Positions 1 through 64,000 of a DNA stretch of 64,000 bases are shown here, in pieces. Below the pieces are notes generated by a model that did not search any database, had not been told where the DNA came from, and worked only from the letters and a program-made list of their open reading frames with translations. Within the stretch, counting starts at the first letter, position 1, and each line of letters begins with the position of its first letter. The DNA is from Prevotella sp. (GTDB taxonomy: Bacteria; Bacteroidota; Bacteroidia; Bacteroidales; Bacteroidaceae): contig JAFUDJ010000011.1 of assembly GCA_017459445.1 (NCBI GenBank), positions 47,562 to 111,561 of the forward strand. The letters run 5' to 3'. The position numbers and the translations under genes were made by a program.

Positions 1-668
1 ATCTCGTCCAGCAGCTCCTTGGCGGCCAGAAAGGCGTCAAGGCTGGCATGGGCGTTGACGGTGCCTTGGAGGAAAGCCTGCGGGAACCGCTCGGTAGCAC
101 CAAAGCCGTAGAAGTCACTCTCCACAATGATGTAGTCAGGCTTCAGCGGATTGGCCAGAAGCATACCCTCCAGCGTTGCAAAGCCCATGGTCGGCGCCTC
201 TATCCGGTTGAAAACAGTATAATGGTTATAGAGGATGATACCCTCACACTTATTCTCCTTGTTCCATATCTCAATAGGAATGATGATGCAACCACTGAGT
301 GTGACGGGGTTGCCATAGGGGTCGGTGGAAGTGTACACATAGTTAAGCCGCTTGCCATCGCGGTCGAAGTGGAGGTCTACGGGCAGTCCGTCGACATCGG
401 CCTCAAAGCTCAGCACATCGTCCAGCTCTTCATAAATCATGCTTTCATAGCCGATACTCATCTCCTCAAACTCTGCATCCACCGCTTCCAGCTTCTTGTT
501 GTCATACGTTGTGACGGTCAGCGAGCCGTCATCGTTGAAGTCGATGGCACTGAGCTGTGATGAGGTATAAACCTTGACGGAACCGTCTGCCAAAGTAATC
601 TTGACGGTCTTGGCCTGGGCTGTCATGCAAGCCACAAAGGCCAAAAGGGCAAATAACAGTTTCTTCAT
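1..668 (-). CDS. Secreted alpha/beta hydrolase paralogue, 3' end outside window
   Basis: The minus-strand frame is open from an ATG at 668 to the left edge, so the C-terminus is missing. It starts with a signal peptide (MKKLLFALLAFVACMTAQA). Around residues 120-215 it contains NYVYTSTDPYGNPVTLSG, GIILYNHYTVF and DYIIVESDFYGFG, closely matching the same stretches of the hydrolase at 1051-2673, so the two are tandem paralogues. The serine nucleophile region lies beyond the edge. It is probably an exported lipase- or peptidase-like enzyme; the substrate is unknown. It follows the gene at 675-1028 by 6 bases and is probably cotranscribed with it. Confidence 0.75.
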   Translation of the reverse strand, partial: MKKLLFALLAFVACMTAQAKTVKITLADGSVKVYTSSQLSAIDFNDDGSLTVTTYDNKKLEAVDAEFEEMSIGYESMIYEELDDVLSFEADVDGLPVDLHFDRDGKRLNYVYTSTDPYGNPVTLSGCIIIPIEIWNKENKCEGIILYNHYTVFNRIEAPTMGFATLEGMLLANPLKPDYIIVESDFYGFGATERFPQAFLQGTVNAHASLDAFLAAKELLDE

Positions 669-674
669 GGCTGC

Positions 675-1028
675 TTACTTTTTAACTTTACGAACACGCT
701 GACCCTCTCGCTTGATGTACACACCGCCCGCTGCGGGCTGAGCCTGCAAACGGCGACCGTCCACAGTATACCAACGGGCTGCGGCGCCATTGGAATCCTG
801 CTTATCCTTGACGGTCTTGATGCCTGTAGGAATGTTACGACGGACAACAAAGTCTGTTACATTCTCATCCTTCGTCTCATCCGAGTAAATCACTGAAACC
901 TTCTCGCGGTCAAAGGTAATACGCTTAACCTGTTTTCCATTTTGTGCCACGGCAATACGCTGGCCTTGGGCACACAAGCCACCACACGTTAAGAAAGTGG
1001 CTAACATAAAGAAATAAGTCTGTCGCAT
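675..1028 (-). CDS. Small secreted protein with C-terminal WYTxDGRRL...GVYI tail
   Basis: A 117-residue protein with an N-terminal signal peptide (about residues 1-21, ending at GLCAQ). A short beta-rich middle follows, then a tail from about residue 86 reading WYTVDGRRLQAQP...GVYI...GQRVRKVKK. The 3671-residue protein at 3734-14749 ends in a similar tail (WYTISGMKLQ...GVYIFNGKKVVVR). Such tails are common at the ends of secreted Prevotella proteins and resemble type IX secretion/sorting tails; that role is inferred here. The gene sits between two hydrolase paralogues with gaps of 22 and 6 bases, which suggests one operon. No enzymatic motif is visible. Confidence 0.7.
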   Translation of the reverse strand: MRQTYFFMLATFLTCGGLCAQGQRIAVAQNGKQVKRITFDREKVSVIYSDETKDENVTDFVVRRNIPTGIKTVKDKQDSNGAAARWYTVDGRRLQAQPAAGGVYIKREGQRVRKVKK

Positions 1029-1050
1029 AAGTTATGTGTTATTTGATGAA

Positions 1051-2673
1051 TTAATAGTTTGCCCTCATCCATGCGATAATTCTGAGGAAAAAGGTAAGGG
1101 CCGATGTCTCATGGTTGCTGAACCCGGCTTCCTTTGTCACTTCCGAGCTGTACTCGCCGACAAACTCCTCAGTCTTGACACCATGGTCCTTCAGAAACTG
1201 GCTCATGGCATAGAAGTTTTCCACAGGCACCACGTCGTCTTTCGTATCGTGGAAGAGCATCACGTCGAAGTCGCTGCGGGGTGTCCACCCGCTGGTAAGC
1301 GCATCCTCGCTGAAGGCGGCCTTGAACCGGAGCGACAAGGGACTGCTGGCATCAAGGACGGCCTCGGTGCAGATGTCGCTCGTCTTCCTGGTCTTAATCA
1401 GTTCCTCGTCAAGGGCCTTGCGCTTGTTCTTCTTGCTAAGGAACCACTCGTCGAAGTGCTCGGCAACGTCACCTTTCAGATAGTCGTGGATGTCGTAACC
1501 CAGACGGAAGAAGTGGTTGTAGGCATAGAGCACGTTGCAGACGGTGCTGGGCATCTCGGTGGTGCCGGTGGCGATGGCATCGTACATCGAGTTGATGTCA
1601 TAGGGGCCGTCGCCGACGAAGGCTCGTTTCACCTTGATTTCAGGATGACGTTCGGAAATCTCGCGCAACACGCTCATCGTGGTCTGACCACCCTCTGAGT
1701 AGCCTGCAATGACAAAGTCGTCGTTCTTCTTGACATTCAGGTCTTCTATCAACCGCTTGGCAGCGAGGTAGGCATCAAGCGAAGCGCGTCCGTTGGCCCG
1801 TGAGATACAATAGGCCTGCGGCTCTTTCTCCGTGATGCCAAAGCCGTAGTAGTCGGGGGCTACGACGATGAAGTCGGTGAGGGCTGCGCCGGACGGGAAC
1901 TCGATGGCTCCACGCGAGGGTGCCTGCGTGGTTTCGTAGATAGTGAAATGGTTATAGAGCAGGATGCCGTTGAAGGGCTTGTCTTCCTCTATCAGCTTCT
2001 TATTGACCGAGATGACGCCGCTCAGTGTGCAGGGATTGCCGTAGGGGTCCACAGAGGGGTAGTTGAACACGTAGTTCATCAGGTCTGGCAGTATCTCCAC
2101 CGGGATGCTGCCAGTGATGCAGGCCTGGGGGAGCGTAGACTTCGCCATCCAGTCCTGAATCAAGTCGTCCTCAGCGCTTCCAGCCTTGGTCAGCGTCCCC
2201 TCATGGGAGCCATTGCTGAAAGCGACACTGCCCTGCCCACAGTTCATGTCAATCTGACCAATATCGACGAAGTCGCTGTGGTTGCCATCACTGCGTGTAC
2301 GAGCCGTCTTGATGGTCGTGTTTGTATTCGGGTCTGTCAGGATGACATGCCCATCGGCTGTCACCTGCCATGTGAACGGCGCATCCGCCGGACCGCCGTA
2401 CACCTCCAGCGGCTCGTTGAATTCGTCGTCAAACACGGCCAGCGCGACATAGCCCGTATGGTCGGCCTTGGCCTCCACGGCTATCAAGGCGTGGTTGAAG
2501 GGCTTGCCCGCCTCCGTCACGTCCTCATAGGCGAATGTCTCGTACCACAGGCCGACGAGGCTCTTTTCCATCTCCTGTTGACTCGGGGTTACGGGGTCGT
2601 CGTGGCTGTTCGAGCAACCCGTCATGCCCAGCATGAGCGCTACGGCTGCCACCATGGCCAAAATCTTTTTCAT
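1051..2673 (-). CDS. Lipoprotein alpha/beta hydrolase (secretory lipase-like)
   Basis: A 540-residue protein starting with a lipoprotein signal (lipobox LGMTGC, mature Cys20), so it is probably anchored in the envelope. Residues about 38-170 form a lipocalin-like N-terminal domain. The rest is an alpha/beta hydrolase: nucleophile elbow GYSEGGQ near residue 322, acid residue in FHDTKDDVVP near 473, and a candidate catalytic histidine in SNHETSA near 519. The arrangement resembles secretory lipases/prolyl-peptidase-like esterases, but the substrate cannot be told. The 5' leader carries two hairpins (2722-2752 and 2792-2845), shared with the gene at 20035-20184. It is paralogous to the truncated gene at 1-668. 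Confidence 0.8.
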   Translation of the reverse strand: MKKILAMVAAVALMLGMTGCSNSHDDPVTPSQQEMEKSLVGLWYETFAYEDVTEAGKPFNHALIAVEAKADHTGYVALAVFDDEFNEPLEVYGGPADAPFTWQVTADGHVILTDPNTNTTIKTARTRSDGNHSDFVDIGQIDMNCGQGSVAFSNGSHEGTLTKAGSAEDDLIQDWMAKSTLPQACITGSIPVEILPDLMNYVFNYPSVDPYGNPCTLSGVISVNKKLIEEDKPFNGILLYNHFTIYETTQAPSRGAIEFPSGAALTDFIVVAPDYYGFGITEKEPQAYCISRANGRASLDAYLAAKRLIEDLNVKKNDDFVIAGYSEGGQTTMSVLREISERHPEIKVKRAFVGDGPYDINSMYDAIATGTTEMPSTVCNVLYAYNHFFRLGYDIHDYLKGDVAEHFDEWFLSKKNKRKALDEELIKTRKTSDICTEAVLDASSPLSLRFKAAFSEDALTSGWTPRSDFDVMLFHDTKDDVVPVENFYAMSQFLKDHGVKTEEFVGEYSSEVTKEAGFSNHETSALTFFLRIIAWMRANY

Positions 2674-2721
2674 TGTTACTTGTTTTTAATTGTTATACCA
2701 TTGTTTCTTCTTTCGCTTTGT

Positions 2722-2752
2722 GACGGCAGCGGGAGTCGAACCCGCTACCGCC
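2722..2752 (-). promoter_or_regulatory. tRNA-minihelix-like leader hairpin, copy 1
   Basis: Read on the minus strand this is a 12-bp stem closed by the 7-base loop TTCGACT. The 12 pairs split as 7 + 5, the size of a tRNA acceptor stem plus T stem, and the loop is a canonical T-loop. An A follows where the discriminator would be, but no CCA and no D or anticodon arm is present. It lies 49 bases upstream of the ATG at 2673. A diverged copy sits at 20231-20261, 47 bases upstream of another secreted-type gene. It is probably an RNA element of the leader; its function is unknown. Confidence 0.55.
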
Positions 2753-2791
2753 TGTGTTATCCTGTTGCAATCTTCTTTCCTTTCTCTTTGT

Positions 2792-2845
2792 CTAAGGAGT
2801 TTAGGAGGATAGGAGTTTTTACTCCTTTACTCCCTTACTCCTTAG
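2792..2845 (-). repeat. Leader hairpin R1, copy 1 (CTAAGGAGT...ACTCCTTAG)
   Basis: A diverged copy of an inverted repeat with arms CTAAGGAGT and ACTCCTTAG, internally built of AGGAGT-like and ACTCC-like words. Closer copies are at 14813-14873, 16078-16139 and 20285-20345. This one lies between the lipoprotein gene at 2851-3624 and the hydrolase gene. It could terminate the former or form part of the leader of the latter. There is no long U tract on the minus strand. Confidence 0.6.
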
Positions 2846-2850
2846 AGGTT

Positions 2851-3624
2851 CTACCTGCTCACGGCATTGGGGAAGGTGTACAACTTGCCGGTGGCGGCAT
2901 CGTAGTACTTCAGCGTCACGGCCTCGCCCCTCTCGCGCAGGAACACGATGAGGTCGCCGTTCAATGACCAGTCGCCCACGCCACGGCACTCGTCGCCCAC
3001 GAAGGCAGCGACGATGTTGCCCTTGGCAAACGTGAGACCGGCTCTGGCAAGGATGGCGGCAACGTCAATGGTTGTCGTCACTGGGTACTTCGCCGAGCCG
3101 TAGGTGAACTCAGGGATGAACGCCTCGTCGAAGCCCGTCGTCACGTCCGAGTTCAGGCTGATGTCGTCCGTCAGCGTGAAGATGTGCTGCAGCGTCTGGC
3201 TGTAGTACTGCAACGTCATGTGCAATGTTTCCGAGCCCGTCTCGTTGCCGTAGGCCTTCATCAGGAACTTGCCGCTGGCCGTCTGCTCGCTGCCCACGAT
3301 GCTGGCGGGTGCAGCCAGTGCGCGTATCTCGCCGTTCACAAAGAGCGCCATCAGGTCGCCCGCAGAGGCATAGGGCAGTAGCGTCTCCTCTATCTGTACC
3401 TTCAGGATGGTCCAGTTCTCATAGAGTGAGGCGTCAGGCTCCGTCCAGCTGGGGCGTTCCTGGTTGTTGCTCCAGTCAATCTGCCACGCGGGGGCCTCGC
3501 TCTGCGAGGTCTCCGTGTAGGCAGCATTGGTGTTGCTGTTGTTGTCGTTGTCGTCGCTGCTGCTACTGCAAGCCCCGAACAAAAGGCCTGCCAGCAGGAC
3601 GGTTATTAACTTGATTCTTTTCAT
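2851..3624 (-). CDS. Lipoprotein with two copies of a domain related to the giant protein C-terminus
   Basis: The true start is taken as the ATG at 3624, giving MKRIKLITVLLAGLLFGACSS, a clear lipoprotein signal (lipobox FGAC). A longer frame to 3777 only reads through a tandem repeat. The 257-residue product has a low-complexity SSSDDNDNNSN linker, then two similar beta-rich units of the form GDLMALFVNGEIRAL and GNIVAAFVGDECRGVG. The second ends in VTLKYYDAATGKLYTF. Near residues 3200-3270 the giant protein has the related DIVGVFDDQNECHGFAN. The gene lies 110 bases downstream of the giant gene, so it is probably a surface partner of that protein. No function is known. Confidence 0.75.
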   Translation of the reverse strand: MKRIKLITVLLAGLLFGACSSSSDDNDNNSNTNAAYTETSQSEAPAWQIDWSNNQERPSWTEPDASLYENWTILKVQIEETLLPYASAGDLMALFVNGEIRALAAPASIVGSEQTASGKFLMKAYGNETGSETLHMTLQYYSQTLQHIFTLTDDISLNSDVTTGFDEAFIPEFTYGSAKYPVTTTIDVAAILARAGLTFAKGNIVAAFVGDECRGVGDWSLNGDLIVFLRERGEAVTLKYYDAATGKLYTFPNAVSR

Positions 3625-3630
3625 AATCTT

Positions 3631-3733
3631 TTTCGATATTTCGTTATTTCGATATTTCGAGGTTTCGAGGCTCCGAAGCTCCAAGGTTTCGAAGTTTCGA
3701 GGCTTCGAAGTTTCGAGGCTTCGAGGCTCCGCC
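3631..3733. repeat. Period-8 tandem array, consensus TTTCGAGG/TTTCGATA (about 12-13 units)
   Basis: Successive 8-base words (TTTCGATA, TTTCGTTA, TTTCGAGG, CTTCGAAG and similar) run without breaks from just upstream of the lipoprotein start to the stop codon of the giant gene at 3734. The same degenerate octamer family occurs at 28565-28628 and 38691-38840. Confidence 0.85.
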
Positions 3734-6700
3734 TCACCTAACCACGACCTTCTTTCCGTTGAAGATATATACTCCACTCTGCGTCGGGCGCTTCTGCAGC
3801 TTCATGCCACTGATGGTGTACCACTGGCCGTCTGCATAGTCAGCGCGGACGAAGTTGATGGCCGTCGGCTCGTCGGGACTGCCGATGACGGCATTGGTCT
3901 GGAAGGTCATCACCTCACCCGTAGCGGCAACGATTTCGCCGTCGCGCTCGATGGCGAACCAGATGCCCTGCTTGGCGTCGCCGGCAATGCTGAGGTAGAG
4001 AGGCTCCTGACTCTCAGCGGCAGATTGCATCGCCACACTTTGACCATCGGCCAAAGAACCGCTGAGCACGGTAGCCATGCCAACGGCATCTCCGTTGCTG
4101 TAAGCGATGAGCACATCACCGTCCTCGACATCGAAGCCCTTAACGGTGGCGCTGACGCTCATCGTGCTGGGCGACATAACCGGGGCAGCGGCGCGAGTGA
4201 TGCTGGTGTTCCAGTCCTCACGGAAGTTGCTGCTCATGTCGTAGTACGGATAGGTGAACGAGGTCTCGGCTTCGCCCTTGCGCAGCATCATGTAACCCTC
4301 GCCGGGCTTCATGTACTGCAAGCTGCCGCGCCAGCGTCCGGTGTTGCCCGACTTGGTGAAGTAGGCAAACTCCGTGTGACTCTTAATCACGTCGCCTTGC
4401 TCGGCCTGGTCGTAGTAGTCGCTCAGTGCCGTCTCCACGGTCAGGTTGGTCATCGGCGTGTAGCCGATGGCGTTCCAGCCCTTCTTGACCTCGATGGTGC
4501 GGTCGTCCAGCTCCTTGACGACGGTGCCGCTAATCGGCAGGGTGCAATCCTTCTGCACCTTGATGGCATACGACTTCTGCGGCGAGATGGTCACGCCGTC
4601 GGTGTTGCCCGTGGCAATCCACTGCTTCTGTGCTGCCTCGTAGCTCATCGTCAGTTTGCTGTTCAGCTCAGTTAGGATGTCGCCGTCGCTCCAGCGCATG
4701 CTGCCCAGCAGCTTGTTCACGTCGCTGAGCTGCTTGCTCTTCAGATTGAACGATACCCAGTTCCAGCCCTTCTGCAACTTGAAGTTCTGGACGAAGTCCT
4801 CGCCGCCGTCGAAGCGCACGGGCTGGTTGGTACCCAGCATGGCATCCTTCTGGAACGTGATGGTCGGAGATTGCAATTCCCCTCCAACAGCAGGTGTCAG
4901 CACAATCTCACGACCCGTGCTGTACTGCCACAGGCGGAACTTCAGCTCGCGGCCGCTGGCCTGGCTGTCATAGACGGTCAGGTACAGTCCCGTCTCCGTC
5001 GACTGCGTGTCGTGCGTGATGTTGGCAAAGCCGTGGCACTCGTTCTGGTCGTCGAACACACCCACGATGTCGCGCGGGTCGCTGTCCAGCTCGTCATAGA
5101 GGTACACCTGTCCGCTGATGTTCATCGAGTTCGCCAGGAATTCGCTGTTCACGTGGTCGGCCCACTCAGGCTGCTCGCCCTCCACCGTCAGGTTCAGGTA
5201 GAACGGCTCGGTGATGCCTTCCTCGTCGGTCAGGTAGATAATCTCGTTGTACGTACCGATATTCAGGTCCTTGCTCACCGTGGCGGTGACGTAGTCCAGA
5301 CTCTGCGGAGCCACCACGTCGCTGTACTTGTTGAGTGTCAGCCAGCGCGGGCAGTTCTCGATGGTGTAGGTGTGGCTCTGGGCGCCGTTGTTGTAGAACG
5401 ATAGTGTGCAGTTCTCACCGCTGCCATACCTGACGGTGGCGTCCAGACGATTGATGAGCCACTGCAGACTGCTGTTCGTCACGTAGTAGCAAGCCGTCTG
5501 CGGCGAAGCCATCGTGTTGCCGTTCAGGTCCTCGACGTCGCGCAGCGTCACGTAAAGGTTGCGGTGGTTCAGCTTCGCGTTAGGCTCGTCAAGTTCCACC
5601 AGCACCTGGTTGCCGCGTCCTATGAACGAGAACTTCAGGTTCGTCACCTCCTCGTAAGGCACCACCGGGGCAGCGTCCTTCCTGTCAAGGCGTGCCAGGA
5701 TTTCGTCCTCGTCATCGACGAACACGTAGTCGCGCACCAGGGTGTCGGTGGGCTTCTTCGTCTCCGGGTCGAGTTCGTAGCGGGGCTTGCCCTGGTCGTC
5801 CAAGTAGAGCTTCTTGCTGTAGACGTAGGGCACCAGCTCGATGCTGTTGTCCTTCTGACGCTCCTGGCGGTCGAACGACAGGTAGGTCAGCAGACCGGCC
5901 TCGTCGCCGTTGGGGCTCTTCGAGGCGTAGGTGCTGATGAGCTGCTGCGGCAGAGCCTGAGCGAAGAACATCAGTTCGTCCACGTTACCCTTCAGCGGGG
6001 TCAGACCGTCTTGATTCAACAAGGTGTCCTTCTCGTTGATGATGTCGTAGCGGCTGGCACCGATGAGCGGATAGCCGCCGCTGATGCCGCCCAGCGTGTC
6101 GGTCTCGAAGGTCGTCACGAGTTCCTTGTCCATATAGATGTTGGCCACACTGCGTCCTCGGTTCACGGTCATGGCGTAGTTATGCCACTTGCCGTCGCTC
6201 CAGTTGCCCGGCACCTCTTGGGCAAATCCGTTTGAGCGGTACACCAGCTTGTCGGCCTCGAATCCGATGTGGAACTGGTTCACGGCACCATTGTCCGCTC
6301 TCAGGCCGCGACCGTTGGAGAGCAGCGTACCGCGTCCCTCGGTGTCGGTCTTGAACCAGAACATCAGCGTGTAGTCCTGCTCGGCGGTACGGCTGATGGC
6401 GGTCTTGTCGAGCTGCACGCCCTTGTCGGCCTTCTCCACTTTCAGCGACAGACCCTGCGGGATGGCCCACGCGGCGTTCATCAGCTTGGCGTTGGCACCC
6501 TGGGTGTAGTCTGTCACATAGTCGCCCGAACCTTCATTCATCGGGTAGTAGTCTACGAGGTCCTTCTCGTAGCCCGTCAGGTGATGTCCACCGTAGGTCG
6601 AGCCGATGAGTCCGCCGTCCATGGCAGCATACCACAGGCGGGCCTCCATCATGCGACCCTCATAGAAGGTACTCTTCGAGCGGTCTTGCTCGTTGGTGCG

Positions 6701-9700
6701 TCCGAAGATGAGAGGACCAGAACCGGTGTACAGGCCGTTCATCTTCTTGCGGCCTATCTCCACGCCGCCCTTGAAGAAGGTCAGCGTGCTGTCCTGCTGG
6801 TTGATGCTTACAGCCACCTGGCGGAAGGCGTTGCGACCAATGACCGAGTCACTGACGAACTCCTCGTCGTTCACGATGGCCTTCAGCTTGAAGTCAGAGG
6901 TCAGCCACAGCTGCAGCTTCTGGCCGTTCGTGCCGTGCGAGAAGATGGGCATGTCGCGGCCCGTCTCGGTGGGCTTCACCATCAGGTCGATGGTCAGGTT
7001 CTTGCCGCTGAAGTTACGCTTGGCCTCGCTCTCCACGCTGGCCGTCGTGCCGTTGAACTGCACGCTCACCATCTCCGACAGCGAGCTGTTGTTCGTCTCG
7101 CCCTTCACCTCGAAGTTGGTGATGGCGCTCAGATAGTTGTATTCAATGTCCTCAGAGAAGTTGAACACGATGTCGTCGCCGGCGGTCAGCAGGCCGCTCT
7201 TCGGTTCGGGCGTGCCGAACAGTTGCGGACGGCGCGTGTCCTTGATGCCGCTGATGATTCGCGACGGCGTGGTCAGGAAGTCACTGCCGTTGCGACAGCA
7301 CAGCACAGCGCGCAGGTCGTAGGTGCGCTCTATCACCCAACCCTCGCCGTAGAACTCGGTGACGATGTTGCCGTTCTCGGGAATCAGCTTGCGCACGCCG
7401 TTGGCCAGGGCCATCAGCGAGTCGCTGGCGTAGAACGAGCAGACGTTGGTCCATGCGTCGTCGCCGCGCTGGCTCTCCTTGTACTGCAGCTCGATGTGGT
7501 CGAAGTTGTGCTGGTGGCGGTCGAAGCCGTTGATGACAACGGGTATGTACCAGCCGCGCTTAGCGTCTTGCTGGGCGTTGGTGTTCAGCACCCACTTGTC
7601 GCCAGGCGTCTGTATGTTGACGCCGCCGGCCTCGTGCAGGAAGTGTACGTCGAACGACACAAGCTCCTTGGTGTTGACAGCGTCGGTGGGCGACATCACG
7701 CCGATGGTCAGGCCCTCATAGTCGAAGCCCTGGCCGGCGCGTACCTCCATGGTCAGTACGGTGGGCAAGCCAGGCACCACCGAGACGCTCATGCCGCCGG
7801 TGGTCAGCGTCTGTCCGTTGACACTGATCTTGGCGCCCTGCGGATTCGCCTGGTCAAGCGAGAACAGCTGCAGCACCGTCAGGCCCTCGGTGGCCTCGGG
7901 CTTCTCGCTCTCGTTGCTCAGGATGATGGTGAACTTGGCAGCGTCGTTTATCGACACGCCGCTCACGCTCTGCTTGTCAAGGGTGATCTTCGGGTTCACA
8001 ATCTTCAGCGTGCGGGCATCCAGCTCGGAGCCCTCGTTATAGAACTGGGTCACGCGCTGGTCCTCCCACGGGTTCTGTGTGGAGCCGCCACGGGTGCGGT
8101 AGACGAAGCTGCGCGGACCATCTACCTGAATCTGGTTGCCGCTCAACCGGCCGCTCAGCCTGTTGAGCACCACTCCCGACATGTCGTAGAAGTTGCCGTT
8201 GGTGAAGATGTTGGTCACGTCATGACTCTTATTAGGCTCGGTGTTGGCGGGCTTCACGCGGTAGACGTCTACGTTCAGGTGGCTCTGCGGGTCGCAGGCC
8301 AGGGTGAACGACTCCGTGCGGTTGTACGACTTGCCCTCACCACGGGTGCCCATCGTCTGCATGGACACCACGGGCAAGATAGACCACTTGAGCAGCATGC
8401 CGCCGAACTCAATCGTCGACGATGCCTTATTCGCTGCATTTTCATTTATCCAATCATTCTTATTGGTCTTAATTGACGGGTTCATGCTCAACTTTTTTGT
8501 CAGGCTTGCCACCCAGACAGCGACGAACTTGGAAGCCAGTGAGACGGCTGCCATCCAGGAGCCGCTTGCGGCTGCCGTCTCGAAATAGTCGGGCTGCACG
8601 CCGAAGGGGAAGTACTGCATGGTGGTCTCCGAGAAGCCCGCATCGTAGGTCTCGCTGTAGTTCACGCCTGCGGCACCGGCCACGTCGTAGTTGTTCACCA
8701 AGTCGGTGGCGCTCAGCTTCTCATGCTCGTTCTGGGTAATCATCTTAGCCCAGGCATAGATGATCATGCACTTCTCTAACACCTCGTCGGTGAAGTCGCT
8801 CTCCTTCTTGCCGTCGGGCAGCACCACTAAGTAGTTGATGCCGTCCTCGGCCACTTCAATTTCGGTGTTGTAGGCGTGACCGGGTATTATCTTGGTGTTG
8901 GCCGTGCCAAACCATTCGTCGTCTTCATTGCGCAGCGACAGATAGACGGGCTTTTTCGTCTTGTTGGCCAGGGTCTGAGCGTCGGCCTTCGAGCCGATGA
9001 ACATCAGGTTAAGTATCTCCTTGGCCTTGGCGGGGATGATCTGCTGCATGATCTGCTTCTGCGAGTAGATGAAGTTCGACTGCAGCTTCGGGCCGTAGCC
9101 CAGCGACAGGTCGCGCACAAGGTGGAACTTCTGTAGCTTGCCGTCCTTGTCAGGGGAATAGCCCTCGGCTATCTCCACCAGGTCGCCATACTGTGCATAC
9201 TGGGCCAGTATGCCCTCCGTGTTACTCTGACCAATGCTCAGCTGGCTCTTGATCTCGTTGTACATCGAGTCGGTCAGGGCGCGGATGGTGCTCATGGGCG
9301 TCACCGTGACGTTCTGCACCGTGCCGATGTAGAGGTCGGCGTCGGCACCCACCATCGTCGGGTCGCTGCTGGTGCTCACCGCGTTGTTGAGTACCATGGT
9401 GTAGGTGTAGGCCTTATTGCCCACCATGTTGAACACGAGGTCCGTCAGCGACGTGGTTGAATTGTCCGAGCTGTTCAGGTAGCCGGCGGTAGAGCCGTTG
9501 CCCGTGACAGTGGCCACCGTGCCAAAGTAGGTAGACGACTGCTGGCCACCCGTGACGCTGATGATCGGGCCGGCCGACAGCGAGAGGTTCATCATGTAGG
9601 AGTTGCTGATGGTGGCACCCCTGGCCAGCGTGGCCGAGCTGTAGCCACCCGGCGGGTCGCGCAGGATGTCCATCAAGATGGGCTGGCCATCGGCCAGCAC

Positions 9701-12700
9701 GTCCTTGCCCTCGCCTAAGGGGAACATGTTCAGGACGTAGCCGCGCAGCGGCTCGGCCTCATAGGTGGTGCCGTCGCGCTCCACGGTGAAGCTCACCGTC
9801 TTCAGCGCGCCTAAGCCCGTCAGCATGCGCGTCACCTGGTCGGCCTGCACGGTGAACACCGTCTGGCCCAGGCTGTCCAGCTCCTGCGCCTCCTTGGTGG
9901 CGCCGGCCTTCATGCCGTTTTGCATGTATGCCGTGCCGCCCTTTAAGCGCACCAGGTCGGGGGCACCGCTCCTGGGGTCGTTGTTGTACTGATAGCGCTC
10001 GGCCACCTGCAGCTTTATGCCATACTTGCGCTCCAGGCTGAACACCGGGAAGCTGAAGGTGTAGTGAACCGTCACAGAATCTACAGGATCCAGATAGGCC
10101 AGGGGCACCGTGCGCTGGTCGCCGGCCAGGTTGCTGGCCATGTAGTTCTTGTCGCCGAAGTAGTCGAACGTGTCGTAGCCTATCTGCTTGTAGGTCACCT
10201 CTACCGGTGCGCGGTAGATGCGGTTGTAGATGGCGTTGTAAGTCATCGTGGGCTTATAGACCGACATTGTGTCCACATCCTTGTAGGTGCCGTCGTAGGT
10301 CATCGTCAGCGTGTCGAGCGCGTTGGTCAGGTCGATGACCTCGCTCACCTGTCCCTCCTGGAACAGCGTGGCGTAGCCCGAGCAGTAGACCTGCTGCACC
10401 TTCCAGCGCACAGGCGGCAGCTGCAGCGTGTACTCGCCCGTCTTCACGTCGGGCCACACGGTCATGCGCTTGCGCTCCGTGCGCACCGTGGTGTAGTGCC
10501 TGTCACCGTGGCGCTGGTGGCGCACCACCTCCTCGCGCACGCTGCGGTTGGGGTGCTGGTTGTCGTAGACCAGCCACGACGTGTTGTCGCCCTCCAGGGT
10601 GAGCACCATGGTCAGCGAGTCGCCCAGGTTGTTCTTCGAGAGGTTGTTGTCTAATGGCTTCTGGCCCTGGTCGTTGCCGCCCACGATGCGGCCCACGAGC
10701 TTCACCTTCGTGGCGTCGTAGAAGTAGATGCCGGCAATATCGCTGGTGATGTTCTGCTTCTCGCTGCTCTTATACCAGCCGTCGTTGGTGAAGACGTGCT
10801 TGTCCATCACGGCCTGGATGGTGTTGTCGCCCTGCAGCACGCGGAACGAGAACGAGCCGTCGTAGTCGGTCTCCACCAGGTCGCCCGTGGCATTGTGCAC
10901 ACGCTGGCCGTTGACGCTGAAGTTGACGCCCTTCACGGGGATGCTCGTGCCGTCGTACATCACGAAGCCCGAGAAGCGCTTACCGTTGGTGATGATGAAC
11001 TCGTGCACCGTCTCGTCGTTGCTGTTGGCGTTGAACGTAATGCTGTAGGTGCTGACGCCGGCCTCAAACTCCAGGGCGTCCTCGTTCACCACCGCTATCT
11101 TGTATTCCACGTTCGCCTTGCCCTGGTACGACAGCTCGTCGATGTCGTAGTGGCCGCTCTCGTCGGTCGTGTCGTACTTCACCACCTTGCCGTCGTAGGT
11201 GGCGTTCACGCGGATGCCGGCCACGCCCGTACCGTCGTTGAAGCGCACGTAGCCCTCCACACGGCCGGTATGCTTGCTCTCGCCCACGACCACCTTGGTC
11301 TCGGTAGAGTCGCGGCCCTCGCACTGGTTCACGGCCACCACCTTATATTCATACGTAAGCAGCGGCGACACGCTCGTGTCCTCGTAGCTCAGGCCGGTCA
11401 GGTCGGTGGCCACCTCGGTCCACGCATCGTCGCCCTTACCCTGCGTGCGGCGCATCACGGTGAAGTAGTCGATGGGGTTGCCGTCGGTGTTCCACGACAG
11501 CAGCACGCTGCTCTGGCGTGTCTGCGTCACCAGCGTCTCGTCTATCTTACCGTTGCTGGCATGGTAGAAGTTGGGAAGCGTAGGCTTGGGGAAGCTGGTT
11601 ACATACTCATGGTAGGTCAAAGTCGTCGTAGCGGGAACGACGGCCGAGCCGTCCTGCGTCCAGCTGTTGCCGAGGTTCTCCAGCAGTTCGTCGGCGGTGT
11701 ATGCCGAAGCCGAGGTGGTGGCCTCCATCACTGGCACGGCCTTGCCGTTGACAAGGTGCCACTGCGAACCTAACAACGTAACGGCCTTCGACTGGTCGGT
11801 GAGGTTGCGGTTGGCGGCCGATGCCATCTCGCCCCAGTTGTGGGCGGAATAACTGGTGGCACTGCCGCCCCATGGACTGCTGAAACCGCGATAGCACATA
11901 CCCGTGTGCAGGATGCCGGAGTAGGAGCCGTTCTCGTAGTTACACTCAAAACCCCAGCTGCCGTCGCCCCATCCGGTGAACGCTCCGCCATAGGTGTTGT
12001 CATAACTGGAACTGGTTGACTTGAGGTTGCCGTCGAACAGACAATTGGTGATGTAAACAGTCGAGTTGTTGGCATGGCCGACAAAACCGCCTACATGGGT
12101 ATCGCTTGTCGTGACGTTGGCCGAAACCCGCACATTTTCAAATCTCAGCGTCGAATTGGCAGCATCCCTGACACCACCTACGATTCCGGCTGTGTGCAGA
12201 GCACCGCTGACACTGCCGGTAACGTGCAGATTCCTAAAGGTAGCCGTTTTAGCATAGCGGAACGGAGCATAAAATTGGACTCCAGCACCATTATCATTGA
12301 GATTGGCAGTCAGTGTGTGGCCGTTACCCTCGAAGGTGCCTCGGTAAGGATAGGCGCCGTCCCAGCCAACGGGATTGGTAATGGAGATGTCAGCATTAAG
12401 GCTGACATTAACATCGTAATTTCCTTTGGCTGCCTCTACCATGGCTTTGAACGTATTCCAGTCCTCATCTTTATTGATGACGATATACGACGACGAATAC
12501 TCGCGGGTGGCATAGCTGTTGGTGTTCGTGTAGTTGACATCCTGAGTGTCTAAGCCTACCCACGTCTGACAGCCGTCGAGTTTGGTGGTGATCTGGTCGG
12601 GGGCAAAGAGACAGTTGTCAATGACCAGGCTGCTACCACGGGCAACCCAGGCCACGAAGCCGCGGTTGTTTGCGGCATTGGCACCCTCGAAACTGCCGTC

Positions 12701-14749
12701 GAACTTACTGTTGCGAATGATGACATTGGCTGCGCTCTGGCGTGCTATGAAGCCACCGAGAAGTGCTTCGCCATTGACAGAACTTTTGAGCGTGACCGAC
12801 GAGCGGCAGTTGTCAATGATGACCTTAGCACCTTCCATAGTCCAACCGATGAGACCTGCTGCATATCTTATACTGGTATTGATGGTGCCAGCCGTGTGCA
12901 GGTTCCTGATGGTGGCATTGCCTACGTAGCGGAAGGGTCCTATAAATTCCTGCCCGGTGTCTGCAAAGTTGAGGGTCAGCGTATGACCGCCACCGTCAAA
13001 GATGCCACGATAGGCATAACCGTTCTCCCAACCGACAATTTGGTCCTTGTTGATTTCAATATCGGCATAGAGGCGGGCGTTCACGTCGGAGTTGCCGCCA
13101 GCCGCTTGTACTTTGTTCTTGAAATCTGTCCAGTCGTCAGTAGTGCGGATGGGGAAGAAGTATTTCGTTACATCCTTCAGGTAGTTGAGGGCCGACTCTC
13201 CGCGCTCCACCAGAACATCCACGTCGAATGAAACGCAGGAGCGGGAGAGAGTCACCACCTTGTAGCGCTGCTCGCGGTCTGTCTGGTTCAGCTCGTAGCG
13301 CATGGTGTCGACGGGCTGGCCGTCGCGGTTCTTCATGGCGACTTGCACCACCATCCGGGCGCGGTCGTCCCACACGGCACCCGGCTCGTCGGCATAGTTC
13401 CACGAAACGCGGGCTGTAAAGGCCAGCGAGTCCACCCACTGAGCCGTGTAGTCCTTGATGCGCAGCAGGTGCAGGTTGTCGAGCGAGCAGCTGGCCTGCT
13501 TGGCGCAGCTGTTCTTCTCCCAGCCCCAGTTCTCGGTCATGGCGCGGCGCACGCGGTAGGTCACGTTGGGCAGCGTGCCGCCGTTCACCAGATGGGCCTC
13601 GGCAATGGCCTGCACCAGCGTGCTGTCAACAAAGGTGTAGGTGCTGTCGTCGACACCTTCCATATAGGGCTCCATGCCTATCTCCTCGAAGTCCTTCTCC
13701 AGACCCGTCAGCGAGCGCTGTATGTAGAAGTGGTCGGCTACCGACATGTCATTCGTGCCCCTGTGCATCAGGTGCCACTTCAGCTCCATCTTCGAATCGA
13801 TGCCGCCCAGCGGCCTGAGGGTCAGGCCCTGCGGCGCATGGATGACGGGCAGGTCTTGTACCTCCGACGATATGTTCTGGATTTCGTAGTCGTTGTTGTC
13901 CTTATAGCTCACCACAATGCGGAAGTCGTGGTGAGGCACCGTGGCGTCTAAATAGATGACGTCGCTGGTGGCCTTCGGCTGCAAGTCCACCTTGTGGAGC
14001 TTGCCCAGATGGTCGGTGTACTCATAGCGGGCCGCCGTCATCTTGTCGGTGGCCATGAACCAGGGAATCTCCAGCATGCCCTCCTTGCTGTACGACATGG
14101 TGGCTGCCGTCAGTTGCGGCGTCATCACCGCCTGGGCACTCGGCACATCGATGGTGGTGCTACTTAAGTCTTTCAGCGTGTAGTCGGTGCCAGCGGTGTG
14201 GTCCAGCGTGACGGCCCACTCCAGCTTGAGCGACTTGCCCAGCATGTCGTAGGGGATGCGCCAGACGGCGCTGAAAGAGTAGGTCTCGCCGTCGGTGTTC
14301 TCATAGACGGTGGTGGTCTGCTCGCCGTCTTCCTGCTTCAGCGTGAAGTGGTTCGACGAGTTGCCCTGCGTGATGTCGATGCTGCCACCGACCGAGGTCT
14401 TGAAGAACACGGGCAGTGTGCTGTCACTGTTGTCGTGGCTGCCCTCCCGTTTGTAGTTGAAGCCCCAGTTCAGCAGGGACTTGGTCTGCGTGTTGCCCGA
14501 GTCGTCGGTCCACGTTACGTTCAGGTTGGCGTTGCTCACCCAGTGGTCCGCCGCGTCCTCGTCGTAGACGGGGGCCTTGATGCGGATGGTGTTCGCACCG
14601 TTGAGCATCACCTGGTACTGGTAGGTCCGTTCGACGAACCAGTCGCCTGCCGCCACTTCCTGTGGCAGCAGCCATGCGAAGAGCGCCAGCAGTAGCATCC
14701 ACTGCCACGGTCGCCCTCGCCTCTTGTTTGTTAATTTGTTGTTGTACAT
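3734..14749 (-). CDS. Giant secreted modular surface protein, 3671 residues
   Basis: One uninterrupted 11-kb frame. The N-terminus is a signal peptide with a KRRGR n-region and hydrophobic core MLLLALFAWLLP. Approximate order: beta-sandwich repeats to 520; two right-handed beta-helix segments with GGGHTLT/RNLH-type repeats near 540-740 and 770-970; a fibronectin III-like unit near 1080; two carboxypeptidase-regulatory-like units (GRVEGYVRFNDG, RFSGFVMYDG) near 1170-1270; a long unassigned middle; two LamG/concanavalin-like domains near 2570-2700 and 2785-2950; a DIVGVFDDQNECHG domain near 3200; paired QKGWNWVSF/KKGWNAIGY repeats near 3326 and 3421; and the tail WYTISGMKLQ...GVYIFNGKKVVVR. It is likely an exported adhesin or matrix protein. 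No catalytic motif was seen. Confidence 0.85.
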   Translation of the reverse strand: MYNNKLTNKRRGRPWQWMLLLALFAWLLPQEVAAGDWFVERTYQYQVMLNGANTIRIKAPVYDEDAADHWVSNANLNVTWTDDSGNTQTKSLLNWGFNYKREGSHDNSDSTLPVFFKTSVGGSIDITQGNSSNHFTLKQEDGEQTTTVYENTDGETYSFSAVWRIPYDMLGKSLKLEWAVTLDHTAGTDYTLKDLSSTTIDVPSAQAVMTPQLTAATMSYSKEGMLEIPWFMATDKMTAARYEYTDHLGKLHKVDLQPKATSDVIYLDATVPHHDFRIVVSYKDNNDYEIQNISSEVQDLPVIHAPQGLTLRPLGGIDSKMELKWHLMHRGTNDMSVADHFYIQRSLTGLEKDFEEIGMEPYMEGVDDSTYTFVDSTLVQAIAEAHLVNGGTLPNVTYRVRRAMTENWGWEKNSCAKQASCSLDNLHLLRIKDYTAQWVDSLAFTARVSWNYADEPGAVWDDRARMVVQVAMKNRDGQPVDTMRYELNQTDREQRYKVVTLSRSCVSFDVDVLVERGESALNYLKDVTKYFFPIRTTDDWTDFKNKVQAAGGNSDVNARLYADIEINKDQIVGWENGYAYRGIFDGGGHTLTLNFADTGQEFIGPFRYVGNATIRNLHTAGTINTSIRYAAGLIGWTMEGAKVIIDNCRSSVTLKSSVNGEALLGGFIARQSAANVIIRNSKFDGSFEGANAANNRGFVAWVARGSSLVIDNCLFAPDQITTKLDGCQTWVGLDTQDVNYTNTNSYATREYSSSYIVINKDEDWNTFKAMVEAAKGNYDVNVSLNADISITNPVGWDGAYPYRGTFEGNGHTLTANLNDNGAGVQFYAPFRYAKTATFRNLHVTGSVSGALHTAGIVGGVRDAANSTLRFENVRVSANVTTSDTHVGGFVGHANNSTVYITNCLFDGNLKSTSSSYDNTYGGAFTGWGDGSWGFECNYENGSYSGILHTGMCYRGFSSPWGGSATSYSAHNWGEMASAANRNLTDQSKAVTLLGSQWHLVNGKAVPVMEATTSASAYTADELLENLGNSWTQDGSAVVPATTTLTYHEYVTSFPKPTLPNFYHASNGKIDETLVTQTRQSSVLLSWNTDGNPIDYFTVMRRTQGKGDDAWTEVATDLTGLSYEDTSVSPLLTYEYKVVAVNQCEGRDSTETKVVVGESKHTGRVEGYVRFNDGTGVAGIRVNATYDGKVVKYDTTDESGHYDIDELSYQGKANVEYKIAVVNEDALEFEAGVSTYSITFNANSNDETVHEFIITNGKRFSGFVMYDGTSIPVKGVNFSVNGQRVHNATGDLVETDYDGSFSFRVLQGDNTIQAVMDKHVFTNDGWYKSSEKQNITSDIAGIYFYDATKVKLVGRIVGGNDQGQKPLDNNLSKNNLGDSLTMVLTLEGDNTSWLVYDNQHPNRSVREEVVRHQRHGDRHYTTVRTERKRMTVWPDVKTGEYTLQLPPVRWKVQQVYCSGYATLFQEGQVSEVIDLTNALDTLTMTYDGTYKDVDTMSVYKPTMTYNAIYNRIYRAPVEVTYKQIGYDTFDYFGDKNYMASNLAGDQRTVPLAYLDPVDSVTVHYTFSFPVFSLERKYGIKLQVAERYQYNNDPRSGAPDLVRLKGGTAYMQNGMKAGATKEAQELDSLGQTVFTVQADQVTRMLTGLGALKTVSFTVERDGTTYEAEPLRGYVLNMFPLGEGKDVLADGQPILMDILRDPPGGYSSATLARGATISNSYMMNLSLSAGPIISVTGGQQSSTYFGTVATVTGNGSTAGYLNSSDNSTTSLTDLVFNMVGNKAYTYTMVLNNAVSTSSDPTMVGADADLYIGTVQNVTVTPMSTIRALTDSMYNEIKSQLSIGQSNTEGILAQYAQYGDLVEIAEGYSPDKDGKLQKFHLVRDLSLGYGPKLQSNFIYSQKQIMQQIIPAKAKEILNLMFIGSKADAQTLANKTKKPVYLSLRNEDDEWFGTANTKIIPGHAYNTEIEVAEDGINYLVVLPDGKKESDFTDEVLEKCMIIYAWAKMITQNEHEKLSATDLVNNYDVAGAAGVNYSETYDAGFSETTMQYFPFGVQPDYFETAAASGSWMAAVSLASKFVAVWVASLTKKLSMNPSIKTNKNDWINENAANKASSTIEFGGMLLKWSILPVVSMQTMGTRGEGKSYNRTESFTLACDPQSHLNVDVYRVKPANTEPNKSHDVTNIFTNGNFYDMSGVVLNRLSGRLSGNQIQVDGPRSFVYRTRGGSTQNPWEDQRVTQFYNEGSELDARTLKIVNPKITLDKQSVSGVSINDAAKFTIILSNESEKPEATEGLTVLQLFSLDQANPQGAKISVNGQTLTTGGMSVSVVPGLPTVLTMEVRAGQGFDYEGLTIGVMSPTDAVNTKELVSFDVHFLHEAGGVNIQTPGDKWVLNTNAQQDAKRGWYIPVVINGFDRHQHNFDHIELQYKESQRGDDAWTNVCSFYASDSLMALANGVRKLIPENGNIVTEFYGEGWVIERTYDLRAVLCCRNGSDFLTTPSRIISGIKDTRRPQLFGTPEPKSGLLTAGDDIVFNFSEDIEYNYLSAITNFEVKGETNNSSLSEMVSVQFNGTTASVESEAKRNFSGKNLTIDLMVKPTETGRDMPIFSHGTNGQKLQLWLTSDFKLKAIVNDEEFVSDSVIGRNAFRQVAVSINQQDSTLTFFKGGVEIGRKKMNGLYTGSGPLIFGRTNEQDRSKSTFYEGRMMEARLWYAAMDGGLIGSTYGGHHLTGYEKDLVDYYPMNEGSGDYVTDYTQGANAKLMNAAWAIPQGLSLKVEKADKGVQLDKTAISRTAEQDYTLMFWFKTDTEGRGTLLSNGRGLRADNGAVNQFHIGFEADKLVYRSNGFAQEVPGNWSDGKWHNYAMTVNRGRSVANIYMDKELVTTFETDTLGGISGGYPLIGASRYDIINEKDTLLNQDGLTPLKGNVDELMFFAQALPQQLISTYASKSPNGDEAGLLTYLSFDRQERQKDNSIELVPYVYSKKLYLDDQGKPRYELDPETKKPTDTLVRDYVFVDDEDEILARLDRKDAAPVVPYEEVTNLKFSFIGRGNQVLVELDEPNAKLNHRNLYVTLRDVEDLNGNTMASPQTACYYVTNSSLQWLINRLDATVRYGSGENCTLSFYNNGAQSHTYTIENCPRWLTLNKYSDVVAPQSLDYVTATVSKDLNIGTYNEIIYLTDEEGITEPFYLNLTVEGEQPEWADHVNSEFLANSMNISGQVYLYDELDSDPRDIVGVFDDQNECHGFANITHDTQSTETGLYLTVYDSQASGRELKFRLWQYSTGREIVLTPAVGGELQSPTITFQKDAMLGTNQPVRFDGGEDFVQNFKLQKGWNWVSFNLKSKQLSDVNKLLGSMRWSDGDILTELNSKLTMSYEAAQKQWIATGNTDGVTISPQKSYAIKVQKDCTLPISGTVVKELDDRTIEVKKGWNAIGYTPMTNLTVETALSDYYDQAEQGDVIKSHTEFAYFTKSGNTGRWRGSLQYMKPGEGYMMLRKGEAETSFTYPYYDMSSNFREDWNTSITRAAAPVMSPSTMSVSATVKGFDVEDGDVLIAYSNGDAVGMATVLSGSLADGQSVAMQSAAESQEPLYLSIAGDAKQGIWFAIERDGEIVAATGEVMTFQTNAVIGSPDEPTAINFVRADYADGQWYTISGMKLQKRPTQSGVYIFNGKKVVVR

Positions 14750-14812
14750 AAGTTAGAAATTTAAATAAAAATGTATATTACCTTGTTTCTTTCTTTTCTT
14801 CTTCTCTTCTGT

Positions 14813-14873
14813 CTAAGGAGTTGAGGAGGACAGGAGTTTTTTATTATTACTCCTTAACTCCCTGACTCCTTAG
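14813..14873 (-). repeat. Leader hairpin R1, copy 2
   Basis: Inverted repeat with arms CTAAGGAGT and ACTCCTTAG around an A/T-rich centre, 64-124 bases upstream of the giant gene start. One arm repeats AGGAGT-type (Shine-Dalgarno-like) words and the other repeats ACTCC/CCTCC-type (anti-Shine-Dalgarno-like) words. It is nearly identical to 16078-16139 and 20285-20345. Confidence 0.8.
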
Positions 14874-14887
14874 AGTTTATTTCTCAG

Positions 14888-14907
14888 TCCTGACACAAAA
14901 CGGATAT
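14888..14907. repeat. Cassette end sequence, left copy of cassette C1
   Basis: TCCTGACACAAAACGGATAT. It is an imperfect inverted match to the sequence at 15820-15843 (ATATCCGTTTGTATCAGTA), so the toxin-antitoxin module between them is bracketed by inverted ends. Identical left copies are at 16154-16173 and 20360-20379, each 15 bases after an R1 hairpin. Confidence 0.75.
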
Positions 14908-14943
14908 AAAAACCGCCGAGCCCATCTTTCGATGTCTCGGCGG
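14908..14943 (-). terminator. Intrinsic terminator of the PIN toxin gene
   Basis: Hairpin with arms CCGCCGAG (14913-14920) and CTCGGCGG (14936-14943), and an inner CATC/GATG pairing. On the minus strand it is followed by TTTTTATATCC. It lies 33 bases after the toxin stop. The same hairpin is found at 16178-16208, 17626-17656 and 20388-20418. Confidence 0.75.
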
Positions 14944-14975
14944 ATATTATTCTTGTATTCTGGGGGAGAGTAGGG

Positions 14976-15422
14976 CTACAGGTACTTGCTTACGAACGTG
15001 TCGGGCAGAAGTATTTCCATTGCCGACGTGTCGGCAAGACGGTAGTCCTTCAGATTGATGGTTACCAGCGCATCGCATTTGTTCTGCAAGGCGCACTGGT
15101 ACTGGTAGCTGTCTTCCACATCATCGAAAGCAAGGTCGTTGGTTCCGCTGACCATGCGCTTGTGGCTGATACTGGCCACGGTGCCCATTGAGAGCACGAT
15201 GTTCAGCAGGCTGCGCAGCCGGTTGGTCTGTTCGGGACGGTGTATGCCCTGACGCTTCAGTTCCATGCGGATGAGGTAGGCCAGCGTATAGACGCATCCG
15301 GCAGAGACCACAGCTTTTATTCGCTTGTCCTCGACGGCACTCAGCAGTTGGCTGACAGCCTGGTATCGACGACGCCGCTGGAGGTATTCGAGGAAGATGT
15401 TCGTGTCGAGGAATACTTTCAT
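14976..15422 (-). CDS. PIN-domain toxin (type II toxin-antitoxin)
   Basis: The ATG at 15422 is preferred over the upstream TTG at 15434, giving 148 residues beginning MKVFLDTNIFLEYL. This is the typical PIN start with the metal-binding Asp6. Later acidic residues (FDDVEDS near 99-104) and LVTINLKDY near 120-127 complete a VapC-like ribonuclease pattern. The predicted role is Mg-dependent RNA cleavage, blocked by the product of the adjacent gene at 15438-15665. The two genes are 15 bases apart, antitoxin first, in the usual order. A terminator follows at 14908-14943. The RNA target is unknown. Confidence 0.85.
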   Translation of the reverse strand: MKVFLDTNIFLEYLQRRRRYQAVSQLLSAVEDKRIKAVVSAGCVYTLAYLIRMELKRQGIHRPEQTNRLRSLLNIVLSMGTVASISHKRMVSGTNDLAFDDVEDSYQYQCALQNKCDALVTINLKDYRLADTSAMEILLPDTFVSKYL

Positions 15423-15437
15423 GGGACTTGACAACTG

Positions 15438-15665
15438 TTAAAGTTGGTACTTCTCCTGAAAGTAGTCTTCGAGGAGTTCTTCTTCTGTGGCCCCTGAGCT
15501 GAACACACCGCAAAGGGCTTCGTGACGGTAATGCCGCTTGCTCTTCTTGGCGGGCTTGGCCGCGTCAATGAGTTGCTGGGCGTAGGCCGTGAGCTGCTGT
15601 TGCAGCAGGTCGATGCGGTACGACTTGGGTATTCTTACCGGAACATTGATGGTTCTTGCTTCCAT
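15438..15665 (-). CDS. Antitoxin partner of PIN toxin
   Basis: A 75-residue protein beginning MEARTINVPVRIPKSYRIDLLQQQLTAY, which could form a short beta strand plus helix DNA-binding N-terminus. A basic patch PAKKSKRHYRHEALCG and an acidic C-terminus TEEELLEDYFQEKYQL follow, the latter a good candidate for the toxin-neutralising segment. It lies directly upstream of the toxin. The promoter-like TAACTTTG on the minus strand at 15771-15778 is about 105 bases upstream. It probably represses its own operon, by analogy with other antitoxins. The specific family was not recognised. Confidence 0.75.
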   Translation of the reverse strand: MEARTINVPVRIPKSYRIDLLQQQLTAYAQQLIDAAKPAKKSKRHYRHEALCGVFSSGATEEELLEDYFQEKYQL

Positions 15666-15683
15666 AATCGTGTTGTTTTACGG

Positions 15684-15825
15684 TTACGCGTGCAAGAACG
15701 GTACAAGCCGAACGCAATCAAACTTGTTTGAATTGCTGAGGCGCAGCCCGTTCTCGCAGCCTTTCGGCTGCAAAGTTACAACTTTTTCGCGATTTCGCGC
15801 ACGATTCCCCAGAAAAATAATATCC
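15684..15825. repeat. 142-bp repeat block P, copy 1, with promoter-like TAACTTTG
   Basis: Begins TTACGCGTGCAAG and ends GAAAAATAATATCC, and is nearly identical to 16705-16846. It contains nested palindromes (CAAACTTGTTTG; GCAGCCTTTCGGCTGC) and, on the minus strand, TAACTTTG at 15771-15778 (copy 2: 16792-16799). TAACTTTG fits the Bacteroidetes -7 box TAnnTTTG, so each copy may drive the small genes that follow. Frames across it are not credible genes. Confidence 0.8.
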
Positions 15826-15843
15826 GTTTGTATCAGTATGTCA
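15820..15843. repeat. Cassette end sequence, right copy of cassette C1
   Basis: Starts ATATCCGTTTGTATCAGTA and continues TGTCA. Close copies are at 18501-18524 and 20892-20915. It is inverted relative to the left end TCCTGACACAAAACGGATAT. Confidence 0.75.
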
Positions 15844-15974
15844 AAGAACGATTTAGCGAGTGGAGAGCCAAGCTTGCTTGAGCTATCCTGAGCGTTGAGT
15901 TCTTCGAGGCAAAGCCTCAAAGAACGATTTCTTCTTGTGACCGCTTGTTACCAAGCTGCCTTATCGAAGGGCTT
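15844..15974. other. Non-coding stretch with palindrome between cassettes C1 and C2
   Basis: Follows the right end of C1. It is bracketed by two TCAAAGAACG words (15842-15850 and 15917-15926) and holds the palindrome TTCTTCGAGGC-AAA-GCCTCAAAGAA. A matching palindrome occurs at about 20970-20995 after cassette C4. No gene is seen. Confidence 0.6.
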
Positions 15975-16018
15975 CACGGTCGCCCTCGCCTCTTGTTTGT
16001 TAATCTGTTGTTGTACAT
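15975..16018 (-). pseudogene. Fragment of giant-gene start (14 codons)
   Basis: On the minus strand from an ATG at 16018 it reads MYNNRLTNKRRGRP, matching residues 1-14 of the giant protein with K5 changed to R. The sequence then diverges, so no functional product is expected. It is part of duplicated block D (15975-16210). Confidence 0.85.
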
Positions 16019-16077
16019 AAGTTAGAAATTTAAATAAAAATGTATATTACCTTGTTTCTTTTCTTCTTCTCTTCTGT

Positions 16078-16139
16078 CTAAGGAGTTGAGGAGGACAGGA
16101 GTTTTTTTATTATTACTCCTTAACTCCCTGACTCCTTAG
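16078..16139 (-). repeat. Leader hairpin R1, copy 3
   Basis: Inside duplicated block D, nearly identical to 14813-14873. Here it has no full-length gene downstream on the minus strand, only the 14-codon fragment. Confidence 0.8.
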
Positions 16140-16153
16140 AGTTTATTTCTCAG

Positions 16154-16173
16154 TCCTGACACAAAACGGATAT
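16154..16173. repeat. Cassette end sequence, left copy of cassette C2
   Basis: TCCTGACACAAAACGGATAT, identical to 14888-14907 and 20360-20379. It is followed 4 bases later by the shared terminator hairpin. Confidence 0.75.
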
Positions 16174-16208
16174 AAAACCGCCGAGCCCATCTTTCGATGT
16201 CTCGGCGG
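16174..16208 (-). terminator. Intrinsic terminator of cassette C2
   Basis: Arms CCGCCGAG (16178-16185) and CTCGGCGG (16201-16208), with minus-strand TTTTATATCC after the hairpin. It is about 80 bases after the 36-codon gene. Confidence 0.7.
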
Positions 16209-16289
16209 ATAAAACCTTTCGGGGTGGTTCCGGGCCCTCGCCCGTGTCAACAAATCAGAGCATTCCGCTCACTCTCATCAATTCCTTTC

Positions 16290-16400
16290 TTACAGCATGT
16301 TGTGCTGGCGTAACCACTGCTTGCCGCTTGGTGTTAGGCAGAACAACAGAAATAAAATACACGGTACTCCGTAAACAAAGAAAATAAGATACATTCCCAT
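16290..16400 (-). CDS. 36-residue membrane peptide
   Basis: Reads MGMYLIFFVYGVPCILFLLF (hydrophobic, one membrane span), then CLTPSGKQWLRQHNML. Its ATG at 16400 lies 3 bases after the TAA of the gene at 16404-16697. The end of that gene supplies an unusually good Shine-Dalgarno-like AAGGAGGAA, which supports coupled translation. A single span followed by a basic polar tail suggests an inner-membrane micropeptide with a cytoplasmic or periplasmic tail. It is probably a partner of the upstream small membrane protein. No family was recognised with certainty. It is within cassette C2. Confidence 0.6.
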   Translation of the reverse strand: MGMYLIFFVYGVPCILFLLFCLTPSGKQWLRQHNML

Positions 16401-16403
16401 AGT

Positions 16404-16697
16404 TTATTCCTCCTTTTTCCTTTTCTTGTTTGTTAATACTAATCCCACTATCAGTGTCGAAACAGCCACGACCGTACCCACAATGTAAATTGCAGAGCTG
16501 TCGTCCATGTCCTTGAACAAGGATGCTATTACGACGCCCGTCGTAACATATTTGGAAATATCCAACAGATACTTACCCAGATTCTCTATCCAAGTGTTCT
16601 CCATCTCGGGCTTTTTTTCGGCCGCCTCCAGCTGCTTGTTGATTTGCGGCTTCTGCGGCTTCGACTTCTCGCGCCTCGTCGTCATATTTGCTTGCAT
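16404..16697 (-). CDS. Small two-span membrane protein (DUF6722-like)
   Basis: The ATG at 16697 (MQANMTTRREKSKPQKP) is preferred over the longer frame; ATG 16685 is also possible. The ~97-residue product has a basic, polar N-terminus. The core MENTWIENLGKYLLDISKY is followed by two hydrophobic segments, VTTGVVIASLF and AIYIVGTVVAVSTLIVGLVL, and a KKRKKEE tail. The LGKYLLDxSK...GVV pattern recalls the Bacteroidales family DUF6722 (from memory). Repeat block P with promoter-like TAACTTTG is just upstream. It is translationally coupled to the 36-residue peptide. Its role is unknown. Confidence 0.65.
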   Translation of the reverse strand: MQANMTTRREKSKPQKPQINKQLEAAEKKPEMENTWIENLGKYLLDISKYVTTGVVIASLFKDMDDSSAIYIVGTVVAVSTLIVGLVLTNKKRKKEE

Positions 16698-16704
16698 TTT
16701 ATAA

Positions 16705-16846
16705 TTACGCGTGCAAGGACGGTGCAAGCCGAACGCAATCAAACTTGTTTGAATTGCTGAGGCGCAGCCCGTTCTCGCAGCCTTTCGGCTGCAAAGTTAC
16801 AACTTTTTCGCGATTTCGCGCACGATTCCCCGGAAAAATAATATCC
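16705..16846. repeat. 142-bp repeat block P, copy 2, with truncated cassette end
   Basis: Nearly identical to 15684-15825. Where copy 1 continues ATATCCGTTTG, this copy switches after ATATCC to ACTCCCTGACTCC, a word found in hairpin R1. It looks like a recombination junction between a cassette end and R1. Confidence 0.8.
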
Positions 16847-17101
16847 ACTCCCTGACTCCGGCGTCGCGCCACCCAAGTTCTTCGGGATGGGGTAAGATTT
16901 CATGGGGACTATACACTGGGCGTTTTAAAAAGTTTCCTTCGCCGTCACATAGGAACGGGAAACGCCGGTATATAAGCGGTTCGCGGGGGTATCCGCGCCG
17001 CGCGGAGGCGCGCGAACGTTCACGGAACCTTCACGGCTGCCTTCTCCCTACATAAGCGGATACGCTTACGCTTATACCTTATTGCCGACTAAAGGAGGCT
17101 T

Positions 17102-17164
17102 GTTTGCGGAAAAGCGCTCACCGTTTGCGGAAAAGCGCTCACCGTTTGCGGAAAAACGCTCACC
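17102..17164. repeat. Tandem array, 3 x 21 bp
   Basis: Three head-to-tail copies of a 21-base unit beginning GTTTGCGGAAAAGCGCTC; the third has one substitution. Confidence 0.95.
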
Positions 17165-17184
17165 GTTTTCCCACGAATGAGCCT

Positions 17185-17250
17185 CTTTCGACTGCCATTT
17201 CAGTTTCTTTCGACTGCCATTTCAGTTTCTTTCGACCGCCATTTCAGCAC
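17185..17250. repeat. Tandem array, 3 x 22 bp
   Basis: Three copies of a 22-base unit beginning CTTTCGACTGCCATTTCAG; the third carries substitutions. Confidence 0.95.
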
Positions 17251-17317
17251 CGCCGGCTCGCTGTTTGAGCCTCCACCGACCATCCTCGTCACCTCCGTCG
17301 CCTGCTCGGCGCACCCT

Positions 17318-17470
17318 CGCCCGCGTAAGCGCACACCCGCTCACGTAGGCGCACCCCTCGCCCGTGCAAGCGCACACCCGCCCACGTAGGCGCACTCCCG
17401 CCCGCGCAAACACACACCCGCCCACGTAGGCGCACTCCCGCCCGCGCAAACACACACCCGCCCGCGTAGG
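17318..17470. repeat. Tandem array, about 7 x 20 bp
   Basis: C-rich units alternating between forms containing CACGTAGGCGCACTCCCGCC and CGCGCAAACACACACCCGCC, giving a 40-base higher-order period. Confidence 0.9.
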
Positions 17471-17625
17471 CAGGCAGCTGTGAAGGTTCCGTGAACGTCC
17501 GCGCGGCGCAGACGCCCCCCGCGAACCTCTTTGTTTACAGGGGTTTCGGGGGAACCGTGAAGGTGAAGGATACTTTTTAAATTCGCCGATGTCTGCTGGG
17601 CGCAGGCGACTTCGCAGGATGCAAT

Positions 17626-17656
17626 CCGCCGAGCCCATCTTTCGATGTCTCGGCGG
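17626..17656 (-). terminator. Terminator-type hairpin of cassette C3
   Basis: Same hairpin as at 14913-14943 (arms CCGCCGAG and CTCGGCGG), 42 bases after the stop of the 166-codon gene. It lacks the T run, so termination strength is uncertain. Confidence 0.55.
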
Positions 17657-17697
17657 ATATATTCTTTCGGGGGGGGAGGAATGTGTGAACGTGCTTT

Positions 17698-18198
17698 TTA
17701 AGGCTTTTGGTTCAAAAGGCTTATCGTCGAAGTGAATTCGGCAATAACCTCCACTAACCGTGGATTGTCGTTTCGGACAATGATGGTGGCATAATTGGTG
17801 ATGCCATCCTCGTCAACTACCGATGACGTGACCGATGTGTAGAGCGCCTTTCTGCTGTAGGCAGAGAACCACCGCTCGAACAGCCGGCTACGCAAGCGCT
17901 GCTTACCGTCGCCAGTGTCGCAGATGTAAAGCAGTGTGGTGTTGTTCTTGTCGAAGAACTCAGCGACGACGGCCAGTACCGTGTCCTTCACCTTTCGGTC
18001 GTTGGGCGACGGTCGGTTGTCCACATTGACGATAATCAGATGGTAGGCCTCACTTTGCATCAGGCTGTCGTCAGGCATAAAGCCTACGGAGTAGTGTACG
18101 TCGTGTTCGGTAAAGAACTTGAAGAAGTTCTCTTCGTCAGCCTCCTCCACTTTGTATGGCGACAGGGCGTTGATGCTCGCTATGTCCAGTGGGTTCAT
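17698..18198 (-). CDS. Conserved Bacteroidales protein (DUF6169-like)
   Basis: A 166-residue soluble protein with no signal peptide. Recognisable segments are HYSVGFMPDD, YHLIIVNVDNRPSPNDRKVKD, LYICDTGDGKQRLRSRLFERW and a C-terminal ATIIVRNDNPRLVEVIAEF. The LYICDxxDGKQ..R..LF..WF pattern matches my memory of DUF6169, an uncharacterised Bacteroidetes family. It overlaps the upstream 46-codon gene by 4 bases (ATGA), so the two are translationally coupled. The two-gene layout, terminator and shared end sequence are like those of the neighbouring toxin-antitoxin cassettes, so a TA-like or defence role is possible but unproven. Confidence 0.7.
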   Translation of the reverse strand: MNPLDIASINALSPYKVEEADEENFFKFFTEHDVHYSVGFMPDDSLMQSEAYHLIIVNVDNRPSPNDRKVKDTVLAVVAEFFDKNNTTLLYICDTGDGKQRLRSRLFERWFSAYSRKALYTSVTSSVVDEDGITNYATIIVRNDNPRLVEVIAEFTSTISLLNQKP

Positions 18199-18335
18199 AA
18201 CACGAAAGTGTATTTGGCAGGCTTGCCTGTCCGCTGTTCATAGGTCTGCTTCATCTTCTCCTCCAGCCGTGCCACGCACTGGCGTTTCTTTTCCTTGGCC
18301 GCCATGAAGCGGGTCATTGCTTCTTCTCTTGTCAT
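18195..18335 (-). CDS. 46-residue charged protein coupled to DUF6169-like gene
   Basis: Reads MTREEAMTRFMAAKEKKRQC, then VARLEEKMKQTYEQRTGKPA and KYTFVL. It is highly charged and almost entirely helical in outlook, like a short antitoxin or adaptor peptide. The TGA overlaps the ATG of the 166-codon gene. A well-formed promoter lies 30 bases upstream (TATCTTTG at 18365-18372 with TTTG 20 bases further). No family was recognised. Confidence 0.7.
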   Translation of the reverse strand: MTREEAMTRFMAAKEKKRQCVARLEEKMKQTYEQRTGKPAKYTFVL

Positions 18336-18364
18336 AGTCGTATCTGTATTACGTTATCTGGCTG

Positions 18365-18396
18365 CAAAGATAGTGCAAATCGAGCGAAATGCCAAA
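18365..18396 (-). promoter_or_regulatory. Bacteroidetes-type promoter of cassette C3
   Basis: On the minus strand TTTG (18396-18393), a 20-base spacer, then TATCTTTG (18372-18365), matching the consensus TTTG-N19/20-TAnnTTTG. Confidence 0.8.
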
Positions 18397-18461
18397 GGAA
18401 AACTTGTTTTTCTTTGTATTTCCGAGATGTAGCCTATCTTCGAGCAAAGCTCAGAGATAAG

Positions 18462-18524
18462 CATTTTCTGCGAGATTATCGCAGAATCCCTCAGTTTTTT
18501 ATATCCGTTTGTGTCAGTATGTCA
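18462..18524. repeat. Right end block of cassette C3
   Basis: Contains the palindrome TTCTGCGA-GATTA-TCGCAGAA followed by TCCCTCAG and a T run, then the end sequence starting ATATCCGTTTGTGTCAGTA (18501-18524). The same block is at 20853-20915. Confidence 0.75.
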
Positions 18525-18564
18525 AAGAACGAGTTTGCCGTCGGTTGAGCGTAGCGCCCCCCTT

Positions 18565-20013
18565 CTACGGCTGGTAGGTGTAGGGGCTATCGGTGATGGC
18601 ACCCGTCACGCCGCCGATGGTCACGGTGCCGACTCTGCCGTCGTTGCCGCCCGCGCCGATGCTGTTAGTGGCATTCTCGCCCTTGGTGGCGGTGACTTTG
18701 GTCACGGTGTTGGTGATGGTGATGTCGCCGCACGCAGCGCCATTGCCGCCGCCGATGCCAGCCGAATAGGCACCGCCCGTGGCGGTGATGGTGCCGCCCT
18801 CGATGCGGATGTTGCCGCAGGCTAAATTAAAGCCGCCGCCGATGCCCGCACCGGCGCCGTTGCTGCTGGCGTCAAGCGAGCCTCTGCCACGGATGGTGAG
18901 CGTCTTGTCGCTGGGCACGTAGATGCCGGGATAGTCCTGATAGAATCCCTTTACGGTGTTCGTGCCGCTGAGGATGATGGTGGCGTCACCCAGACAGGTG
19001 ATGCCTGCCCAGTGGTAGCTGGAGCTGTTCGCGCCGTTGATGGTCACGCCGTTGAGCGTCACCGTGGCGCCGTCGGCGATGGAAATCATGTATTTGTCGT
19101 ACTCTACGTTCAGCGTACCCGTTAGCACGTCACCGTCCTGGGCTGTGATGCTGCCAGGCAGGCTGACCAGATTGAGCGTCGTGCTTTGCGGGGTCATTCT
19201 CAGGCCCTGCTGGTAGAAGTTGTTGGCGGCGTAGGTCTTGCCGGTCAGCGTCTTGGTATAGTCCCTTATGCCGTCGTTGGCGGTGATGGTGATGTCGTGC
19301 GTGCCGTCAGTAGGCCGCATGATGACATAGATGCGTCCATCGGTATCATGCCCCTTGACGGTGTAGTTTTCTGAGCCAGCTTTGATGGTCATACCCGTGA
19401 TGGTGCTGGTGATGTCGTGCGTGCCGTCAGCGTCCTTCAGCGTGAAGGCCACGATGGCAAACTTGTTTTCCAGCGTCACCGGGGAAAGTGTAGTTCCAGA
19501 CATACTGCCTGTATTACAACAAGCATAGTCATGACTTGCGACGTCGGCCAGCGTACCATCCTGCGTTGCAATCGGTACGACGATGTTGCCATTTTCATTT
19601 AGCGACACTAACGATGCCGGATAAAAATATTCGACAGTCTGGCTATTCTTAGGATTGGTCAGCGTGAAGGTCAGCGTTGCCGAATTGCCTTCTGCCGAGA
19701 TGTCCTCCGCTGTCAGGGCTTCGCTCACAGCCATCACCTTCTTTTCACTTGTATTTTCGTACACCAGCGCCACCTGGTCGCCAACGGCGAAGGTCTTATC
19801 GGCTTTTCTGTTCTCGTAGTCAATACGCAGTGCGCGGGTGGTGCCTCGTGCCTGCGCTCCCTCGTCGAAGCCCACGGTGGTGGTCACGGTCACTATGTTG
19901 TCCTGCGTTGCAGACTGCGACCCGTCGGCGATGTTGTCGTCGCTGGAGCAGCCGGTCACTACTGCGCCCACCACTGCGAGGGCTGCTATGCTAAGATATT
20001 TCATTGTCTTCAT
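18565..20013 (-). CDS. Fimbrillin-like lipoprotein with glycine-rich repeat C-terminus
   Basis: A 482-residue protein with lipoprotein signal MKTMKYLSIAALAVVGAVVTGC (written here as residues 1-22: MKTMKYLSIAAL, then AVVGAVVTGC). Residues about 40-280 look like the fimbrillin/Mfa-type double beta-sandwich, with TFAVGDQVALVYEN, VEYFYPASL and LENKFAIVAFTL. From about 290 the protein changes to beta-helical repeats: GTLNVEYDKYMISIADGATV, then AGIGGGFNLACGNIRIEGG and AGIGGGNGAACGDITITN. It is probably a surface-exposed stalk or adhesin component. It is preceded by a 49-codon gene in the same orientation, so likely cotranscribed. Fimbrial polymerisation is not implied. Confidence 0.75.
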   Translation of the reverse strand: MKTMKYLSIAALAVVGAVVTGCSSDDNIADGSQSATQDNIVTVTTTVGFDEGAQARGTTRALRIDYENRKADKTFAVGDQVALVYENTSEKKVMAVSEALTAEDISAEGNSATLTFTLTNPKNSQTVEYFYPASLVSLNENGNIVVPIATQDGTLADVASHDYACCNTGSMSGTTLSPVTLENKFAIVAFTLKDADGTHDITSTITGMTIKAGSENYTVKGHDTDGRIYVIMRPTDGTHDITITANDGIRDYTKTLTGKTYAANNFYQQGLRMTPQSTTLNLVSLPGSITAQDGDVLTGTLNVEYDKYMISIADGATVTLNGVTINGANSSSYHWAGITCLGDATIILSGTNTVKGFYQDYPGIYVPSDKTLTIRGRGSLDASSNGAGAGIGGGFNLACGNIRIEGGTITATGGAYSAGIGGGNGAACGDITITNTVTKVTATKGENATNSIGAGGNDGRVGTVTIGGVTGAITDSPYTYQP

Positions 20014-20034
20014 TGCTTCGTGATGATGGGTTTG

Positions 20035-20184
20035 TTACTCTTCTTGATAACTGTTAAAATTGTAGTTCTGTACACCAGCCTCGCCGCTGGGGCTGCCAGC
20101 CTCGCCGCTACCTGCCAGCAGGTGCGTCTGGTGTTGTAACTTGACGATTTTCATCGCCGGTTTCCTGTAGTCTTTTCTTTTCAT
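20035..20184 (-). CDS. 49-residue conserved-type peptide preceding fimbrillin gene
   Basis: The ATG at 20184 gives MKRKDYRKPAMKIVKLQHQT, then HLLAGSGEAGSPSGEAGVQN and YNFNSYQEE; the longer frame to 20250 only reads the leader. The pattern basic start + KPxMKxVKLxxxxxLLAGSG is, from memory, typical of many very small Bacteroidales proteins encoded next to fimbrillin-like or other surface genes. An internal GSGEAG/SPSGEAG repeat is seen. There is no classic signal peptide. The leader has hairpins at 20231-20261 and 20285-20345. The role is unknown; a secreted or signalling peptide is one idea. Confidence 0.65.
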   Translation of the reverse strand: MKRKDYRKPAMKIVKLQHQTHLLAGSGEAGSPSGEAGVQNYNFNSYQEE

Positions 20185-20230
20185 TGCTGCTAATATCTTT
20201 ATTGTTATACTATTCTTTTTCTTTCTTCGT

Positions 20231-20261
20231 GGCGGGCAGGGGAGTCGCACCCCACCCCGCC
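20231..20261 (-). promoter_or_regulatory. tRNA-minihelix-like leader hairpin, copy 2
   Basis: On the minus strand a 12-position stem (two mismatches in the middle) closed by the 7-base loop TGCGACT, 47 bases upstream of the ATG at 20184. It matches copy 1 at 2722-2752 in size, loop and position, while most stem bases have changed, often in compensating fashion. Confidence 0.5.
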
Positions 20262-20284
20262 TGTTGCTACGGAGGCTTTATTCT

Positions 20285-20345
20285 CTAAGGAGTTGAGGAG
20301 GACAGGAGTTTTTTATTATTACTCCTTAACTCCCTGACTCCTTAG
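20285..20345 (-). repeat. Leader hairpin R1, copy 4
   Basis: Same arms CTAAGGAGT and ACTCCTTAG as the copy at 14813-14873. It is followed on the plus strand after 14 bases by the cassette end at 20360. Confidence 0.8.
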
Positions 20346-20359
20346 AGCCTATTTCTCAC

Positions 20360-20379
20360 TCCTGACACAAAACGGATAT
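20360..20379. repeat. Cassette end sequence, left copy of cassette C4
   Basis: TCCTGACACAAAACGGATAT, identical to 14888-14907. Its inverted partner is at 20892-20915, bracketing 556 bases. Confidence 0.75.
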
Positions 20380-20387
20380 AATGCAAT

Positions 20388-20418
20388 CCGCCGGGCTCAT
20401 CTTTCGATGTCTCGGCGG
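20388..20418 (-). terminator. Terminator-type hairpin of cassette C4
   Basis: Variant of the shared hairpin (arms CCGCCGGG and CTCGGCGG), 33 bases after the truncated toxin stop; the T run is weak. Confidence 0.5.
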
Positions 20419-20450
20419 ATAAAAAACTCGATGGGAGAATGTCGGGTGGA

Positions 20451-20585
20451 CTACTGAGCCTCGATAAGCCTTGAGTTTTGGAACTCGTCGAGCGTAACGA
20501 GGTTCGCATCCCATATCGGGCGATAGGGACTCTTGCGGGCGATAATCTGCAACAGGCAGTTAGTGTCAATCACTACGGGATTCAT
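20451..20585 (-). pseudogene. PIN toxin with large internal deletion
   Basis: From an ATG at 20585 the frame encodes only 44 residues: MNPVVIDTNCLLQIIARKSP, YRPIWDANLVTLDEFQNSRL, IEAQ. The first ~27 residues match the start of PIN-family toxins (VVIDTNCLL...SPYRPIWDA). The remainder resembles the C-terminal end (LVTLDEFQN), so roughly 90-100 central residues, with the other catalytic acids, are missing in frame. Nuclease activity is very unlikely. The antitoxin gene 6 bases upstream is intact. It could be a read error only if a whole segment was lost in assembly. Confidence 0.7.
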
Positions 20586-20591
20586 AGCCGC

Positions 20592-20813
20592 TTACTTCGT
20601 ATAAGGTGTACGGAAGTGTGAACCGCGTAGTTCTTGAAGCCGTTTCTCGTCAAACTGACCGCTCTCCCATAGTACATCCATCTCGTCATCAATCTGCTTA
20701 GCATAGAATGTTGCCAGTTGTTGGCGCAACTTTTCCAGTCCCGCCGCAGTCTTGATGTGGGATACCAGATTGAACACTTGTACTTGTGCCGGGGTAAAGG
20801 TAATTGCTTCCAT
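20592..20813 (-). CDS. Antitoxin of the disrupted PIN module
   Basis: A 73-residue protein, MEAITFTPAQVQVFNLVSHI followed by KTAAGLEKLRQQLATFYAKQ and IDDEMDVLWESGQFDEKRLQELRGSHFRTPYTK (split here for length). The TPAQ..V..L...I...EGLEKLR..L..FYA.. pattern fits the small Bacteroidales antitoxins found before PIN toxins of the type at 20451-20585. The promoter-like TATCTTTG is at 20850-20843 on the minus strand. As the toxin is deleted, the antitoxin may be relic, solitary regulator or anti-addiction factor. Confidence 0.7.
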   Translation of the reverse strand: MEAITFTPAQVQVFNLVSHIKTAAGLEKLRQQLATFYAKQIDDEMDVLWESGQFDEKRLQELRGSHFRTPYTK

Positions 20814-20852
20814 AATCCTAACGTTTAATCAGTTTCTGGCTGCAAAGATAAG

Positions 20853-20915
20853 CATTTTCTGCGAGATTATCGCAGAATCCCTCAGGTTTTTATATCCGTT
20901 TGTGTCAGTATGTCA
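20853..20915. repeat. Right end block of cassette C4
   Basis: Palindrome TTCTGCGA...TCGCAGAA, T run, then the end sequence beginning ATATCCGTTTGTGTCAGTA (20892-20915). It is nearly identical to 18462-18524. Confidence 0.75.
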
Positions 20916-21008
20916 AAGAGCGCCTGAGCCGAATGCAATGGAGCTTGCTCCTATTGCTGAGGCGATGGTGTTCTTCGAGGCAAAGCCTCAAAGAACGCTT
21001 TCTATTGT

Positions 21009-22856
21009 TCAGAGGTTCACCAGGAATGAGAGGCCCAGCGTCCAGTAGTTCATGTGCTTGCGGGTCTTGTACTCACGGGCATCCAGTCCGATACCGTCGG
21101 CGTATTCGCCCGTCGAGGCCATGAGGGCAGCGTCCGTCAGGAAGGCGGCACCGCTGGTCATGCCCTTCTGCATGAAGTGGTAGGGGTCGTAGGTGGCGGT
21201 GAAGTCCTTGCGGGTGTAGTCGTAGTCGCAGTAGATACGCCATGAGAAGTTGGACTTGTAGCGATAGGTGAGCGAGATGCCCGTGCCAAACGAGGTGGAC
21301 GACTTGGCGCTTACGGTGAGGTATTCCCAGTCGTCGGTCCATTTCTCACCTGTGTTGGTGGGATACTGCAAGTTTTCGAGCAGGATAGAAGGGTCGCCGG
21401 AAACGTCCTTGTGACCGGGACGGTTGTCGAGCGTCAGGGTGTAGGGGATGTCCTTCACGTTGCCCTCGGCGTGACCGTCGATGTCGAGTTCCTGCGTGAT
21501 GGAACGGCCGATGAGTGCCTTGGTGCCGAGGGAGAAGTGACGGCTGAGGGGCAGGTTGAAGTAGACACCGACGCTGCCGGTGAACTCGGTGATGTGGTCG
21601 CTCTTCACGATGCCGTAGCTGTCGGTGACGGGGGCGTTGGCATTCCACTCACTCTCCGTTTCTGCTGCATAGCCTATCTTGCCGAAGTAGGTGAGCTCGT
21701 TCTGGACCAGATTGCCGGGCACGTAGTCGCCGGGGAAGGCTGCCTCATAGTATGGCTGCAGCCCCTGCCAGGCGTAATAGTCCTCGGCGGCCACAAAGTC
21801 GGCAAAGTCGCCGAAGTCCTTAACCGATTGCGCGCGTACCCGCAGGCGCCCGCCCACGCCCACGTACTTATTAAAGAAATAGGCACCCTCGGCATCGACC
21901 ACCGTGGCGGCACGGAACTTAAGGCCTATCTTCTCACCATAGCTCTCAAACTCGAGGTCCTTGTTGCCAAGGCCCACACCCATGGAGATGCTGAAGAAAG
22001 AGGGCTTTTCGTTGTCCAGCACCAAGTCGTTGCGCAGCAGTCCCTTCTGTTTGAACATCAGGTCGCAGAGGGCATAGCCCAACTCGGTGGACATGATACC
22101 GATGCCGGCACCCGACATCACATCGCTAATCCAGTGGCGGTTGTTGAGCACACGCATCACACCTGTGGCCGTAGCCACACCGTAGCCGGCCACCGACCAC
22201 CAGGGCGAGCGTGTCAGTCCATACTCCTTGTGGAGCAGCGAGGCGCCGACGAAAGCGGTGGCGGTATGTCCCGAGGGCCAGGAATTGGCGGTACTGCCGT
22301 CAGGGCGCATCTCCTTGGCGGTGTACTTGATGCCGTTCACCAGTCCGGCCATAATACCATACGACATGGCGGCACTGGCCAGCAGGCGGGGCCAGTCGCT
22401 GCGGCCCTCATAGCCGCCCAGCTTCAGTCCGACCACCATGGCGGGGCCGAAGAACTGGGTGTAGTCGTCGATGCCAGTCTTGAAGTCGGTCAGCAGCTGC
22501 GTGTTCTTCTTGCCGCCTTGCTCGGCCTTCTGGTTGACGCGGAACATGGCCTTGTCGCCCTTGATGGCCAAGCCTGCTGCGAACAGGGGGATGCCGACGA
22601 AGGTCAGGTCGTCCATGAACTTGTAGGGCTTGACGCCGGGATTCGTCTTCGACTTGAAGAAGTCAAAGTCGGGTTTCCACTTGTCGGCAGTTGACTCCAC
22701 GTTCATTGTGGGGACAGGAAGAGCCTTAACTTCCACCAGCTCGGCCTTCATTTCAGGTGTCTCCAACTTCAGGGGTTTCATGTCACGATAGTTCTCTGCT
22801 GTGGCCTGAACTGTCAAGGCTACGGCGAGTACGGTTAAAAAATGTCGGATGTTCAT
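21009..22856 (-). CDS. PAP2-family phosphatase fused to outer-membrane barrel-like domain
   Basis: A 615-residue protein with a signal peptide (cleavage near residue 20). Residues about 90-275 are a PAP2 lipid/undecaprenyl phosphatase: KYTAKEMRPD near 175, SWPSGHTATAF near 190, and NNRHWISDVMSG near 238, carrying all three motif histidines/arginines. From about 285 to the end the sequence alternates polar and hydrophobic residues and closes with MNYWTLGLSFLVNL, typical of an outer-membrane barrel. The expected reaction is dephosphorylation of a lipid phosphate, possibly lipid A or isoprenyl phosphate, at the envelope. It is the last gene of the RND efflux operon (29 bases after the TolC gene). 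Confidence 0.8.
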   Translation of the reverse strand: MNIRHFLTVLAVALTVQATAENYRDMKPLKLETPEMKAELVEVKALPVPTMNVESTADKWKPDFDFFKSKTNPGVKPYKFMDDLTFVGIPLFAAGLAIKGDKAMFRVNQKAEQGGKKNTQLLTDFKTGIDDYTQFFGPAMVVGLKLGGYEGRSDWPRLLASAAMSYGIMAGLVNGIKYTAKEMRPDGSTANSWPSGHTATAFVGASLLHKEYGLTRSPWWSVAGYGVATATGVMRVLNNRHWISDVMSGAGIGIMSTELGYALCDLMFKQKGLLRNDLVLDNEKPSFFSISMGVGLGNKDLEFESYGEKIGLKFRAATVVDAEGAYFFNKYVGVGGRLRVRAQSVKDFGDFADFVAAEDYYAWQGLQPYYEAAFPGDYVPGNLVQNELTYFGKIGYAAETESEWNANAPVTDSYGIVKSDHITEFTGSVGVYFNLPLSRHFSLGTKALIGRSITQELDIDGHAEGNVKDIPYTLTLDNRPGHKDVSGDPSILLENLQYPTNTGEKWTDDWEYLTVSAKSSTSFGTGISLTYRYKSNFSWRIYCDYDYTRKDFTATYDPYHFMQKGMTSGAAFLTDAALMASTGEYADGIGLDAREYKTRKHMNYWTLGLSFLVNL

Positions 22857-22885
22857 TGTGCTATTGTTTTTAATGATTAATTCTA

Positions 22886-24298
22886 TTATTTTGTGCCACC
22901 ACCGAGGGCAATGTAGAGGGCAATGACGGCCTCAGAAGCATTGTACATGTTCATGGCAGCGCTGAGCTGTGCGTTAAGCAGCGACTCCTGGGCAGTGAGT
23001 ACCTCAAGGTAGCTGGCCTTGCCGTTGTCCATCAGTTCGTGTGTACCGGTGTACGCCTCGTGGAGCACCTCTATCTGGCGCTGGTAGTAGGCGTTCTTCT
23101 CACGGGCTGTCATACAGTCAGCCATGGCCTCGTTCACCTCGTTGCCGGCGTTGATGACCATCTGGACGTACTTCTTCTGCAAGTCCTCCTCGGTGAGCTG
23201 GGCTATCTTCTTGTTGGCAATCAGCTTGCCACGGGCGAAGATGGGCTGCGTGAGCTGGGCGACGGCATTCAGCAACAGCTTGCCCGGGTCGACGACAATG
23301 CCGGCATCATTGGTCCATCCGGCGGTTCCGCTGAGCGTGATGCTGGGGTAGAAGGCCGAACGGGCTGCCTGTGTGTTATAGAAAGCCTCCTCCATGGCGT
23401 GATTGGCCATACGGATGTCAGGACGGTTCTCCAGCATCTGGGCCGGCACACCTATCTTCAGGTACTTGGTATTGAACATGCGTTCTTCCACTTCACCCGT
23501 CGCCTCGACATGATGCAGGGTGGAGGTGCCCCACTTCTGGCGGTTGATGTGCTGCGGGCTGACGGCCAGCAGCTTGCAGATGGCATTCTCGACGGAACGG
23601 ATGTTGCGGCGGGTGTCGGCTATCTGCGTCTTCACATTCAGGTAAGATGCCTCCATCTGGTTGACAGCGGTGCTATAGGCCTTGCCGTTCTCCCAAAGTG
23701 CCTGCTCGGTCTCGAGTGACTTGTTCCAAAGGCTGTCGGTCTGGGTAAGGATTTCCAGCTGGCGGTCGAGCACTTGCAGCATCAGGTACTGCTGGGCCGT
23801 GACGGAGATGAGGTTGGTGCGCACGGCCTCCTGCTGCATCTGAGCCTGCAGGACGACGGCCTTTGCCGCACGCTTCTGGTTGGTGATGGAGCCGAACACA
23901 TCGATGTCCATCGACAGTTGCAACGGCAGGTTGTAGGTCTTGGAAACCGGACTCTTGTCGAAGCTGGAGAGCGAGCCCTGCGGCGCGAAGTAGAGCGACG
24001 GCAGATAGGCCAGCTTGGCGGCCTTGAGTGATGCTTCGCTCTTCTCTACGGCGATGCGTGCCGAGTTTAGGTCGGTATTGTTCTCTAAGACCTGCTCGAT
24101 GAGTTGCTGCAGCAGCGGGTCGGTGAAGAACTCGCGCCAAGATGTCTCGGCAAGGGATGTGCCGTCCTCGGCAGAAGAACCGCCGGGCACACTGCCAAAG
24201 GCATCGGCGGGCGTCGGAGTCTTCTGCTCGTACTTATTATATATACCGCAGCCCGTAAGCGTGAGGCAAACGAAGATTAGAATGATGTTCTTTCTCAT
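22886..24298 (-). CDS. TolC/OprM-type outer-membrane efflux lipoprotein
   Basis: A 470-residue protein with lipobox LTLTGC (Cys17) and the duplicated coiled-coil/barrel repeats of the outer-membrane efflux family. Examples are NNTDLNSARIAVEKSEASLK near 95 and NRPDIRMANHAMEEAFYN near 285, followed by YPSITLSG. It would form the trimeric exit duct for the AcrA/AcrB pair encoded upstream in the same operon. Length is normal for the family. A DUF4421 gene is inserted between it and acrB. Confidence 0.9.
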   Translation of the reverse strand: MRKNIILIFVCLTLTGCGIYNKYEQKTPTPADAFGSVPGGSSAEDGTSLAETSWREFFTDPLLQQLIEQVLENNTDLNSARIAVEKSEASLKAAKLAYLPSLYFAPQGSLSSFDKSPVSKTYNLPLQLSMDIDVFGSITNQKRAAKAVVLQAQMQQEAVRTNLISVTAQQYLMLQVLDRQLEILTQTDSLWNKSLETEQALWENGKAYSTAVNQMEASYLNVKTQIADTRRNIRSVENAICKLLAVSPQHINRQKWGTSTLHHVEATGEVEERMFNTKYLKIGVPAQMLENRPDIRMANHAMEEAFYNTQAARSAFYPSITLSGTAGWTNDAGIVVDPGKLLLNAVAQLTQPIFARGKLIANKKIAQLTEEDLQKKYVQMVINAGNEVNEAMADCMTAREKNAYYQRQIEVLHEAYTGTHELMDNGKASYLEVLTAQESLLNAQLSAAMNMYNASEAVIALYIALGGGTK

Positions 24299-24344
24299 TA
24301 TATATTCAAATTAAATGGTTGCTTTGTTGATATTTCTCTTATTT

Positions 24345-25379
24345 CTATATTCGCAGACCGAAGAAGGCCCGGATGCGCCATTTGGCGTTCTCCACGGCGA
24401 GGTCGGCCTTGTCGCCGATGTTGGTGTAGGTGTAAACCATTGACAGGCCCAGGAACTTGTTACCCCAGTTACGCACCACAGCCCCCCGGGCTGTGATGAT
24501 GGTCTCGGGGAAATGATAGCGCAGGGACATGCGGTCGTCACCGACAGTCATGGAGGTCTTGCTGTAGACGATGAAGGTGGGCAGCGCAGAGATGTGCAGC
24601 AGCCAGCCTTGTCGGGGCACGTAGTTGTAGCCGTAGCCCGCCCCTAAGCCTACGTTCGTCATCTTCAACTGCTGCCACACCTCCCAGTCGAGGGTAGTGC
24701 GCTGTCTCATGTACGAGGCGGCCAGCAGGAGACTGCCCGCCGAGCGACGCTGAATGTAGCTCTGCGAGAAAGCGGCGGGATAGGAGAAGCGGCGCCCGTT
24801 GAAGGCGTAGTAGGCGTTCAGGTTCAGCGTCTGGGCCTCCAGCAAGCCGTCGGGCAAGTCGAGGTGTCCCATGCCATCCTGTTCGTACCACCCGGAGAAG
24901 TTCTTTGCATCTTGGTAGATGACATCGAAACCGAATTTATTGCTGTAACTGTTGAGGTTCAGCTCGTAGTCGTGGTATTTGCCTATCAGCTGGGCCGGGT
25001 TGAGTGCCAGGCCGAGCGCAACACCCTGATAGCTGACGCCCATGCTGAGCGTAGCCTTGTTATTGGCTTCTGACCTCCCCTGATAGTGATGCCCATTATC
25101 AATGCCCTTGCTCTCAATGGCCATCCCCGACACGTTCATCCGCGCCGTGATGGTCCACTTGGTGTTCGGGCGCATGATGTAAGCCGTGTCATAATTGACT
25201 TTATTATAGCGCGTGGTCAGCATTCGGTCAAGACGCTTAAGAAGGCTCTGTGCGTTGAGGCATGAGAAGCGAGAAGTGGAAAGCGAGAAGTCTGCTACCG
25301 CACAGGCGTGCAGCATCACGGCCATCAAGAAGACCCTTCTCCAGCTTCCTACAGCGGTAGCAAATCCTTCACTCTTCAT
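24345..25379 (-). CDS. DUF4421 family protein
   Basis: A 344-residue frame; the start is uncertain because the first ~12 codons (MKSEGFATAVGS) lie in a GAAGAGTGAA-type intergenic repeat that also precedes coaD. A later start such as the Met near residue 19 (MAVMLHACAVADF) may give the true signal peptide. The body LLKRLDRMLTTRYNKVNYDT, YIMRPNTKWTITARMN, LNSYSNKFGFDVIYQ and YYAFNGRRFSYPAAFSQS matches DUF4421, a Bacteroidetes outer-membrane barrel-like family of unknown role. It is embedded in the efflux operon between acrB and tolC, so probably an envelope accessory. Confidence 0.75.
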   Translation of the reverse strand: MKSEGFATAVGSWRRVFLMAVMLHACAVADFSLSTSRFSCLNAQSLLKRLDRMLTTRYNKVNYDTAYIMRPNTKWTITARMNVSGMAIESKGIDNGHHYQGRSEANNKATLSMGVSYQGVALGLALNPAQLIGKYHDYELNLNSYSNKFGFDVIYQDAKNFSGWYEQDGMGHLDLPDGLLEAQTLNLNAYYAFNGRRFSYPAAFSQSYIQRRSAGSLLLAASYMRQRTTLDWEVWQQLKMTNVGLGAGYGYNYVPRQGWLLHISALPTFIVYSKTSMTVGDDRMSLRYHFPETIITARGAVVRNWGNKFLGLSMVYTYTNIGDKADLAVENAKWRIRAFFGLRI

Positions 25380-25380
25380 T

Positions 25381-25432
25381 GTTTCACTCTTTATTTTTTA
25401 TTTTTCACTCTTCACTTTTCACTTTAACAGCT
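25381..25432. repeat. Low-complexity CACTCTTCACTTTT repeat
   Basis: Short imperfect repeats of TTCACTCTT/TTCACTTTT next to the word CTACAGCGGTAGCAAATCC. A similar arrangement is found at 36547-36597 upstream of coaD. Confidence 0.7.
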
Positions 25433-28400
25433 CCCTGGAACCGCTCGTGCAGCTTCTGGAACACGATGAAGAAGGCCGGCACGACGAAGAGCAGGGCCAC
25501 GGTGCCGATGCTCATACCGCCGATGACGCCGAGAGCCAAGGCACGGTTACCGTTGGCACCGGCACCGCCCTCGATGACGAGGGGTATCATACCGATAATC
25601 ATCGTGGCCACCGTCATCAGGATGGGGCGCAGACGCTCCTTGCAAGCCTCGAAGGCTGCTTCCGTAATGCTCAAGCCCTGGGCGCGGCGCTCTGTGGCGA
25701 ACTCGGTAATGAGGATGGCCGTCTTCGCCAACAGACCAATCAGCATGATGACACCCGTCTGCAGGTAGATATTGTTATCCATGCCCGGCAGACCCTGCGT
25801 ATAGCCAAGGTATGCAAAGACGAAAGCACCCATCAGGCCGAACGGCACGCTGAAGAGCACGGCCCACGGTGTGAACCATGAGTTATACAGAGAGGCCAGG
25901 ATGAGGTAAATCAGGATGGCGCAGATGATGTAGATAAAGGCGGTGGCATTAGACCCGGAAGCCTCTTCGAGCTCGCGCGACATGCCGCTATACTCGTAGG
26001 TGGCAGTGGCGGGCATCTCCTCCTTAAACACCTCGGCAATGGCCTTGTGGGCATCTCCCTCGGTGTATCCGCTATTAGCGGCAATATAGCAGGTGATGCT
26101 CTGGAACAGGTTGAAGTGCTCGATGTTGGATGGGCCGACTATCTCTTTCAGTGTGATGAACTCAGCAATAGGTGCCATCTTTCCATTACCCACCTGCACG
26201 AAGATATTCTGCAGCGACGACGGGTCAAGACGATACTCGGGCGAGGCTGCAGCCATGATGCGATAGACCTTACCAAACTGGTTGAAGTTGCCGATATAGG
26301 CACCACCGCAGAAAGTACCGAGCGTGTTGAGTACGTCGGCAGGCGACACACCGGCCCGGTCGCACTGGGCAGCATCGACATCGACCTGATATTTCGGGAA
26401 GCGCTCAGAGTATGTCGACATCGCGGAGGCTATCTCCGGACGCTCAGACAATTTGACTAAGAAGTGCTCGGTATGCTTGGCAAACTCCGACAGGTTGCCA
26501 TCGGTGGGGTCCTCGACAACCAGCGTGACACTGTTACTCGTACCATAGCCGGGAATCTGCGGCATCTCGAAGGGCGTCACCGTCACATTCTTGATGTCCT
26601 GACAGTCGAAGTAGAACCGGTACATGACGAGGGTCAGCAGGTGGTCCAGACCGGGGCGTTCCTCCCAGTTCTTCAGGCGGACAACCAGCGTGGCGTAGTT
26701 AGAACCGGCACCAGAGAGCATGCCATAGCCACAGCAAATAGCGAAGCTCTCCATCTCGGGAATCTTCTTCACTTTCTCCTCCACCTGTTTCATAATCTCA
26801 CGGGTCTGCTGCAGCGTGGTTCCTTCCGGAGCACTGAGGTCAACCAGGAATACGCCTTGGTCTTCCTGTGGCACCAGACCTGACGGCAGGCTCTTCATGA
26901 AGAACACCAACAGCACGGCAGACAATGCCAGAAGGCTCCAGGCCAAGAGGGGGCGCTTGATGAACTTCTGGACACTACGGCTGTATTTATTGTAGATGGC
27001 GTTATAGCTAACAGTATAGGCTTTCTTCGTGTAGTAGGTAATGCCCTTGCCCTCCTTCTTGCCTTCCTTCACGCGCATCATGATGGCGCAGAGTGCAGGG
27101 CAGAGCGTCAAGGCCGAGACACACGACAGACCGACGCTGGAGGCGATGGTCACACCAAACTGGGTGAAGAACGTGCCCGACGTACCGGGCATGAACGTCA
27201 CGGGGATGAACACGGCCATAAATACCAAGGTACACGAGACGACGGCCACCGACACCTCGCTCATAGCCTGACGGGTAGCTTCGCGGGCATCGCTGATGCC
27301 ACCCTCCATCTTAGCCATGACGGCCTCAACCACCACGATGGCGTCGTCGACCACCGTACCGATGGCCAGCACGAGTGCAAACAGCGTCAGGATGTTGAGC
27401 GAGAAGCCTGCCAGCGAGACGATGGCAAAGGTGCCCAGCAGTGACACGATAATGGATATGGAGGGAATGATGGTGGCCTTAAAGTTCTGCAGGAAGAAGA
27501 ACACTACCAGCACCACGAGGATGATGGCGATGACCAGTGTCTCCACCACGTTGTGGATGGCAGCGAACAGGAAGTCGTCGCTGGTCATCAAGGTGACGAA
27601 CTCCAGTCCGGCGGGCATCGTGGCCTTCATCTCCTCAAACGTCTTGTTGATGCGGGCATTCACCTCGGTGGCGTTGGCGCCCGGTGCCTGGTACACCATG
27701 AACATGGCACCCGGGCGGTCCTGGATATTTGAGGTGAAATTGTAGCTCATGGCTCCAATCTTCACTTCCGCCACGTCGCTCAGGTGCAGCATGCCGCCGC
27801 CGCTGGTGCGCAAGACGATGTCGTTAAACTCCTCGACCGTCTTCAGCGTTCCCTTGTACTGCATGGAGTACTGGTAGGAGTTTCCTGACTGCTCGCCAAG
27901 GGAACCCACTGCCGACACGAAGCTCTGTCCGCCGATGGCGGCGAAGATGTCGTTAGGCGTCAGGCCATATTGTGCCATCACGTCGGGCTTCAGCCAGAGG
28001 CGCAGGGCATAGGTGTTGCCGAGGCTCTGCACGTTACCCACACCGCTGATACGCATCAGGCGTGGCTTGATGTTGATGTCGACATAGTTGGACACAAAGT
28101 CCTCGTCGTACTTGCCATCGACACTGCGCACGGCGAAAATCTGCAGGATGTTGTTCTGGCGTTTCTCCACAGTCACGCCGATTTTGTTGACATCGGCAGG
28201 CAGCAGGGCCTGCGCGCGGGTGACGCGGTTCTGCACGTTCACCGCCGCCAAGTCGGGGTCGACACCCTGTTTGAAATAGACACTGATTTCCACATCACCG
28301 TTCGACGAAGCCTTGGAGGTGATATAGGACATGTCCGTCACACCATTGATGGCCTCTTCAAGTGGCTGGATGACCGACTTCATCACCGTGTTCTCGTCAG

Positions 28401-28557
28401 CACCGGAGTAGCTGGTAGTGACCATCACCGTTGGCGGTGCTATGTCGGGATACTGCTCCACTGGCAGTGTACTCATCGAGATGTAGCCCACCAGCGCTAT
28501 CACTATCGAGATGGCACATGCCATCACGTATTTATTGATAAAGATATTGTTCTTCAT
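25405..28557 (-). CDS. RND multidrug efflux transporter, AcrB/HAE1 type
   Basis: A 1050-residue protein, the normal length for AcrB, with the two-fold repeat of membrane span plus large periplasmic loops. The N-terminus is typical (NKYVMACAISIVIALVGYIS...LPVEQYPDIAPP). The proton-relay pair is present in GTVVDDAIVVVEAVM near residue 405, and the matching Lys in LLAKTAILITEFA near 935. It is an inner-membrane proton-driven exporter. It stands between the adaptor gene (28630-29736) and the DUF4421/TolC genes. Substrates cannot be deduced. Confidence 0.95.
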   Translation of the reverse strand: MKNNIFINKYVMACAISIVIALVGYISMSTLPVEQYPDIAPPTVMVTTSYSGADENTVMKSVIQPLEEAINGVTDMSYITSKASSNGDVEISVYFKQGVDPDLAAVNVQNRVTRAQALLPADVNKIGVTVEKRQNNILQIFAVRSVDGKYDEDFVSNYVDINIKPRLMRISGVGNVQSLGNTYALRLWLKPDVMAQYGLTPNDIFAAIGGQSFVSAVGSLGEQSGNSYQYSMQYKGTLKTVEEFNDIVLRTSGGGMLHLSDVAEVKIGAMSYNFTSNIQDRPGAMFMVYQAPGANATEVNARINKTFEEMKATMPAGLEFVTLMTSDDFLFAAIHNVVETLVIAIILVVLVVFFFLQNFKATIIPSISIIVSLLGTFAIVSLAGFSLNILTLFALVLAIGTVVDDAIVVVEAVMAKMEGGISDAREATRQAMSEVSVAVVSCTLVFMAVFIPVTFMPGTSGTFFTQFGVTIASSVGLSCVSALTLCPALCAIMMRVKEGKKEGKGITYYTKKAYTVSYNAIYNKYSRSVQKFIKRPLLAWSLLALSAVLLVFFMKSLPSGLVPQEDQGVFLVDLSAPEGTTLQQTREIMKQVEEKVKKIPEMESFAICCGYGMLSGAGSNYATLVVRLKNWEERPGLDHLLTLVMYRFYFDCQDIKNVTVTPFEMPQIPGYGTSNSVTLVVEDPTDGNLSEFAKHTEHFLVKLSERPEIASAMSTYSERFPKYQVDVDAAQCDRAGVSPADVLNTLGTFCGGAYIGNFNQFGKVYRIMAAASPEYRLDPSSLQNIFVQVGNGKMAPIAEFITLKEIVGPSNIEHFNLFQSITCYIAANSGYTEGDAHKAIAEVFKEEMPATATYEYSGMSRELEEASGSNATAFIYIICAILIYLILASLYNSWFTPWAVLFSVPFGLMGAFVFAYLGYTQGLPGMDNNIYLQTGVIMLIGLLAKTAILITEFATERRAQGLSITEAAFEACKERLRPILMTVATMIIGMIPLVIEGGAGANGNRALALGVIGGMSIGTVALLFVVPAFFIVFQKLHERFQGAVKVKSEE

Positions 28558-28564
28558 TGTCGGA

Positions 28565-28628
28565 AGTTCGATATTACGTTATTTCGATATTTCGATATTT
28601 CGGCATTTCGATATTTCGGTATTCCGAA
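28565..28628. repeat. Period-8 tandem array, consensus TTCGATAT (about 8 units)
   Basis: Units such as TTCGATAT, TTCGGCAT, TTCGGTAT and TACGTTAT run between the acrA stop and acrB start. It is the same octamer family as 3631-3733 and 38691-38840. Confidence 0.85.
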
Positions 28629-28629
28629 A

Positions 28630-29736
28630 TTACTGTTCCGGGAACAGTACCTTCTGCCCCTCCGTCACGTTGTTGGCGCCGGTGGTCACAATCTTGTCGC
28701 CCACGTTCAGGCCGCTGGTAATGATGAAGTCCTTACCGTTACCGGTGTCCTGCATCGTCACGTCAACAGCGGTGGCGGTGCTGTCGGCCTTCACCTTATA
28801 TACCTGCGACTTGTCCTGCAGACGCACCACAGCATTCTGGGGAATGACCATTACGTCTTTTTCAGCAAACGACATGACTACCGTTCCCTGGATGCCGGAG
28901 TGCAGCACTCCTTCTGGATTGGGGAACGACACCTTGGCGGTCAGCGAGCCTGTAGCCGCATTGACGACGCCCGTCAAGCTGACCACACGACCCTTGTGAG
29001 GATACTCCGTACCGCTCTTCATGACAAACGTTGCCTCGGGCAGCTCAGCAATAAGCTTCTTCATATCAGTGGCGTTCACGCCTTCCTGCACCATCGCCTC
29101 GACGATGGCCTCCGTGACCGAGAACTCAGCATACATCGTCGTGTTGCCGCTCAGCATGGTCAGCTCTGTCATAGGCGACACCTGGTCGCCGTTACGCACG
29201 GGAATCTCACCGATGACACCCGACACGGGAGCCGTGATGGTGCAGAAGCCGAGGTTCACCTTGGCACGGTTCACCGAGGCCCGCGCCTGGGCCACAGCGG
29301 CCTGGGCCTGCTTGTAGGAGTTCTCCGAGTTGCTGAGCATGTAGGTGCTCACGATTTTCTTCTCGAACAGGTTCTTGTTCGACTCATACTCCAGCTTGGC
29401 AGAGTTCTCCTGAGCCAGGGCAGCCTGCAGGTTGGCCTGTGCTGCCTCCAGCTCCAGCTGGGCGTTGCGGGAGTCGATGATGAAGAGCGTCTGTCCCTTC
29501 TTCACTTGCTGACCCTCGGACACGCAGATTTGCATCAGCTGTCCGCTGACCTGTGGCGTGACGGTCACGTCGTTCTGACCTTTCATTCTGGCACTGAACT
29601 TGTAAGGCAGTTCAATGTCTGACTTCTTCACTGTCAATGTCTCAAACGAAGACTGTGTCTCCTTGGGCATGTTCACGTCACACGCCACCAACCCAGTTAA
29701 GATACCGAGCATCAAAGTACTTTTAATGATTTTCAT
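28630..29736 (-). CDS. RND membrane-fusion (adaptor) lipoprotein, AcrA type
   Basis: The ATG at 29736 is chosen because it yields lipoprotein signal MKIIKSTLMLGILTGLVAC; the longer frame adds only a non-signal leader. The 368-residue protein has a lipoyl half-motif VTPQVSGQLMQICVSEGQQV near 55, an alpha-hairpin (ESNKNLFEKKIVSTYMLSNS...), the second lipoyl half GFCTITAPVSGVIGEIPVRNG, and C-terminal beta-barrel parts ending NNVTEGQKVLFPE. It links the AcrB transporter to the TolC duct. It is the first core gene of the efflux set, 54 bases after the 186-codon membrane gene. Confidence 0.9.
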   Translation of the reverse strand: MKIIKSTLMLGILTGLVACDVNMPKETQSSFETLTVKKSDIELPYKFSARMKGQNDVTVTPQVSGQLMQICVSEGQQVKKGQTLFIIDSRNAQLELEAAQANLQAALAQENSAKLEYESNKNLFEKKIVSTYMLSNSENSYKQAQAAVAQARASVNRAKVNLGFCTITAPVSGVIGEIPVRNGDQVSPMTELTMLSGNTTMYAEFSVTEAIVEAMVQEGVNATDMKKLIAELPEATFVMKSGTEYPHKGRVVSLTGVVNAATGSLTAKVSFPNPEGVLHSGIQGTVVMSFAEKDVMVIPQNAVVRLQDKSQVYKVKADSTATAVDVTMQDTGNGKDFIITSGLNVGDKIVTTGANNVTEGQKVLFPEQ

Positions 29737-29754
29737 TTTCTTTGTTTTTGCTTT

Positions 29755-29793
29755 TAAATTATCAATTCTCAATTCTCAATTATCAACCTTTCA
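29755..29793. repeat. Short ATTCTCAATT tandem repeat
   Basis: Four imperfect 9-10 base copies of ATTCTCAATT/ATTATCAACC between acrA and the upstream membrane gene. Confidence 0.7.
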
Positions 29794-30351
29794 ATTCTCC
29801 GCTTCGGTGACGAAACAGGCCACGAGACCATAGGTAATGGTAGGACGAATCCATATCTCGGTGAGCATATATTCGGTGTACTCATTGATGGGCTCCAGGG
29901 TGATGTCCCAGTTGTAGAGCGTGGCAATGAGTATGTCGATGACACAGATTGTCCACAGGTTGCTCTTCGTATAACTCTTCCAGTCCTTGCGGGCATAGAA
30001 GAACGTGAGCATACAAAGCAGCAGCACCGACAGCGTGAGGCACACGAGGTGCAGGGCGTAGTAGGCCAGGGGCGGTGCAAAGAGGATGTCGCGCAGCAGC
30101 ACCGTCATGCCCACCGAGATGGAGCACCAGTAGTTGAACTGCTGGGTGGTGATGCGCGGGGAGTTGAAGAAGTACATCCAAATCATCACCAGACAGGCAA
30201 TGTAGAACAGGTTGAGCACCAGTTCGGGCCATGCCTCGCCCAGTCCGAAGTGGAAAATGGCGTAAAGCATCACGCCCACTGACAATGAGCCGCCGACAGC
30301 GGTAATCATGATGTCGAAAACCTTGGCTCCTTTCTTGAATCTCGTTTTCAT
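29791..30351 (-). CDS. Small polytopic membrane protein of unknown function
   Basis: A 186-residue protein with about five hydrophobic spans (VFDIMITAVGGSLSVGVMLY, LVLNLFYIACLVMIWMYFF, SVGMTVLLRDILFAPPLAYY, HLVCLTLSVLLLCMLTFFY, LWTICVIDILIATLY) and an acidic loop near the end. No motif or family was recognised. It sits between the HTH-less AraC-paralogue (30498-31211) and acrA, all on the minus strand, so it is likely part of the efflux operon. A sensory or regulatory role is conceivable from context only. Confidence 0.6.
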   Translation of the reverse strand: MKTRFKKGAKVFDIMITAVGGSLSVGVMLYAIFHFGLGEAWPELVLNLFYIACLVMIWMYFFNSPRITTQQFNYWCSISVGMTVLLRDILFAPPLAYYALHLVCLTLSVLLLCMLTFFYARKDWKSYTKSNLWTICVIDILIATLYNWDITLEPINEYTEYMLTEIWIRPTITYGLVACFVTEAEN

Positions 30352-30399
30352 ATCATTTGTTTTAACTTATAATTGTCATGTTATTCTTCTTTCTTTTCA

Positions 30400-30480
30400 A
30401 CACGAATTGCCATGTAATTGCCCATGAATTTCTCATATAATTAATGATAATTCGTGTTTAATTCGTGGTAATTCGTGTTC
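30400..30480. repeat. AATTCGTG dispersed repeats
   Basis: Non-coding gap between the two membrane genes with three AATTCGTG words and inverted ACACGAATT and CATGAATT forms. It is A/T-rich; no gene is seen. Confidence 0.6.
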
Positions 30481-30497
30481 AAAATAAAAACCCGGAT

Positions 30498-31211
30498 TCA
30501 CGTCTCGCTGTCGCTCTCCAATTCCTGTAACGTCTCCACGCGCCAGACGAGGAAGGCGATGATGATGAGCGTGTTCACCTGCGCCAGATACTCCGTCACA
30601 AGCGCGCCGCCATTGGTGGAGTAGACCACGTGGACGAACAGGATGAAGGCCAGCAGTAGCAGGCTCTGCCACACCTCCTTGCGCTCCAGGTCGGCATAGT
30701 TGTCGAGCAGCCACCGCCCGTACTGCCGCACGGCCCTCACGTAGTACACGAGGAAGGCCACGGCCACTGCGGCCATGTACCACTCCACTGCCGGCTCGAA
30801 CACGTCGCTGTGCAGGGCGATGCACACCACGGCCAGCACCGCCACCGGTGCCACCGTCGCCCATGCGGGCCAGAGCGGTCGCTGTCGGTCCTGCAGCATC
30901 CGCAGGAGCACGCACATCAGCAGCGGCACGAACGTCAGGCGGTCGAGCGTGATGGCCACGATGTTGCGCACCAGCCAGTCGTCACTCAGGCACAGCTGCC
31001 CCAGCACGACCCACCATACGTGGCTTGCGAAGACTGCCGCCATGAATGCCGCCGTCCACCGACGCAGCACACGGCTGGACCCTATGTCGTCGCCAACCAC
31101 TGCGTTGCCCCGCCGCCAGAGCAGATACACACACGCCAACAGCGCAAACCATGCCGCCGCGCCGTAGAGCATCAGGAAAAATGCATCACCCAGTCCTTGG
31201 TATTCGTACAT
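30498..31211 (-). CDS. Membrane protein paralogous to sensor domain of the AraC regulator, without HTH
   Basis: 237 residues with about seven hydrophobic spans. It lines up along its length with residues 1-240 of the regulator at 31431-32642. Shared elements are MLYGAAA/MLYGGAA, YLLWRRGNAV/YLLLCRGNAI, MLQDRQRPLWP/MLQDRRRPLWP, VRQYGRWLLDNYADLERKEVW/VRQYGRWLRDNYADLEHKEVW (given in part) and WRVETLQEL/WRVETLPQL. It stops where the other continues into its linker and AraC domain. It is divergently transcribed from that regulator across four 21-bp repeats. It could modulate the regulator by pairing in the membrane (inference). Confidence 0.75.
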   Translation of the reverse strand: MYEYQGLGDAFFLMLYGAAAWFALLACVYLLWRRGNAVVGDDIGSSRVLRRWTAAFMAAVFASHVWWVVLGQLCLSDDWLVRNIVAITLDRLTFVPLLMCVLLRMLQDRQRPLWPAWATVAPVAVLAVVCIALHSDVFEPAVEWYMAAVAVAFLVYYVRAVRQYGRWLLDNYADLERKEVWQSLLLLAFILFVHVVYSTNGGALVTEYLAQVNTLIIIAFLVWRVETLQELESDSET

Positions 31212-31297
31212 AATCTATTGTTTTAGCGTTAAAATTGCTTCAAAGTTACTCAAAAATTCCCGAACTGCCGCACCCGAAAAGCCCGCTCAAAAAGATT

Positions 31298-31389
31298 TTG
31301 CAGATTCTGAAACTTTTTTTGTTAATTCTGAGAGTCGCCCCGATTTTTTGTAGATTTTGAGAGTCGAATTGCAGATTTTGAGAGTCAAG
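31298..31389 (+). promoter_or_regulatory. Four 21-bp direct repeats, likely regulator binding sites
   Basis: Units at 31298-31318, 31319-31339, 31348-31368 and 31369-31389, consensus TTGNAGATTNTGAGAGTC plus 3 bases. Two tandem pairs are separated by 8 bases. They lie in the 219-base divergent region between the HTH-less membrane gene and the AraC gene, immediately upstream of a promoter-like TACCTTTG at 31415-31422. Paired 21-bp direct repeats two helical turns apart are the expected layout for AraC-type sites. Confidence 0.75.
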
Positions 31390-31430
31390 TTGTAGTTTTT
31401 TGTCCAAAAAGTTGTACCTTTGCTGCCGAA

Positions 31431-32642
31431 ATGGATATGCTCGAATACACGTCCCCACAGTTCATACTGTTTTGCATGCTCTACGGCGGAGCAGCGGTGG
31501 TGTCCGCCATGCTGTGCCTTTACCTGCTGCTGTGCAGGGGCAACGCCATCGCGCCAGACATCACGCCGCCTGCGCGTCTGCGTCGGTGGGCAGCCGCATT
31601 TTTCGGCATAGCAGCCCTGGGCCATCTGTGGTGGTACATTTTCTTCATCCTTTCCGGTGACGTCAATTCCTGGGCACACGTGGCCTGCGTGGTGCTCGAC
31701 TGCATCTTGACGCTGACCACTGTCTTCGGCACGATGCTGTCCATGCTTCAGGACCGCCGCCGGCCGTTGTGGCCCTTCGTCACAGCCATGACGCCCATCG
31801 TGATTCTCGGAGGACTGCAGATAGCGAGGCCCGGCACCGACTTCCTGACCCCGGCCCTCGCCTATACGCTGGTCCTCTACGTGTTCTTTTCTATATATAT
31901 GACTGTGGCCGTCAGGCAATACGGGCGGTGGCTGCGCGACAACTACGCCGACCTGGAGCACAAGGAGGTGTGGGCCAGCCATACGCTGCTCATCTTGTTT
32001 CTGCTGCTGGTGGTCATCTACGGATTCACAACCGATGGCCCGTCGTTTTTCCTGCTCCGCATTGCCGACTTCGTGCTGTTCGGTCTGCTGCTGTGGCGCG
32101 TGGAGACGCTGCCGCAGTTGGAGGCGGCAGCGACGGACGAGGAGGACAGCCTGCCGGAGCCGGAGGCATCGCAAGACCCAGCTACTGACCTGCAGGGCGC
32201 AGGGAATGCTGCCGCAGGGACACAGAAACCAGAGGAAGAACCGTCTACTCCCCTCGCTCTTCGGCGAGGACTCGGGGCTGAGGCTCTTTCCAATATCGGC
32301 GATTTGCTGAAAGAGAACTGCGAGAAGACGGGGCTCTACCTGATGAACGACCTGACCCTCGCCCAGCTCTCGACTGCCGTCGGCGTCAACCGCTCGTATC
32401 TCAGCCAGTATTTCTCCTGCCAGGGCATGAACTACAACACCTACATCAACGGCCTCCGCATCAACCACTTCGTCAGTCTCTACCAGAAAGCCGCCAGCAG
32501 CCAGCAGTATTTCACCGCCCAGCAGTTGGCACAGCAATGCGGCTACCGCAGCTACAGCACCTTCAGCACCGCCTTCAAACAGCGCATGGGGCAGAGCGTT
32601 TCGGCATGGATGCGCGAAATGGGGGGGGTAGAAATCCACTGA
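31431..32642 (+). CDS. Membrane-embedded AraC-family transcription regulator
   Basis: A 403-residue protein. Residues 1-235 hold about seven membrane spans. A Glu/Ala/Pro-rich linker follows (residues ~236-285), and a C-terminal AraC double helix-turn-helix covers about 295-400: LTLAQLSTAVGVNRSYLSQY...GMNYNTYINGLRINHF and FTAQQLAQQCGYRSYSTFSTAF. It therefore combines a membrane sensor and DNA-binding domain in one chain. The ATG at 31431 follows TACCTTTG by only 8 bases, so the leader is very short. Its probable targets are its own divergent region and the efflux operon (inference from layout). Confidence 0.85.
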   Translation: MDMLEYTSPQFILFCMLYGGAAVVSAMLCLYLLLCRGNAIAPDITPPARLRRWAAAFFGIAALGHLWWYIFFILSGDVNSWAHVACVVLDCILTLTTVFGTMLSMLQDRRRPLWPFVTAMTPIVILGGLQIARPGTDFLTPALAYTLVLYVFFSIYMTVAVRQYGRWLRDNYADLEHKEVWASHTLLILFLLLVVIYGFTTDGPSFFLLRIADFVLFGLLLWRVETLPQLEAAATDEEDSLPEPEASQDPATDLQGAGNAAAGTQKPEEEPSTPLALRRGLGAEALSNIGDLLKENCEKTGLYLMNDLTLAQLSTAVGVNRSYLSQYFSCQGMNYNTYINGLRINHFVSLYQKAASSQQYFTAQQLAQQCGYRSYSTFSTAFKQRMGQSVSAWMREMGGVEIH

Positions 32643-32688
32643 ACTGAAAATCCGCTGAACCCTGATTCGTTTCTTTTGCGGGAATCAC

Positions 32689-32721
32689 AAAAAAAAGAAG
32701 TGGCTGATAATCAGTCACTTC
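32689..32721 (-). terminator. Intrinsic terminator of tRNA-Pro
   Basis: Arms GAAGTGGCTG (32697-32706) and CAGTCACTTC (32712-32721) with a 5-base loop, followed on the minus strand by TTTTTTTT. Confidence 0.85.
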
Positions 32722-32745
32722 CTTGCTAACAGACTTGTCTGTCTG

Positions 32746-32818
32746 TCGGGATGAGGCGACTCGAACGCCCGACCCCTACGTCCCGAACGTAGTGCGCTAC
32801 CAACTGCGCTACATCCCG
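32746..32818 (-). tRNA. tRNA-Pro (anticodon CGG)
   Basis: A complete cloverleaf on the minus strand: acceptor CGGGATG pairing with CATCCCG, D-arm GCGCAGTTGGTAGCGC, anticodon arm CTACG-TTCGGGA-CGTAG with anticodon CGG, T-arm GGGCG-TTCGAGT-CGCCT, discriminator A. It is 73 bases; the CCA end is not encoded. The minus-strand TATCTTTG at 32847-32840 is the likely -7 box, and a terminator follows. Confidence 0.95.
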
Positions 32819-32908
32819 AATGCTTTGAAAAAGCGGGTGCAAAGATAATAAATAAATATGAAATATGAATCATGAATTAAGAATTATTTTCAAATTTAGG
32901 GTGAAAAA

Positions 32909-32940
32909 TTTGCCATTACGGCGAAAAAAGGGTATCTTTG
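32909..32940 (+). promoter_or_regulatory. Promoter of pectinesterase gene
   Basis: TTTG at 32909-32912, 20-base spacer, TATCTTTG at 32933-32940. The ATG at 32962 follows after 21 bases. Confidence 0.8.
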
Positions 32941-32961
32941 CAAGCAAAATGGCTCATTGCA

Positions 32962-34014
32962 ATGAAACAATCGTTACTACTAACTATTAGTTTATTGACA
33001 GCACTATGCGGCTATGCCCAGCGTACCATCCGTGTTGCCGCCGGCGACGCGGCAGACTTGCTGCGCGCCGTGGAAGAGGCCAACAAGCTCAACGAATCGG
33101 CTACCGCCCAGCGCACTTTCATCCTGATTCCCAACGGCTTCTACGATTTGGGAAAGACGGTGCTGACACGCATCACCGGCAACAACATCGCCCTGATAGG
33201 GCAGAGCATGGAGGGAACCATTATCCAAAACGCCCCTGATGCAGCAAACGAGGGTATCAGCAAGACTGCCGTCTTCCAGAACCGTGGCACGGGCAATTAC
33301 TTCCAGGACCTGACGCTTCGCAACGCCCTTGACTACTATTCGTGCGGCGCTGCCGGCCGGGCAGTGACCTTGCATGACAAGGGAACGCGGACCATTTGCA
33401 ACCGGGTGCGCCTGCTGTCTTTCCAAGACACCTATTATTCTGACAACGAGGAATGCCAGCATTACTTCCAGGATGCGGAGATACACGGCACGGTCGACTT
33501 CATCTGCGGTGCCGGCGACGTATGGTTTGAGCGTTGCCGCATTGTGACCGAGAAGCGCAACCTTGACGGCCATGGCCGTAATGTCATTGCTGCGCCGCGC
33601 ACGTCGAAGACGCCCTGGGGCTACATCTTCCATCGCTGTACGGTAGCGAACGACACGTCCGACTTTGAATATGCCCGTGGCTGGCACACGACGCCGCACT
33701 GCATCTGGCTGCGGACGACCCTGCTGTCGCCCGAGAAACTGTCGAAGACCCGCTTCGACTACCGGGGCATGCGTACCGTTCAGAACGACTTCAAGGAATA
33801 TGGCACGCTTGATGCCGGTGGACATGACATTACGCCGGCGTCGAATGTCGTCACCTTCACGCTCAAGGAAGAGCAGAATCCCGTTGAAACCATCCTTTCT
33901 GACGCCGAGGCCCGGCGTTATTCTATCAAGAATGTCTTCACCGCATGGAATCCGGTGAAGACATTGAAGAAGGCGGAAAAGAAGGCCGCCAAGCTGAAGC
34001 GGCGCTATCTATAG
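32962..34014 (+). CDS. Pectinesterase (pectin methylesterase), exported
   Basis: The ATG at 32962 gives a signal peptide (MKQSLLLTISLLTALCGYAQ); the earlier start at 32938 would place extra residues before it and lie inside the promoter. The 350-residue protein has the right-handed beta-helix pattern of carbohydrate esterase family 8. Motifs are FQDTYYS (Q and D), GTVDFICGAGDVWFERC (catalytic Asp) and YARGWHTTPHCIW (in place of the usual LGRPW). It removes methyl esters from pectin in the periplasm or outside the cell. It is a lone gene, with no polysaccharide lyase next to it. Its stop overlaps the convergent tdh stop by 6 bases. Confidence 0.85.
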   Translation: MKQSLLLTISLLTALCGYAQRTIRVAAGDAADLLRAVEEANKLNESATAQRTFILIPNGFYDLGKTVLTRITGNNIALIGQSMEGTIIQNAPDAANEGISKTAVFQNRGTGNYFQDLTLRNALDYYSCGAAGRAVTLHDKGTRTICNRVRLLSFQDTYYSDNEECQHYFQDAEIHGTVDFICGAGDVWFERCRIVTEKRNLDGHGRNVIAAPRTSKTPWGYIFHRCTVANDTSDFEYARGWHTTPHCIWLRTTLLSPEKLSKTRFDYRGMRTVQNDFKEYGTLDAGGHDITPASNVVTFTLKEEQNPVETILSDAEARRYSIKNVFTAWNPVKTLKKAEKKAAKLKRRYL

Positions 34015-34962
34015 CAGTCTTTTGGTCAGTTTCTCCAGCATGTCGCTGGTCATGTCAATGAGGTTATACTGGTGCTGCCATCCCCATTCCTCGCGGGCAC
34101 ACGAGTCGTCCATGAGGTCGGGCCATGACTCTGCTATCGACTGTTTCAGCGGGTCGATGTCATAGACCATTTCAAATTCCGGCTTTATCTGCTTGATGGC
34201 GTGGTAAATCATGTCCGGGTCGAAGCTCATGGCCGCAATGTTGAAGCCGTTGCGGTGCTTGAGCCGCGCCGGGTCGGCCTCCATCAGCGTGTGGGCGGCC
34301 CTGAGGGCGTCGGGCATGTACATCATGTCCATGCGCGTTCCCGCCTTGATGGGGCAGGTGAAGCGCTCGCCCCGCACGGCATAGTAGTAGATGTCGACGG
34401 CATAGTCGGTGGTGCCGCCGCCCGGCGGCGTGACGTTTGAGATGATGCCGGGGAATCGCACCGACCGCGTGTCGACGCCGTATTTATGGAAATACCAGTC
34501 GCTGATGAGCTCCGTCGTGACCTTCGACACCCCATAGATGGTGCGTGGCCGCTGTATCGTGTCCTGAGGCGTCAGCTCGTGGGGCGTCTCCAGTCCGAAC
34601 GAACCGATGCTGCTGGGCGTGAAGACGGCGCAATGGTGCTCGCGTGCCACTTCCAGAATGTTCCACAGTCCGTCGATGCCTATCTGCCAGGCCAGCCTGG
34701 GCTTCGACTCGGCGACCACCGACAGGAGGGCCGCCAGGTTGTAGATGGTGTCTATGTCGTATTGCTTCACGGCGTTGGCAATGCCTTGGGCGTCGGTGAC
34801 GTCGGCGATGACCGACGGTCCGCTTTCCAGCAGTTCCCCCTTCGGTTCTGCCCCCCGGATGTAGCCTGCCACGACGTGTTCGTTGCCATAGAGACGTCTC
34901 AGGTACATGGTCAACTCAGAGCCAATCTGCCCCGTTGAGCCGATAATCAGGATATTCTTCAT
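34009..34962 (-). CDS. NAD-dependent L-threonine dehydrogenase, short-chain type
   Basis: The ATG at 34962 gives MKNILIIGSTGQIGSELT with a Rossmann GxxGxxG; the longer frame to 35049 covers the promoter region. The 317-residue extended SDR protein has catalytic TPSSIGSFG (Ser) and YGVSK (Tyr, Lys). It also has NLAALLSVVAESKP, MDMMYMPDALRA and a C-terminal ESWPDLMDDSCAREEWGW, a signature of the SDR-type threonine dehydrogenase. It oxidises L-threonine to 2-amino-3-oxobutyrate. A promoter-like TATCTTTG lies on the minus strand at 35005-34998. The 2-amino-3-ketobutyrate ligase is not in this window. Confidence 0.85.
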   Translation of the reverse strand: MKNILIIGSTGQIGSELTMYLRRLYGNEHVVAGYIRGAEPKGELLESGPSVIADVTDAQGIANAVKQYDIDTIYNLAALLSVVAESKPRLAWQIGIDGLWNILEVAREHHCAVFTPSSIGSFGLETPHELTPQDTIQRPRTIYGVSKVTTELISDWYFHKYGVDTRSVRFPGIISNVTPPGGGTTDYAVDIYYYAVRGERFTCPIKAGTRMDMMYMPDALRAAHTLMEADPARLKHRNGFNIAAMSFDPDMIYHAIKQIKPEFEMVYDIDPLKQSIAESWPDLMDDSCAREEWGWQHQYNLIDMTSDMLEKLTKRLL

Positions 34963-35066
34963 GAAAATAGAATTTATAGTGTTACGGTTTTCAACTGCAA
35001 AGATACGAAATAAATCAGAATCGGCCATTGATATTGCATAAAATTTCACCGATTATGCTGGAAAAA

Positions 35067-35098
35067 CTTGCAGGGTTCGCCTGAAAGCGCTACCTTTG
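35067..35098 (+). promoter_or_regulatory. Promoter of LOG gene
   Basis: CTTG (35067-35070), 20-base spacer, TACCTTTG (35091-35098). The ATG is at 35105, so the mRNA must be nearly leaderless. Confidence 0.7.
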
Positions 35099-35104
35099 CA
35101 GGTG

Positions 35105-35635
35105 ATGAAGATAGGAATTTTTTGTTCGGCAAACAGCCAGATAGCGTCAGTGTTCTTCCAGAAGACGGCGGAGCTGGGCCGTTGGGCGGCCCAAGACGGG
35201 CATGCCATCGTGTTCGGCGGTGTCAATCAGGGCTTGATGGAGTGTGTGGCCAAGGCCGCAAAGGAGGCCGGTGGGCGCACCGTCGGCGTCGTTCCCGACA
35301 TTGTAGAGGAAACGGGGCGTACTTCAACGTACAACGACGTGGTGCTGACATGCCGGAACCTGAACGAGCGCAAACAGCTGATGCTCGATGAAAGCGACGT
35401 TTTTATCGCCCTTCCCGGCGGCATCGGCACCCTGGACGAGGTGTTTACCATGGCGGCATCGTACACCATCGGCTACCACCGCAAGCGCGTTATCCTATAT
35501 AATATCGAAGGTTTCTGGGACAGCCTCATCGCGCTGCTCGACGACATGCAGCGGCGCGGCATGGTGCGCGGCCAGTGGCAGCAGTACATCTGCGTGGCCG
35601 ACAGTCTGGACGACATCAAGGCGTTGCTCAAATAA
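35105..35635 (+). CDS. LOG family protein (nucleoside 5'-monophosphate phosphoribohydrolase)
   Basis: A 176-residue Rossmann-fold protein beginning MKIGIFCSAN. It carries both LOG signatures: GGVNQGLM near residue 39 and PGGIGTLDEVF near 103. These proteins were once annotated as lysine decarboxylases but cleave ribose-5-phosphate from modified AMP. Length is standard. It is transcribed alone, divergently from tdh. The start at 35105 is set by the promoter, which excludes the earlier TTG at 35096. Confidence 0.85.
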   Translation: MKIGIFCSANSQIASVFFQKTAELGRWAAQDGHAIVFGGVNQGLMECVAKAAKEAGGRTVGVVPDIVEETGRTSTYNDVVLTCRNLNERKQLMLDESDVFIALPGGIGTLDEVFTMAASYTIGYHRKRVILYNIEGFWDSLIALLDDMQRRGMVRGQWQQYICVADSLDDIKALLK

Positions 35636-35662
35636 GCCGCCAGAAACCACCGGCAGATGGCC

Positions 35663-36073
35663 TCACCGCAGGGCCAGGGCTGCATTCTCGGCCGCTTCCA
35701 TCTGCTCACGCTCGCCGGGCCCTTTGTCGTTCAGCCCGCAGAGATGCAGGATGCCGTGGATGATGACCCGGTGCAGCTCCTCGTCATACTCCTTGTTAAA
35801 CAGCTCGGCATTGGAGCGCACGGTGTCCAGGGAAATGACCAAGTCACCGTTCAGCACGTCGCCCTCGCAGTAGTCGAAGGTGATGATGTCGGTGTAGTAG
35901 TCGTGGCCCAGATACTCGCGGTTGACGTCGAGGATATGGTCGTCGTCGCAGAACAAGTAGCCCACTTCGCCCACTTTCTTGCCGTAGGTAGCGGCCACGC
36001 GCCGTATCCATGCGGTGGTCTCGCGCCGCTTGATGGACGGAAATTTGACGTTTTCAACGGAATAGGTTATCAT
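35663..36073 (-). CDS. ybeY: Endoribonuclease YbeY
   Basis: A 136-residue protein with the YbeY metal site HGILHLCGLND near residue 106. The third ligand position is Asp rather than His, which from memory is usual in Bacteroidetes. The upstream segment ITFDYCEGDVLNGDLVISLD is also typical. The enzyme acts in 16S rRNA 3' processing and ribosome quality control. It is the last of three minus-strand housekeeping genes (ruvB, coaD, ybeY), 23 bases after coaD. Confidence 0.9.
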   Translation of the reverse strand: MITYSVENVKFPSIKRRETTAWIRRVAATYGKKVGEVGYLFCDDDHILDVNREYLGHDYYTDIITFDYCEGDVLNGDLVISLDTVRSNAELFNKEYDEELHRVIIHGILHLCGLNDKGPGEREQMEAAENAALALR

Positions 36074-36096
36074 GTTTTCTTCATTCTTTTAGCTCG

Positions 36097-36546
36097 TCAT
36101 GCTTGGTCTTTAGGCAGGAATGCGCTGACATCGACGCCGAAATGCTGCAGTTCGCGCACCATAGTCGATGAAACCGCCGAAAACTGCGGCTCGGCAAAGA
36201 GCAGCACCGTCTCTACGCCGCTCAGCTGCCGGTTCACGTCCGCCTGTTCGCGCTCGTACTCAAAGTCCTTGACGCTCCTGACACCTTTCACGATGAAATG
36301 GGCGTTTTCTGCCTTTGCAAAGTCGACGGCCAGCCCATAGTAGGGCTTCACCTCGATGCGCGGCTCGTCGCGGTAGAGGCGGGCGATGGCCTCGATGCGC
36401 TGGTCGGCCGACGGCATGTCGGGCTTGTGTACCTGGTCGCCGACGACTCCGATGACCAGCCGGTCGAACAGCGGCAGGGCGCGCCTCACGATGCTGTCGT
36501 GGCCGATGGTAAACGGGTTAAAGCTCCCAACGAATATTCCTGTCTT
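36097..36546 (-). CDS. coaD: Phosphopantetheine adenylyltransferase
   Basis: The ATG at 36546 gives MKTGIFVGSFNPFTIGHDSI. The longer frame (MKSEESATAMK) comes from a GAAGAGTGAA-type repeat. The 149-residue nucleotidyltransferase contains TIGH, the KGVRSVKDFEYERE segment and SAVSSTMVREL. It joins ATP and 4'-phosphopantetheine to form dephospho-CoA in the cytoplasm. It is cotranscribed with ruvB upstream (40 bases) and ybeY downstream. Confidence 0.9.
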   Translation of the reverse strand, partial: KTGIFVGSFNPFTIGHDSIVRRALPLFDRLVIGVVGDQVHKPDMPSADQRIEAIARLYRDEPRIEVKPYYGLAVDFAKAENAHFIVKGVRSVKDFEYEREQADVNRQLSGVETVLLFAEPQFSAVSSTMVRELQHFGVDVSAFLPKDQA

Positions 36547-36597
36547 CATAGCGGTAGCAGATTCTTCACTCTTCACTTTTCACTCTTCACTCAAAAA
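36547..36597. repeat. CACTCTTCACTTTT repeat upstream of coaD
   Basis: AGCGGTAGCAGATTCTTCAC followed by further CTTCACTTTTC words, matching the arrangement at 25350-25432. The ruvB stop codon lies inside it. Confidence 0.7.
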
Positions 36598-37621
36598 GGT
36601 TCGGCTCCATGATGTTGCCCGAATACGGATTGCGCCCGAAGTGCCTGTAGGCCAGTTCGGTCACCATGCGGCCACGGGGCGTGCGCTTGATGAAACCCTC
36701 CATGATGAGGAACGGCTCATAGACCTCCTCGATGGTTCCGCTGTCCTCTCCGATGGCTGTGGCAATGGTGGTGATGCCCACCGGACCGCCCCGGAACTTG
36801 TCGATGATGGTCAGCAGGATGCGGTTGTCAATCTCGTCCAGTCCGTATTGGTCGATGTTCAGCGCCGTCAGTGCGATGCGCGTGATGTCGGAGTCGATGC
36901 GTCCCGAGCCTTTCACCTGGGCAAAGTCGCGCACCCGTCGCAGCAGGGCGTTGGCGATACGTGGCGTGCCCCGGCTGCGGCGTGCTATTTCTGCAGCCGC
37001 CTCTATAGTAATAGGTACGCGCAGGAGCGAGGCCGAGCGCTCTACTATCTTCTGCAGCGTCTCCGGCTCATAGTACTGCAGGTGCATATTGATGCCGAAG
37101 CGGGCGCGGAGCGGGGCGGTCAGCAGTCCGCTGCGCGTCGTGGCGCCAACGAGTGTGAACGGGTTGAGGTCTATCTGGATGCTCCGTGCCGACGGTCCCT
37201 TGTCAATCATGATGTCGATACGGTAGTCTTCCATGGCCGAATAGAGGTATTCTTCGACCACGGGCGAGAGGCGGTGGATTTCGTCAATGAACAGGACGTC
37301 GTTCTTCTCCAGCGACGTCAGGATGCCGGCCAAGTCGCCCGGCTTGTCGAGAACGGGTCCGCTCGTAATCTTGAAGCCCACGCCCAGCTCGTTGGCTATG
37401 ATGTTCGACAGGGTCGTCTTGCCCAGACCGGGAGGGCCGTGCAGCAGCACATGGTCGAGCGGTTCGCCACGGTATTTGGCCGCCTCGACGAACATCTCCA
37501 GGTTCTCCACCACCTGCTGCTGCCCGCTGAAGTCGTGGAAAGCCAGCGGCCGCAGGGCGTTTTCAAACTCCTTCTCACTCGACGACAGCCGTTCCTGTCG
37601 GATGTCAAAATCTTCGTTCAT
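36587..37621 (-). CDS. ruvB: Holliday junction branch-migration ATPase RuvB
   Basis: The ATG at 37621 gives [20 protein letters not shown]; the frame to 37690 would start upstream of the promoter. The 344-residue AAA+ protein has Walker [10 protein letters not shown], Walker [21 protein letters not shown], arginine-finger region [16 protein letters not shown] and a C-terminal winged helix ending [17 protein letters not shown]. It drives branch migration with RuvA. The promoter on the minus strand is TTTG-N19-TACCTTTG at 37657-37627, so the leader is only a few bases. Confidence 0.95.
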
Positions 37622-37626
37622 GTCTG

Positions 37627-37657
37627 CAAAGGTACAAATTAGTGGACATAAAACAAA
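37627..37657 (-). promoter_or_regulatory. Promoter of ruvB
   Basis: Minus strand TTTG (37657-37654), 19-base spacer, TACCTTTG (37634-37627), directly before the ATG at 37621. Confidence 0.75.
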
Positions 37658-37695
37658 GGAATTGCGCCAATTTTTCACTCGCTTTATCAAGAAGT

Positions 37696-37855
37696 GCGCG
37701 CACTTTTATGTCAAACGGCGCGCACTTTTATGCCAAATGGAGCAGACTTTTATGTCAAATAGTGCGGACTTTTGACATAAAACTTGGAGCTAAATGCCAT
37801 AAAAGTCTGCTCAAAGTGCCATAAATGCGTGCACAGTTTGACATAAAATTGTGGA
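37696..37855. repeat. 22-bp tandem repeats turning into inverted copies
   Basis: Four head-to-tail 22-base units at 37696, 37718, 37740 and 37762 (core GCACTTTTATGTCAAA). The fourth is partly inverted, and further inverted copies run to 37855. GAGCAGACTTTTATG (37740) and CATAAAAGTCTGCTC (37799) pair perfectly. The region lies between ruvB and the small RNA; no gene is seen. Confidence 0.85.
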
Positions 37856-37864
37856 CGAAGTGAC

Positions 37865-37928
37865 AAAAAAAGGGACTCCGCTGAGTCCCAAACCTTTGTT
37901 AACCTTAAATCTAATACTATGAAAAACA
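37865..37928 (-). ncRNA. Probable small RNA with own promoter and terminator
   Basis: On the minus strand a -7 box TATATTTG (37941-37934) is followed by about 40 bases containing AGATTTAAGGTTAACAAAGG, then the hairpin GGGACTC-AGCG-GAGTCCC (37889-37872) and TTTTTTT. There is no frame of useful length. The arrangement resembles a common Bacteroidales small transcript that I recall but cannot name with certainty. The expected length is about 60 bases. Confidence 0.6.
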
Positions 37929-38065
37929 CATTGCAAATATACAGGATTTATCTTAAAGGCGGATGCAAAACGTACAGAAAACAGTGTCAGACATACACTT
38001 TCTTGACCTAAATCAACCGGAAAAGCGGCAAAAAAAGCCGCGAAAGTAAAGTTTCTTGCCAAAAA

Positions 38066-38097
38066 TTTGGCCAATAGAAAATTAATTCCTACCTTTG
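38066..38097 (+). promoter_or_regulatory. Promoter of greA
   Basis: TTTG (38066-38069), 20-base spacer, TACCTTTG (38090-38097), an exact fit to the Bacteroidetes consensus. The start codon is 120 bases away. Confidence 0.85.
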
Positions 38098-38128
38098 CAG
38101 ACGGATAAAACATAGCTGAAAGCAGGGA

Positions 38129-38166
38129 TTCCGACAGCGCGAAGAGTCGGGATTCTTTTATTTTTC
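38129..38166 (+). promoter_or_regulatory. Leader hairpin of greA, attenuator-like
   Basis: TTCCGAC and GTCGGGA pair around a 10-base loop (AGCGCGAAGA), followed by TTCTTTTATTTTT. It looks like an intrinsic terminator placed inside the greA leader, so read-through may be regulated. Confidence 0.6.
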
Positions 38167-38217
38167 GCTAAGCGATAAACAACTGAAATCAGTCAATTAG
38201 TAAATAGCAAAAGAACT

Positions 38218-38685
38218 ATGGCATACATGTCACAAGAAGGCTATGACAAGCTTATAGCCGAACTGCACCGCCTGGAAGCGGTGGAACGCCCCAAGGCCTC
38301 GGCAGCCATTGCCGAAGCCAGGGAGAAGGGCGACCTCAGTGAGAACAGCGAATACGACGCCGCCAAGGAGGCCCAGGCCCATCTGGAGGATAAAATCAAC
38401 CGGCTGAAGAGCACCATCGCCGACGCCAAGGTGGTCGACACGTCGCGCCTCAGCACCGACTCCGTGCAGATTCTGACCAAGGTGGAGATGACCAACCTGA
38501 CCACCAAGGCCAAGATGACGTACACCATCGTCAGCGAGAACGAGGCCGACCTGCGCGCCGGGAAAATCAGCATCAAGACGCCCATCGCCCAGGGACTGTT
38601 GGGCAAGAAGGTGGGCGACGAGGCGGAAATCCAGATTCCCCGTGGCACCATTAAGCTGCGCATAGAGAACATCTCGATAGCATAA
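38218..38685 (+). CDS. greA: Transcription elongation factor GreA
   Basis: A 155-residue protein with an N-terminal coiled coil (KLIAELHRLEAVERPKASAA) carrying the catalytic tip motif GDLSENSEYDAAKE near residues 38-51. The C-terminal FKBP-like domain ends with KISIKTPIAQGLLGKKVGDE. It rescues backtracked RNA polymerase by promoting transcript cleavage. A second GreA-type gene is at 57327-57800. The leader is 120 bases long with a terminator-like hairpin. Confidence 0.95.
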   Translation: MAYMSQEGYDKLIAELHRLEAVERPKASAAIAEAREKGDLSENSEYDAAKEAQAHLEDKINRLKSTIADAKVVDTSRLSTDSVQILTKVEMTNLTTKAKMTYTIVSENEADLRAGKISIKTPIAQGLLGKKVGDEAEIQIPRGTIKLRIENISIA

Positions 38686-38690
38686 GCATC

Positions 38691-38840
38691 GAAGCCTCGA
38701 AACTTCGAAATTTCGAAACGTCGGAACATCGGAACATCGAGACATCGAAATACCGAAATTTCGAAATTTCGAGACATCGAAACGTCGAGACATCGAAAAA
38801 TCGAAGCATCGAAATATCGAAACGTCGAAAAATCGAAAAA
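38691..38840. repeat. Period-8 tandem array, consensus TCGAAAYN (about 19 units)
   Basis: Nineteen consecutive 8-base units, TCGAA/TCGAG/TCGGA followed by three variable bases, fill almost the whole gap between greA and the HIT gene with no change of phase. It is the same family as 3631-3733 and 28565-28628, read on the other strand. Confidence 0.9.
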
Positions 38841-38850
38841 AACAAAAACC

Positions 38851-39240
38851 ATGGATATATTCAGTAAAATTGCCGCAGGCGAAATACCCAGCTACAAGGT
38901 TGCCGAGAACGATGAGTTCTACGCATTCCTCGACATCAACCCATTAGTAAAAGGGCACACGTTGGTGATTCCCCGACGCGAGGTCGACTACTTCTTCGAC
39001 ATGGAAGACGACGAGTTGGCCCGCTATCAGCAGTTTGCCAAGCGCGTAGCCGCCGCCATCAAGCAAGCCTTCCCCTGCCGGAAGGTAGCCCAGGTGGTGC
39101 TCGGTCTGGAGGTGGCCCACGCCCACATCCACCTCATTCCCATGCAGACGGAGGCCGATGCCGACTTCCGCCGCGAGAAGCTGAAGCTCTCGGAAGAGGA
39201 GTTCAAGGAGATTGCCGCAAAAATCCAGGCTGCGCTCTAA
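38851..39240 (+). CDS. HIT family nucleotide hydrolase/transferase
   Basis: A 129-residue protein with the histidine triad HAHIHLIP near residue 90 and the N-terminal IFSKIAAGEIPSYKVAENDE typical of HinT-like proteins. A probable purine-nucleotide phosphoramidase in the cytoplasm. It follows greA on the same strand across the octamer array, so possibly cotranscribed. Length is as expected. Confidence 0.85.
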   Translation: MDIFSKIAAGEIPSYKVAENDEFYAFLDINPLVKGHTLVIPRREVDYFFDMEDDELARYQQFAKRVAAAIKQAFPCRKVAQVVLGLEVAHAHIHLIPMQTEADADFRREKLKLSEEEFKEIAAKIQAAL

Positions 39241-39257
39241 AGGGCTTCCTGCTTGGC

Positions 39258-40187
39258 TCACACGCCCTCTTTTTCACTGACGACATAGACGGGACGCCCT
39301 TTCGTCTCGTAGAAGATGCGTCCCAGGTATTCACCGATGATACCCAACGACAAGAGCTGTACCCCTCCTAAGAAAAGGATGACGGTCAGCAACGTGGGAT
39401 AACCTCTGACGGGGTCGTCCCAGATGATGGTTTTGACCAGCACATAGCACATGTAGAGGAAGGCCACGGCAGAGACGGCCAGTCCCAGAATGGTGGCCAT
39501 GCGCAGCGGGGCGGTCGTGAACGAGGTGATGCCGTCGACGGCCAGGTTCAGCAGTCGCAGGAAGTTAAAGGAGGAGGTTCCTGCAAAGCGGTCACCTTGT
39601 TCAAACTGAATCTCACACTTCCTGAAGCCTATCCAGCAATACATACCCTTGGTGTAGCGCTGGGTCTCACGCAGATTCTTCAGCGCATCGATGCATTTGC
39701 GGTCCAGCAGTCGGAAATCCCCTACGTTCTCCAGAATCTCAACACGGGTGGAGTGCTGCAGCAGCTTATAATATAATAAGGTGAATTTTCGGCGCAGCCA
39801 GCTTTCCTTGCCTCTGGTAATACGCTTGGCGTAGACGTCCTCATAGCCCTCTTCCCATTTGGCCAGCATGTCAGGAATAGCCGTGGGCGGGTGCTGCAGG
39901 TCAGCATCCATGATGACCATACAGTCGCCCGTGGCATGGTCGAAGCCTGCCAGCATGGCGTTCTCCTTGCCGAAGTTACGCGACAGGCTGACGTAACAGA
40001 TGCGCGGGTCGTCAGCCCGCAGTTGCCGAATGACTTCCAAGGTGCGGTCACTGCTGCCGTCATTGACCATCAGCACTTCCCATAAATACTCGCCGTGGGC
40101 ATCCATCAGCTGCCGCAGCGCTTTGTACAGGGCATTCAGCGAATCGTCTTCGTTATAACAGGGGATGAGAATCGTTACCTTTTTCAT
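39258..40187 (-). CDS. GtrB/DPM-like polyprenyl-phosphate glycosyltransferase (GT2)
   Basis: A 309-residue protein with GT2 catalytic domain (ILIPCYNEDDSLNALYKAL, VNDGSSDRT, IMDADLQHPP, with QxxRY-like segment ETQRYTKGMYCWIGFRK). Two C-terminal membrane spans follow (ATILGLAVSAVAFLYMCYVL, LLTVILFLGGVQLLSLGIIG). Such enzymes load a sugar from a nucleotide donor onto polyprenyl phosphate at the inner membrane. It is divergent from a paralogue at 40305. The minus-strand TATATTTG at 40230-40223 is its likely -7 box. Confidence 0.85.
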   Translation of the reverse strand: MKKVTILIPCYNEDDSLNALYKALRQLMDAHGEYLWEVLMVNDGSSDRTLEVIRQLRADDPRICYVSLSRNFGKENAMLAGFDHATGDCMVIMDADLQHPPTAIPDMLAKWEEGYEDVYAKRITRGKESWLRRKFTLLYYKLLQHSTRVEILENVGDFRLLDRKCIDALKNLRETQRYTKGMYCWIGFRKCEIQFEQGDRFAGTSSFNFLRLLNLAVDGITSFTTAPLRMATILGLAVSAVAFLYMCYVLVKTIIWDDPVRGYPTLLTVILFLGGVQLLSLGIIGEYLGRIFYETKGRPVYVVSEKEGV

Positions 40188-40304
40188 GATGATGATGATG
40201 TGATATATGGCTTTTTCAGATGCAAATATATAAAAAAACCATAAAATATTACCTTTTATGACGAGTTTTTTGTATTTTTGTGCACAAAAATCGAAGAAGT
40301 TTCC

Positions 40305-41246
40305 ATGGAACTGTCAATAGTATCACCCGTTTACCGTGGTGAAAAGATGTTAGACGAGCTGGTCGGGCGCATACACTCGGCCATCCATCCCTTGACAGAT
40401 GATTATGAGATTATCCTGGTCAACGACAGCTCTCCCGACAACTCATGGGAGAAAATCGAGGAGCTCTGCGCCAGGGACAAGCGGGTGAAAGGCATCAACC
40501 TGAGCCGGAATTTCGGGCAGCCGTATGCCATCACGGCAGGGCTCAGCTATGCCAAGGGAGCATACATCGCCGTCATTGACTGTGACCTGCAGAACAAGCC
40601 GGAGGACCTTCCTGCCATGTACCGGAAAGCCCTTGAGGGATATGACGTCGTCAGCGCCCGCCGCGTGGTCCGCGACGACACGTTCCTGAAGCGTATGTCG
40701 TCCACCGTTTTCCATCAGGTCTACGATTTCCTGAGTGGTTTTGAGACCGACAAGGCGGTTGCAGAGTTCGGTATTTACAGCCGGAAAATCGTAAGCGTAT
40801 ATTGCAGTATTCCGGAATACTCACGCTCCTTCGTGGAGTTGATACATACGTTGGGATTCAAAAAGAGCACCGTTGACGTGTACCATGACCACCGGCTGGA
40901 GGGTGAAAGCTCGTACAACCTGCGCCGCCTGCTCACCTTATCCTACAATTCCATTATCTCGAACAGCAACCGGCCGTTGCATTTGGCCGTCGGACTGGGA
41001 CTGGTTATGTCCATGCTTTCCTTCCTGATGGCCATCTACAACATCATAGCCAAGTTCTACGGGCTGAACGAAGTGGTGGGATATACCTCCACTATCTTTT
41101 CTATTTGGTTCGTGGGCGGGCTCCTGCTGTTTATGATGGGTGTCATGGGATTGTATATCGGTAAGATTTTTGACCAGGTCAAAGGCCGGCCTGTGTTTAT
41201 TGTCAGGGACACGTTGAATATTGAAGAAAAAGATGATACCATTTAA
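40305..41246 (+). CDS. GT2 glycosyltransferase with two C-terminal membrane spans
   Basis: The ATG at 40305 gives MELSIVSPVYRGEKMLDELV; the frame to 40278 overlaps the promoter-like TATTTTTG (40273-40280). 313 residues with LVNDSSPDNSW, VIDCDLQNKPEDLP and C-terminal spans LAVGLGLVMSMLSFLMAIYN and FVGGLLLFMMGVMGLYIGK. It is a GtrB-like relative of 39258-40187. It is the first gene of a plus-strand operon with the aminotransferase at 41233 (14-base overlap), so it probably handles an amino or deoxy sugar. Confidence 0.8.
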   Translation: MELSIVSPVYRGEKMLDELVGRIHSAIHPLTDDYEIILVNDSSPDNSWEKIEELCARDKRVKGINLSRNFGQPYAITAGLSYAKGAYIAVIDCDLQNKPEDLPAMYRKALEGYDVVSARRVVRDDTFLKRMSSTVFHQVYDFLSGFETDKAVAEFGIYSRKIVSVYCSIPEYSRSFVELIHTLGFKKSTVDVYHDHRLEGESSYNLRRLLTLSYNSIISNSNRPLHLAVGLGLVMSMLSFLMAIYNIIAKFYGLNEVVGYTSTIFSIWFVGGLLLFMMGVMGLYIGKIFDQVKGRPVFIVRDTLNIEEKDDTI

Positions 41247-42357
41247 TAAACCCTATTGCTCGGGCCGGGAAATCAGCTATATCCAAGAAGTCTGCCACTC
41301 AACAACGATGTCTGGCAACGGCCAGTTTACCAAACTTTGTCATGGATTCTTCGAGAAGCGCTATAACTTTCTGAAGTGTCTGTTGTGTACATCGGGCACG
41401 GATGCCTTGGAGATGTGCGCCATGCTCTGCAACTTGAAGCCCGGCGACGAGGTCATCGTCCCCTCTTACACCTTTGTATCGACGGCCATTGCCTTTATCC
41501 GTGAAGGGGCGTTTGTCCGTTTTGCCGACAGCGGGGCCGACAACCCGAACGTCACGGCAGCGCAGATAGAGCCGCTGATTAACGAGAGGACGAGGGTGAT
41601 AGTCGTGGTCCACTATGCCGGCATAGCCTGCGATATGGACAGCATCATGGCATTGGCAGAGAAGCACCGGCTGATAGTCGTGGAAGATGCAGCCCATGCA
41701 GTAGACTCCTATTACAAGGGGCGTCCGCTGGGCGGCATCGGACATCTGGCCGCTTTCTCCTTCCATGAGACCAAGAACATCAACTGCGGCGAGGGCGGCA
41801 TGCTGGTTGTCAACGACCAGCGGTTTGTAGGCCGGGCGGAGATAATCTGGGAGAAAGGCACTAACCGCGCGGAGTTCTACCGTGGCATGGTCAATAAATA
41901 TGGCTGGTGCGACCTGGGGTCTTCTTTCCTGCCCTCCGAATTCAATGCCGCTTTCCTTTGGGCTCAGCTGGAGCAGATGGACGACATACAGGGCAAGCGC
42001 CGTCATATCTGGGAGGGCTATGACCGGGCATTGAGAGGGAAACTGCCGGCAAGCATCACACTGCCCGCCATCCCTGAGTATGCCACTAACAACTATCACA
42101 TGTACTACCTGCTTTGTCCGTCGCTCGAAGTGCGTACTTCGCTGATGAACTACCTGAAGAACAATGGTGTACAGGCCACATTCCACTATCTGCCTTTACA
42201 CTCCAGCAGCTACTATCAGGACAAGCATGACGGGCGGGTGCTGGCCAATTGCGACCGCTATGCTGATACTTTGGTGCGGTTGCCGCTGTATTACGAATTA
42301 ACCGATGAAGACGTGGATTACATCACCAAACTTATCCTCAAGTTCTTGAAGGCATGA
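41233..42357 (+). CDS. DegT/DnrJ/EryC1 sugar aminotransferase (WecE/RffA-like)
   Basis: A 374-residue PLP enzyme. Features are TSGTDALEMCAMLCNLKPGD, EVIVPSYTFVSTA, VVEDAAHAVDSYY and FSFHETKNINCGEGG, with the PLP-binding Lys near residue 181. Overall similarity is to dTDP-4-amino-4,6-dideoxygalactose transaminase. It transaminates a dTDP-4-keto-6-deoxyhexose for surface glycans. The ATG at 41233 lies within the end of the upstream gene; the TTG at 41221 is less likely. Its TGA overlaps the next ATG (ATGA at 42354). FdtA-like isomerases at 55427-56261 could supply a 3-keto substrate. Confidence 0.85.
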   Translation: MIPFNKPYCSGREISYIQEVCHSTTMSGNGQFTKLCHGFFEKRYNFLKCLLCTSGTDALEMCAMLCNLKPGDEVIVPSYTFVSTAIAFIREGAFVRFADSGADNPNVTAAQIEPLINERTRVIVVVHYAGIACDMDSIMALAEKHRLIVVEDAAHAVDSYYKGRPLGGIGHLAAFSFHETKNINCGEGGMLVVNDQRFVGRAEIIWEKGTNRAEFYRGMVNKYGWCDLGSSFLPSEFNAAFLWAQLEQMDDIQGKRRHIWEGYDRALRGKLPASITLPAIPEYATNNYHMYYLLCPSLEVRTSLMNYLKNNGVQATFHYLPLHSSSYYQDKHDGRVLANCDRYADTLVRLPLYYELTDEDVDYITKLILKFLKA

Positions 42358-44246
42358 AAAAGGTCGTCAACGCGCTGAAATGGTTCTTTAGCAACCCTAC
42401 ATGCGTATTTTGTCTGGGCTTGGCCATTGCCTTGCTCGCCACGACATTAGAGGTCGTACGCGGCCGGAACACCAATTACTTTGACTATCAGGATTCCACC
42501 CGCATGTTCTGGGAGGGCATCAGCCCTTACAACATAGAGTATGTTGAGGCCCACGGCATCTATTTCCTCTACACTCCTGTATTCAATGTCATATTTGCGC
42601 CCATCTTCCTTTTACCATGGTGGTTAGGGCCTTACGTGTGGAATATCAGCAACTACTGCCTGTTCTCCCTGGCCATTAAGACGCTGCCGCAGCAACTGGA
42701 CAAATACAAGCACTGGATATTCCTGTTCCTGCTGCCTGTTGTGCTACAGACTATTTTCTGCTATCAGCACAACATTATAGTGGCTTACATCTACATTTTT
42801 GCCTTCAACCTGTTAGAACGCAACAAGCCTTTCTGGGCCGTGCTGCTTATCATGGTTTCTGCCACGACAAAAATATATGGGACAGCAGAGCTGGCAATCC
42901 TGTTCTGCTATCCCAAAGTATGGCGCAATTTAGGCTATTCCGTGCTCTGTGGAACGGCCTTGTTACTGCTGCCTGCCATCAATACGGCCTTTGACAATGT
43001 CTTTGTGTTGTACCAGGAGATGTTTGACATGATTGCCTCACACCACAGCGACTCCGATTTCATTGGCATTCTCTTTGCCCGTGGACTGAAACCCTTCCTG
43101 CTTCCTAACTATCGCGAAGTGCAGATGGCCGTCTTTGCCCTGCTGGGTATTGCCTTCTTTGCACGATACAAACGCTGGGGAGACTTCCGTTTCCGGGTGC
43201 TGGTATTGGCAGTTCTGACAGGATTCATGATTTTGTTCAGCGACTGTCCGGAAACACATACCTATATTATTGCCTTCCCATTCTATGCTATGGCCTATTT
43301 CCTTCAGCCGAACCGGACATGGCTGGACAGGACTTTGTTTTGGCTGTTAGTTGTCAACTTCGGTATCTTGCCGACTGATGTGCTCTGTCCGGCATGGCTA
43401 CATGACTACATCCACCAGACATTCTGGTTAGACGTATATACCTATTTCTTCTGCTGGCTGCGTATGATATGGTGGGCCGTAGGACCTTTTACGATGACAC
43501 CTGCGGCCAAGAAAGTGACAGCCATGGCATTGGTCCTTATGCTGATTCCCGCCATAGGCTTCGCACAGCAGCAAAGAACCTTCACCGTCAAGGGGGTGAC
43601 GTTCCGCATGAATTTTGTGGAAGGCGGCACCTTTACGATGGGAGCCCTTCCTAATGACACGCTGGCCGATGCTGATGAGGTGCGCCATCTTGCCAAAGTC
43701 AAAAGCTTCTATATGGGGGAGACCGAAGTAACCCAGGAGCTTTGGGAGGCCGTCGTGGGCAAGAACCGCTCCAAGCACAAGGGTGCCCAACTGCCCGTAG
43801 AGTATGTTACCTACCACATGTGCAAAGACTTCATCGTAAAGCTTAACCAGTTGACCGGGCTGAAATTCCGGCTGCCCTCGGAAGCCGAATGGGAATATGC
43901 GGCACGCGGTGGAAAGCACTCGAAAGGCTATCTGTATGCCGGCAGCAACCGTCCTGACGAAGTAGCCTATACCTATGCCAACTTCAAGGAGGGGGTGTTC
44001 ATGCCTGTCGGCCAGTTCAAACCGAACGAATTGGGCCTGTACGACATGACGGGCAGCGTCTGGGAATGGTGTGAAGACTGGTATCGTAAGACGCCTGTCA
44101 GCAAGCCATCCAGCAACTTCCATGTCATCCGTGGAGGCTGTTTCAAGAGTTCTTTACGCTACTGCCGTATCAGCAACCGCTATCTCTACGACCAGCGTCG
44201 CCGCCATGACCATGTTGGCTTCCGCCTGGCCATGTCAACACATTAG
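42354..44246 (+). CDS. Fusion of GT87-like membrane glycosyltransferase and formylglycine-enzyme-like (SUMF1) domain
   Basis: One continuous frame of 630 residues. Residues 1-380 have about ten membrane spans and the early loop RGRNTNYFDYQDSTRMFWEG, like GT87/DUF2029 mannosyltransferases. Residues 381-405 (MTPAAKKVTAMALVLMLIPA, IGFAQ) look exactly like a Sec signal peptide. They are followed by a SUMF1/FGE-sulfatase fold: MNFVEGGTFTMGA, GETEVTQELWEAVVG, FRLPSEAEWEYAARGG, GLYDMTGSVWEWCEDWY, HVIRGGCFKSSLRYC. Compared with human FGE the first active-site Cys position is Ser, so sulfatase activation is doubtful. It overlaps the aminotransferase by 4 bases. Confidence 0.8.
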   Translation: MKKVVNALKWFFSNPTCVFCLGLAIALLATTLEVVRGRNTNYFDYQDSTRMFWEGISPYNIEYVEAHGIYFLYTPVFNVIFAPIFLLPWWLGPYVWNISNYCLFSLAIKTLPQQLDKYKHWIFLFLLPVVLQTIFCYQHNIIVAYIYIFAFNLLERNKPFWAVLLIMVSATTKIYGTAELAILFCYPKVWRNLGYSVLCGTALLLLPAINTAFDNVFVLYQEMFDMIASHHSDSDFIGILFARGLKPFLLPNYREVQMAVFALLGIAFFARYKRWGDFRFRVLVLAVLTGFMILFSDCPETHTYIIAFPFYAMAYFLQPNRTWLDRTLFWLLVVNFGILPTDVLCPAWLHDYIHQTFWLDVYTYFFCWLRMIWWAVGPFTMTPAAKKVTAMALVLMLIPAIGFAQQQRTFTVKGVTFRMNFVEGGTFTMGALPNDTLADADEVRHLAKVKSFYMGETEVTQELWEAVVGKNRSKHKGAQLPVEYVTYHMCKDFIVKLNQLTGLKFRLPSEAEWEYAARGGKHSKGYLYAGSNRPDEVAYTYANFKEGVFMPVGQFKPNELGLYDMTGSVWEWCEDWYRKTPVSKPSSNFHVIRGGCFKSSLRYCRISNRYLYDQRRRHDHVGFRLAMSTH

Positions 44247-44250
44247 CTGA

Positions 44251-45096
44251 TTACGATTTGTTCTGGCGCATATAGTCGGGAAAGGTTAGCGACCACCGTG
44301 TCCTGCTCCACTTGCGTTGCAGGGTTGGGTAGTCAGCCAAGCGCTTATACGGCAAGCGTTTCTGCAGCCAAGGACGGTGAATCTTTTCTTTGACAAAGTT
44401 GCCATATAGCTCGAATTCAGAGAAACCGGCTATGTAACTTCGGTCGTAGCTGTCGATGATGACGTCTGTCCAACTGGAACTTCCATGTTGCTGCTCCAGG
44501 GTTTTGTGTAAGTTCCTTAATTGTTCCTTGTCGAACAGCATTTTGTGGTCAACATAGGACAGCGAGGCCAACGGGAGGCCGGGAATGAGGCGTTGAATAT
44601 TGTCATAATAAGGCTGATGCTGCTCATAGCTCATATAGAACACGGTTTTACCTTCAGCCGTCAGGAACACATGCGGACGAATAAGGACATGGTCTGCATC
44701 AATGCACAGGAAGTGGCGGCAAGTCCCAATCTTACCACTCAGCTTTACCAATTGCTGGAACAGCCATCCGCTACGGTCTGCTTCCCGGCCGTCGGCAAAG
44801 CGTATCTTCAGCTTCAAGTCTTTGGGGGACAAGCCAAACAGGCTTTTCTCGTCAACGAAGCAGAGGTCGTATTGCTGACAGAAGGAAATAATGTCATCTT
44901 GCTTGGGGGCAACGATGTAAATCTGCTTGATAGGATGCTCTACGCAATGACGTACCCCTTCTAAACAGAGAGGCAAAATATGCAAATCCTTGGAGATGAT
45001 TGGTATCACAACGTCAATAGGCTCCTCGGATGGAGTGAGTTTGCGGAATGGTCGCCACGCAAACAGACGGTATCTTATTTTACGGAGTTGGGACAT
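44251..45096 (-). CDS. DUF6492-like putative glycosyltransferase
   Basis: A 281-residue soluble protein. It starts with IDVVIPIISKDLHILPLCLE, then has IYIVAPKQDDI, a central DxD-type motif in HFLCIDADHVLIRPHVFL, and WTDVIIDSYDRSYIAGFSEFE near the end. The layout matches the DUF6492 group, considered GT-A-like transferases acting in polysaccharide clusters (from memory). It is first in the minus-strand run 48698-44251 only by position; it is the last gene transcribed, 5 bases after the GT11-like gene. The sugar is unknown. Confidence 0.65.
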   Translation of the reverse strand: MSQLRKIRYRLFAWRPFRKLTPSEEPIDVVIPIISKDLHILPLCLEGVRHCVEHPIKQIYIVAPKQDDIISFCQQYDLCFVDEKSLFGLSPKDLKLKIRFADGREADRSGWLFQQLVKLSGKIGTCRHFLCIDADHVLIRPHVFLTAEGKTVFYMSYEQHQPYYDNIQRLIPGLPLASLSYVDHKMLFDKEQLRNLHKTLEQQHGSSSWTDVIIDSYDRSYIAGFSEFELYGNFVKEKIHRPWLQKRLPYKRLADYPTLQRKWSRTRWSLTFPDYMRQNKS

Positions 45097-45101
45097 AGCA
45101 A

Positions 45102-45932
45102 TTATATGATTCTTCTAAACCAATAGTCAAACAACCGGAAAGCGTCGGCCGTCATGCTGTCAGCATTGGCCGTATCCATCCTGAAAAGGGGAATGTCACG
45201 ATACATCGCCGCAACAAGCGAGAAGGTGCTGGGAGGCCCGATGAGGTAGTCACACGCTGAAAGCATGAATAAATCTTCGGGGGCACTACCCCGGAGATGG
45301 TGAATGCGGACGTCAGGACAGAGCATTTGGAACCGCTCTTCCGTCACTTCTGCATCATTAGTGGACAAATAGACATGAACATCCTTGTCCCGGTGCATCT
45401 CAGAAAACTTGTTAATATACAGGGCATAGACATCATCCTGATAGTAATATCTGCCGCCGGCCCATTCCGAATAGTCACCACGACGGATGTGGACTCCTAA
45501 TCGCAGCACCGTTTTACCAGTCTTCTGTTCCAAGTCCAGCATCTTCTGCCTGACGGGTCTTGTGTACTTGTCGTCTATTGTGAATAGGTTGCAAATGTCC
45601 TGACGATACTTCAAAAAGAGGCTATAGAACCTCACATGCCAGCCACTGACAACAATATGACGATGGCGCAGCATTTTCCTTTCAAGGGCCTCATGGTCGC
45701 ACGTTGCATACTTGAAACTGGCAGTTGGCAATAGGTGCAGGGCTGCCGCATACTTAGCCAGCAGGTAGAGCGGGAAACTGGTCAATGGGGTGTGGCGTAT
45801 CTTGAAATAGGGATATTTATAGCTGAAACGCATGGAGATGACTTTCCGTCCATGCTCCCTGCCCCATGCATAGACATGGGCGTATTGCAACAGGTTGTTG
45901 CACATTTGGCTCTTATCACGTGCGAAAATCAT
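45102..45932 (-). CDS. GT11-like fucosyltransferase
   Basis: A 276-residue protein with the GT11 donor-site motif LGVHIRRGDYSEW near residue 145, DVHVYLSTNDAEV near 205, and LSACDYLIGPPSTFSLVAA near 230. The N-terminal SQMCNNLLQYAHVYAWGREH is also typical. It probably transfers fucose or a related 6-deoxyhexose from a GDP donor in the cytoplasm during glycan assembly. It is 4 bases downstream of the LTA-synthase-type gene, so translationally linked. Confidence 0.8.
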   Translation of the reverse strand: MIFARDKSQMCNNLLQYAHVYAWGREHGRKVISMRFSYKYPYFKIRHTPLTSFPLYLLAKYAAALHLLPTASFKYATCDHEALERKMLRHRHIVVSGWHVRFYSLFLKYRQDICNLFTIDDKYTRPVRQKMLDLEQKTGKTVLRLGVHIRRGDYSEWAGGRYYYQDDVYALYINKFSEMHRDKDVHVYLSTNDAEVTEERFQMLCPDVRIHHLRGSAPEDLFMLSACDYLIGPPSTFSLVAAMYRDIPLFRMDTANADSMTADAFRLFDYWFRRII

Positions 45933-45936
45933 CTTA

Positions 45937-47745
45937 TTACCGTTTGTCTAAGTCATCATATAAAATCTGAAGATATGCCTTGGCGTCATGCTCCAAGCTA
46001 TCAGTATCATGGCCGTTGGCCATGATGGTCCTCCCGGAAACGTTGTCGTAGACAATACTGCTGCTGTCATTCACTAATCCCATGGCGTCAGGAAAGGTGA
46101 AGAAGGCGAAGTGGGGAGCGGCCTCGTCAAGCAAATCCTTGGAATACACAAAATCACGGTGGTCGATGCCCAGCATTGCCAACAGGGTCGCAGCAATATC
46201 TATCTGTGAGCCAATCACATCAAAGGAACCTTTGACGCCTGCTGCGCCACCCGTGATAATGAACGGTATTTTATAGCGCCACGTAAGATAATTGTCAGCA
46301 TTGTCAGGCCACGCACCGAGATGGTCGGGTACGATGGCCACGAGGGTATTCTTCCAACAAGGCAGTGCCTTTAGCCCATCTATAAACTTGCCCAGACAGG
46401 CATCGGCGTAAGAAAAGGCATTGAGTACAGGGCTGTTCTTTATTTTGTTATAGTCCGGTACGTCGAACGGTTCGTGACTGCTTGACGTCATAATGCTCCG
46501 GAAGAAAGGTCCTGCCGTTTGTTCTCCCTTGATGTCCTCTAAGACACGGTTGAAGACTGGGCCATCAGCTACACCCCATTTGCCTGTATGCAGCCTGACG
46601 GGAAAGTCTGTTTCTGATACAACCTCTTGAAAGCCTGTACCCATAAAATACGACCGCATATTACTGTAGTTGATGTCGCCACCATAGTAAAACGTCGTTT
46701 GGTAGCCGTGCTTGGCCAACGTACCAGCTATGGAAGGGAGCGAAGTACTCCTTCGCGGCATGTCCATTACGCTCATGGTAGGCTGTGCCGGAAATCCACT
46801 GTGGATGGACACTAACGCCCGGTCAGTACGGAAGCTATTGGAATAGAAGCGGCTGAAGTACATGCCTTCGTCAGCCAGCCTCAAAAGATTGGGAGTTACT
46901 CCTTTTACCCTCATGAGGGTGTCAGAGAAACTCTCCAGCACAATTAGTATGACATGAGGGCGTCGGGGAGTGGAGGAGACTTGCTGTCGCAATGCCGTAT
47001 ATGACATTTTCCGGAAACGTGATGCCGCTTCATCTTCATCCATGAAACGGTATCTGTTACCTATTTCTTCATGATGTACCACAGCTTCAACAAAACTGAA
47101 GACCGGATTGACCGCCGCATGATTCAGCCGAATGTTCTCAGAGAAGTAAACACTGCCGGTGTGATTGGTTCCCGTGCCTACTCCACCACGGATAGGCAAT
47201 AGCAATGAAGCGGTAAGGACAAGCAGCAGCACCGATACTGCCGCCCGCTTTCTGATACGAAGTGTGCTTTCATGCGGCAAGGCCGGCATACACCGGCATA
47301 TTGCTATAGTGACAATAGTAATTGCCGTGACAGCAGCCAGCAACTGCCACCACGCCATACTGGCCAAAGCGTCTGCCGGAGATGTACGTATATATAATAA
47401 GGAGGTATCGTCAAGAGGAAAGCCCCAATATTGATACAGTCCGATATTTGCAGTATATGCCAATGCTGATAAAAAAGCGGCAAGCACAAAATACCCTCGC
47501 CACAGCACGTGCATCACATGGTGATGACACCATAGCTTGATGATGAGCAGCAGACCAGGTAACAGCGTGAGGTAGCCGGCAATGGCGATGTCAAGGCGCA
47601 AACCATACCACAGCACCGGCAACTGCTGGTAAAAGGAACTCTCGCCGAGCATATCATGATTAATCAGCAAAAAGGCCACCTTGCTGATAATACCTATGAG
47701 AATCCAAAGCAGGAACACCTTGAAAAAGACCCGTATACTCCGCAT
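45937..47745 (-). CDS. LTA synthase-type phosphoglycerol/phosphoethanolamine transferase
   Basis: The ATG at 47745 overlaps the upstream TGA (TGATG) and gives MRSIRVFFKVFLLWILIGII; the longer frame is rejected. The 602-residue protein has five N-terminal membrane spans (to ~170) and a periplasmic sulfatase-fold domain from about 240. Motifs are VILIVLESFSD (metal site), SFRTDRALVSIHSG (probable nucleophile Thr near 302), MTSSSHEPF and VAIVPDHLGAW. It modifies a surface glycan or lipid with a phospho-substituent at the outer face of the inner membrane. It is part of an operon with an LpxL-type gene. Confidence 0.85.
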   Translation of the reverse strand: MRSIRVFFKVFLLWILIGIISKVAFLLINHDMLGESSFYQQLPVLWYGLRLDIAIAGYLTLLPGLLLIIKLWCHHHVMHVLWRGYFVLAAFLSALAYTANIGLYQYWGFPLDDTSLLYIRTSPADALASMAWWQLLAAVTAITIVTIAICRCMPALPHESTLRIRKRAAVSVLLLVLTASLLLPIRGGVGTGTNHTGSVYFSENIRLNHAAVNPVFSFVEAVVHHEEIGNRYRFMDEDEAASRFRKMSYTALRQQVSSTPRRPHVILIVLESFSDTLMRVKGVTPNLLRLADEGMYFSRFYSNSFRTDRALVSIHSGFPAQPTMSVMDMPRRSTSLPSIAGTLAKHGYQTTFYYGGDINYSNMRSYFMGTGFQEVVSETDFPVRLHTGKWGVADGPVFNRVLEDIKGEQTAGPFFRSIMTSSSHEPFDVPDYNKIKNSPVLNAFSYADACLGKFIDGLKALPCWKNTLVAIVPDHLGAWPDNADNYLTWRYKIPFIITGGAAGVKGSFDVIGSQIDIAATLLAMLGIDHRDFVYSKDLLDEAAPHFAFFTFPDAMGLVNDSSSIVYDNVSGRTIMANGHDTDSLEHDAKAYLQILYDDLDKR

Positions 47746-48698
47746 CAGCTCTTTGGTTTTATTCCGCCATGGGTAATCCTTAGCCACTCTTCCTTTGTAC
47801 GCTTCCATCGGCGATGGCTCCACAACCAATATGAAGGGCCACGCCGGATAGTTGCCTCCAGCATCTTGGAATACTGCTCTGTAATCCAGAACTGCTCTTG
47901 TTCCTTTGGTTCTGTAGTTATGCGTTTGTACTCAGCCACATAGTAGCCTCGTCGAATGCGCCTTACATCCAAATAGTAAACATCCATGTCAAGTTTCTGC
48001 ATAATGCGCTCGGCACCTGTAAACCATGGCGTCTCGTGGTGGAGGAAGTCGTTCCAGTAATAGATGTTGTCCCAAAAAGGAGCTTGGTCGGCGATGAAGC
48101 CAACAAGAACGGGTTTCCCTTCGTTCCGGTATTTCACCAAATATTTGATGGATTTGTCCATGGTGATGTTTATACCTCCGAAACGGTGACGTGTATATAG
48201 GATGAGTCGGTCGGTAACATAATTTTCCAGAGAATGATAAAGTTGTGTACACAGACACATGTTCGGGTCTACCCACAATGGCATGCTGCTAACCCACTCC
48301 CAATTGCCATAATGTCCTAAGAAGACACCGCACGAGCGGCCTTTACGAACAGACTCTTCCAATAGTTCCACCCCCTTGAAACGCATTCTCCGCTTCATGT
48401 TCCACTTAGAGATGGAGAAATACTTCACGCTCTCGAATAAAAGGTCGCAGAAGTGCGTGTAGAACCGCCGCTCTATCATCCACAGCCTGGTGGGCGAAAG
48501 CTCAGGGAACGAGCTTTTAATGTTCTCATGAACGACTTGGCGGCGATAGCGAATCACATGGAACAGGAATATTGACACGATGCTGGAAACGGCATGCAAG
48601 AACCACATCGGCAACAATGATACCAGATACCATATCCCAAACAAGATGTAGTAGGCTATGTTTTTAAGTGTTCTGTATCGTTCCTTGTTGTAACTCAT
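47745..48698 (-). CDS. LpxL/HtrB-type lysophospholipid acyltransferase
   Basis: A 317-residue protein with one N-terminal span (NIAYYILFGIWYLVSLLPMW). The HX4E catalytic motif is in GVFLGHYGNWEWVS near residue 128. GFIADQAPFWDN and WFTGAERIMQKLDMDVYYLD are acceptor/donor elements of the lipid A acyltransferase family. It adds a secondary acyl chain to a lipid A precursor or a similar lipid at the inner membrane. It is the first gene of the minus-strand operon (acyltransferase, LTA synthase type, GT11, DUF6492). Confidence 0.85.
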   Translation of the reverse strand: MSYNKERYRTLKNIAYYILFGIWYLVSLLPMWFLHAVSSIVSIFLFHVIRYRRQVVHENIKSSFPELSPTRLWMIERRFYTHFCDLLFESVKYFSISKWNMKRRMRFKGVELLEESVRKGRSCGVFLGHYGNWEWVSSMPLWVDPNMCLCTQLYHSLENYVTDRLILYTRHRFGGINITMDKSIKYLVKYRNEGKPVLVGFIADQAPFWDNIYYWNDFLHHETPWFTGAERIMQKLDMDVYYLDVRRIRRGYYVAEYKRITTEPKEQEQFWITEQYSKMLEATIRRGPSYWLWSHRRWKRTKEEWLRITHGGIKPKS

Positions 48699-48829
48699 TC
48701 TTGGAAAACCTCTTTAATATGTGTTTTTAATAAAAACGAGGTTTTTCTACATTTATTTTGAAAATGTTGTATAATTGCCAAATTATTTGTATATTTGCAG
48801 CACTTTATCAAAAGAATCAGCAACGGGTA

Positions 48830-49648
48830 ATGACAAGCTATAATATACGTCAACTTCAGCAGACGATTTTGGGCAACCTGCTTGCCGTCCATCAGGTATG
48901 TAAGGAACATGGGTTGAGATACTACCTATGGGCGGGAACGATGCTTGGGGCAATAAGGCATAAGGGGTTCATTCCTTGGGATGATGACATAGATATTGCC
49001 ATGCCCCGTAAGGATTACGATATTTTTATTGCCAATGCCCATAACTGGCTGTCAGAACAATATGAGGTTGTAAGCTATGAAACGGACAAGGCCCACTATC
49101 CTTTACCATTTGCCAAGCTACAAGATGCCCATACAACGTTGATAGAGCGTGAGCATCTCCATTATCTGGGAGGGGTCTACTTAGATATTTTCCCACTTGA
49201 CGGAATCACCACGAACAAAGTGATGCAACGTCTTCACTTTATGAAATATCAATGGTACAAAAAGGCACAATACTTTGTTCATCGCGACCCCTACCGCCAT
49301 GGCCATGGCGCGTCATCATGGTTGCCGCTGTTATGCCGGAAGATGTATGACATGCAGCATATACAGGAAAAGATGAAGGAGCTGCAAACGCAATACGACT
49401 TTGACAGTTCAGAACTCGTCGTCGACCATGACGACGGCCTTAAAGGCATCATGCAAAAGGCTGTTATCGGCGAGCCTACACTGGTGGAATTTGAGGGACA
49501 TCAGCTCTACGGAGTAGCCAATCCTCATACTTACTTAAGCAACAAATATGGTGACTATATGGTCATTCCGTCCCAGAACCGCCAAAGACAGCACAACTTT
49601 CACTATCTAGACTTTGACAAGAGTTACAAGACCTATCCCCATCAATAG
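48830..49648 (+). CDS. LicD family phosphotransferase
   Basis: The ATG at 48830 gives MTSYNIRQLQQTILGNLLAV; the frame to 48758 starts ahead of the promoter-like TATATTTG (48790-48797). The 272-residue protein has YYLWAGTMLGAIRHKGFIPW and DDDIDIAMPRKDYD near residues 38-62, the metal-binding core of LicD nucleotidyl/phosphotransferases. It probably attaches a phospho-group such as phosphocholine to a surface glycan. It starts a plus-strand operon of four transferase genes ending at 52419. Base composition is more A/T-rich than in the flanking housekeeping genes. Confidence 0.85.
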   Translation: MTSYNIRQLQQTILGNLLAVHQVCKEHGLRYYLWAGTMLGAIRHKGFIPWDDDIDIAMPRKDYDIFIANAHNWLSEQYEVVSYETDKAHYPLPFAKLQDAHTTLIEREHLHYLGGVYLDIFPLDGITTNKVMQRLHFMKYQWYKKAQYFVHRDPYRHGHGASSWLPLLCRKMYDMQHIQEKMKELQTQYDFDSSELVVDHDDGLKGIMQKAVIGEPTLVEFEGHQLYGVANPHTYLSNKYGDYMVIPSQNRQRQHNFHYLDFDKSYKTYPHQ

Positions 49649-49650
49649 CT

Positions 49651-50535
49651 ATGCTCAACGGATTCTCCATATTGATTCCAACCTGGAACAACCTACCCTT
49701 CTTAAAACTATGCGTAGAAAGCATACGCGAGAACTCTTCCTTGAACCATCAGATTATAGTACACGTAAACGATGGCTCGGACGGTACGCTTGAATGGGTA
49801 AAGGCAGAAGGACTTGACTATATCCATACTCCGCAGAACGTTGGTGTATGCCTTGCCATGAATATGATGCGTACCAAAGTAGCAACTGATTACATCTATT
49901 TTGTCAATGATGACATGTATCTGCTGCCGGGATGGGACACGGAATTGATGGCTGAGATAAAACGCCTTGGACATAATAGGTTTTATCTCTCGTCTACCAT
50001 GATTCAGCCTCATGACCAATCTGACGTAGGTTTATGCATAGACTATGGTGACACCATTGAAACTTTTCAGAAGGACAGGCTTTTGAAAGATTATATGCGT
50101 TATCCCTACCCAGACTGGCAGGGAGCCACTCGGCCGCCAAATCTGGTACACCGTGACATCTGGGATATGGTAGGTGGTTACAGTATCGAGCTGACCCCAG
50201 GGATGTACAGCGACCCGGATTTTACGGCAAAGCTGCTGTTTGTTGGAATTACTCACCTGAAGGGAATAGGAAACAGTAGAGTGTACCACTTTGAGACAAA
50301 AACCACCCAACGGGTTAAAAAGAACCAGGGAAGCCTGCAATTCTTGTTGAAATGGGGCATAACCAATTCGTCCATGCGTAAGTATATCACCCGTCAGGGT
50401 GAGGACTGGGCATTCAGGGGTGCTCCGATTAATACTTCTGTGCTCAAGCGAAAACGCATACTGTCAAGGCTGAAGGCTACTCTGTCTGTATTAATCAAAG
50501 GATTTGGCATTGCACATTCAATAGAAAACAATTAG
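49651..50535 (+). CDS. GT2 glycosyltransferase
   Basis: A 294-residue GT-A protein: FSILIPTWNNLPFLKLCVES, VHVNDGSDGTLEW, DYIYFVNDDMYLLPGWD (DDM in place of DxD) and a C-terminal acceptor region with a basic tail. It has no membrane span. It is a cytoplasmic glycan chain transferase 2 bases downstream of licD. The sugar is unknown. Confidence 0.8.
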   Translation: MLNGFSILIPTWNNLPFLKLCVESIRENSSLNHQIIVHVNDGSDGTLEWVKAEGLDYIHTPQNVGVCLAMNMMRTKVATDYIYFVNDDMYLLPGWDTELMAEIKRLGHNRFYLSSTMIQPHDQSDVGLCIDYGDTIETFQKDRLLKDYMRYPYPDWQGATRPPNLVHRDIWDMVGGYSIELTPGMYSDPDFTAKLLFVGITHLKGIGNSRVYHFETKTTQRVKKNQGSLQFLLKWGITNSSMRKYITRQGEDWAFRGAPINTSVLKRKRILSRLKATLSVLIKGFGIAHSIENN

Positions 50536-50537
50536 AA

Positions 50538-51389
50538 ATGGACATAAAAATAGCTATCGCCTATCATAAGCCCTCCATACTTCTACAGCAGAAGCACTTC
50601 TTGCCAATACAGGTTGGGAAAGCGTTGTCTGACCAACGGTTGCCCATCCAAGGTGATGATGAAGGAGACAATATCAGCAGCAAGAACCCTCGCTATTGTG
50701 AGCTGACAGCCCTTTACTGGCTATGGAAGAATACGACAGCCGATTATAAGGGATTGATGCATTACCGCAGGATATTCACGGAAAGGAATTCCTTTCTCTT
50801 CTTTAGGACCCTGCTCAGACTCAAGTACAAAGAGAGACAGCTGGCTTCTTTGTGGAGTCCGTATAGAAGCATGGGCGTTAAGAAGCAATACACTTGCACA
50901 GACGAAAAGGAATTCCAGCGGTATGCCAACGACTTCTCCGCTCACTTGGAGGGACTCCTTGGCAATGGCACCAACATGCTGGTGCCTCATCCGGGCCGTT
51001 TCTATATCAGCATCCGCCAGTTTATCTACCAGCATGCCAGCAAGTTGTTCATTGACCTGCTGGATGAGATAGTACAAAAGTCATTCCCCAACATCTATCC
51101 TTCTTACAAGAAGTCTTTAGACGGGCAAAGGCTGTACAACTGCAATATGTCGGTCATGGACAACGCATCGTTCGACGAGTATTGCAACTTCGTCTTCACG
51201 GTTCTCGCACAGCATGAAGAGGAAATCGTCAGCAGGGGTATTATAAAGTCCTGTTCAGAGAAAACTTATTCTCGTGTTCCAGGGTATTTGGGCGAGCTAC
51301 TTACCAATGCATACATCATCTATAGTATTCACAGGAGAAAGAAAATCAAAGTATTGCCTGTGTTATTTTTAGACAATGTCTCCCAGTGA
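50538..51389 (+). CDS. DUF4422 glycosyltransferase
   Basis: A 283-residue protein with the DUF4422 features KIAIAYHKPSILLQQKHFLP, IQVGKA, NISSKNPRYCELTALYWLWK, DYKGLMHYRRIF and the central PHPGRFYISIRQFIYQHAS. DUF4422 proteins occur in capsule/LPS clusters and act as transferases, often of galactofuranose or related sugars (from memory). It is 2 bases after the GT2 gene; the following gene probably begins 22 bases after its stop. Confidence 0.8.
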   Translation: MDIKIAIAYHKPSILLQQKHFLPIQVGKALSDQRLPIQGDDEGDNISSKNPRYCELTALYWLWKNTTADYKGLMHYRRIFTERNSFLFFRTLLRLKYKERQLASLWSPYRSMGVKKQYTCTDEKEFQRYANDFSAHLEGLLGNGTNMLVPHPGRFYISIRQFIYQHASKLFIDLLDEIVQKSFPNIYPSYKKSLDGQRLYNCNMSVMDNASFDEYCNFVFTVLAQHEEEIVSRGIIKSCSEKTYSRVPGYLGELLTNAYIIYSIHRRKKIKVLPVLFLDNVSQ

Positions 51390-51411
51390 ATTAGGAATAA
51401 AAGCAGCAACT

Positions 51412-52419
51412 ATGTTTCATCTGAAAAGACTTTATTATACCTATTGTAGGGGAATACATAAGAATTGGCATTTTCCCTACATGGTTCACGGAGTGGCGAT
51501 GCTGCTCATTCCGAATGCATTTTATCGTTGCAGGTTAAGGAAGAAATTGGCAGCATTCCGGTCTTTGCCTGAAGAAGAAAGAAAATATGTCAAAGACAGG
51601 GTGGATTATTATTGTAGAATAGCTGAGGACACGGAGGTCAGCGACATCAACGACCATCTGCCGAGAATAGAGCGTCCCAGCAAGTCGGTAACAATCAAGG
51701 AATATACATATAGGAATAAGGTGGGCAACACTTCGTACTTTTTCGACACCTATGAATATACGAGATACTTCCCCCTCCACTTCAGGTTTCTTACCATTCC
51801 CGGTGACGTCTTTTACCATCTGCCAACTCCCGCCATTGTGAAAAGCCGTCCTATCATGGACAAGAATACTCCTTGTAACGAAGCTATCCTCAACCTTGAC
51901 AAGGTGCGTCACTTCACGTGGCTTAACGACCCTTTCAAGTGGGAGGAAAAGGAATGCCGCATTTTGTTTCGCGGTGAAATTGCCAATAAGCCCCGTCGCC
52001 AGCAATTCATAGACATGTGGCAGAATCACCCCCTCTGCGACTTGTCCGATTCCTGCCAGATGTCATTGTACGACCACCTGTACTGTCGCTACATCATGTC
52101 GCTGGAAGGCAATGACGTTGCCTCGAATCTCAAATGGGTCATGTCCAGCAATTCTGTTGCCGTTATGCCGCGCCCCACTTGTGAGACATGGTATATGGAA
52201 GGGAGGCTGATACCTAACTATCATTATGTCGAGATAGCATCTGACTATCACGACCTGATAGAAAAGATTGAATATTATGAGGCGCACCCTGAAGAGGCTA
52301 AGGCCATCGTTATCCATGCCCACGAATGGATTCGCCAGTTTTGGAACAAGAAGCGGGAAGACCTTATCTCCTTGATGGTTCTCGACAAATACTTTCGGCT
52401 GACAGGACAGCACGAATAG
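51412..52419 (+). CDS. GT90-like (CAP10-type) glycosyltransferase
   Basis: The ATG at 51412 (MFHLKRLYYTYCRG) is chosen; an in-frame ATG at 51376 overlaps the previous gene. The ~335-residue protein carries the C-terminal GT90 signature YIMSLEGNDVASNLKWVMSS, NSVAVMPRPTCETWYMEGRL, IPNYHYVEI and RILFRGEIANKPRRQQFI. GT90 enzymes transfer xylose or related sugars in capsule and LPS assembly. It is the last gene of the licD operon; its stop abuts the convergent stop at 52420 with no spacer. Confidence 0.75.
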   Translation: MFHLKRLYYTYCRGIHKNWHFPYMVHGVAMLLIPNAFYRCRLRKKLAAFRSLPEEERKYVKDRVDYYCRIAEDTEVSDINDHLPRIERPSKSVTIKEYTYRNKVGNTSYFFDTYEYTRYFPLHFRFLTIPGDVFYHLPTPAIVKSRPIMDKNTPCNEAILNLDKVRHFTWLNDPFKWEEKECRILFRGEIANKPRRQQFIDMWQNHPLCDLSDSCQMSLYDHLYCRYIMSLEGNDVASNLKWVMSSNSVAVMPRPTCETWYMEGRLIPNYHYVEIASDYHDLIEKIEYYEAHPEEAKAIVIHAHEWIRQFWNKKREDLISLMVLDKYFRLTGQHE

Positions 52420-53370
52420 CTAAATCCAATGCAGGATAAATCTGGGAAATCTTTTCATAATGAAAAGCTGCGTCTTGTCCCTAAAACCCAAAAACAGCCG
52501 TTCTGTCTTGGCCATTTCGTCTTCAACAGCCGGGTCTTTCACATGGTGTCTTTTCAGCATTCTGCGAATAGACTTGATACTTGACCGGATTCCGTCCTTG
52601 GCAACAAGGCGGACATACACATCGGAAGTTGCTGCACATACCACCTCATACATGTTCACATAGGCCCTTAAGTCGGTTATATACCGAGGATTCCATTGTT
52701 GCTGTAAGCCCCAAAAGGCACTTTGAGGATGATGGTAATAACGATAGACAGGCAAGTTCTTGTAAACGACTGGGTGGCTGACATGAGATAAACATTGCAT
52801 GACAAACAACCTGTCTTCATTAAAATAAATGTGTTCAGAAAATAGGATAGCGTTCTTTTTCACCAAGTCAGCATGAAACAGTTTACACCACAGATACCCT
52901 TCGTAATTGCTATTGGGATGCAGATAGAGTTGTAGGATTGCCTCTTCTGCCGAGAGCATGCAGTGTTCCTCTCTACGCGGTGAGGCTATGACCTCACCAT
53001 TTTCGCAACACTCTACATACCCTCCAAAGACTATTTCTGCCTTTGAGCTGGTTAATTCTATCAGTGTTTCCAATCCGTCGGGCAGAATTTCATCATCTGC
53101 ATCACAGAAATATAGCCACTCACCAGTAGATTCATGAATGCCAGCATTCCTTGCTATGCTGACACCTTGATTGGCTTTGTGAATAACGCTGAATCTGGAG
53201 TCCTTCTCGGCGTATTCGTCACAAATCTGTCCGCTGTCATCTGTGGAGCCGTCATCAATAAGTATGCACTCCCACGTGGTATAGGTTTGATTCGTTAGAG
53301 AATCCAAACACCTGCCCAAGTACTTGGAAGCGTTATATACAGGAATGATAATGGAAATGACAAGTTTCAT
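52420..53370 (-). CDS. GT2 glycosyltransferase
   Basis: The ATG at 53370 gives MKLVISIIIPVYNASKYLGR; the longer frame covers the promoter. The 316-residue protein has LIDDGSTDDSGQICDEYA, NQGVSIARNAGIHESTGEWL and FCDADDEILPDGL (DAD metal site), a standard GT-A start. A C-terminal helical region follows. It is monocistronic, with a good minus-strand promoter at 53428-53397. Confidence 0.85.
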   Translation of the reverse strand: MKLVISIIIPVYNASKYLGRCLDSLTNQTYTTWECILIDDGSTDDSGQICDEYAEKDSRFSVIHKANQGVSIARNAGIHESTGEWLYFCDADDEILPDGLETLIELTSSKAEIVFGGYVECCENGEVIASPRREEHCMLSAEEAILQLYLHPNSNYEGYLWCKLFHADLVKKNAILFSEHIYFNEDRLFVMQCLSHVSHPVVYKNLPVYRYYHHPQSAFWGLQQQWNPRYITDLRAYVNMYEVVCAATSDVYVRLVAKDGIRSSIKSIRRMLKRHHVKDPAVEDEMAKTERLFLGFRDKTQLFIMKRFPRFILHWI

Positions 53371-53396
53371 ACTCCTAACAGTTGTTTGCGCGTATG

Positions 53397-53428
53397 CAAA
53401 AATACAATAATTCCAGTATGCAGCCAAA
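53397..53428 (-). promoter_or_regulatory. Promoter of GT2 gene at 52420-53370
   Basis: Minus strand TTTG (53428-53425), 20-base spacer, TATTTTTG (53404-53397). Confidence 0.75.
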
Positions 53429-53443
53429 TAAATACAAAGATTA

Positions 53444-53475
53444 TTTGCCTTTTATGAGTTTTCTTCGTATATTTG
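53444..53475 (+). promoter_or_regulatory. Promoter of GT2 gene at 53509-54318
   Basis: TTTG (53444-53447), 20-base spacer, TATATTTG (53468-53475). Confidence 0.8.
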
Positions 53476-53508
53476 CCGTCAAAAAGAAACTATCCCGTGT
53501 ATAAATCT

Positions 53509-54318
53509 ATGCCTATATTTACGATTATCACCGTCTGTTACAATGAGGCAGGTAACATTAAGAAGACATTGGAATCGGTCATCAATCAGACGTTCAATGA
53601 TTACGAACTGATAGTTGTTGATGGGGGCTCCACCGATGGTACTATAGATATTGTCAAGCAATACGAGGGGTATTTCGCATGGTGGTGTTCGGAACCGGAC
53701 AATGGAATCTTCAACGCTATGAACAAGGGTGTTAGCCATGCTACAGGGAATTACGTTATCTTTATCAATGCCGGTGACTGGTTTTACGATGAAAATGTCC
53801 TGGATAATGTCTACAAGAGTGGCCTGAAGGCAGACATTATAGAGGGACACACCATCAGGGCAGATAAAATGATAAGACACAGGCCGGTATACAAGGACAT
53901 CTACGAACATCTCTTTACCGATACCCTCAGCCATCAAGGCACATTCATCAGACGAGAACTCCTTCTTGCCCATCCATACGATGAGAAGTATAAGATAGTT
54001 TCTGATTGGAAATTCTGGATAGAGACACTTATATTGGAAAAGAACACCTATGCTTTTGTCGATATGGATATTGCCTATTTCGATATGAGCGGCATTAGTT
54101 TTACACAGATAGAATTGCGGGAAAACGAACGCGAAAAGGTCTATCAGGAACTATTCCCACCACAAATGGTAGGATTCATCCATTCCTATAACAAGGCGTA
54201 TAGCCTCGCCCTTGTCAAGTATGCCGTCTATTTAGATGAGCATAGCCCCAGAGGGTATAAATTAGTTCGGAAGTTGGCTAAACGCGTGGTGAAGGTAGTC
54301 AATCATATAAGGAAATAG
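53509..54318 (+). CDS. GT2 glycosyltransferase (WaaE/KdtX-like)
   Basis: The ATG at 53509 gives MPIFTIITVCYNEAGNIKKT; the frame to 53473 begins inside the promoter. The 269-residue protein has VVDGGSTDGTIDIVKQY, SEPDNGIFNAMNKGVSHATG and FINAGDWFYDENVL, the typical pattern of GT2 enzymes adding the first sugars of LPS or capsule repeat units. It has no membrane span. It is transcribed from its own promoter. Confidence 0.85.
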   Translation: MPIFTIITVCYNEAGNIKKTLESVINQTFNDYELIVVDGGSTDGTIDIVKQYEGYFAWWCSEPDNGIFNAMNKGVSHATGNYVIFINAGDWFYDENVLDNVYKSGLKADIIEGHTIRADKMIRHRPVYKDIYEHLFTDTLSHQGTFIRRELLLAHPYDEKYKIVSDWKFWIETLILEKNTYAFVDMDIAYFDMSGISFTQIELRENEREKVYQELFPPQMVGFIHSYNKAYSLALVKYAVYLDEHSPRGYKLVRKLAKRVVKVVNHIRK

Positions 54319-54399
54319 CACTGTGATGCTTTTGGGGACTATTCGTTAACTTCTTCCATGGCACTATTTTTCAACTAACAGCCAAAAAATCATAGAAAA

Positions 54400-54431
54400 T
54401 TTGTATTATATAGAAAATCTTCGTATCTTTG
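54400..54431 (+). promoter_or_regulatory. Promoter of transferase gene at 54452
   Basis: TTTG (54400-54403), 20-base spacer, TATCTTTG (54424-54431). Confidence 0.8.
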
Positions 54432-54451
54432 TTCTCATTAATTGTAACATT

Positions 54452-55417
54452 ATGAAAGGAAATTTGTCACCAGTCATAGTCTTTGCCTATAATCGTCTTG
54501 AGCACCTTTGCCAGACAATCGCAGCTCTGCAGAAGAATGAATTAGCTATGGAGAGCACTGTCTATATTTTTTGTGACGGACCTAAAGAAAACTCTACACC
54601 GGAACAAATAAGCCAGGTACATTCGGTTCAAGAGTATGCCGACTCCGTGAAAGAGTTTGGAAAAGTAATTGTTGAAAAAGCAAAAGTAAATAAGGGATTG
54701 GCTAATTCCGTCATTTATGGGGTGACCAAAGTTATTAAAGAATATGGTAAAGCTATCATAGTTGAAGATGACATACTGACGCATCCTTATTTTTTGCGTT
54801 TTATGAATCAAGCCTTGGATTTCTATACTGAAGAAAAGAACATATTTACAATAGGAGCGTTTACGGAGAACATTAAGATTCCCGATGATTATGCCTACGA
54901 TGTATTCGTTGTACCACGTGTGGAATCGTGGGGGTGGGCTACATGGGCTGACAGGTGGCTTTCTGCACAATGGGACATCTCTACCTATCCTGCACTGAGA
55001 AACAAAGATAGAGCCGATATCATGCGTCTCTGTAAAGGCGGTGATGACTTTTGGCCAATGCTCCAGAACCAGGCTTTGGGCAAAGTTGATTCATGGGCTG
55101 TTAGGTGGCAATACAACATGAGTAGGGCTGGAAAACTTTGTCTCAGACCAAGTTACACATTGGTAAGAAACATAGGACTGGACGGTACGGGGGTTCATTG
55201 TGATGCCTCAGAGTCTGGTATGGCATCATCTATTCCTTACTATAACAAAGATAAATATGATATTACCCTTGTAAAAGATATTCAAGAGAATATAATCATT
55301 TCCAATAATTTAAGAGAGTATTTTGCTTGCCCCCCAAGACCGCCATTCCTTGAAAGAAAACGGAGACAATGGAGACACATCATTAAAAAAATCTCTGCAA
55401 TTATACAAAAACATTAA
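54452..55417 (+). CDS. GT-A type glycosyltransferase (GNT-I-like core)
   Basis: The ATG at 54452 gives MKGNLSPVIVFAYNRLEHLC. The 321-residue protein has VYIFCDGPKENSTPEQ, KGLANSVIYGVTKVIKEYGK, AIIVEDDILTHPYFLRFMNQ (EDD metal-site candidate) and VPRVESWGWATWADRW. This combination is found in bacterial transferases annotated as GNT-I-like or generic glycosyltransferases of surface clusters. The sequence is conspicuously A/T-rich. It has its own promoter and ends convergently with the isomerase genes. Confidence 0.7.
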   Translation: MKGNLSPVIVFAYNRLEHLCQTIAALQKNELAMESTVYIFCDGPKENSTPEQISQVHSVQEYADSVKEFGKVIVEKAKVNKGLANSVIYGVTKVIKEYGKAIIVEDDILTHPYFLRFMNQALDFYTEEKNIFTIGAFTENIKIPDDYAYDVFVVPRVESWGWATWADRWLSAQWDISTYPALRNKDRADIMRLCKGGDDFWPMLQNQALGKVDSWAVRWQYNMSRAGKLCLRPSYTLVRNIGLDGTGVHCDASESGMASSIPYYNKDKYDITLVKDIQENIIISNNLREYFACPPRPPFLERKRRQWRHIIKKISAIIQKH

Positions 55418-55426
55418 TATCCCCTT

Positions 55427-55858
55427 CTACAGACTTATCCGTGTTTGTTGTGATTTGATATACTCCAAGTATTCGTCGTAGCTGCGGATATAGTCGTCCT
55501 CATCATATCCATGACTGGCCAGTACCAGACAGATGCTGCCGGAAGAGAAGCCTTGCTCGGATGCCCAGATGCCCGGCGGCACGTGCAACCCCCAGAAGGG
55601 GCGGTTCAGCGTTACCGTCCGTTTGTTGGTGCCGTCGTCAAGCACCACCTCGAAAGCTCCTGATGCGGCAACGATTAGCTGGTGGCACAGCTTATGAGCG
55701 TGAGCCCCACGGTCCTCGCCGCCGGGTATGTCATATGAATAGAATACCCTGCTGATAGGAAACGGTACATGTACATTCTGATAGATATACGTTAAGTTTC
55801 CCTCAGGATAGTGAAACTTGTTCAGCTCGTATAAAGAGCAGTCAAATACGCTTGCCAT
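55427..55858 (-). CDS. FdtA/QdtA-like sugar 3,4-ketoisomerase (cupin), second of pair
   Basis: A 143-residue cupin of the WxcM/FdtA type: ISRVFYSYDIPGGEDRGAHA, HKLCHQLIVAASGAFEVVLD, RPFWGLHVPPGIWASEQGF and SHGYDEDDYIRSYDEYLEY. The paired His/active-site residues in RGAHAHK are kept. These enzymes convert dTDP-4-keto-6-deoxyglucose into the 3-keto sugar before transamination. Its start overlaps the upstream paralogue by 17 bases. It probably works with the aminotransferase at 41233-42357 or one outside the window. Confidence 0.85.
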   Translation of the reverse strand: MASVFDCSLYELNKFHYPEGNLTYIYQNVHVPFPISRVFYSYDIPGGEDRGAHAHKLCHQLIVAASGAFEVVLDDGTNKRTVTLNRPFWGLHVPPGIWASEQGFSSGSICLVLASHGYDEDDYIRSYDEYLEYIKSQQTRISL

Positions 55859-56261
55859 CTTTTCCCCAAGTGATGAATTCCTGATAGTCTAAAATGTAGT
55901 CATTCTCGTCGTAGTCGGTTGACGAAAGGACGAGCGCCAGAGAGTTGGTAGAGAAGTTGGTCATGGTTCGCCAGATGCCCTTGGGGATGTATAGGCCGTA
56001 GTAGGACCGGTTCAGGGGAAATACTTTCCTCTCCGTTCCGTCGTTCACCTCTACATCGAAGCTGCCCGACAAGGCCACGATAAACTCTTCGGTCTTCTTG
56101 AAGGCATGGCCGCCCCGGTTCATACCCCCGGGTACGTCGTATATCCAGTGAACCCTTTTGATGTCAAAGGGTATTTGCCGGAATTGTTCTATTATCGAGA
56201 GGTTGCCCCGCAGGTCGGCTATTTTGGGCAACTCTCTTATCTCGCATTTTTCTATCCTCAT
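55842..56261 (-). CDS. FdtA/QdtA-like sugar ketoisomerase (cupin), first of pair
   Basis: A 139-residue protein in the same family: IKRVHWIYDVPGGMNRGGHA, FKKTEEFIVALSGSFDVEVN, LNRSYYGLYIPKGIWRTMTN and STDYDENDYILDYQEF. It reads RGGHAFKKTEE where its neighbour has RGAHAHKLCHQ, so one presumed active-site His is replaced by Phe and the two may differ in activity. The tandem, overlapping arrangement suggests a hetero-oligomer or two steps in one pathway. The glycosyltransferase gene at 56289 is just upstream. Confidence 0.8.
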   Translation of the reverse strand: MRIEKCEIRELPKIADLRGNLSIIEQFRQIPFDIKRVHWIYDVPGGMNRGGHAFKKTEEFIVALSGSFDVEVNDGTERKVFPLNRSYYGLYIPKGIWRTMTNFSTNSLALVLSSTDYDENDYILDYQEFITWGKDGKRI

Positions 56262-56288
56262 GTTAATTCGTTGCTTGCTTGGTTTCTG

Positions 56289-57308
56289 CTATTTTTCTAT
56301 CCATTGGCTGTATTTCTGGTAACGCTTAATCTGTAGTGCGCCTAAAAGGCGGCGCTTGGCTATTTTGACAATCCATCCCGGATAAGACTTGTTGTGAACG
56401 GTTCTGGTTGCCAGCCCGTCTATGCTGTTGTCCAGCTGCCTCACCTCCCTGTAACAGCGTTTCAGCAGAGGGAGATAGGCTTTGTAGATGGTTGTCCTCA
56501 CGTTGCTGGGAAGAGAATAGTCACGGCTCATGTTGAACTCACGGAAGATGCCTTTCTTGTAGCACGGGAGGTTATGGAAATGGAAAAAGACCAGCGGGAA
56601 GACAGTGCCGGACGACAGTTCTGTGCCTATGAATGCGCCTCCTTCATGTCTGAATGTATATTGCTCCATGTTCCATGGGGCGACGCCTCCACCCAAATGT
56701 TTTAGTTCGTGTACTCCCGTGAATCTTTCCATCCAGTCGTCCAAGTACTTCTGGTCACCGAATTTCCCGTCTTCATAACGGTTGTAGCACCATTCAAGGC
56801 AGGCATTGACCCACCAGTTGAGTATGTGTAACCCGTTGGGGGTGTTCTTGAAAGTCATAAACTGGACGCAGTATTTTCCTGACGTTGCCGACTGGTCGTA
56901 TCGGGGAGTGTACCGATGCGACGTTATCAGCACGTCGTCATCGCCCATCTCTTCCAGCAAGACTGCCGGGTCGGCGAAAAAGAACAGGTCGGCATCAATA
57001 TAGGTACACGACGCAATGTCATAGTGCTGAAGACAATACAGGATGGTGGAGCTGGCACATGTCCAACAGTATTCGCCGGCACTTCTTGTTGGCTTGACGG
57101 CCAGCAGCTGCTCGTTCTCAAACTCTTTTAGGGTGACGACGGTCAGATGCTCCAAGCGCAACTTTTCCAACACCGCAACGAGTTTGTCGTCAAAGGCAAA
57201 GACATACAGGTGAAAGGCAGTACAATGCTTGGCCAGTGAGTAATACATGGCCAGTCCTTTGGCAGCATAGTTGGAATCGAATAGCGTGCAGAAACTTATC
57301 ATAGACAA
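56289..57308 (-). CDS. GT8-like glycosyltransferase of surface-glycan cluster
   Basis: A 339-residue protein beginning MSMISFCTLFDSNYAAKGLA. A GT8-like metal motif is in CTYIDADLFFFADPAVLLEE near residue 100. Further on are KYCVQFMTFKNTPNGLHILN, FGDQKYLDDWMERF and HLGGGVAPWNMEQY, typical of this Bacteroidales family next to FdtA genes. Met3 could also be the start. It is directly upstream of the two isomerases (27 bases), so likely one operon. The donor is probably a 3-amino- or keto-deoxy sugar. Confidence 0.75.
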   Translation of the reverse strand: MSMISFCTLFDSNYAAKGLAMYYSLAKHCTAFHLYVFAFDDKLVAVLEKLRLEHLTVVTLKEFENEQLLAVKPTRSAGEYCWTCASSTILYCLQHYDIASCTYIDADLFFFADPAVLLEEMGDDDVLITSHRYTPRYDQSATSGKYCVQFMTFKNTPNGLHILNWWVNACLEWCYNRYEDGKFGDQKYLDDWMERFTGVHELKHLGGGVAPWNMEQYTFRHEGGAFIGTELSSGTVFPLVFFHFHNLPCYKKGIFREFNMSRDYSLPSNVRTTIYKAYLPLLKRCYREVRQLDNSIDGLATRTVHNKSYPGWIVKIAKRRLLGALQIKRYQKYSQWIEK

Positions 57309-57326
57309 AGGTCTTACGGTAGGTGG

Positions 57327-57800
57327 TTACTGGGTGGCGTCTGACAGTTTTTCTATACGGAGGTTCAGCATGCCTGCGGGAACGCGGACGGCCACGACGT
57401 CGCCAGCCTTTTTGTTAAGTAGCGCCTGGGCAATGGGCGACTTGATGGAAATCTTTCCTTCGCGCAGGTTGGCTTCGTGGGGACTGACGATGGTGTAGGA
57501 CATGCGGGCATTGTTGGCCAGATTGGTGATTTCCACCCGGCTTAACAGGCCAATACCGTCGCGTCTGAGCAGCGAAGTGTCCAAGACGCGGGCATTCTCC
57601 AGGACGCGCTGCTTAAAGCGGATTCTGCCCAACAGCCGCGACTGCTCGCGCTTGGCGGCATGATATTCAAAGTTCTCGCTGAGGTCGCCCTTGTCACGGG
57701 CCTCAGCGATGGCCTCTCTTACACGAGGCAGTTCTACGTTTTCCAGTTGACGGAGTTCGGCGACAAGCTTGTCGAAGCCCTCCTGAGACATATATTCCAT
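57327..57800 (-). CDS. GreA-type transcript cleavage factor, second copy
   Basis: The ATG at 57800 gives MEYMSQEGFDKLVAELRQLE; a longer frame overlaps the neighbouring gene. The 157-residue protein keeps the coiled-coil tip GDLSENFEYHAAKREQSRLL and the C-terminal KISIKSPIAQALLNKKAGDV, so catalytic acids are present. Compared with greA at 38218 it is more basic in the coiled coil (IRFKQRVLENARVLD). It may be a stress-specific paralogue. The gene lies 5 bases downstream of the AlkZ-related gene and is probably cotranscribed with it. Confidence 0.85.
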   Translation of the reverse strand: MEYMSQEGFDKLVAELRQLENVELPRVREAIAEARDKGDLSENFEYHAAKREQSRLLGRIRFKQRVLENARVLDTSLLRRDGIGLLSRVEITNLANNARMSYTIVSPHEANLREGKISIKSPIAQALLNKKAGDVVAVRVPAGMLNLRIEKLSDATQ

Positions 57801-57805
57801 AAGTG

Positions 57806-58471
57806 TTATCTGAGTAGTCGGTTGATTTGTTTTTCCGTAGCGTGGGGCAGTAGCCGGGCAAGGAAGTCTGCCATGCGCTGATAGGACTCTTCCGGCGAGC
57901 GGCTGCACCGGCACACCTCCCTGCCCAGCAGATGCTCCGGCGTGGTGAGCTGCGACCATCCGAAGCCGTACTCCCGTCCATGCTTGTCCACGGGGTAGAC
58001 AAAGTCTTCGGTCACGATGTAGCAGGCCATTTGCAGACGACTCACATAGGCATCAAACTTAGAGCGCATGTTCTTTCCCGTGAAGTCGCAGGCGGCGCGC
58101 AGTTCGCGGGTAATCATGCTGCCTTGCTCGCGCAGCGTTGTCAGGATGGCATGCTCGATGGTGCCCTCTTCCGGCATGGGGTGGATGCTGCGCCGCCAGT
58201 TGCAGAAGTCGGGCCACCATGTGCGACTGATAAAGCCCGCCTTGCCCGCGAAGAATTTGCCGTAGACGCAGCTTCCCTCGCGCAGCACCGAGCCTTTCCA
58301 CTGCCATAGTGGCCACTCCCAGGAACCGTCCGGATATACCGTGTATTGGCATTCTTCGCCCACCATACTCTCTGCCGCATAGCCTTGTATGCCGCTCTCC
58401 AGCAGTGGCAGGAAGCCTACCTGCTGGATGCATGCTGTCAGTTCCGGACAAGAGTGTATCTTTTCTGTCAT
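57806..58471 (-). CDS. AlkZ-related winged-helix protein
   Basis: The ATG at 58471 gives MTEKIHSCPELTACIQQVGF; the longer frame crosses the promoter. The 221-residue soluble protein contains DGSWEWPLWQWKGSVLREGS, YGKFFAGKAGFISRTWWPDF, LREQGSMITRELRAACDFTG and a segment KFDAYVSRLQMACYIVTEDF, as in AlkZ-related proteins. AlkZ itself unhooks interstrand cross-links; glycosylase activity here is not shown. It lies upstream of and close to the second greA. The promoter is at 58535-58505 on the minus strand. Confidence 0.7.
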   Translation of the reverse strand: MTEKIHSCPELTACIQQVGFLPLLESGIQGYAAESMVGEECQYTVYPDGSWEWPLWQWKGSVLREGSCVYGKFFAGKAGFISRTWWPDFCNWRRSIHPMPEEGTIEHAILTTLREQGSMITRELRAACDFTGKNMRSKFDAYVSRLQMACYIVTEDFVYPVDKHGREYGFGWSQLTTPEHLLGREVCRCSRSPEESYQRMADFLARLLPHATEKQINRLLR

Positions 58472-58504
58472 TAGTTGACCTTGTATAGTTTTGATTAGTG
58501 GGGG

Positions 58505-58535
58505 CAAAGTTACGAAAAAAAGAGGGAAATGCAAA
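58505..58535 (-). promoter_or_regulatory. Promoter of AlkZ-related/greA2 operon
   Basis: Minus strand TTTG (58535-58532), 19-base spacer, TAACTTTG (58512-58505). Confidence 0.75.
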
Positions 58536-58581
58536 AGGAAAGCGTGCTTTTCTTTTCATTTCCCAAAATGCTGTTTTTGCC

Positions 58582-58642
58582 GTACAAGGCCTGTGTACGA
58601 ACAGTACAGACGCCTTGTACGCTTAGTACAGACGCTTTGTAC
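58582..58642. repeat. Three GTAC-N9-GTAC units, period 22
   Basis: GTACAAGGCCTGTGTAC (58582), GTACAGACGCCTTGTAC (58604) and GTACAGACGCTTTGTAC (58626), each 17 bases, 22 bases apart. The first is in inverted orientation. They lie between the stop of the lipoprotein at 58683 and the AlkZ-related promoter. Confidence 0.9.
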
Positions 58643-58682
58643 TAACTGATACCGGCATTTCTAAGTAGTTTTTTCCTGTGCA

Positions 58683-59234
58683 TCAGAACCCTGGCTCGGC
58701 ATGACCGCGCTGGTAGTCGGCCCAACCGTCATCGTCGTGGGCGTAATGGCCTTGGATGTGGAGGGTGGTTTCGTCGGCATAGCCAAAGGTCAGGCAAATG
58801 GAATAGCCCATGTAGTTTTGATTCTCACCATCATATTTTGCAATCAGTTGCAGGCAGTTACGCTTCTCCCCGCCGTCGGGTGCCCAGTAAGTCAGTGACC
58901 ACGTGCCGGTGAACGTGCCGCTCAGTTCCAAGGTTTCCCAGTCGGTGTAGCGTTGTTCGCCGTCGATGGTGACGAGCTTGCGTGTCTGCCACTTGCGTGT
59001 TCCCGTGAAAGTGCCGTCGTCCTTGAACGTTAGTTGTTCAAAGAACCGCTTGTTCTCACCGACTTTCTCGTAGTGCCACGTGCCGACCATTAACGGTCCG
59101 TATTGCTTCCGCAGTTGCTCCGTCTTTTCGTGCGTCTCAGGGTCGGCCCATTGAGGCTCATTGCTGCCGCAAGAGGCGAGGGAGAAGGCAGCAAGCATCG
59201 TCAAGGCGATTCTCCAAATCTTCATTGTTTTCAT
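58683..59234 (-). CDS. Small lipoprotein, lipocalin-like
   Basis: A 183-residue protein with signal MKTMKIWRIALTMLAAFSLA, SC lipobox (Cys22). The mature part is a small beta-barrel-like domain: LMVGTWHYEKVGENKRFFEQ, LTFKDDGTFTGTRKW, LSGTFTGTWSLTYW and NCLQLIAKYDGENQNYMGYS. This fits the lipocalin-like lipoproteins common in Bacteroidales. The first 21 codons and upstream bases nearly repeat those of the gene at 60494-61180. It is the last gene of a minus-strand run 61180-58683. Confidence 0.7.
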   Translation of the reverse strand: MKTMKIWRIALTMLAAFSLASCGSNEPQWADPETHEKTEQLRKQYGPLMVGTWHYEKVGENKRFFEQLTFKDDGTFTGTRKWQTRKLVTIDGEQRYTDWETLELSGTFTGTWSLTYWAPDGGEKRNCLQLIAKYDGENQNYMGYSICLTFGYADETTLHIQGHYAHDDDGWADYQRGHAEPGF

Positions 59235-59251
59235 TTACGATAATTATTATG

Positions 59252-60466
59252 TTACTTTTGTTCCTCACCCATCCAGGGATTTCTTTCCCACAGGCGATAC
59301 ACACGGGTCGTATGCTCAGCATCATATATGGTATGGTTGCCCGCATCAGCATTTTTGATAATGGCCTCGCGCTCCCAACTGCCTCGGGTAAACTTAAACT
59401 GGGCAGGCAGATGCAGACGAAGGTCGACGGTGGCCGTGCTGTCGTTGATAAGGTTCATCTTGACGCCCTTTGCCTCCCAATTGCCCAAGGCATCTTGGTT
59501 GCCTGTAATGTAGATATCGTCTGGCAAGTTCTTGCCACGAAGCTCTATGTGGACGGGGGCGGTTTCTTCTCCTATATATCCCACTAAGTTCTTGGCACCA
59601 AACACGATGTAGTCGTTCAGGGCTGCTGTCACGCTGGGCATAAAGCTGCCGTAATGGTCATAGTCAGGAAAGGTGTGTACGGAGGTAACGGTGGTTTCGT
59701 TGAAGTGTGACTTGTCTTTGAGAAATGTGCTGACGCGCTCCCATCCCGCTTTCCACTCATCGCCCCAGTATTCAGGTTCCTTTTCTATTTCTCCCGCCAT
59801 TGACGCATAGATGAAACGGGGAGTATTGCGGCTCTTGAACTGATAATTCTCTATGTCTGTGGCCAGACGATAATCGTCGTAACAGCAGTTGGGTGAGACG
59901 GCGATATAGTCGTCGAACAGGTCGTCGGTCATCAATGCGTCCAGCACAAACGATGCGCTCAGCGAATGGCCGATGCCAAGCGTGCGGCCCGACGTGCGGT
60001 AGTTCTGTGTCACGTAGGGCATCAGTTCGTTCTTGACGAATTTCTTCAGGTCAGGCGAGTTGCCGTAGTTATACCCTTCCTTGAATAGTCCTTTGTTGCC
60101 GTGCAGGGGCATGGGAAGATAGTCGTTGTTGCGCGAATAGTTGATGTCGAAAAGGTTTGGCGAACAGATGCCGACAATGATAAAGTTCGTGCCTCTGCCA
60201 CCGTCCGGGTCGGGCTTGCAGGCGATATTGAGCAGACAGTGAACGAGGTCGAACATCGTGCGGTCTTGCGCGTCGAACACATAAATGACATCGTAGTAGG
60301 TCTGGTCGTATTGCTGATAGCCTGCTGGCGTATAGATGAGCACCTGCCGCTCATGGTTGAAATACTCGGACTTCATCGAAAGTTCCTTCACGCTCTCAAG
60401 TTGTGCACTCGCTCTCATTGATAGAATGGTCGTGAGAAGAATCAATGCAAATCTCAATGGTTTCAT
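59252..60466 (-). CDS. Exported esterase (Esterase D/enterochelin-esterase fold) with C-terminal CBM20-like domain
   Basis: A 404-residue protein with a signal peptide (cleavage near residue 21). Residues 25-285 form a PF00756-type alpha/beta hydrolase: VLIYTPAGY, VIYVFDAQDRTMFDLVHCLL, nucleophile GIGHSLSASFVLDAL near 165, and SVHTFPDYDHYGSFMPSV with the catalytic His near 260. Residues ~295-385 (VHIELRGKNLPDDIYITGNQ, DALGNWEAKGVKMN, FKFTRGSWEREAI) resemble starch-binding CBM20 domains. It probably acts on acylated saccharides outside the cell. It lies between two lipoprotein genes. Confidence 0.75.
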   Translation of the reverse strand: MKPLRFALILLTTILSMRASAQLESVKELSMKSEYFNHERQVLIYTPAGYQQYDQTYYDVIYVFDAQDRTMFDLVHCLLNIACKPDPDGGRGTNFIIVGICSPNLFDINYSRNNDYLPMPLHGNKGLFKEGYNYGNSPDLKKFVKNELMPYVTQNYRTSGRTLGIGHSLSASFVLDALMTDDLFDDYIAVSPNCCYDDYRLATDIENYQFKSRNTPRFIYASMAGEIEKEPEYWGDEWKAGWERVSTFLKDKSHFNETTVTSVHTFPDYDHYGSFMPSVTAALNDYIVFGAKNLVGYIGEETAPVHIELRGKNLPDDIYITGNQDALGNWEAKGVKMNLINDSTATVDLRLHLPAQFKFTRGSWEREAIIKNADAGNHTIYDAEHTTRVYRLWERNPWMGEEQK

Positions 60467-60493
60467 ATCGTTTGTGATTTATGACATACTGTT

Positions 60494-61180
60494 TTAATCA
60501 GCCTCAAAGATGATGTGCATATAGTTGCCACTCTTGGAGCCGAATTGCTGGATAAGCGTCGGGCCGTCGTAGATGGCTTTCAGTTGGAGGGCTATGCCGT
60601 TTTTGGCACGGGAGTGGAATGCCTTCGTTTGTTTCAGTTCTTCATCCGTAAACGTGTAATACTGGCTGTTGTTGTCAAACTCCACGCGGATGTGGTGGTC
60701 TTCACCGTTATAATTCAACTGCAAGAGCATGACGTTGGGGATGAAGGCCCATTTGACGTGCGAATAGTCCGTATCGTAATCGAAGCCATAGCGGGCAGTG
60801 ATGGCCTGCGGAGAAGCCTCTGCAAGCGCCTGGCTCAAATCTTCGTCCGCATCCACGACCATTGAAATCAGAGACACGGGAAAGTCTTGAAAGAAGACAT
60901 GCTGCATCTTATTGTCGGACACATCGACCTGTACGCCGTTGAAGGTTTCGCCGTGGGCTTCCGTTACGCGCCGTCCTTCCTCGTTTATCCATTCTTTGCA
61001 ATCCTTGTTTTTGTAAATAATGAGATACTGACCAGGATATTCGCCCGAAATGTTCTGCGCGTACGTTTCCTTTTGTTCGTTAGTCAGCCGTTTCACTACA
61101 TTGTCGTCATTGCTGCAAGAGGCAAGGGAGAAGGCAGCAAGCATCGCGAAGGCGAGTCTCCAAATCTTCATTGTTTTCAT
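60494..61180 (-). CDS. DUF4840-type lipoprotein
   Basis: A 228-residue lipoprotein; signal MKTMKIWRLAFAMLAAFSLA then SC (Cys22). The mature domain contains NISGEYPGQYLIIYKNKD, VDVSDNKMQHVFFQDFPVSL, VDADEDLSQALAEASPQAIT and FTDEELKQTKAFHSRAKNG, consistent with DUF4840, a Bacteroidetes family of unknown role (from memory). Its 5' region and signal are nearly identical to those of the lipoprotein at 58683-59234 while the mature parts are unrelated. Confidence 0.7.
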   Translation of the reverse strand: MKTMKIWRLAFAMLAAFSLASCSNDDNVVKRLTNEQKETYAQNISGEYPGQYLIIYKNKDCKEWINEEGRRVTEAHGETFNGVQVDVSDNKMQHVFFQDFPVSLISMVVDADEDLSQALAEASPQAITARYGFDYDTDYSHVKWAFIPNVMLLQLNYNGEDHHIRVEFDNNSQYYTFTDEELKQTKAFHSRAKNGIALQLKAIYDGPTLIQQFGSKSGNYMHIIFEAD

Positions 61181-61201
61181 TTTCGTAATAATTGTTACAC
61201 T

Positions 61202-61786
61202 CTACCATCCTTTTATTTGGAAACAAACTCCTATATTGATTCCCAAGCTATGAATGAATTTATTGTGATAATTGTTCCGATTGGTATCAAACGCATTGAT
61301 AAGGTAAGCTTCATCACTTACAGATGCCAACAACCCAATATTCGGTGTAATATGCATCTTAATGCCGATACTGGGTGATATAAACAGGCTAAAACTCATA
61401 TCATCTTTTGAGATGGAATATTTCTCGTTAGTTCCAACATTCTTCGCATTGAACAGTGCGAATACTCCAATACGGAGATTAACAAAAGGCGAAAACCGCT
61501 TGTCAAGAAAGAAATAGTGTGAAGTGAGATAAACGGGAATAGTGGAAAACTTGTATTTCTGATGATGACTATATCCAATTCCCGCTCCAATACAGAACTG
61601 CTCGCTATTGAACTTTTCATGCAGATAACTTGCGGAGACACAATTGTCACCATATTCACCAAGACCTCGCGCACATGAAACATCAACGACATTCAGGCAT
61701 CCTTCTTTTGCATCGAAGGAGGTTTGCGCCGACCCCACCATTGTGACGAGGGCGAGCAGTGCGGTGATGATGTTTTTTTTGTTCAT
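61202..61786 (-). CDS. Outer-membrane beta-barrel-like protein
   Basis: A 194-residue protein with a signal peptide (MNKKNIITALLALVTMVGSAQ in two parts: MNKKNIITALLAL, VTMVGSAQ). The rest is of alternating hydrophobic strands with aromatic girdles (FCIGAGIGYSHHQKYKFSTI, PVYLTSHYFFLDKRFSPFVN, LRIGVFALFN), ending HSLGINIGVCFQIKGW. This fits an 8-stranded OmpA/OmpW-like barrel. Its ATG overlaps the stop of the MutS-like gene (ATGA at 61786-61783), so translation is coupled. Confidence 0.75.
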   Translation of the reverse strand: MNKKNIITALLALVTMVGSAQTSFDAKEGCLNVVDVSCARGLGEYGDNCVSASYLHEKFNSEQFCIGAGIGYSHHQKYKFSTIPVYLTSHYFFLDKRFSPFVNLRIGVFALFNAKNVGTNEKYSISKDDMSFSLFISPSIGIKMHITPNIGLLASVSDEAYLINAFDTNRNNYHNKFIHSLGINIGVCFQIKGW

Positions 61787-63585
61787 CTTAATGCCGTCTT
61801 TAGGATATTCTTCAAAAGATAGGTAGCGTTCTGATTTCGAGCTACCCCCTCGGAGAGCCGATAGGTGTAAGTAATTTCGTCGGAAATCAGGATTTCAAAG
61901 CAATAGTTGTGAAAACGGTCGGGATATTCTTGCTCCATCTTTGAAAGTTCGAGGTCGTGGGTGGCAATAATACCCGTAATGGGGAGTGCCGACACAGACT
62001 GGAGGAACAGCCGAGAGCCGTTGAGTTTGTCGAGCGAGTTGGTGCCCTTCAGTATCTCGTCAAGAATGATGAGCGTATGACGGTTTTGTCTGCAGGTCTC
62101 AATGAGTTGTTGCAGCCGCAGCAGTTCTGCGTTGAAATAGCTGATGCCATGGGCGAGGTCGTCAGTGGTACGCATACTGCTGAACAACGAGAAGAGCGAC
62201 ACACGAAGTCTGTCGGCAAAAACTGGCATTCCGCAACAGGCCAGCACATAATTAATGCCGACAGAGCGGAGGAAGGTGCTCTTGCCCGCCATGTTTGCAC
62301 CCGTTACGATGTAATAGTGCTGGTCGGAAATAGAAAAATCGTTGCGCACGGCTTTCTTGCCAAGGAAAGGATGATAGAGTCCGCAAGCCTCATAGACCAC
62401 CTTGTCGGCATTCACTAATTCGGCATCCGTGGCCTCCGGCTCATTGTATCGAAACGTGGCCATTGACACCAACGCATCGAAGTGACTGACAGCATCTATC
62501 CAGTCCTCTATGCGCATCATGTAACGGTCTTGCCAAAGAAGGAACCGGCGCACAATGAAGTAGTCTGCCAGATAGAGGGCATTGGATATGGGCACCCAAA
62601 CCTCGTTACGCTGGTCGAGGTCGTTGATAATTCCCTTCAGTAGCCGGAAAGACTTTAGGGCATCCTGCTCGTCAGCTGACAACTTTCCGATGATATTACG
62701 CCCCTCAAGACTCTTCAAGTCGGACATTACTATCTGCATAATCATGCTGACGTATGTCCCTAATCGCGGAAGGATGATGTTGATGCTCTGGTTGATGCGT
62801 TTTAGTGTGCGACCGAAAAGAAGATAGACTGCCGTAATCTGTAGCAGCACCCAAAGCATGGGCAACGAAGCAGACAGCGGTCCAAATACAGCTCCGGCCA
62901 ACAAACCATAAAAGACAATGATGCTGCCAATGGCTGCAATAAAGATGAGCTTATGAGCAGCCAAATGAGAAATATGTAACTGTTGCACCTCCTGAAGAGC
63001 CTCCATAATGGCAGTCGTGTTTATCTGCCGTCCTCTGCCTTGCGCAAGAAACGCAGTACGCAAGGACTCTTTCTCTGACAATTCACGGATTGCCTCATGC
63101 CGTTTCTCTATCTCGTCGATACTACGCACCCGTGTCTCGCCCAATTCTTTTGCCAGGAAATCACTGCCGCCAGTTGTGACGGTTCGATTGATTCGGTTGA
63201 ACAGCGACTGCGGCCCGAATATGTCAAGGTCGAGCGTGAACTCATGGTGGGGATTAACGTATTGCTCACCCGAAGGGAACCCCGAGAAGTCGCCATTGAG
63301 ATAAGCCACCTCCTTCTGATAGACACTGCGGATGCTTTCCTTTTGCTCAGACAAACGACTATTGTTGCTGTCTTTCCATCGGATGGCCACGTATGCGGCT
63401 ATGAACAATGCTGCCACCACCAATGCAACAATGCTGCTCCACATTGTATAGGCCACGATGCAACCAACGGCCAAGGCGATGGCCATCAGTTCCAGGACTA
63501 TAACCAGTCGGTTGTGCTTGTTCAGCTGATAGATTTCATCCGTCAGCGTCTTTATACGCTCTATATATAGTTCCTTTGGACTCAT
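61783..63585 (-). CDS. Membrane-associated MutS-like ATPase
   Basis: A 600-residue protein. It has N-terminal hydrophobic spans near residues 25-67 (LVIVLELMAIALAVGCIVAY, SIVALVVAALFIAAYVAIRW) and another pair near 205-255. A MutS III/lever-like helical part follows, then the MutS ATPase domain from about 420: Walker A TGANMAGKSTFLRS near 426, DLAHGISYFNAELLRL, LIILDEILKGTNSLD and IIATHDLEL. It lacks the mismatch-recognition domain I, so ordinary mismatch repair is unlikely. Similar membrane MutS proteins occur in Bacteroidetes, function unknown. The minus-strand promoter is weak (TAACTTTA at 63617-63610). Confidence 0.8.
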   Translation of the reverse strand: MSPKELYIERIKTLTDEIYQLNKHNRLVIVLELMAIALAVGCIVAYTMWSSIVALVVAALFIAAYVAIRWKDSNNSRLSEQKESIRSVYQKEVAYLNGDFSGFPSGEQYVNPHHEFTLDLDIFGPQSLFNRINRTVTTGGSDFLAKELGETRVRSIDEIEKRHEAIRELSEKESLRTAFLAQGRGRQINTTAIMEALQEVQQLHISHLAAHKLIFIAAIGSIIVFYGLLAGAVFGPLSASLPMLWVLLQITAVYLLFGRTLKRINQSINIILPRLGTYVSMIMQIVMSDLKSLEGRNIIGKLSADEQDALKSFRLLKGIINDLDQRNEVWVPISNALYLADYFIVRRFLLWQDRYMMRIEDWIDAVSHFDALVSMATFRYNEPEATDAELVNADKVVYEACGLYHPFLGKKAVRNDFSISDQHYYIVTGANMAGKSTFLRSVGINYVLACCGMPVFADRLRVSLFSLFSSMRTTDDLAHGISYFNAELLRLQQLIETCRQNRHTLIILDEILKGTNSLDKLNGSRLFLQSVSALPITGIIATHDLELSKMEQEYPDRFHNYCFEILISDEITYTYRLSEGVARNQNATYLLKNILKTALR

Positions 63586-63627
63586 ACTTCTTTGTTATTA
63601 AACCGCCATAAAGTTACGCCTTTTTGG

Positions 63628-64000
63628 TCAGACTGTTGCAATATGCAGATAAGAGTTAAATTTCTTCTTGATGGTGAACTCCACCTTTTGTATTCCGCGC
63701 TTATAGACATTGCAGAGGATGAGACTGTAGTGCAGCGTTTCGCCCTGTGGCATCGACTGCTGGACGTGTGCCATCTCGCTCTCGGTAAGTACGTTCTTGA
63801 AGAGGACAGCAGAACGATTGCTCGGCACAAGGCGTATCTCATCGGTAAGCGGTGATAGGACGTAGGCGTATGTTGCCATATAACGGGCACCTGACTGCCA
63901 TAGTGGGTCGCTCTTGTCGAGAATGTTCTCCAAGTAGATTAGTGTATGCTTGTCAAATTCGGGAGTCGGCGTGCCATCGGCGTATGTCATCGTGCCGTCG
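63628..64000 (-). CDS. Unrecognised protein, 5' end outside window
   Basis: The minus-strand frame ends at 63628 and is open to the right edge. An ATG at 63990 is visible but the frame continues upstream of it (DGTMTYADGTPTPEFDKHTL), so the true start is probably beyond 64000. Visible parts are LWQSGARYMATYAYVLSPLT, DEIRLVPSNRSAVLFKNVLT and YSLILCNVYKRGIQKVEFTI, then KKKFNSYLHIATV. It may be a secreted enzyme or effector; no family was recognised. Confidence 0.5.
   Translation of the reverse strand, partial: DGTMTYADGTPTPEFDKHTLIYLENILDKSDPLWQSGARYMATYAYVLSPLTDEIRLVPSNRSAVLFKNVLTESEMAHVQQSMPQGETLHYSLILCNVYKRGIQKVEFTIKKKFNSYLHIATV

Follow-up and report, generated by a model that had tools for sequence, protein, structure and literature searches.

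What brings four small gene modules, framed by shared inverted ends, to stand close together among large surface-protein genes, and what might those ends do? The DNA analysed here is a window of 64,000 nucleotides (the whole stretch, in which all positions are counted). An earlier note on it suggested that the modules may be non-autonomous mobile cassettes that carry two-gene addiction-like units and are moved by a trans-acting enzyme.

Four modules with shared ends and hairpins

Copy scans and shuffles found the modules (C1 to C4) as they had been described, every one on the minus strand and with shared ends and hairpins, C3 keeping only the hairpin on its left side and C2 being truncated on its right, where it is cut at about 16846 (Table 1). 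The left end, TGACACAAAACGGATAT, occurs in three exact copies (14891, 16157 and 20363), with no additional copy in the window even at up to three mismatches, and three copies were reached by none of 100 shuffles; the right end, ATATCCGTTTGTRTCAGTA, also has three copies (15820, 18501 and 20892), against 0 in the shuffles. The hairpin accompanies all four modules, its 22-base core again giving 0 in the shuffles, and neither the hairpin nor a cassette end was found in 214.5 kb of other same-genus DNA. Read in the direction of the genes, the right end becomes CGTTCTTTGACATACTGA(C/T)ACAAACGGATAT, a boxA-like sequence that we call end A, or leader; the left end is end B, or trailer. Both are kept in C1 and C4 only, that is in two of the four modules, since boxA is lost from C2 and the trailer is missing from C3. 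The asymmetry of the hairpin (G.T on the antisense strand, A.C on the sense strand) does not favour a hairpin in the sense RNA, and C3 and C4 have no T-run behind theirs.

Table 1. Parts of the four modules and their neighbouring genes, in window positions
Feature	Position	Strand	Basis
C1 leader (end A), boxA and pairing strand CGTTCTTTGACATACTGATACAAACGGATATTA	15818..15850	-	sequence copies, likeness to rRNA boxA
C1 promoter -7 motif TAACTTTG	15766..15779	-	read from sequence, pattern statistics
C1 gene 1, 75 aa, putative antitoxin	15438..15665	-	partner position, no Pfam match
C1 gene 2, PIN_3 toxin	14976..15422	-	PF13470, E 6.3e-16
C1 hairpin CCGCCGAG..CTCGGCGG, terminator-like	14913..14943	+	drawn on antisense strand
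C1 trailer (end B), complement of boxA leader	14891..14907	+	copy scan, duplex and complement tests
C2 end A, remnant without boxA	16840..16846	-	cut at about 16846
C2 gene 1, DUF6722, 97 aa	16404..16697	-	PF20482, E 1.1e-18
C2 gene 2, 36-aa hydrophobic peptide	16290..16400	-	read from sequence, no Pfam match
C2 hairpin	16178..16208	+	copy scan
C2 trailer (end B)	16157..16173	+	copy scan
C3 leader (end A, boxA)	18499..18531	-	copy scan
C3 promoter -7 motif TATCTTTG	18360..18373	-	read from sequence, pattern statistics
C3 gene 1, 46 aa	18195..18335	-	no Pfam match
C3 gene 2, DUF6169, 166 aa	17698..18198	-	PF19666, E 2.2e-22
C3 hairpin, trailer (end B) missing	17626..17656	+	weak complement only
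C4 leader (end A, boxA)	20890..20922	-	copy scan
C4 promoter -7 motif TATCTTTG	20838..20851	-	read from sequence, pattern statistics
C4 gene 1, 73 aa, putative antitoxin	20592..20813	-	no Pfam match
C4 gene 2, 44-aa fragment resembling PIN N-terminus	20451..20585	-	PF13470, E 0.098, below cut-off
C4 hairpin	20388..20418	+	copy scan
C4 trailer (end B)	20363..20379	+	copy scan, duplex and complement tests
Context: PAP2/outer-membrane protein gene, upstream, co-oriented	21009..22856	-
Context: lipoprotein-like gene, 482 aa, co-oriented, between C4 and C3	18565..20013	-
Context: 3671-aa surface-type gene, co-oriented, downstream of C1	3734..14749	-

C1 has the make-up of a type II toxin-antitoxin (TA) system, a small gene paired with one for a recognised toxin domain (PIN_3). 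The cargo of C2 and C3 consists by Pfam of DUFs only, and the toxin of C4 is a fragment, in line with the former description of this module as an antitoxin with a deleted toxin: a 73-aa partner stands beside a 44-aa PIN-like stretch below the Pfam cut-off. The -7 motifs of C1, C3 and C4 are ones that we take to match the Bacteroidota promoter consensus. On the promoter side, C1 and C2 share a block of 150 bp (96% identity) and C3 and C4 one of 80 bp (96%); moreover, C1 and C2 have in common a 240-bp duplication (97%) that spans the left end and the sequence outside it on the left.

A dispersed family with changing cargo

Searches with exact ends at first suggested that these modules were not a family at all. 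Among 299 same-genus genomes, the exact right end appeared only in the own genome and in one match in G029, whose 1.8-kb locus holds no partner end, and an exact-end scan of genome contigs gave 86 stretches scattered over many phyla, four of them with a second end-like sequence. In one of these four, a locus of a Bacteroidetes record (L080), a weak second end lies in inverted orientation 1.5 kb away. The remaining scattered matches were taken as chance. That view was overturned once G or C was allowed at one position: the relaxed end is present in 48 of the 299 genomes, with 85 matches (own table count) where the reversed control gave 26, so that about a third of the 85 may be chance. Cassettes with the same ends, mostly of two genes and TA-like, are found dispersed across many same-genus genomes. 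The ends enclose roughly 0.3-1.3 kb of coding sequence, a TA operon that brings a promoter and a hairpin of its own. The two-gene addiction-like cargo proposed earlier is supported for most of the family. Phage, plasmid and viral collections gave no meaningful match, and the end sequences, searched as text in the literature, returned only short chance strings in four unrelated papers.

The toxins recognised by Pfam in the cargo of these relatives comprise PIN, YafQ, ParE, RelE and Zeta (52 cargo frames were listed and 30 submitted to Pfam, open frames also being inspected by eye), and in the cargo covered in this way no transposase or integrase was recognised, as had been noted for the surroundings of the four modules. 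The same kind of cassette occurs at unrelated sites, as in C1 and L174, or in L262 and L303 (85% over 900 bp). Conversely, different cassettes were found at one fixed site (L285/L298, L277/L300), a turnover of cargo, and a flank of 1.1 kb, 96% identical, lies beside different cassettes. The separate comparison of PAP2 loci drew on 20 fetched loci less one partial locus. Promoter-side and hairpin-side blocks shared around unrelated cargo recur within G034.

A generic TA-promoter motif is not favoured as the nature of the end, only 2 of 29 loci with PIN homologues bearing one. Among 29 loci with DUF6169 homologues, one has the hairpin only (L202) and another a one-mismatch core (L225); these loci understate the share of DUF6169 with A ends, since a profile search found A ends adjoining further copies (G260:C117, G034:C26, G291:C13 and G205:C44). 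The end profile was built from 37 sequences chosen for resembling boxA.

End A, rRNA boxA and the complementary trailer

At the level of sequence, end A agrees with boxA, the antitermination site in rRNA operons of the same lineage. The core TCTTTRACWTAYTGA is present in 10 of 12 genomes, against 0 for the reversed control, with 30 loci in total, and of the eight loci submitted to Rfam six, from six genomes, fall in the 16S-tRNA-tRNA-23S spacer. Nine genomes of the genus are assembled in one to three contigs, and all nine carry the A core, with at most one mismatch, between their 16S and 23S genes; G117, G122 and G010 contributed one rRNA-spacer locus each with one mismatch. In the own genome TCTTTRACWTAYTGA occurs only as the three cassette copies, the rRNA match coming from other same-genus genomes. 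Moreover, conservation of A extends outside the inverted repeat: in 45 A ends chosen by their inner part, the adjacent outer CTTT is conserved in 37-40 of the 45 at each position.

Among ten loci classed as lacking a cassette, six have a lone boxA that follows a TANNTTTG promoter at a distance of 32-56 nt; one of the ten, L339, resembles a cassette end with extra bases. In the cassettes, the promoter motif follows A in 52 of 59 and precedes it (by 10-90 nt) in one of 59. Since boxA stands upstream of the TA promoter, it would act only on read-through from the upstream gene. For the 59 cassettes, the upstream neighbour is co-oriented in 33, opposite in 10 and without a clear call in 16; a cruder count gave 34, 18 and 12.

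End B is the complement of A, and native rRNA operons offer a parallel: in three of three, the stretch that best complements boxA falls in the 23S trailer, between the end of the 23S and the 5S (-27 to -35 kcal/mol, versus window means of -10 to -13). When the next 1.8 kb was searched in 55 cassettes (4 of 59 were omitted for short downstream sequence), 41 carried the hairpin and 14 had no recognised one. In 36 of those 41, the best complement of leader A fell within -40 to +240 nt of the hairpin, a zone of about 16% of the searched stretch, trailer-less C3 being counted here with a weak match; in the other five it fell elsewhere.

The two ends also change together. The G/C position agrees between ends in 23 of 24 cassettes, and the four-base stretch that follows CGG has its match on the hairpin side in 32 of 36, where about 18 were expected (hand count). 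Permutation gave 4/5000, and 5/5000 for a smaller set; in the class table, 6 of 42 rows were dropped for a hairpin string outside the three classes, and among the 63 A rows are a few that match in the window by chance. Taken within single genomes, the covariation is only suggestive (458/5000). Cognate A-B duplexes were stronger than permuted ones (p 0.0002, n=24, these elements being picked because both ends were recognised). Differences between A and B favour G.U pairs fitting the sense RNA (32 vs 15) and include 67 transversions, mainly outside the core. Altogether, the matched changes at both sides support a putative leader-trailer pairing.

Proposed working, known relatives and rival readings

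In the reading that we prefer, to which we give an even chance, the cassettes would be portable TA operons set between brackets that mimic the antitermination and processing signals of rRNA. In an intact cassette, a boxA leader and an anti-boxA trailer would enclose a TA or TA-like operon that has a promoter of its own. Polymerase that arrives by read-through from a co-oriented gene upstream would transcribe boxA, which may recruit NusB-S10 and make the polymerase resistant to termination, so that it could pass the cassette and its hairpin towards the next surface-protein gene. The emerging trailer would then pair with the leader around the hairpin, looping out the TA message, removing boxA from NusB and offering a duplex that could be a substrate for RNase III-type cutting. 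Read-through and loop-out would therefore insulate the TA operon and make the insertion non-polar. Extrapolated as they are from the letters, NusB binding, antitermination, cleavage and insulation are all predictions. Several observations count against this reading: the place of boxA ahead of the TA promoter, the mixed orientation of the upstream neighbours, the hairpin asymmetry with the T-run lacking in two modules, the five cassettes whose best complement falls elsewhere and the 14 with no recognised hairpin, the transversions between A and B, the weak covariation within single genomes, and the loss of an end in two of the four modules. A wider claim, that TA operons with a copied boxA leader, hairpin and anti-boxA trailer form a mobile class bracketed at the RNA level, able to enter any co-oriented operon with no polar effect and cut out like pre-rRNA, is tentative and somewhat doubtful.

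In E. coli, boxA-NusB is thought to anchor the leader while the nearby boxC, which an RNase III site overlaps, pairs with the trailer (PMC10250234). The cassettes resemble this rRNA system in having a boxA similar to the one in the 16S-23S spacers of their genus and a strand beside it that would pair with a distal trailer, looping out the framed stretch; they differ in that this stretch is a coding TA operon with promoter and hairpin, that the promoter comes only after boxA, and that the pairing includes boxA's own tail. Nus-factor control of non-rRNA genes is also on record for a ParE-like TA gene of Citrobacter koseri with a boxA beside it, found by a boxA search within 50 bp of the start codon (Baniulyte et al. 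2017, PMC5725501); the portion consulted mentions no trailer, whereas in the cassettes boxA precedes the promoter of the TA genes and is putatively trailer-paired. Modules between Xer sites have been described in Acinetobacter (PMC6449649, PMC12907356); these small modules between inverted, recombination-site-like sequences are similar, but by eye their sites have another sequence and layout, and nothing implicates Xer in the cassettes. We found no earlier report of boxA-bracketed TA cassettes in the open full-text literature, mostly without subscription journals, on TA, boxA, Prevotella/Bacteroides and MITE themes. If the preferred reading is right, rRNA-style antitermination and leader-trailer folding would extend to protein-coding accessory cassettes in Bacteroidota, providing a natural non-ribosomal case of boxA anchoring a long-range RNA pairing and explaining how selfish or defensive TA modules sit among large surface-protein genes without silencing them. 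Moreover, boxA with anti-boxA gives a sequence handle for finding such modules.

Mobile insertion cassettes and MITEs with passenger genes are transposase-less modules between inverted ends, and our cassettes could be non-autonomous elements of this type, with A and B as terminal inverted repeats on which a transposase acts in trans, and with mimicry or target choice behind the resemblance to boxA. Short passenger modules at many sites are common to both. In favour of this account, copies are dispersed, most cargo is TA, one kind recurs at unrelated sites, different cassettes stand at one site, and the two ends of a cassette match each other; these ends are inverted and covary, but a boxA and its trailer would explain that too. 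However, target-site duplications (lengths 3-8), which the earlier note had proposed to seek, did not rise above 12 shuffled pairings in 23 elements; no autonomous relative, bearing these ends together with a transposase, was seen among the inspected A-end cargo; A is conserved beyond the repeat and resembles rRNA boxA; A and B are unequal, the listed B ends having no CTTTGAC beside the repeat as A does; and native rRNA precursors carry the same leader/trailer pair. We consider this explanation unlikely, and A and B are probably something other than the termini of a transposon. The dispersed family and the turnover at fixed sites are supported; transposon termini are not, A matching rRNA boxA and B being its complement, although some enzyme acting in trans may yet mobilise the cassettes.

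Immobile regulatory leaders offer another account, in which A, hairpin and B would be TA expression signals at a variable surface-gene locus, spread between loci and strains only by ordinary homologous recombination wherever promoters, hairpins and flanks are shared. The near-identical blocks around unrelated cargo (C1/C2 at 96-97%, C3/C4 at 96%, G034), the 1.1-kb flank and the 240-bp direct duplication would fit, but cassettes of a single kind occupy unrelated sites in separate species, which requires a way to reach new sites, and we find the account quite improbable. Far less credible still is site-specific recombination. Xer sites are 28-bp sequences with an 11-6-11 layout, pdif modules of Acinetobacter combine an inverted layout with TA content, and attC sites lie behind each gene and work with an integron integrase. 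Short TA-rich modules bounded by inverted sites recall these systems, but by eye the ends lack the Xer layout, end A resembles boxA, and the ends are inverted, unequal and one per side rather than repeated behind each gene; with no integrase recognised in the cassettes seen, an integron gene cassette was rejected. An invertible segment is not favoured either, the outer conserved part of A staying with the promoter side in the listed elements.

Cassettes and their turnover

The four modules and features described in an earlier note were confirmed in the window sequence. They belong to a co-oriented minus-strand series that runs from a PAP2/outer-membrane gene through C4, a 482-aa lipoprotein-like gene, C3, C2 and C1 to a 3671-aa surface-type gene.

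Features of the window, with cassette cargo as identified by Pfam
Feature	Position	Strand	Description
C1	14888-15843	minus	PIN_3 and partner
C2	16154-16846	minus	DUF6722 and 36-aa peptide
C3	about 17616-18524	minus	DUF6169 and 46-aa partner
C4	20360-20915	minus	73-aa partner and PIN-like fragment, the latter below cut-off
PAP2/outer-membrane gene	21009-22856	minus	first in the co-oriented series, before C4
Direct duplication	14706-14946; 15975-16211		240 bp, 97%; takes in the initial codons of the 3671-aa gene as well as the outer left side of C1 and C2
Repeat block	16924-17581		GC-rich, between C2 and C3; short tandem repeats flanked by a ~120-bp inverted repeat (73%)
Palindrome CTAAGGAGT..ACTCCTTAG	14812-14878; 16077-16144; 20284-20347; 2773-2850		adjoins trailer B of C1, C2 and C4; at two places precedes co-oriented surface-type genes
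Hairpins GTTCTTCGAGGC..GCCTCAAAGAAC	15899-15925; 20970-20997		outside end A; in gene direction start with GTTCTTTGA, as in boxA
FopS (RF04319)	37862-37929		Rfam match; Bacteroidetes small RNA

Outside the window, the genome that contains it (55% complete) holds the left end (end B, the trailer) only at two mismatches and embedded in other sequence, and the end regions yield short partial matches only. In one same-genus genome, a stretch holding most of the 16S gene matches Segatella records at 92% and Prevotella records at 88-90% identity, so the source is probably a Prevotella-like member of the Bacteroidota. With G or C permitted at one position, the end occurs in 48 of the 299 genomes of the genus, where a hand count of the relaxed search gave 85 matches versus 26 for the reversed control. 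A profile built from 37 copies of the right end (end A, the leader) and run against 26 chosen genomes at E up to 0.1 returned 1-17 matches per genome, several genomes having one weak match only. Paired ends stand 0.3-1.35 kb apart and enclose mostly two small genes, always with end A on the promoter side, and most pairs carry a terminator-like hairpin, CCGCCGRG..CTCGGCGG. This hairpin does not occur in the 214.5 kb of other DNA from the genus that was scanned; a DUF6169 locus at which no ends were recognised (L202) does have it. In L080 (4709-6266), a Bacteroidetes record from outside the genus set, an end-like sequence has a weak inverted partner at a distance of 1.5 kb.

A Pfam scan of 30 cargo proteins gave toxin-type domains (7 PIN, 2 YafQ and one each of ParE, RelE and Zeta), one nucleotidyltransferase, DUF families (3 DUF3990 and one each of DUF3791, DUF4160, DUF2442, DUF6169 and DUF6722), one AAA-ATPase with a PD-(D/E)XK domain, one weak sub-threshold hit and seven proteins without a hit. 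Genomes G260 and G187 carry different cassettes (1345 and 1036 bp) inside flanks of 98% (771 bp) and 95% (200 bp) identity, the final 45-130 bases before the ends also differing on one or both sides. Between G136 and G051 a shared 1.1-kb flank (96%) extends through end A, and BLAST found no match carrying on from it into the cassettes. C1 has its cargo in common with a PIN cassette that stands at an unrelated site in G082; the ends of both can be recognised, with an imperfect trailer in G082. Between a G034 cassette and one from G022, identity is 85% over 900 bp within unrelated flanks, with the boxA part of end A not kept and the trailer not recognised. On the downstream side of the PAP2 gene, a cassette end was found in 0 of 19 relatives within up to 700 bases. 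Altogether, the cassettes are a real, dispersed and cargo-swapping family.

The ends as a probable boxA and anti-boxA

The earlier note read these modules as possible non-autonomous mobile cassettes with inverted ends, moved by a trans-acting enzyme. The mobile-cassette idea holds in part, since cargo turnover was seen; no target-site duplication was detectable, and the transposon-end reading is weakened by the nature of the ends, which most likely correspond to a boxA of the rRNA type with its anti-boxA trailer. When 45 A ends were chosen by their inner part alone, they revealed a block of about 33 bases with sharp limits, with the aligned consensus CGNTCTTTGAC[AT]TACTGA[GC]ACAAACGGATATT in 37 of them. 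Its first part resembles the E. coli boxA, so TCTTTRACWTAYTGA was searched in 12 genomes; 10 were positive, with 0 for the reversed control. Eight of these loci were put to Rfam: six, in six genomes, are placed in the spacer that separates 16S-tRNA-tRNA from 23S rRNA, and two (L380, L384) had no Rfam match. A spacer copy with one mismatch was found in each of the three remaining genomes that have one to three contigs (one locus tested in each); an example of the rRNA copies is GATCTTTGACATATTGA(G/C)ACA.

End B, in turn, is the reverse complement of the tail of A. Of 55 cassettes examined, 41 bear the hairpin, and in 36 of these the best complement of the leader within the following 1.8 kb lies near it, including C1 (-24.5), C4 (-31.2) and C3, which has lost its trailer and gives a weak best match (-16.5) in the same distance range. 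An equivalent arrangement was found in the rRNA operons of G346, G266 and G351, where the spacer boxA has its best complement between 23S and 5S when 1.2-1.4 kb around the end of 23S is searched (-27 to -35 kcal/mol versus window means of -10 to -13; L370/L397, L374/L398 and L372/L399, respectively). Native 23S precursors thus share the pair of boxA leader and anti-boxA trailer, and this complementarity suggests that in these bacteria the 23S leader-trailer helix could bury boxA itself.

The two sides also vary together. The G/C position agrees between ends in 23 of 24 cases, and the four bases after CGG match the hairpin side in 32 of 36 (~18 expected). Permutation of A-B covariation gave 4/5000 over all pairs and only 458/5000 within genomes, and cognate duplexes were stronger than permuted ones (-28.2 versus -26.4, p 0.0002, n=24). 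A-B differences favour G.U in the sense RNA (32 versus 15, with 67 transversions), in alignments that are noisy in the outer part; the G.T asymmetry of the hairpin is opposite, favouring the antisense strand.

Promoter position and proposed working

The promoter motif lies behind A in 52 of 59 cassettes (3.2 expected from shuffles) and ahead of it in one of 59, and a boxA upstream of the toxin-antitoxin (TA) promoter would act on RNA that reads through from the upstream gene. That gene has the same orientation in 33 cases, the opposite one in 10 and no call in 16 (34, 18 and 12 in a cruder count). As described in PMC10250234, the E. coli boxA is necessary and sufficient for recruitment of the antitermination complex and is thought to keep the leader by the RNA exit, letting the trailer pair, while the RNase III site overlaps the paired boxC. 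By analogy, we propose that the bracket would let polymerase pass the inserted TA operon with its hairpin and would afterwards close as a helix, freeing or trimming the TA message; this closure would reset boxA.

A ParE-like TA gene of Citrobacter koseri under boxA control is already described in PMC5725501, which gives a precedent for boxA next to a TA gene; for a leader-trailer bracket around a cassette, full-text searches on boxA and on TA cassettes found no report.

The profile search also gave loci with the boxA-like first part alone, 6 of 10 standing 32-56 nt behind a TANNTTTG promoter. Five solitary copies (L344, L353, L355, L358 and L365) lie about 33 nt past this promoter, with cassette and trailer absent, and at least the first three are within the 5' leader of a lipoprotein-like gene. 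Several relatives carry palindromes similar to GTTCTTCGAGGC..GCCTCAAAGAAC outside end A.
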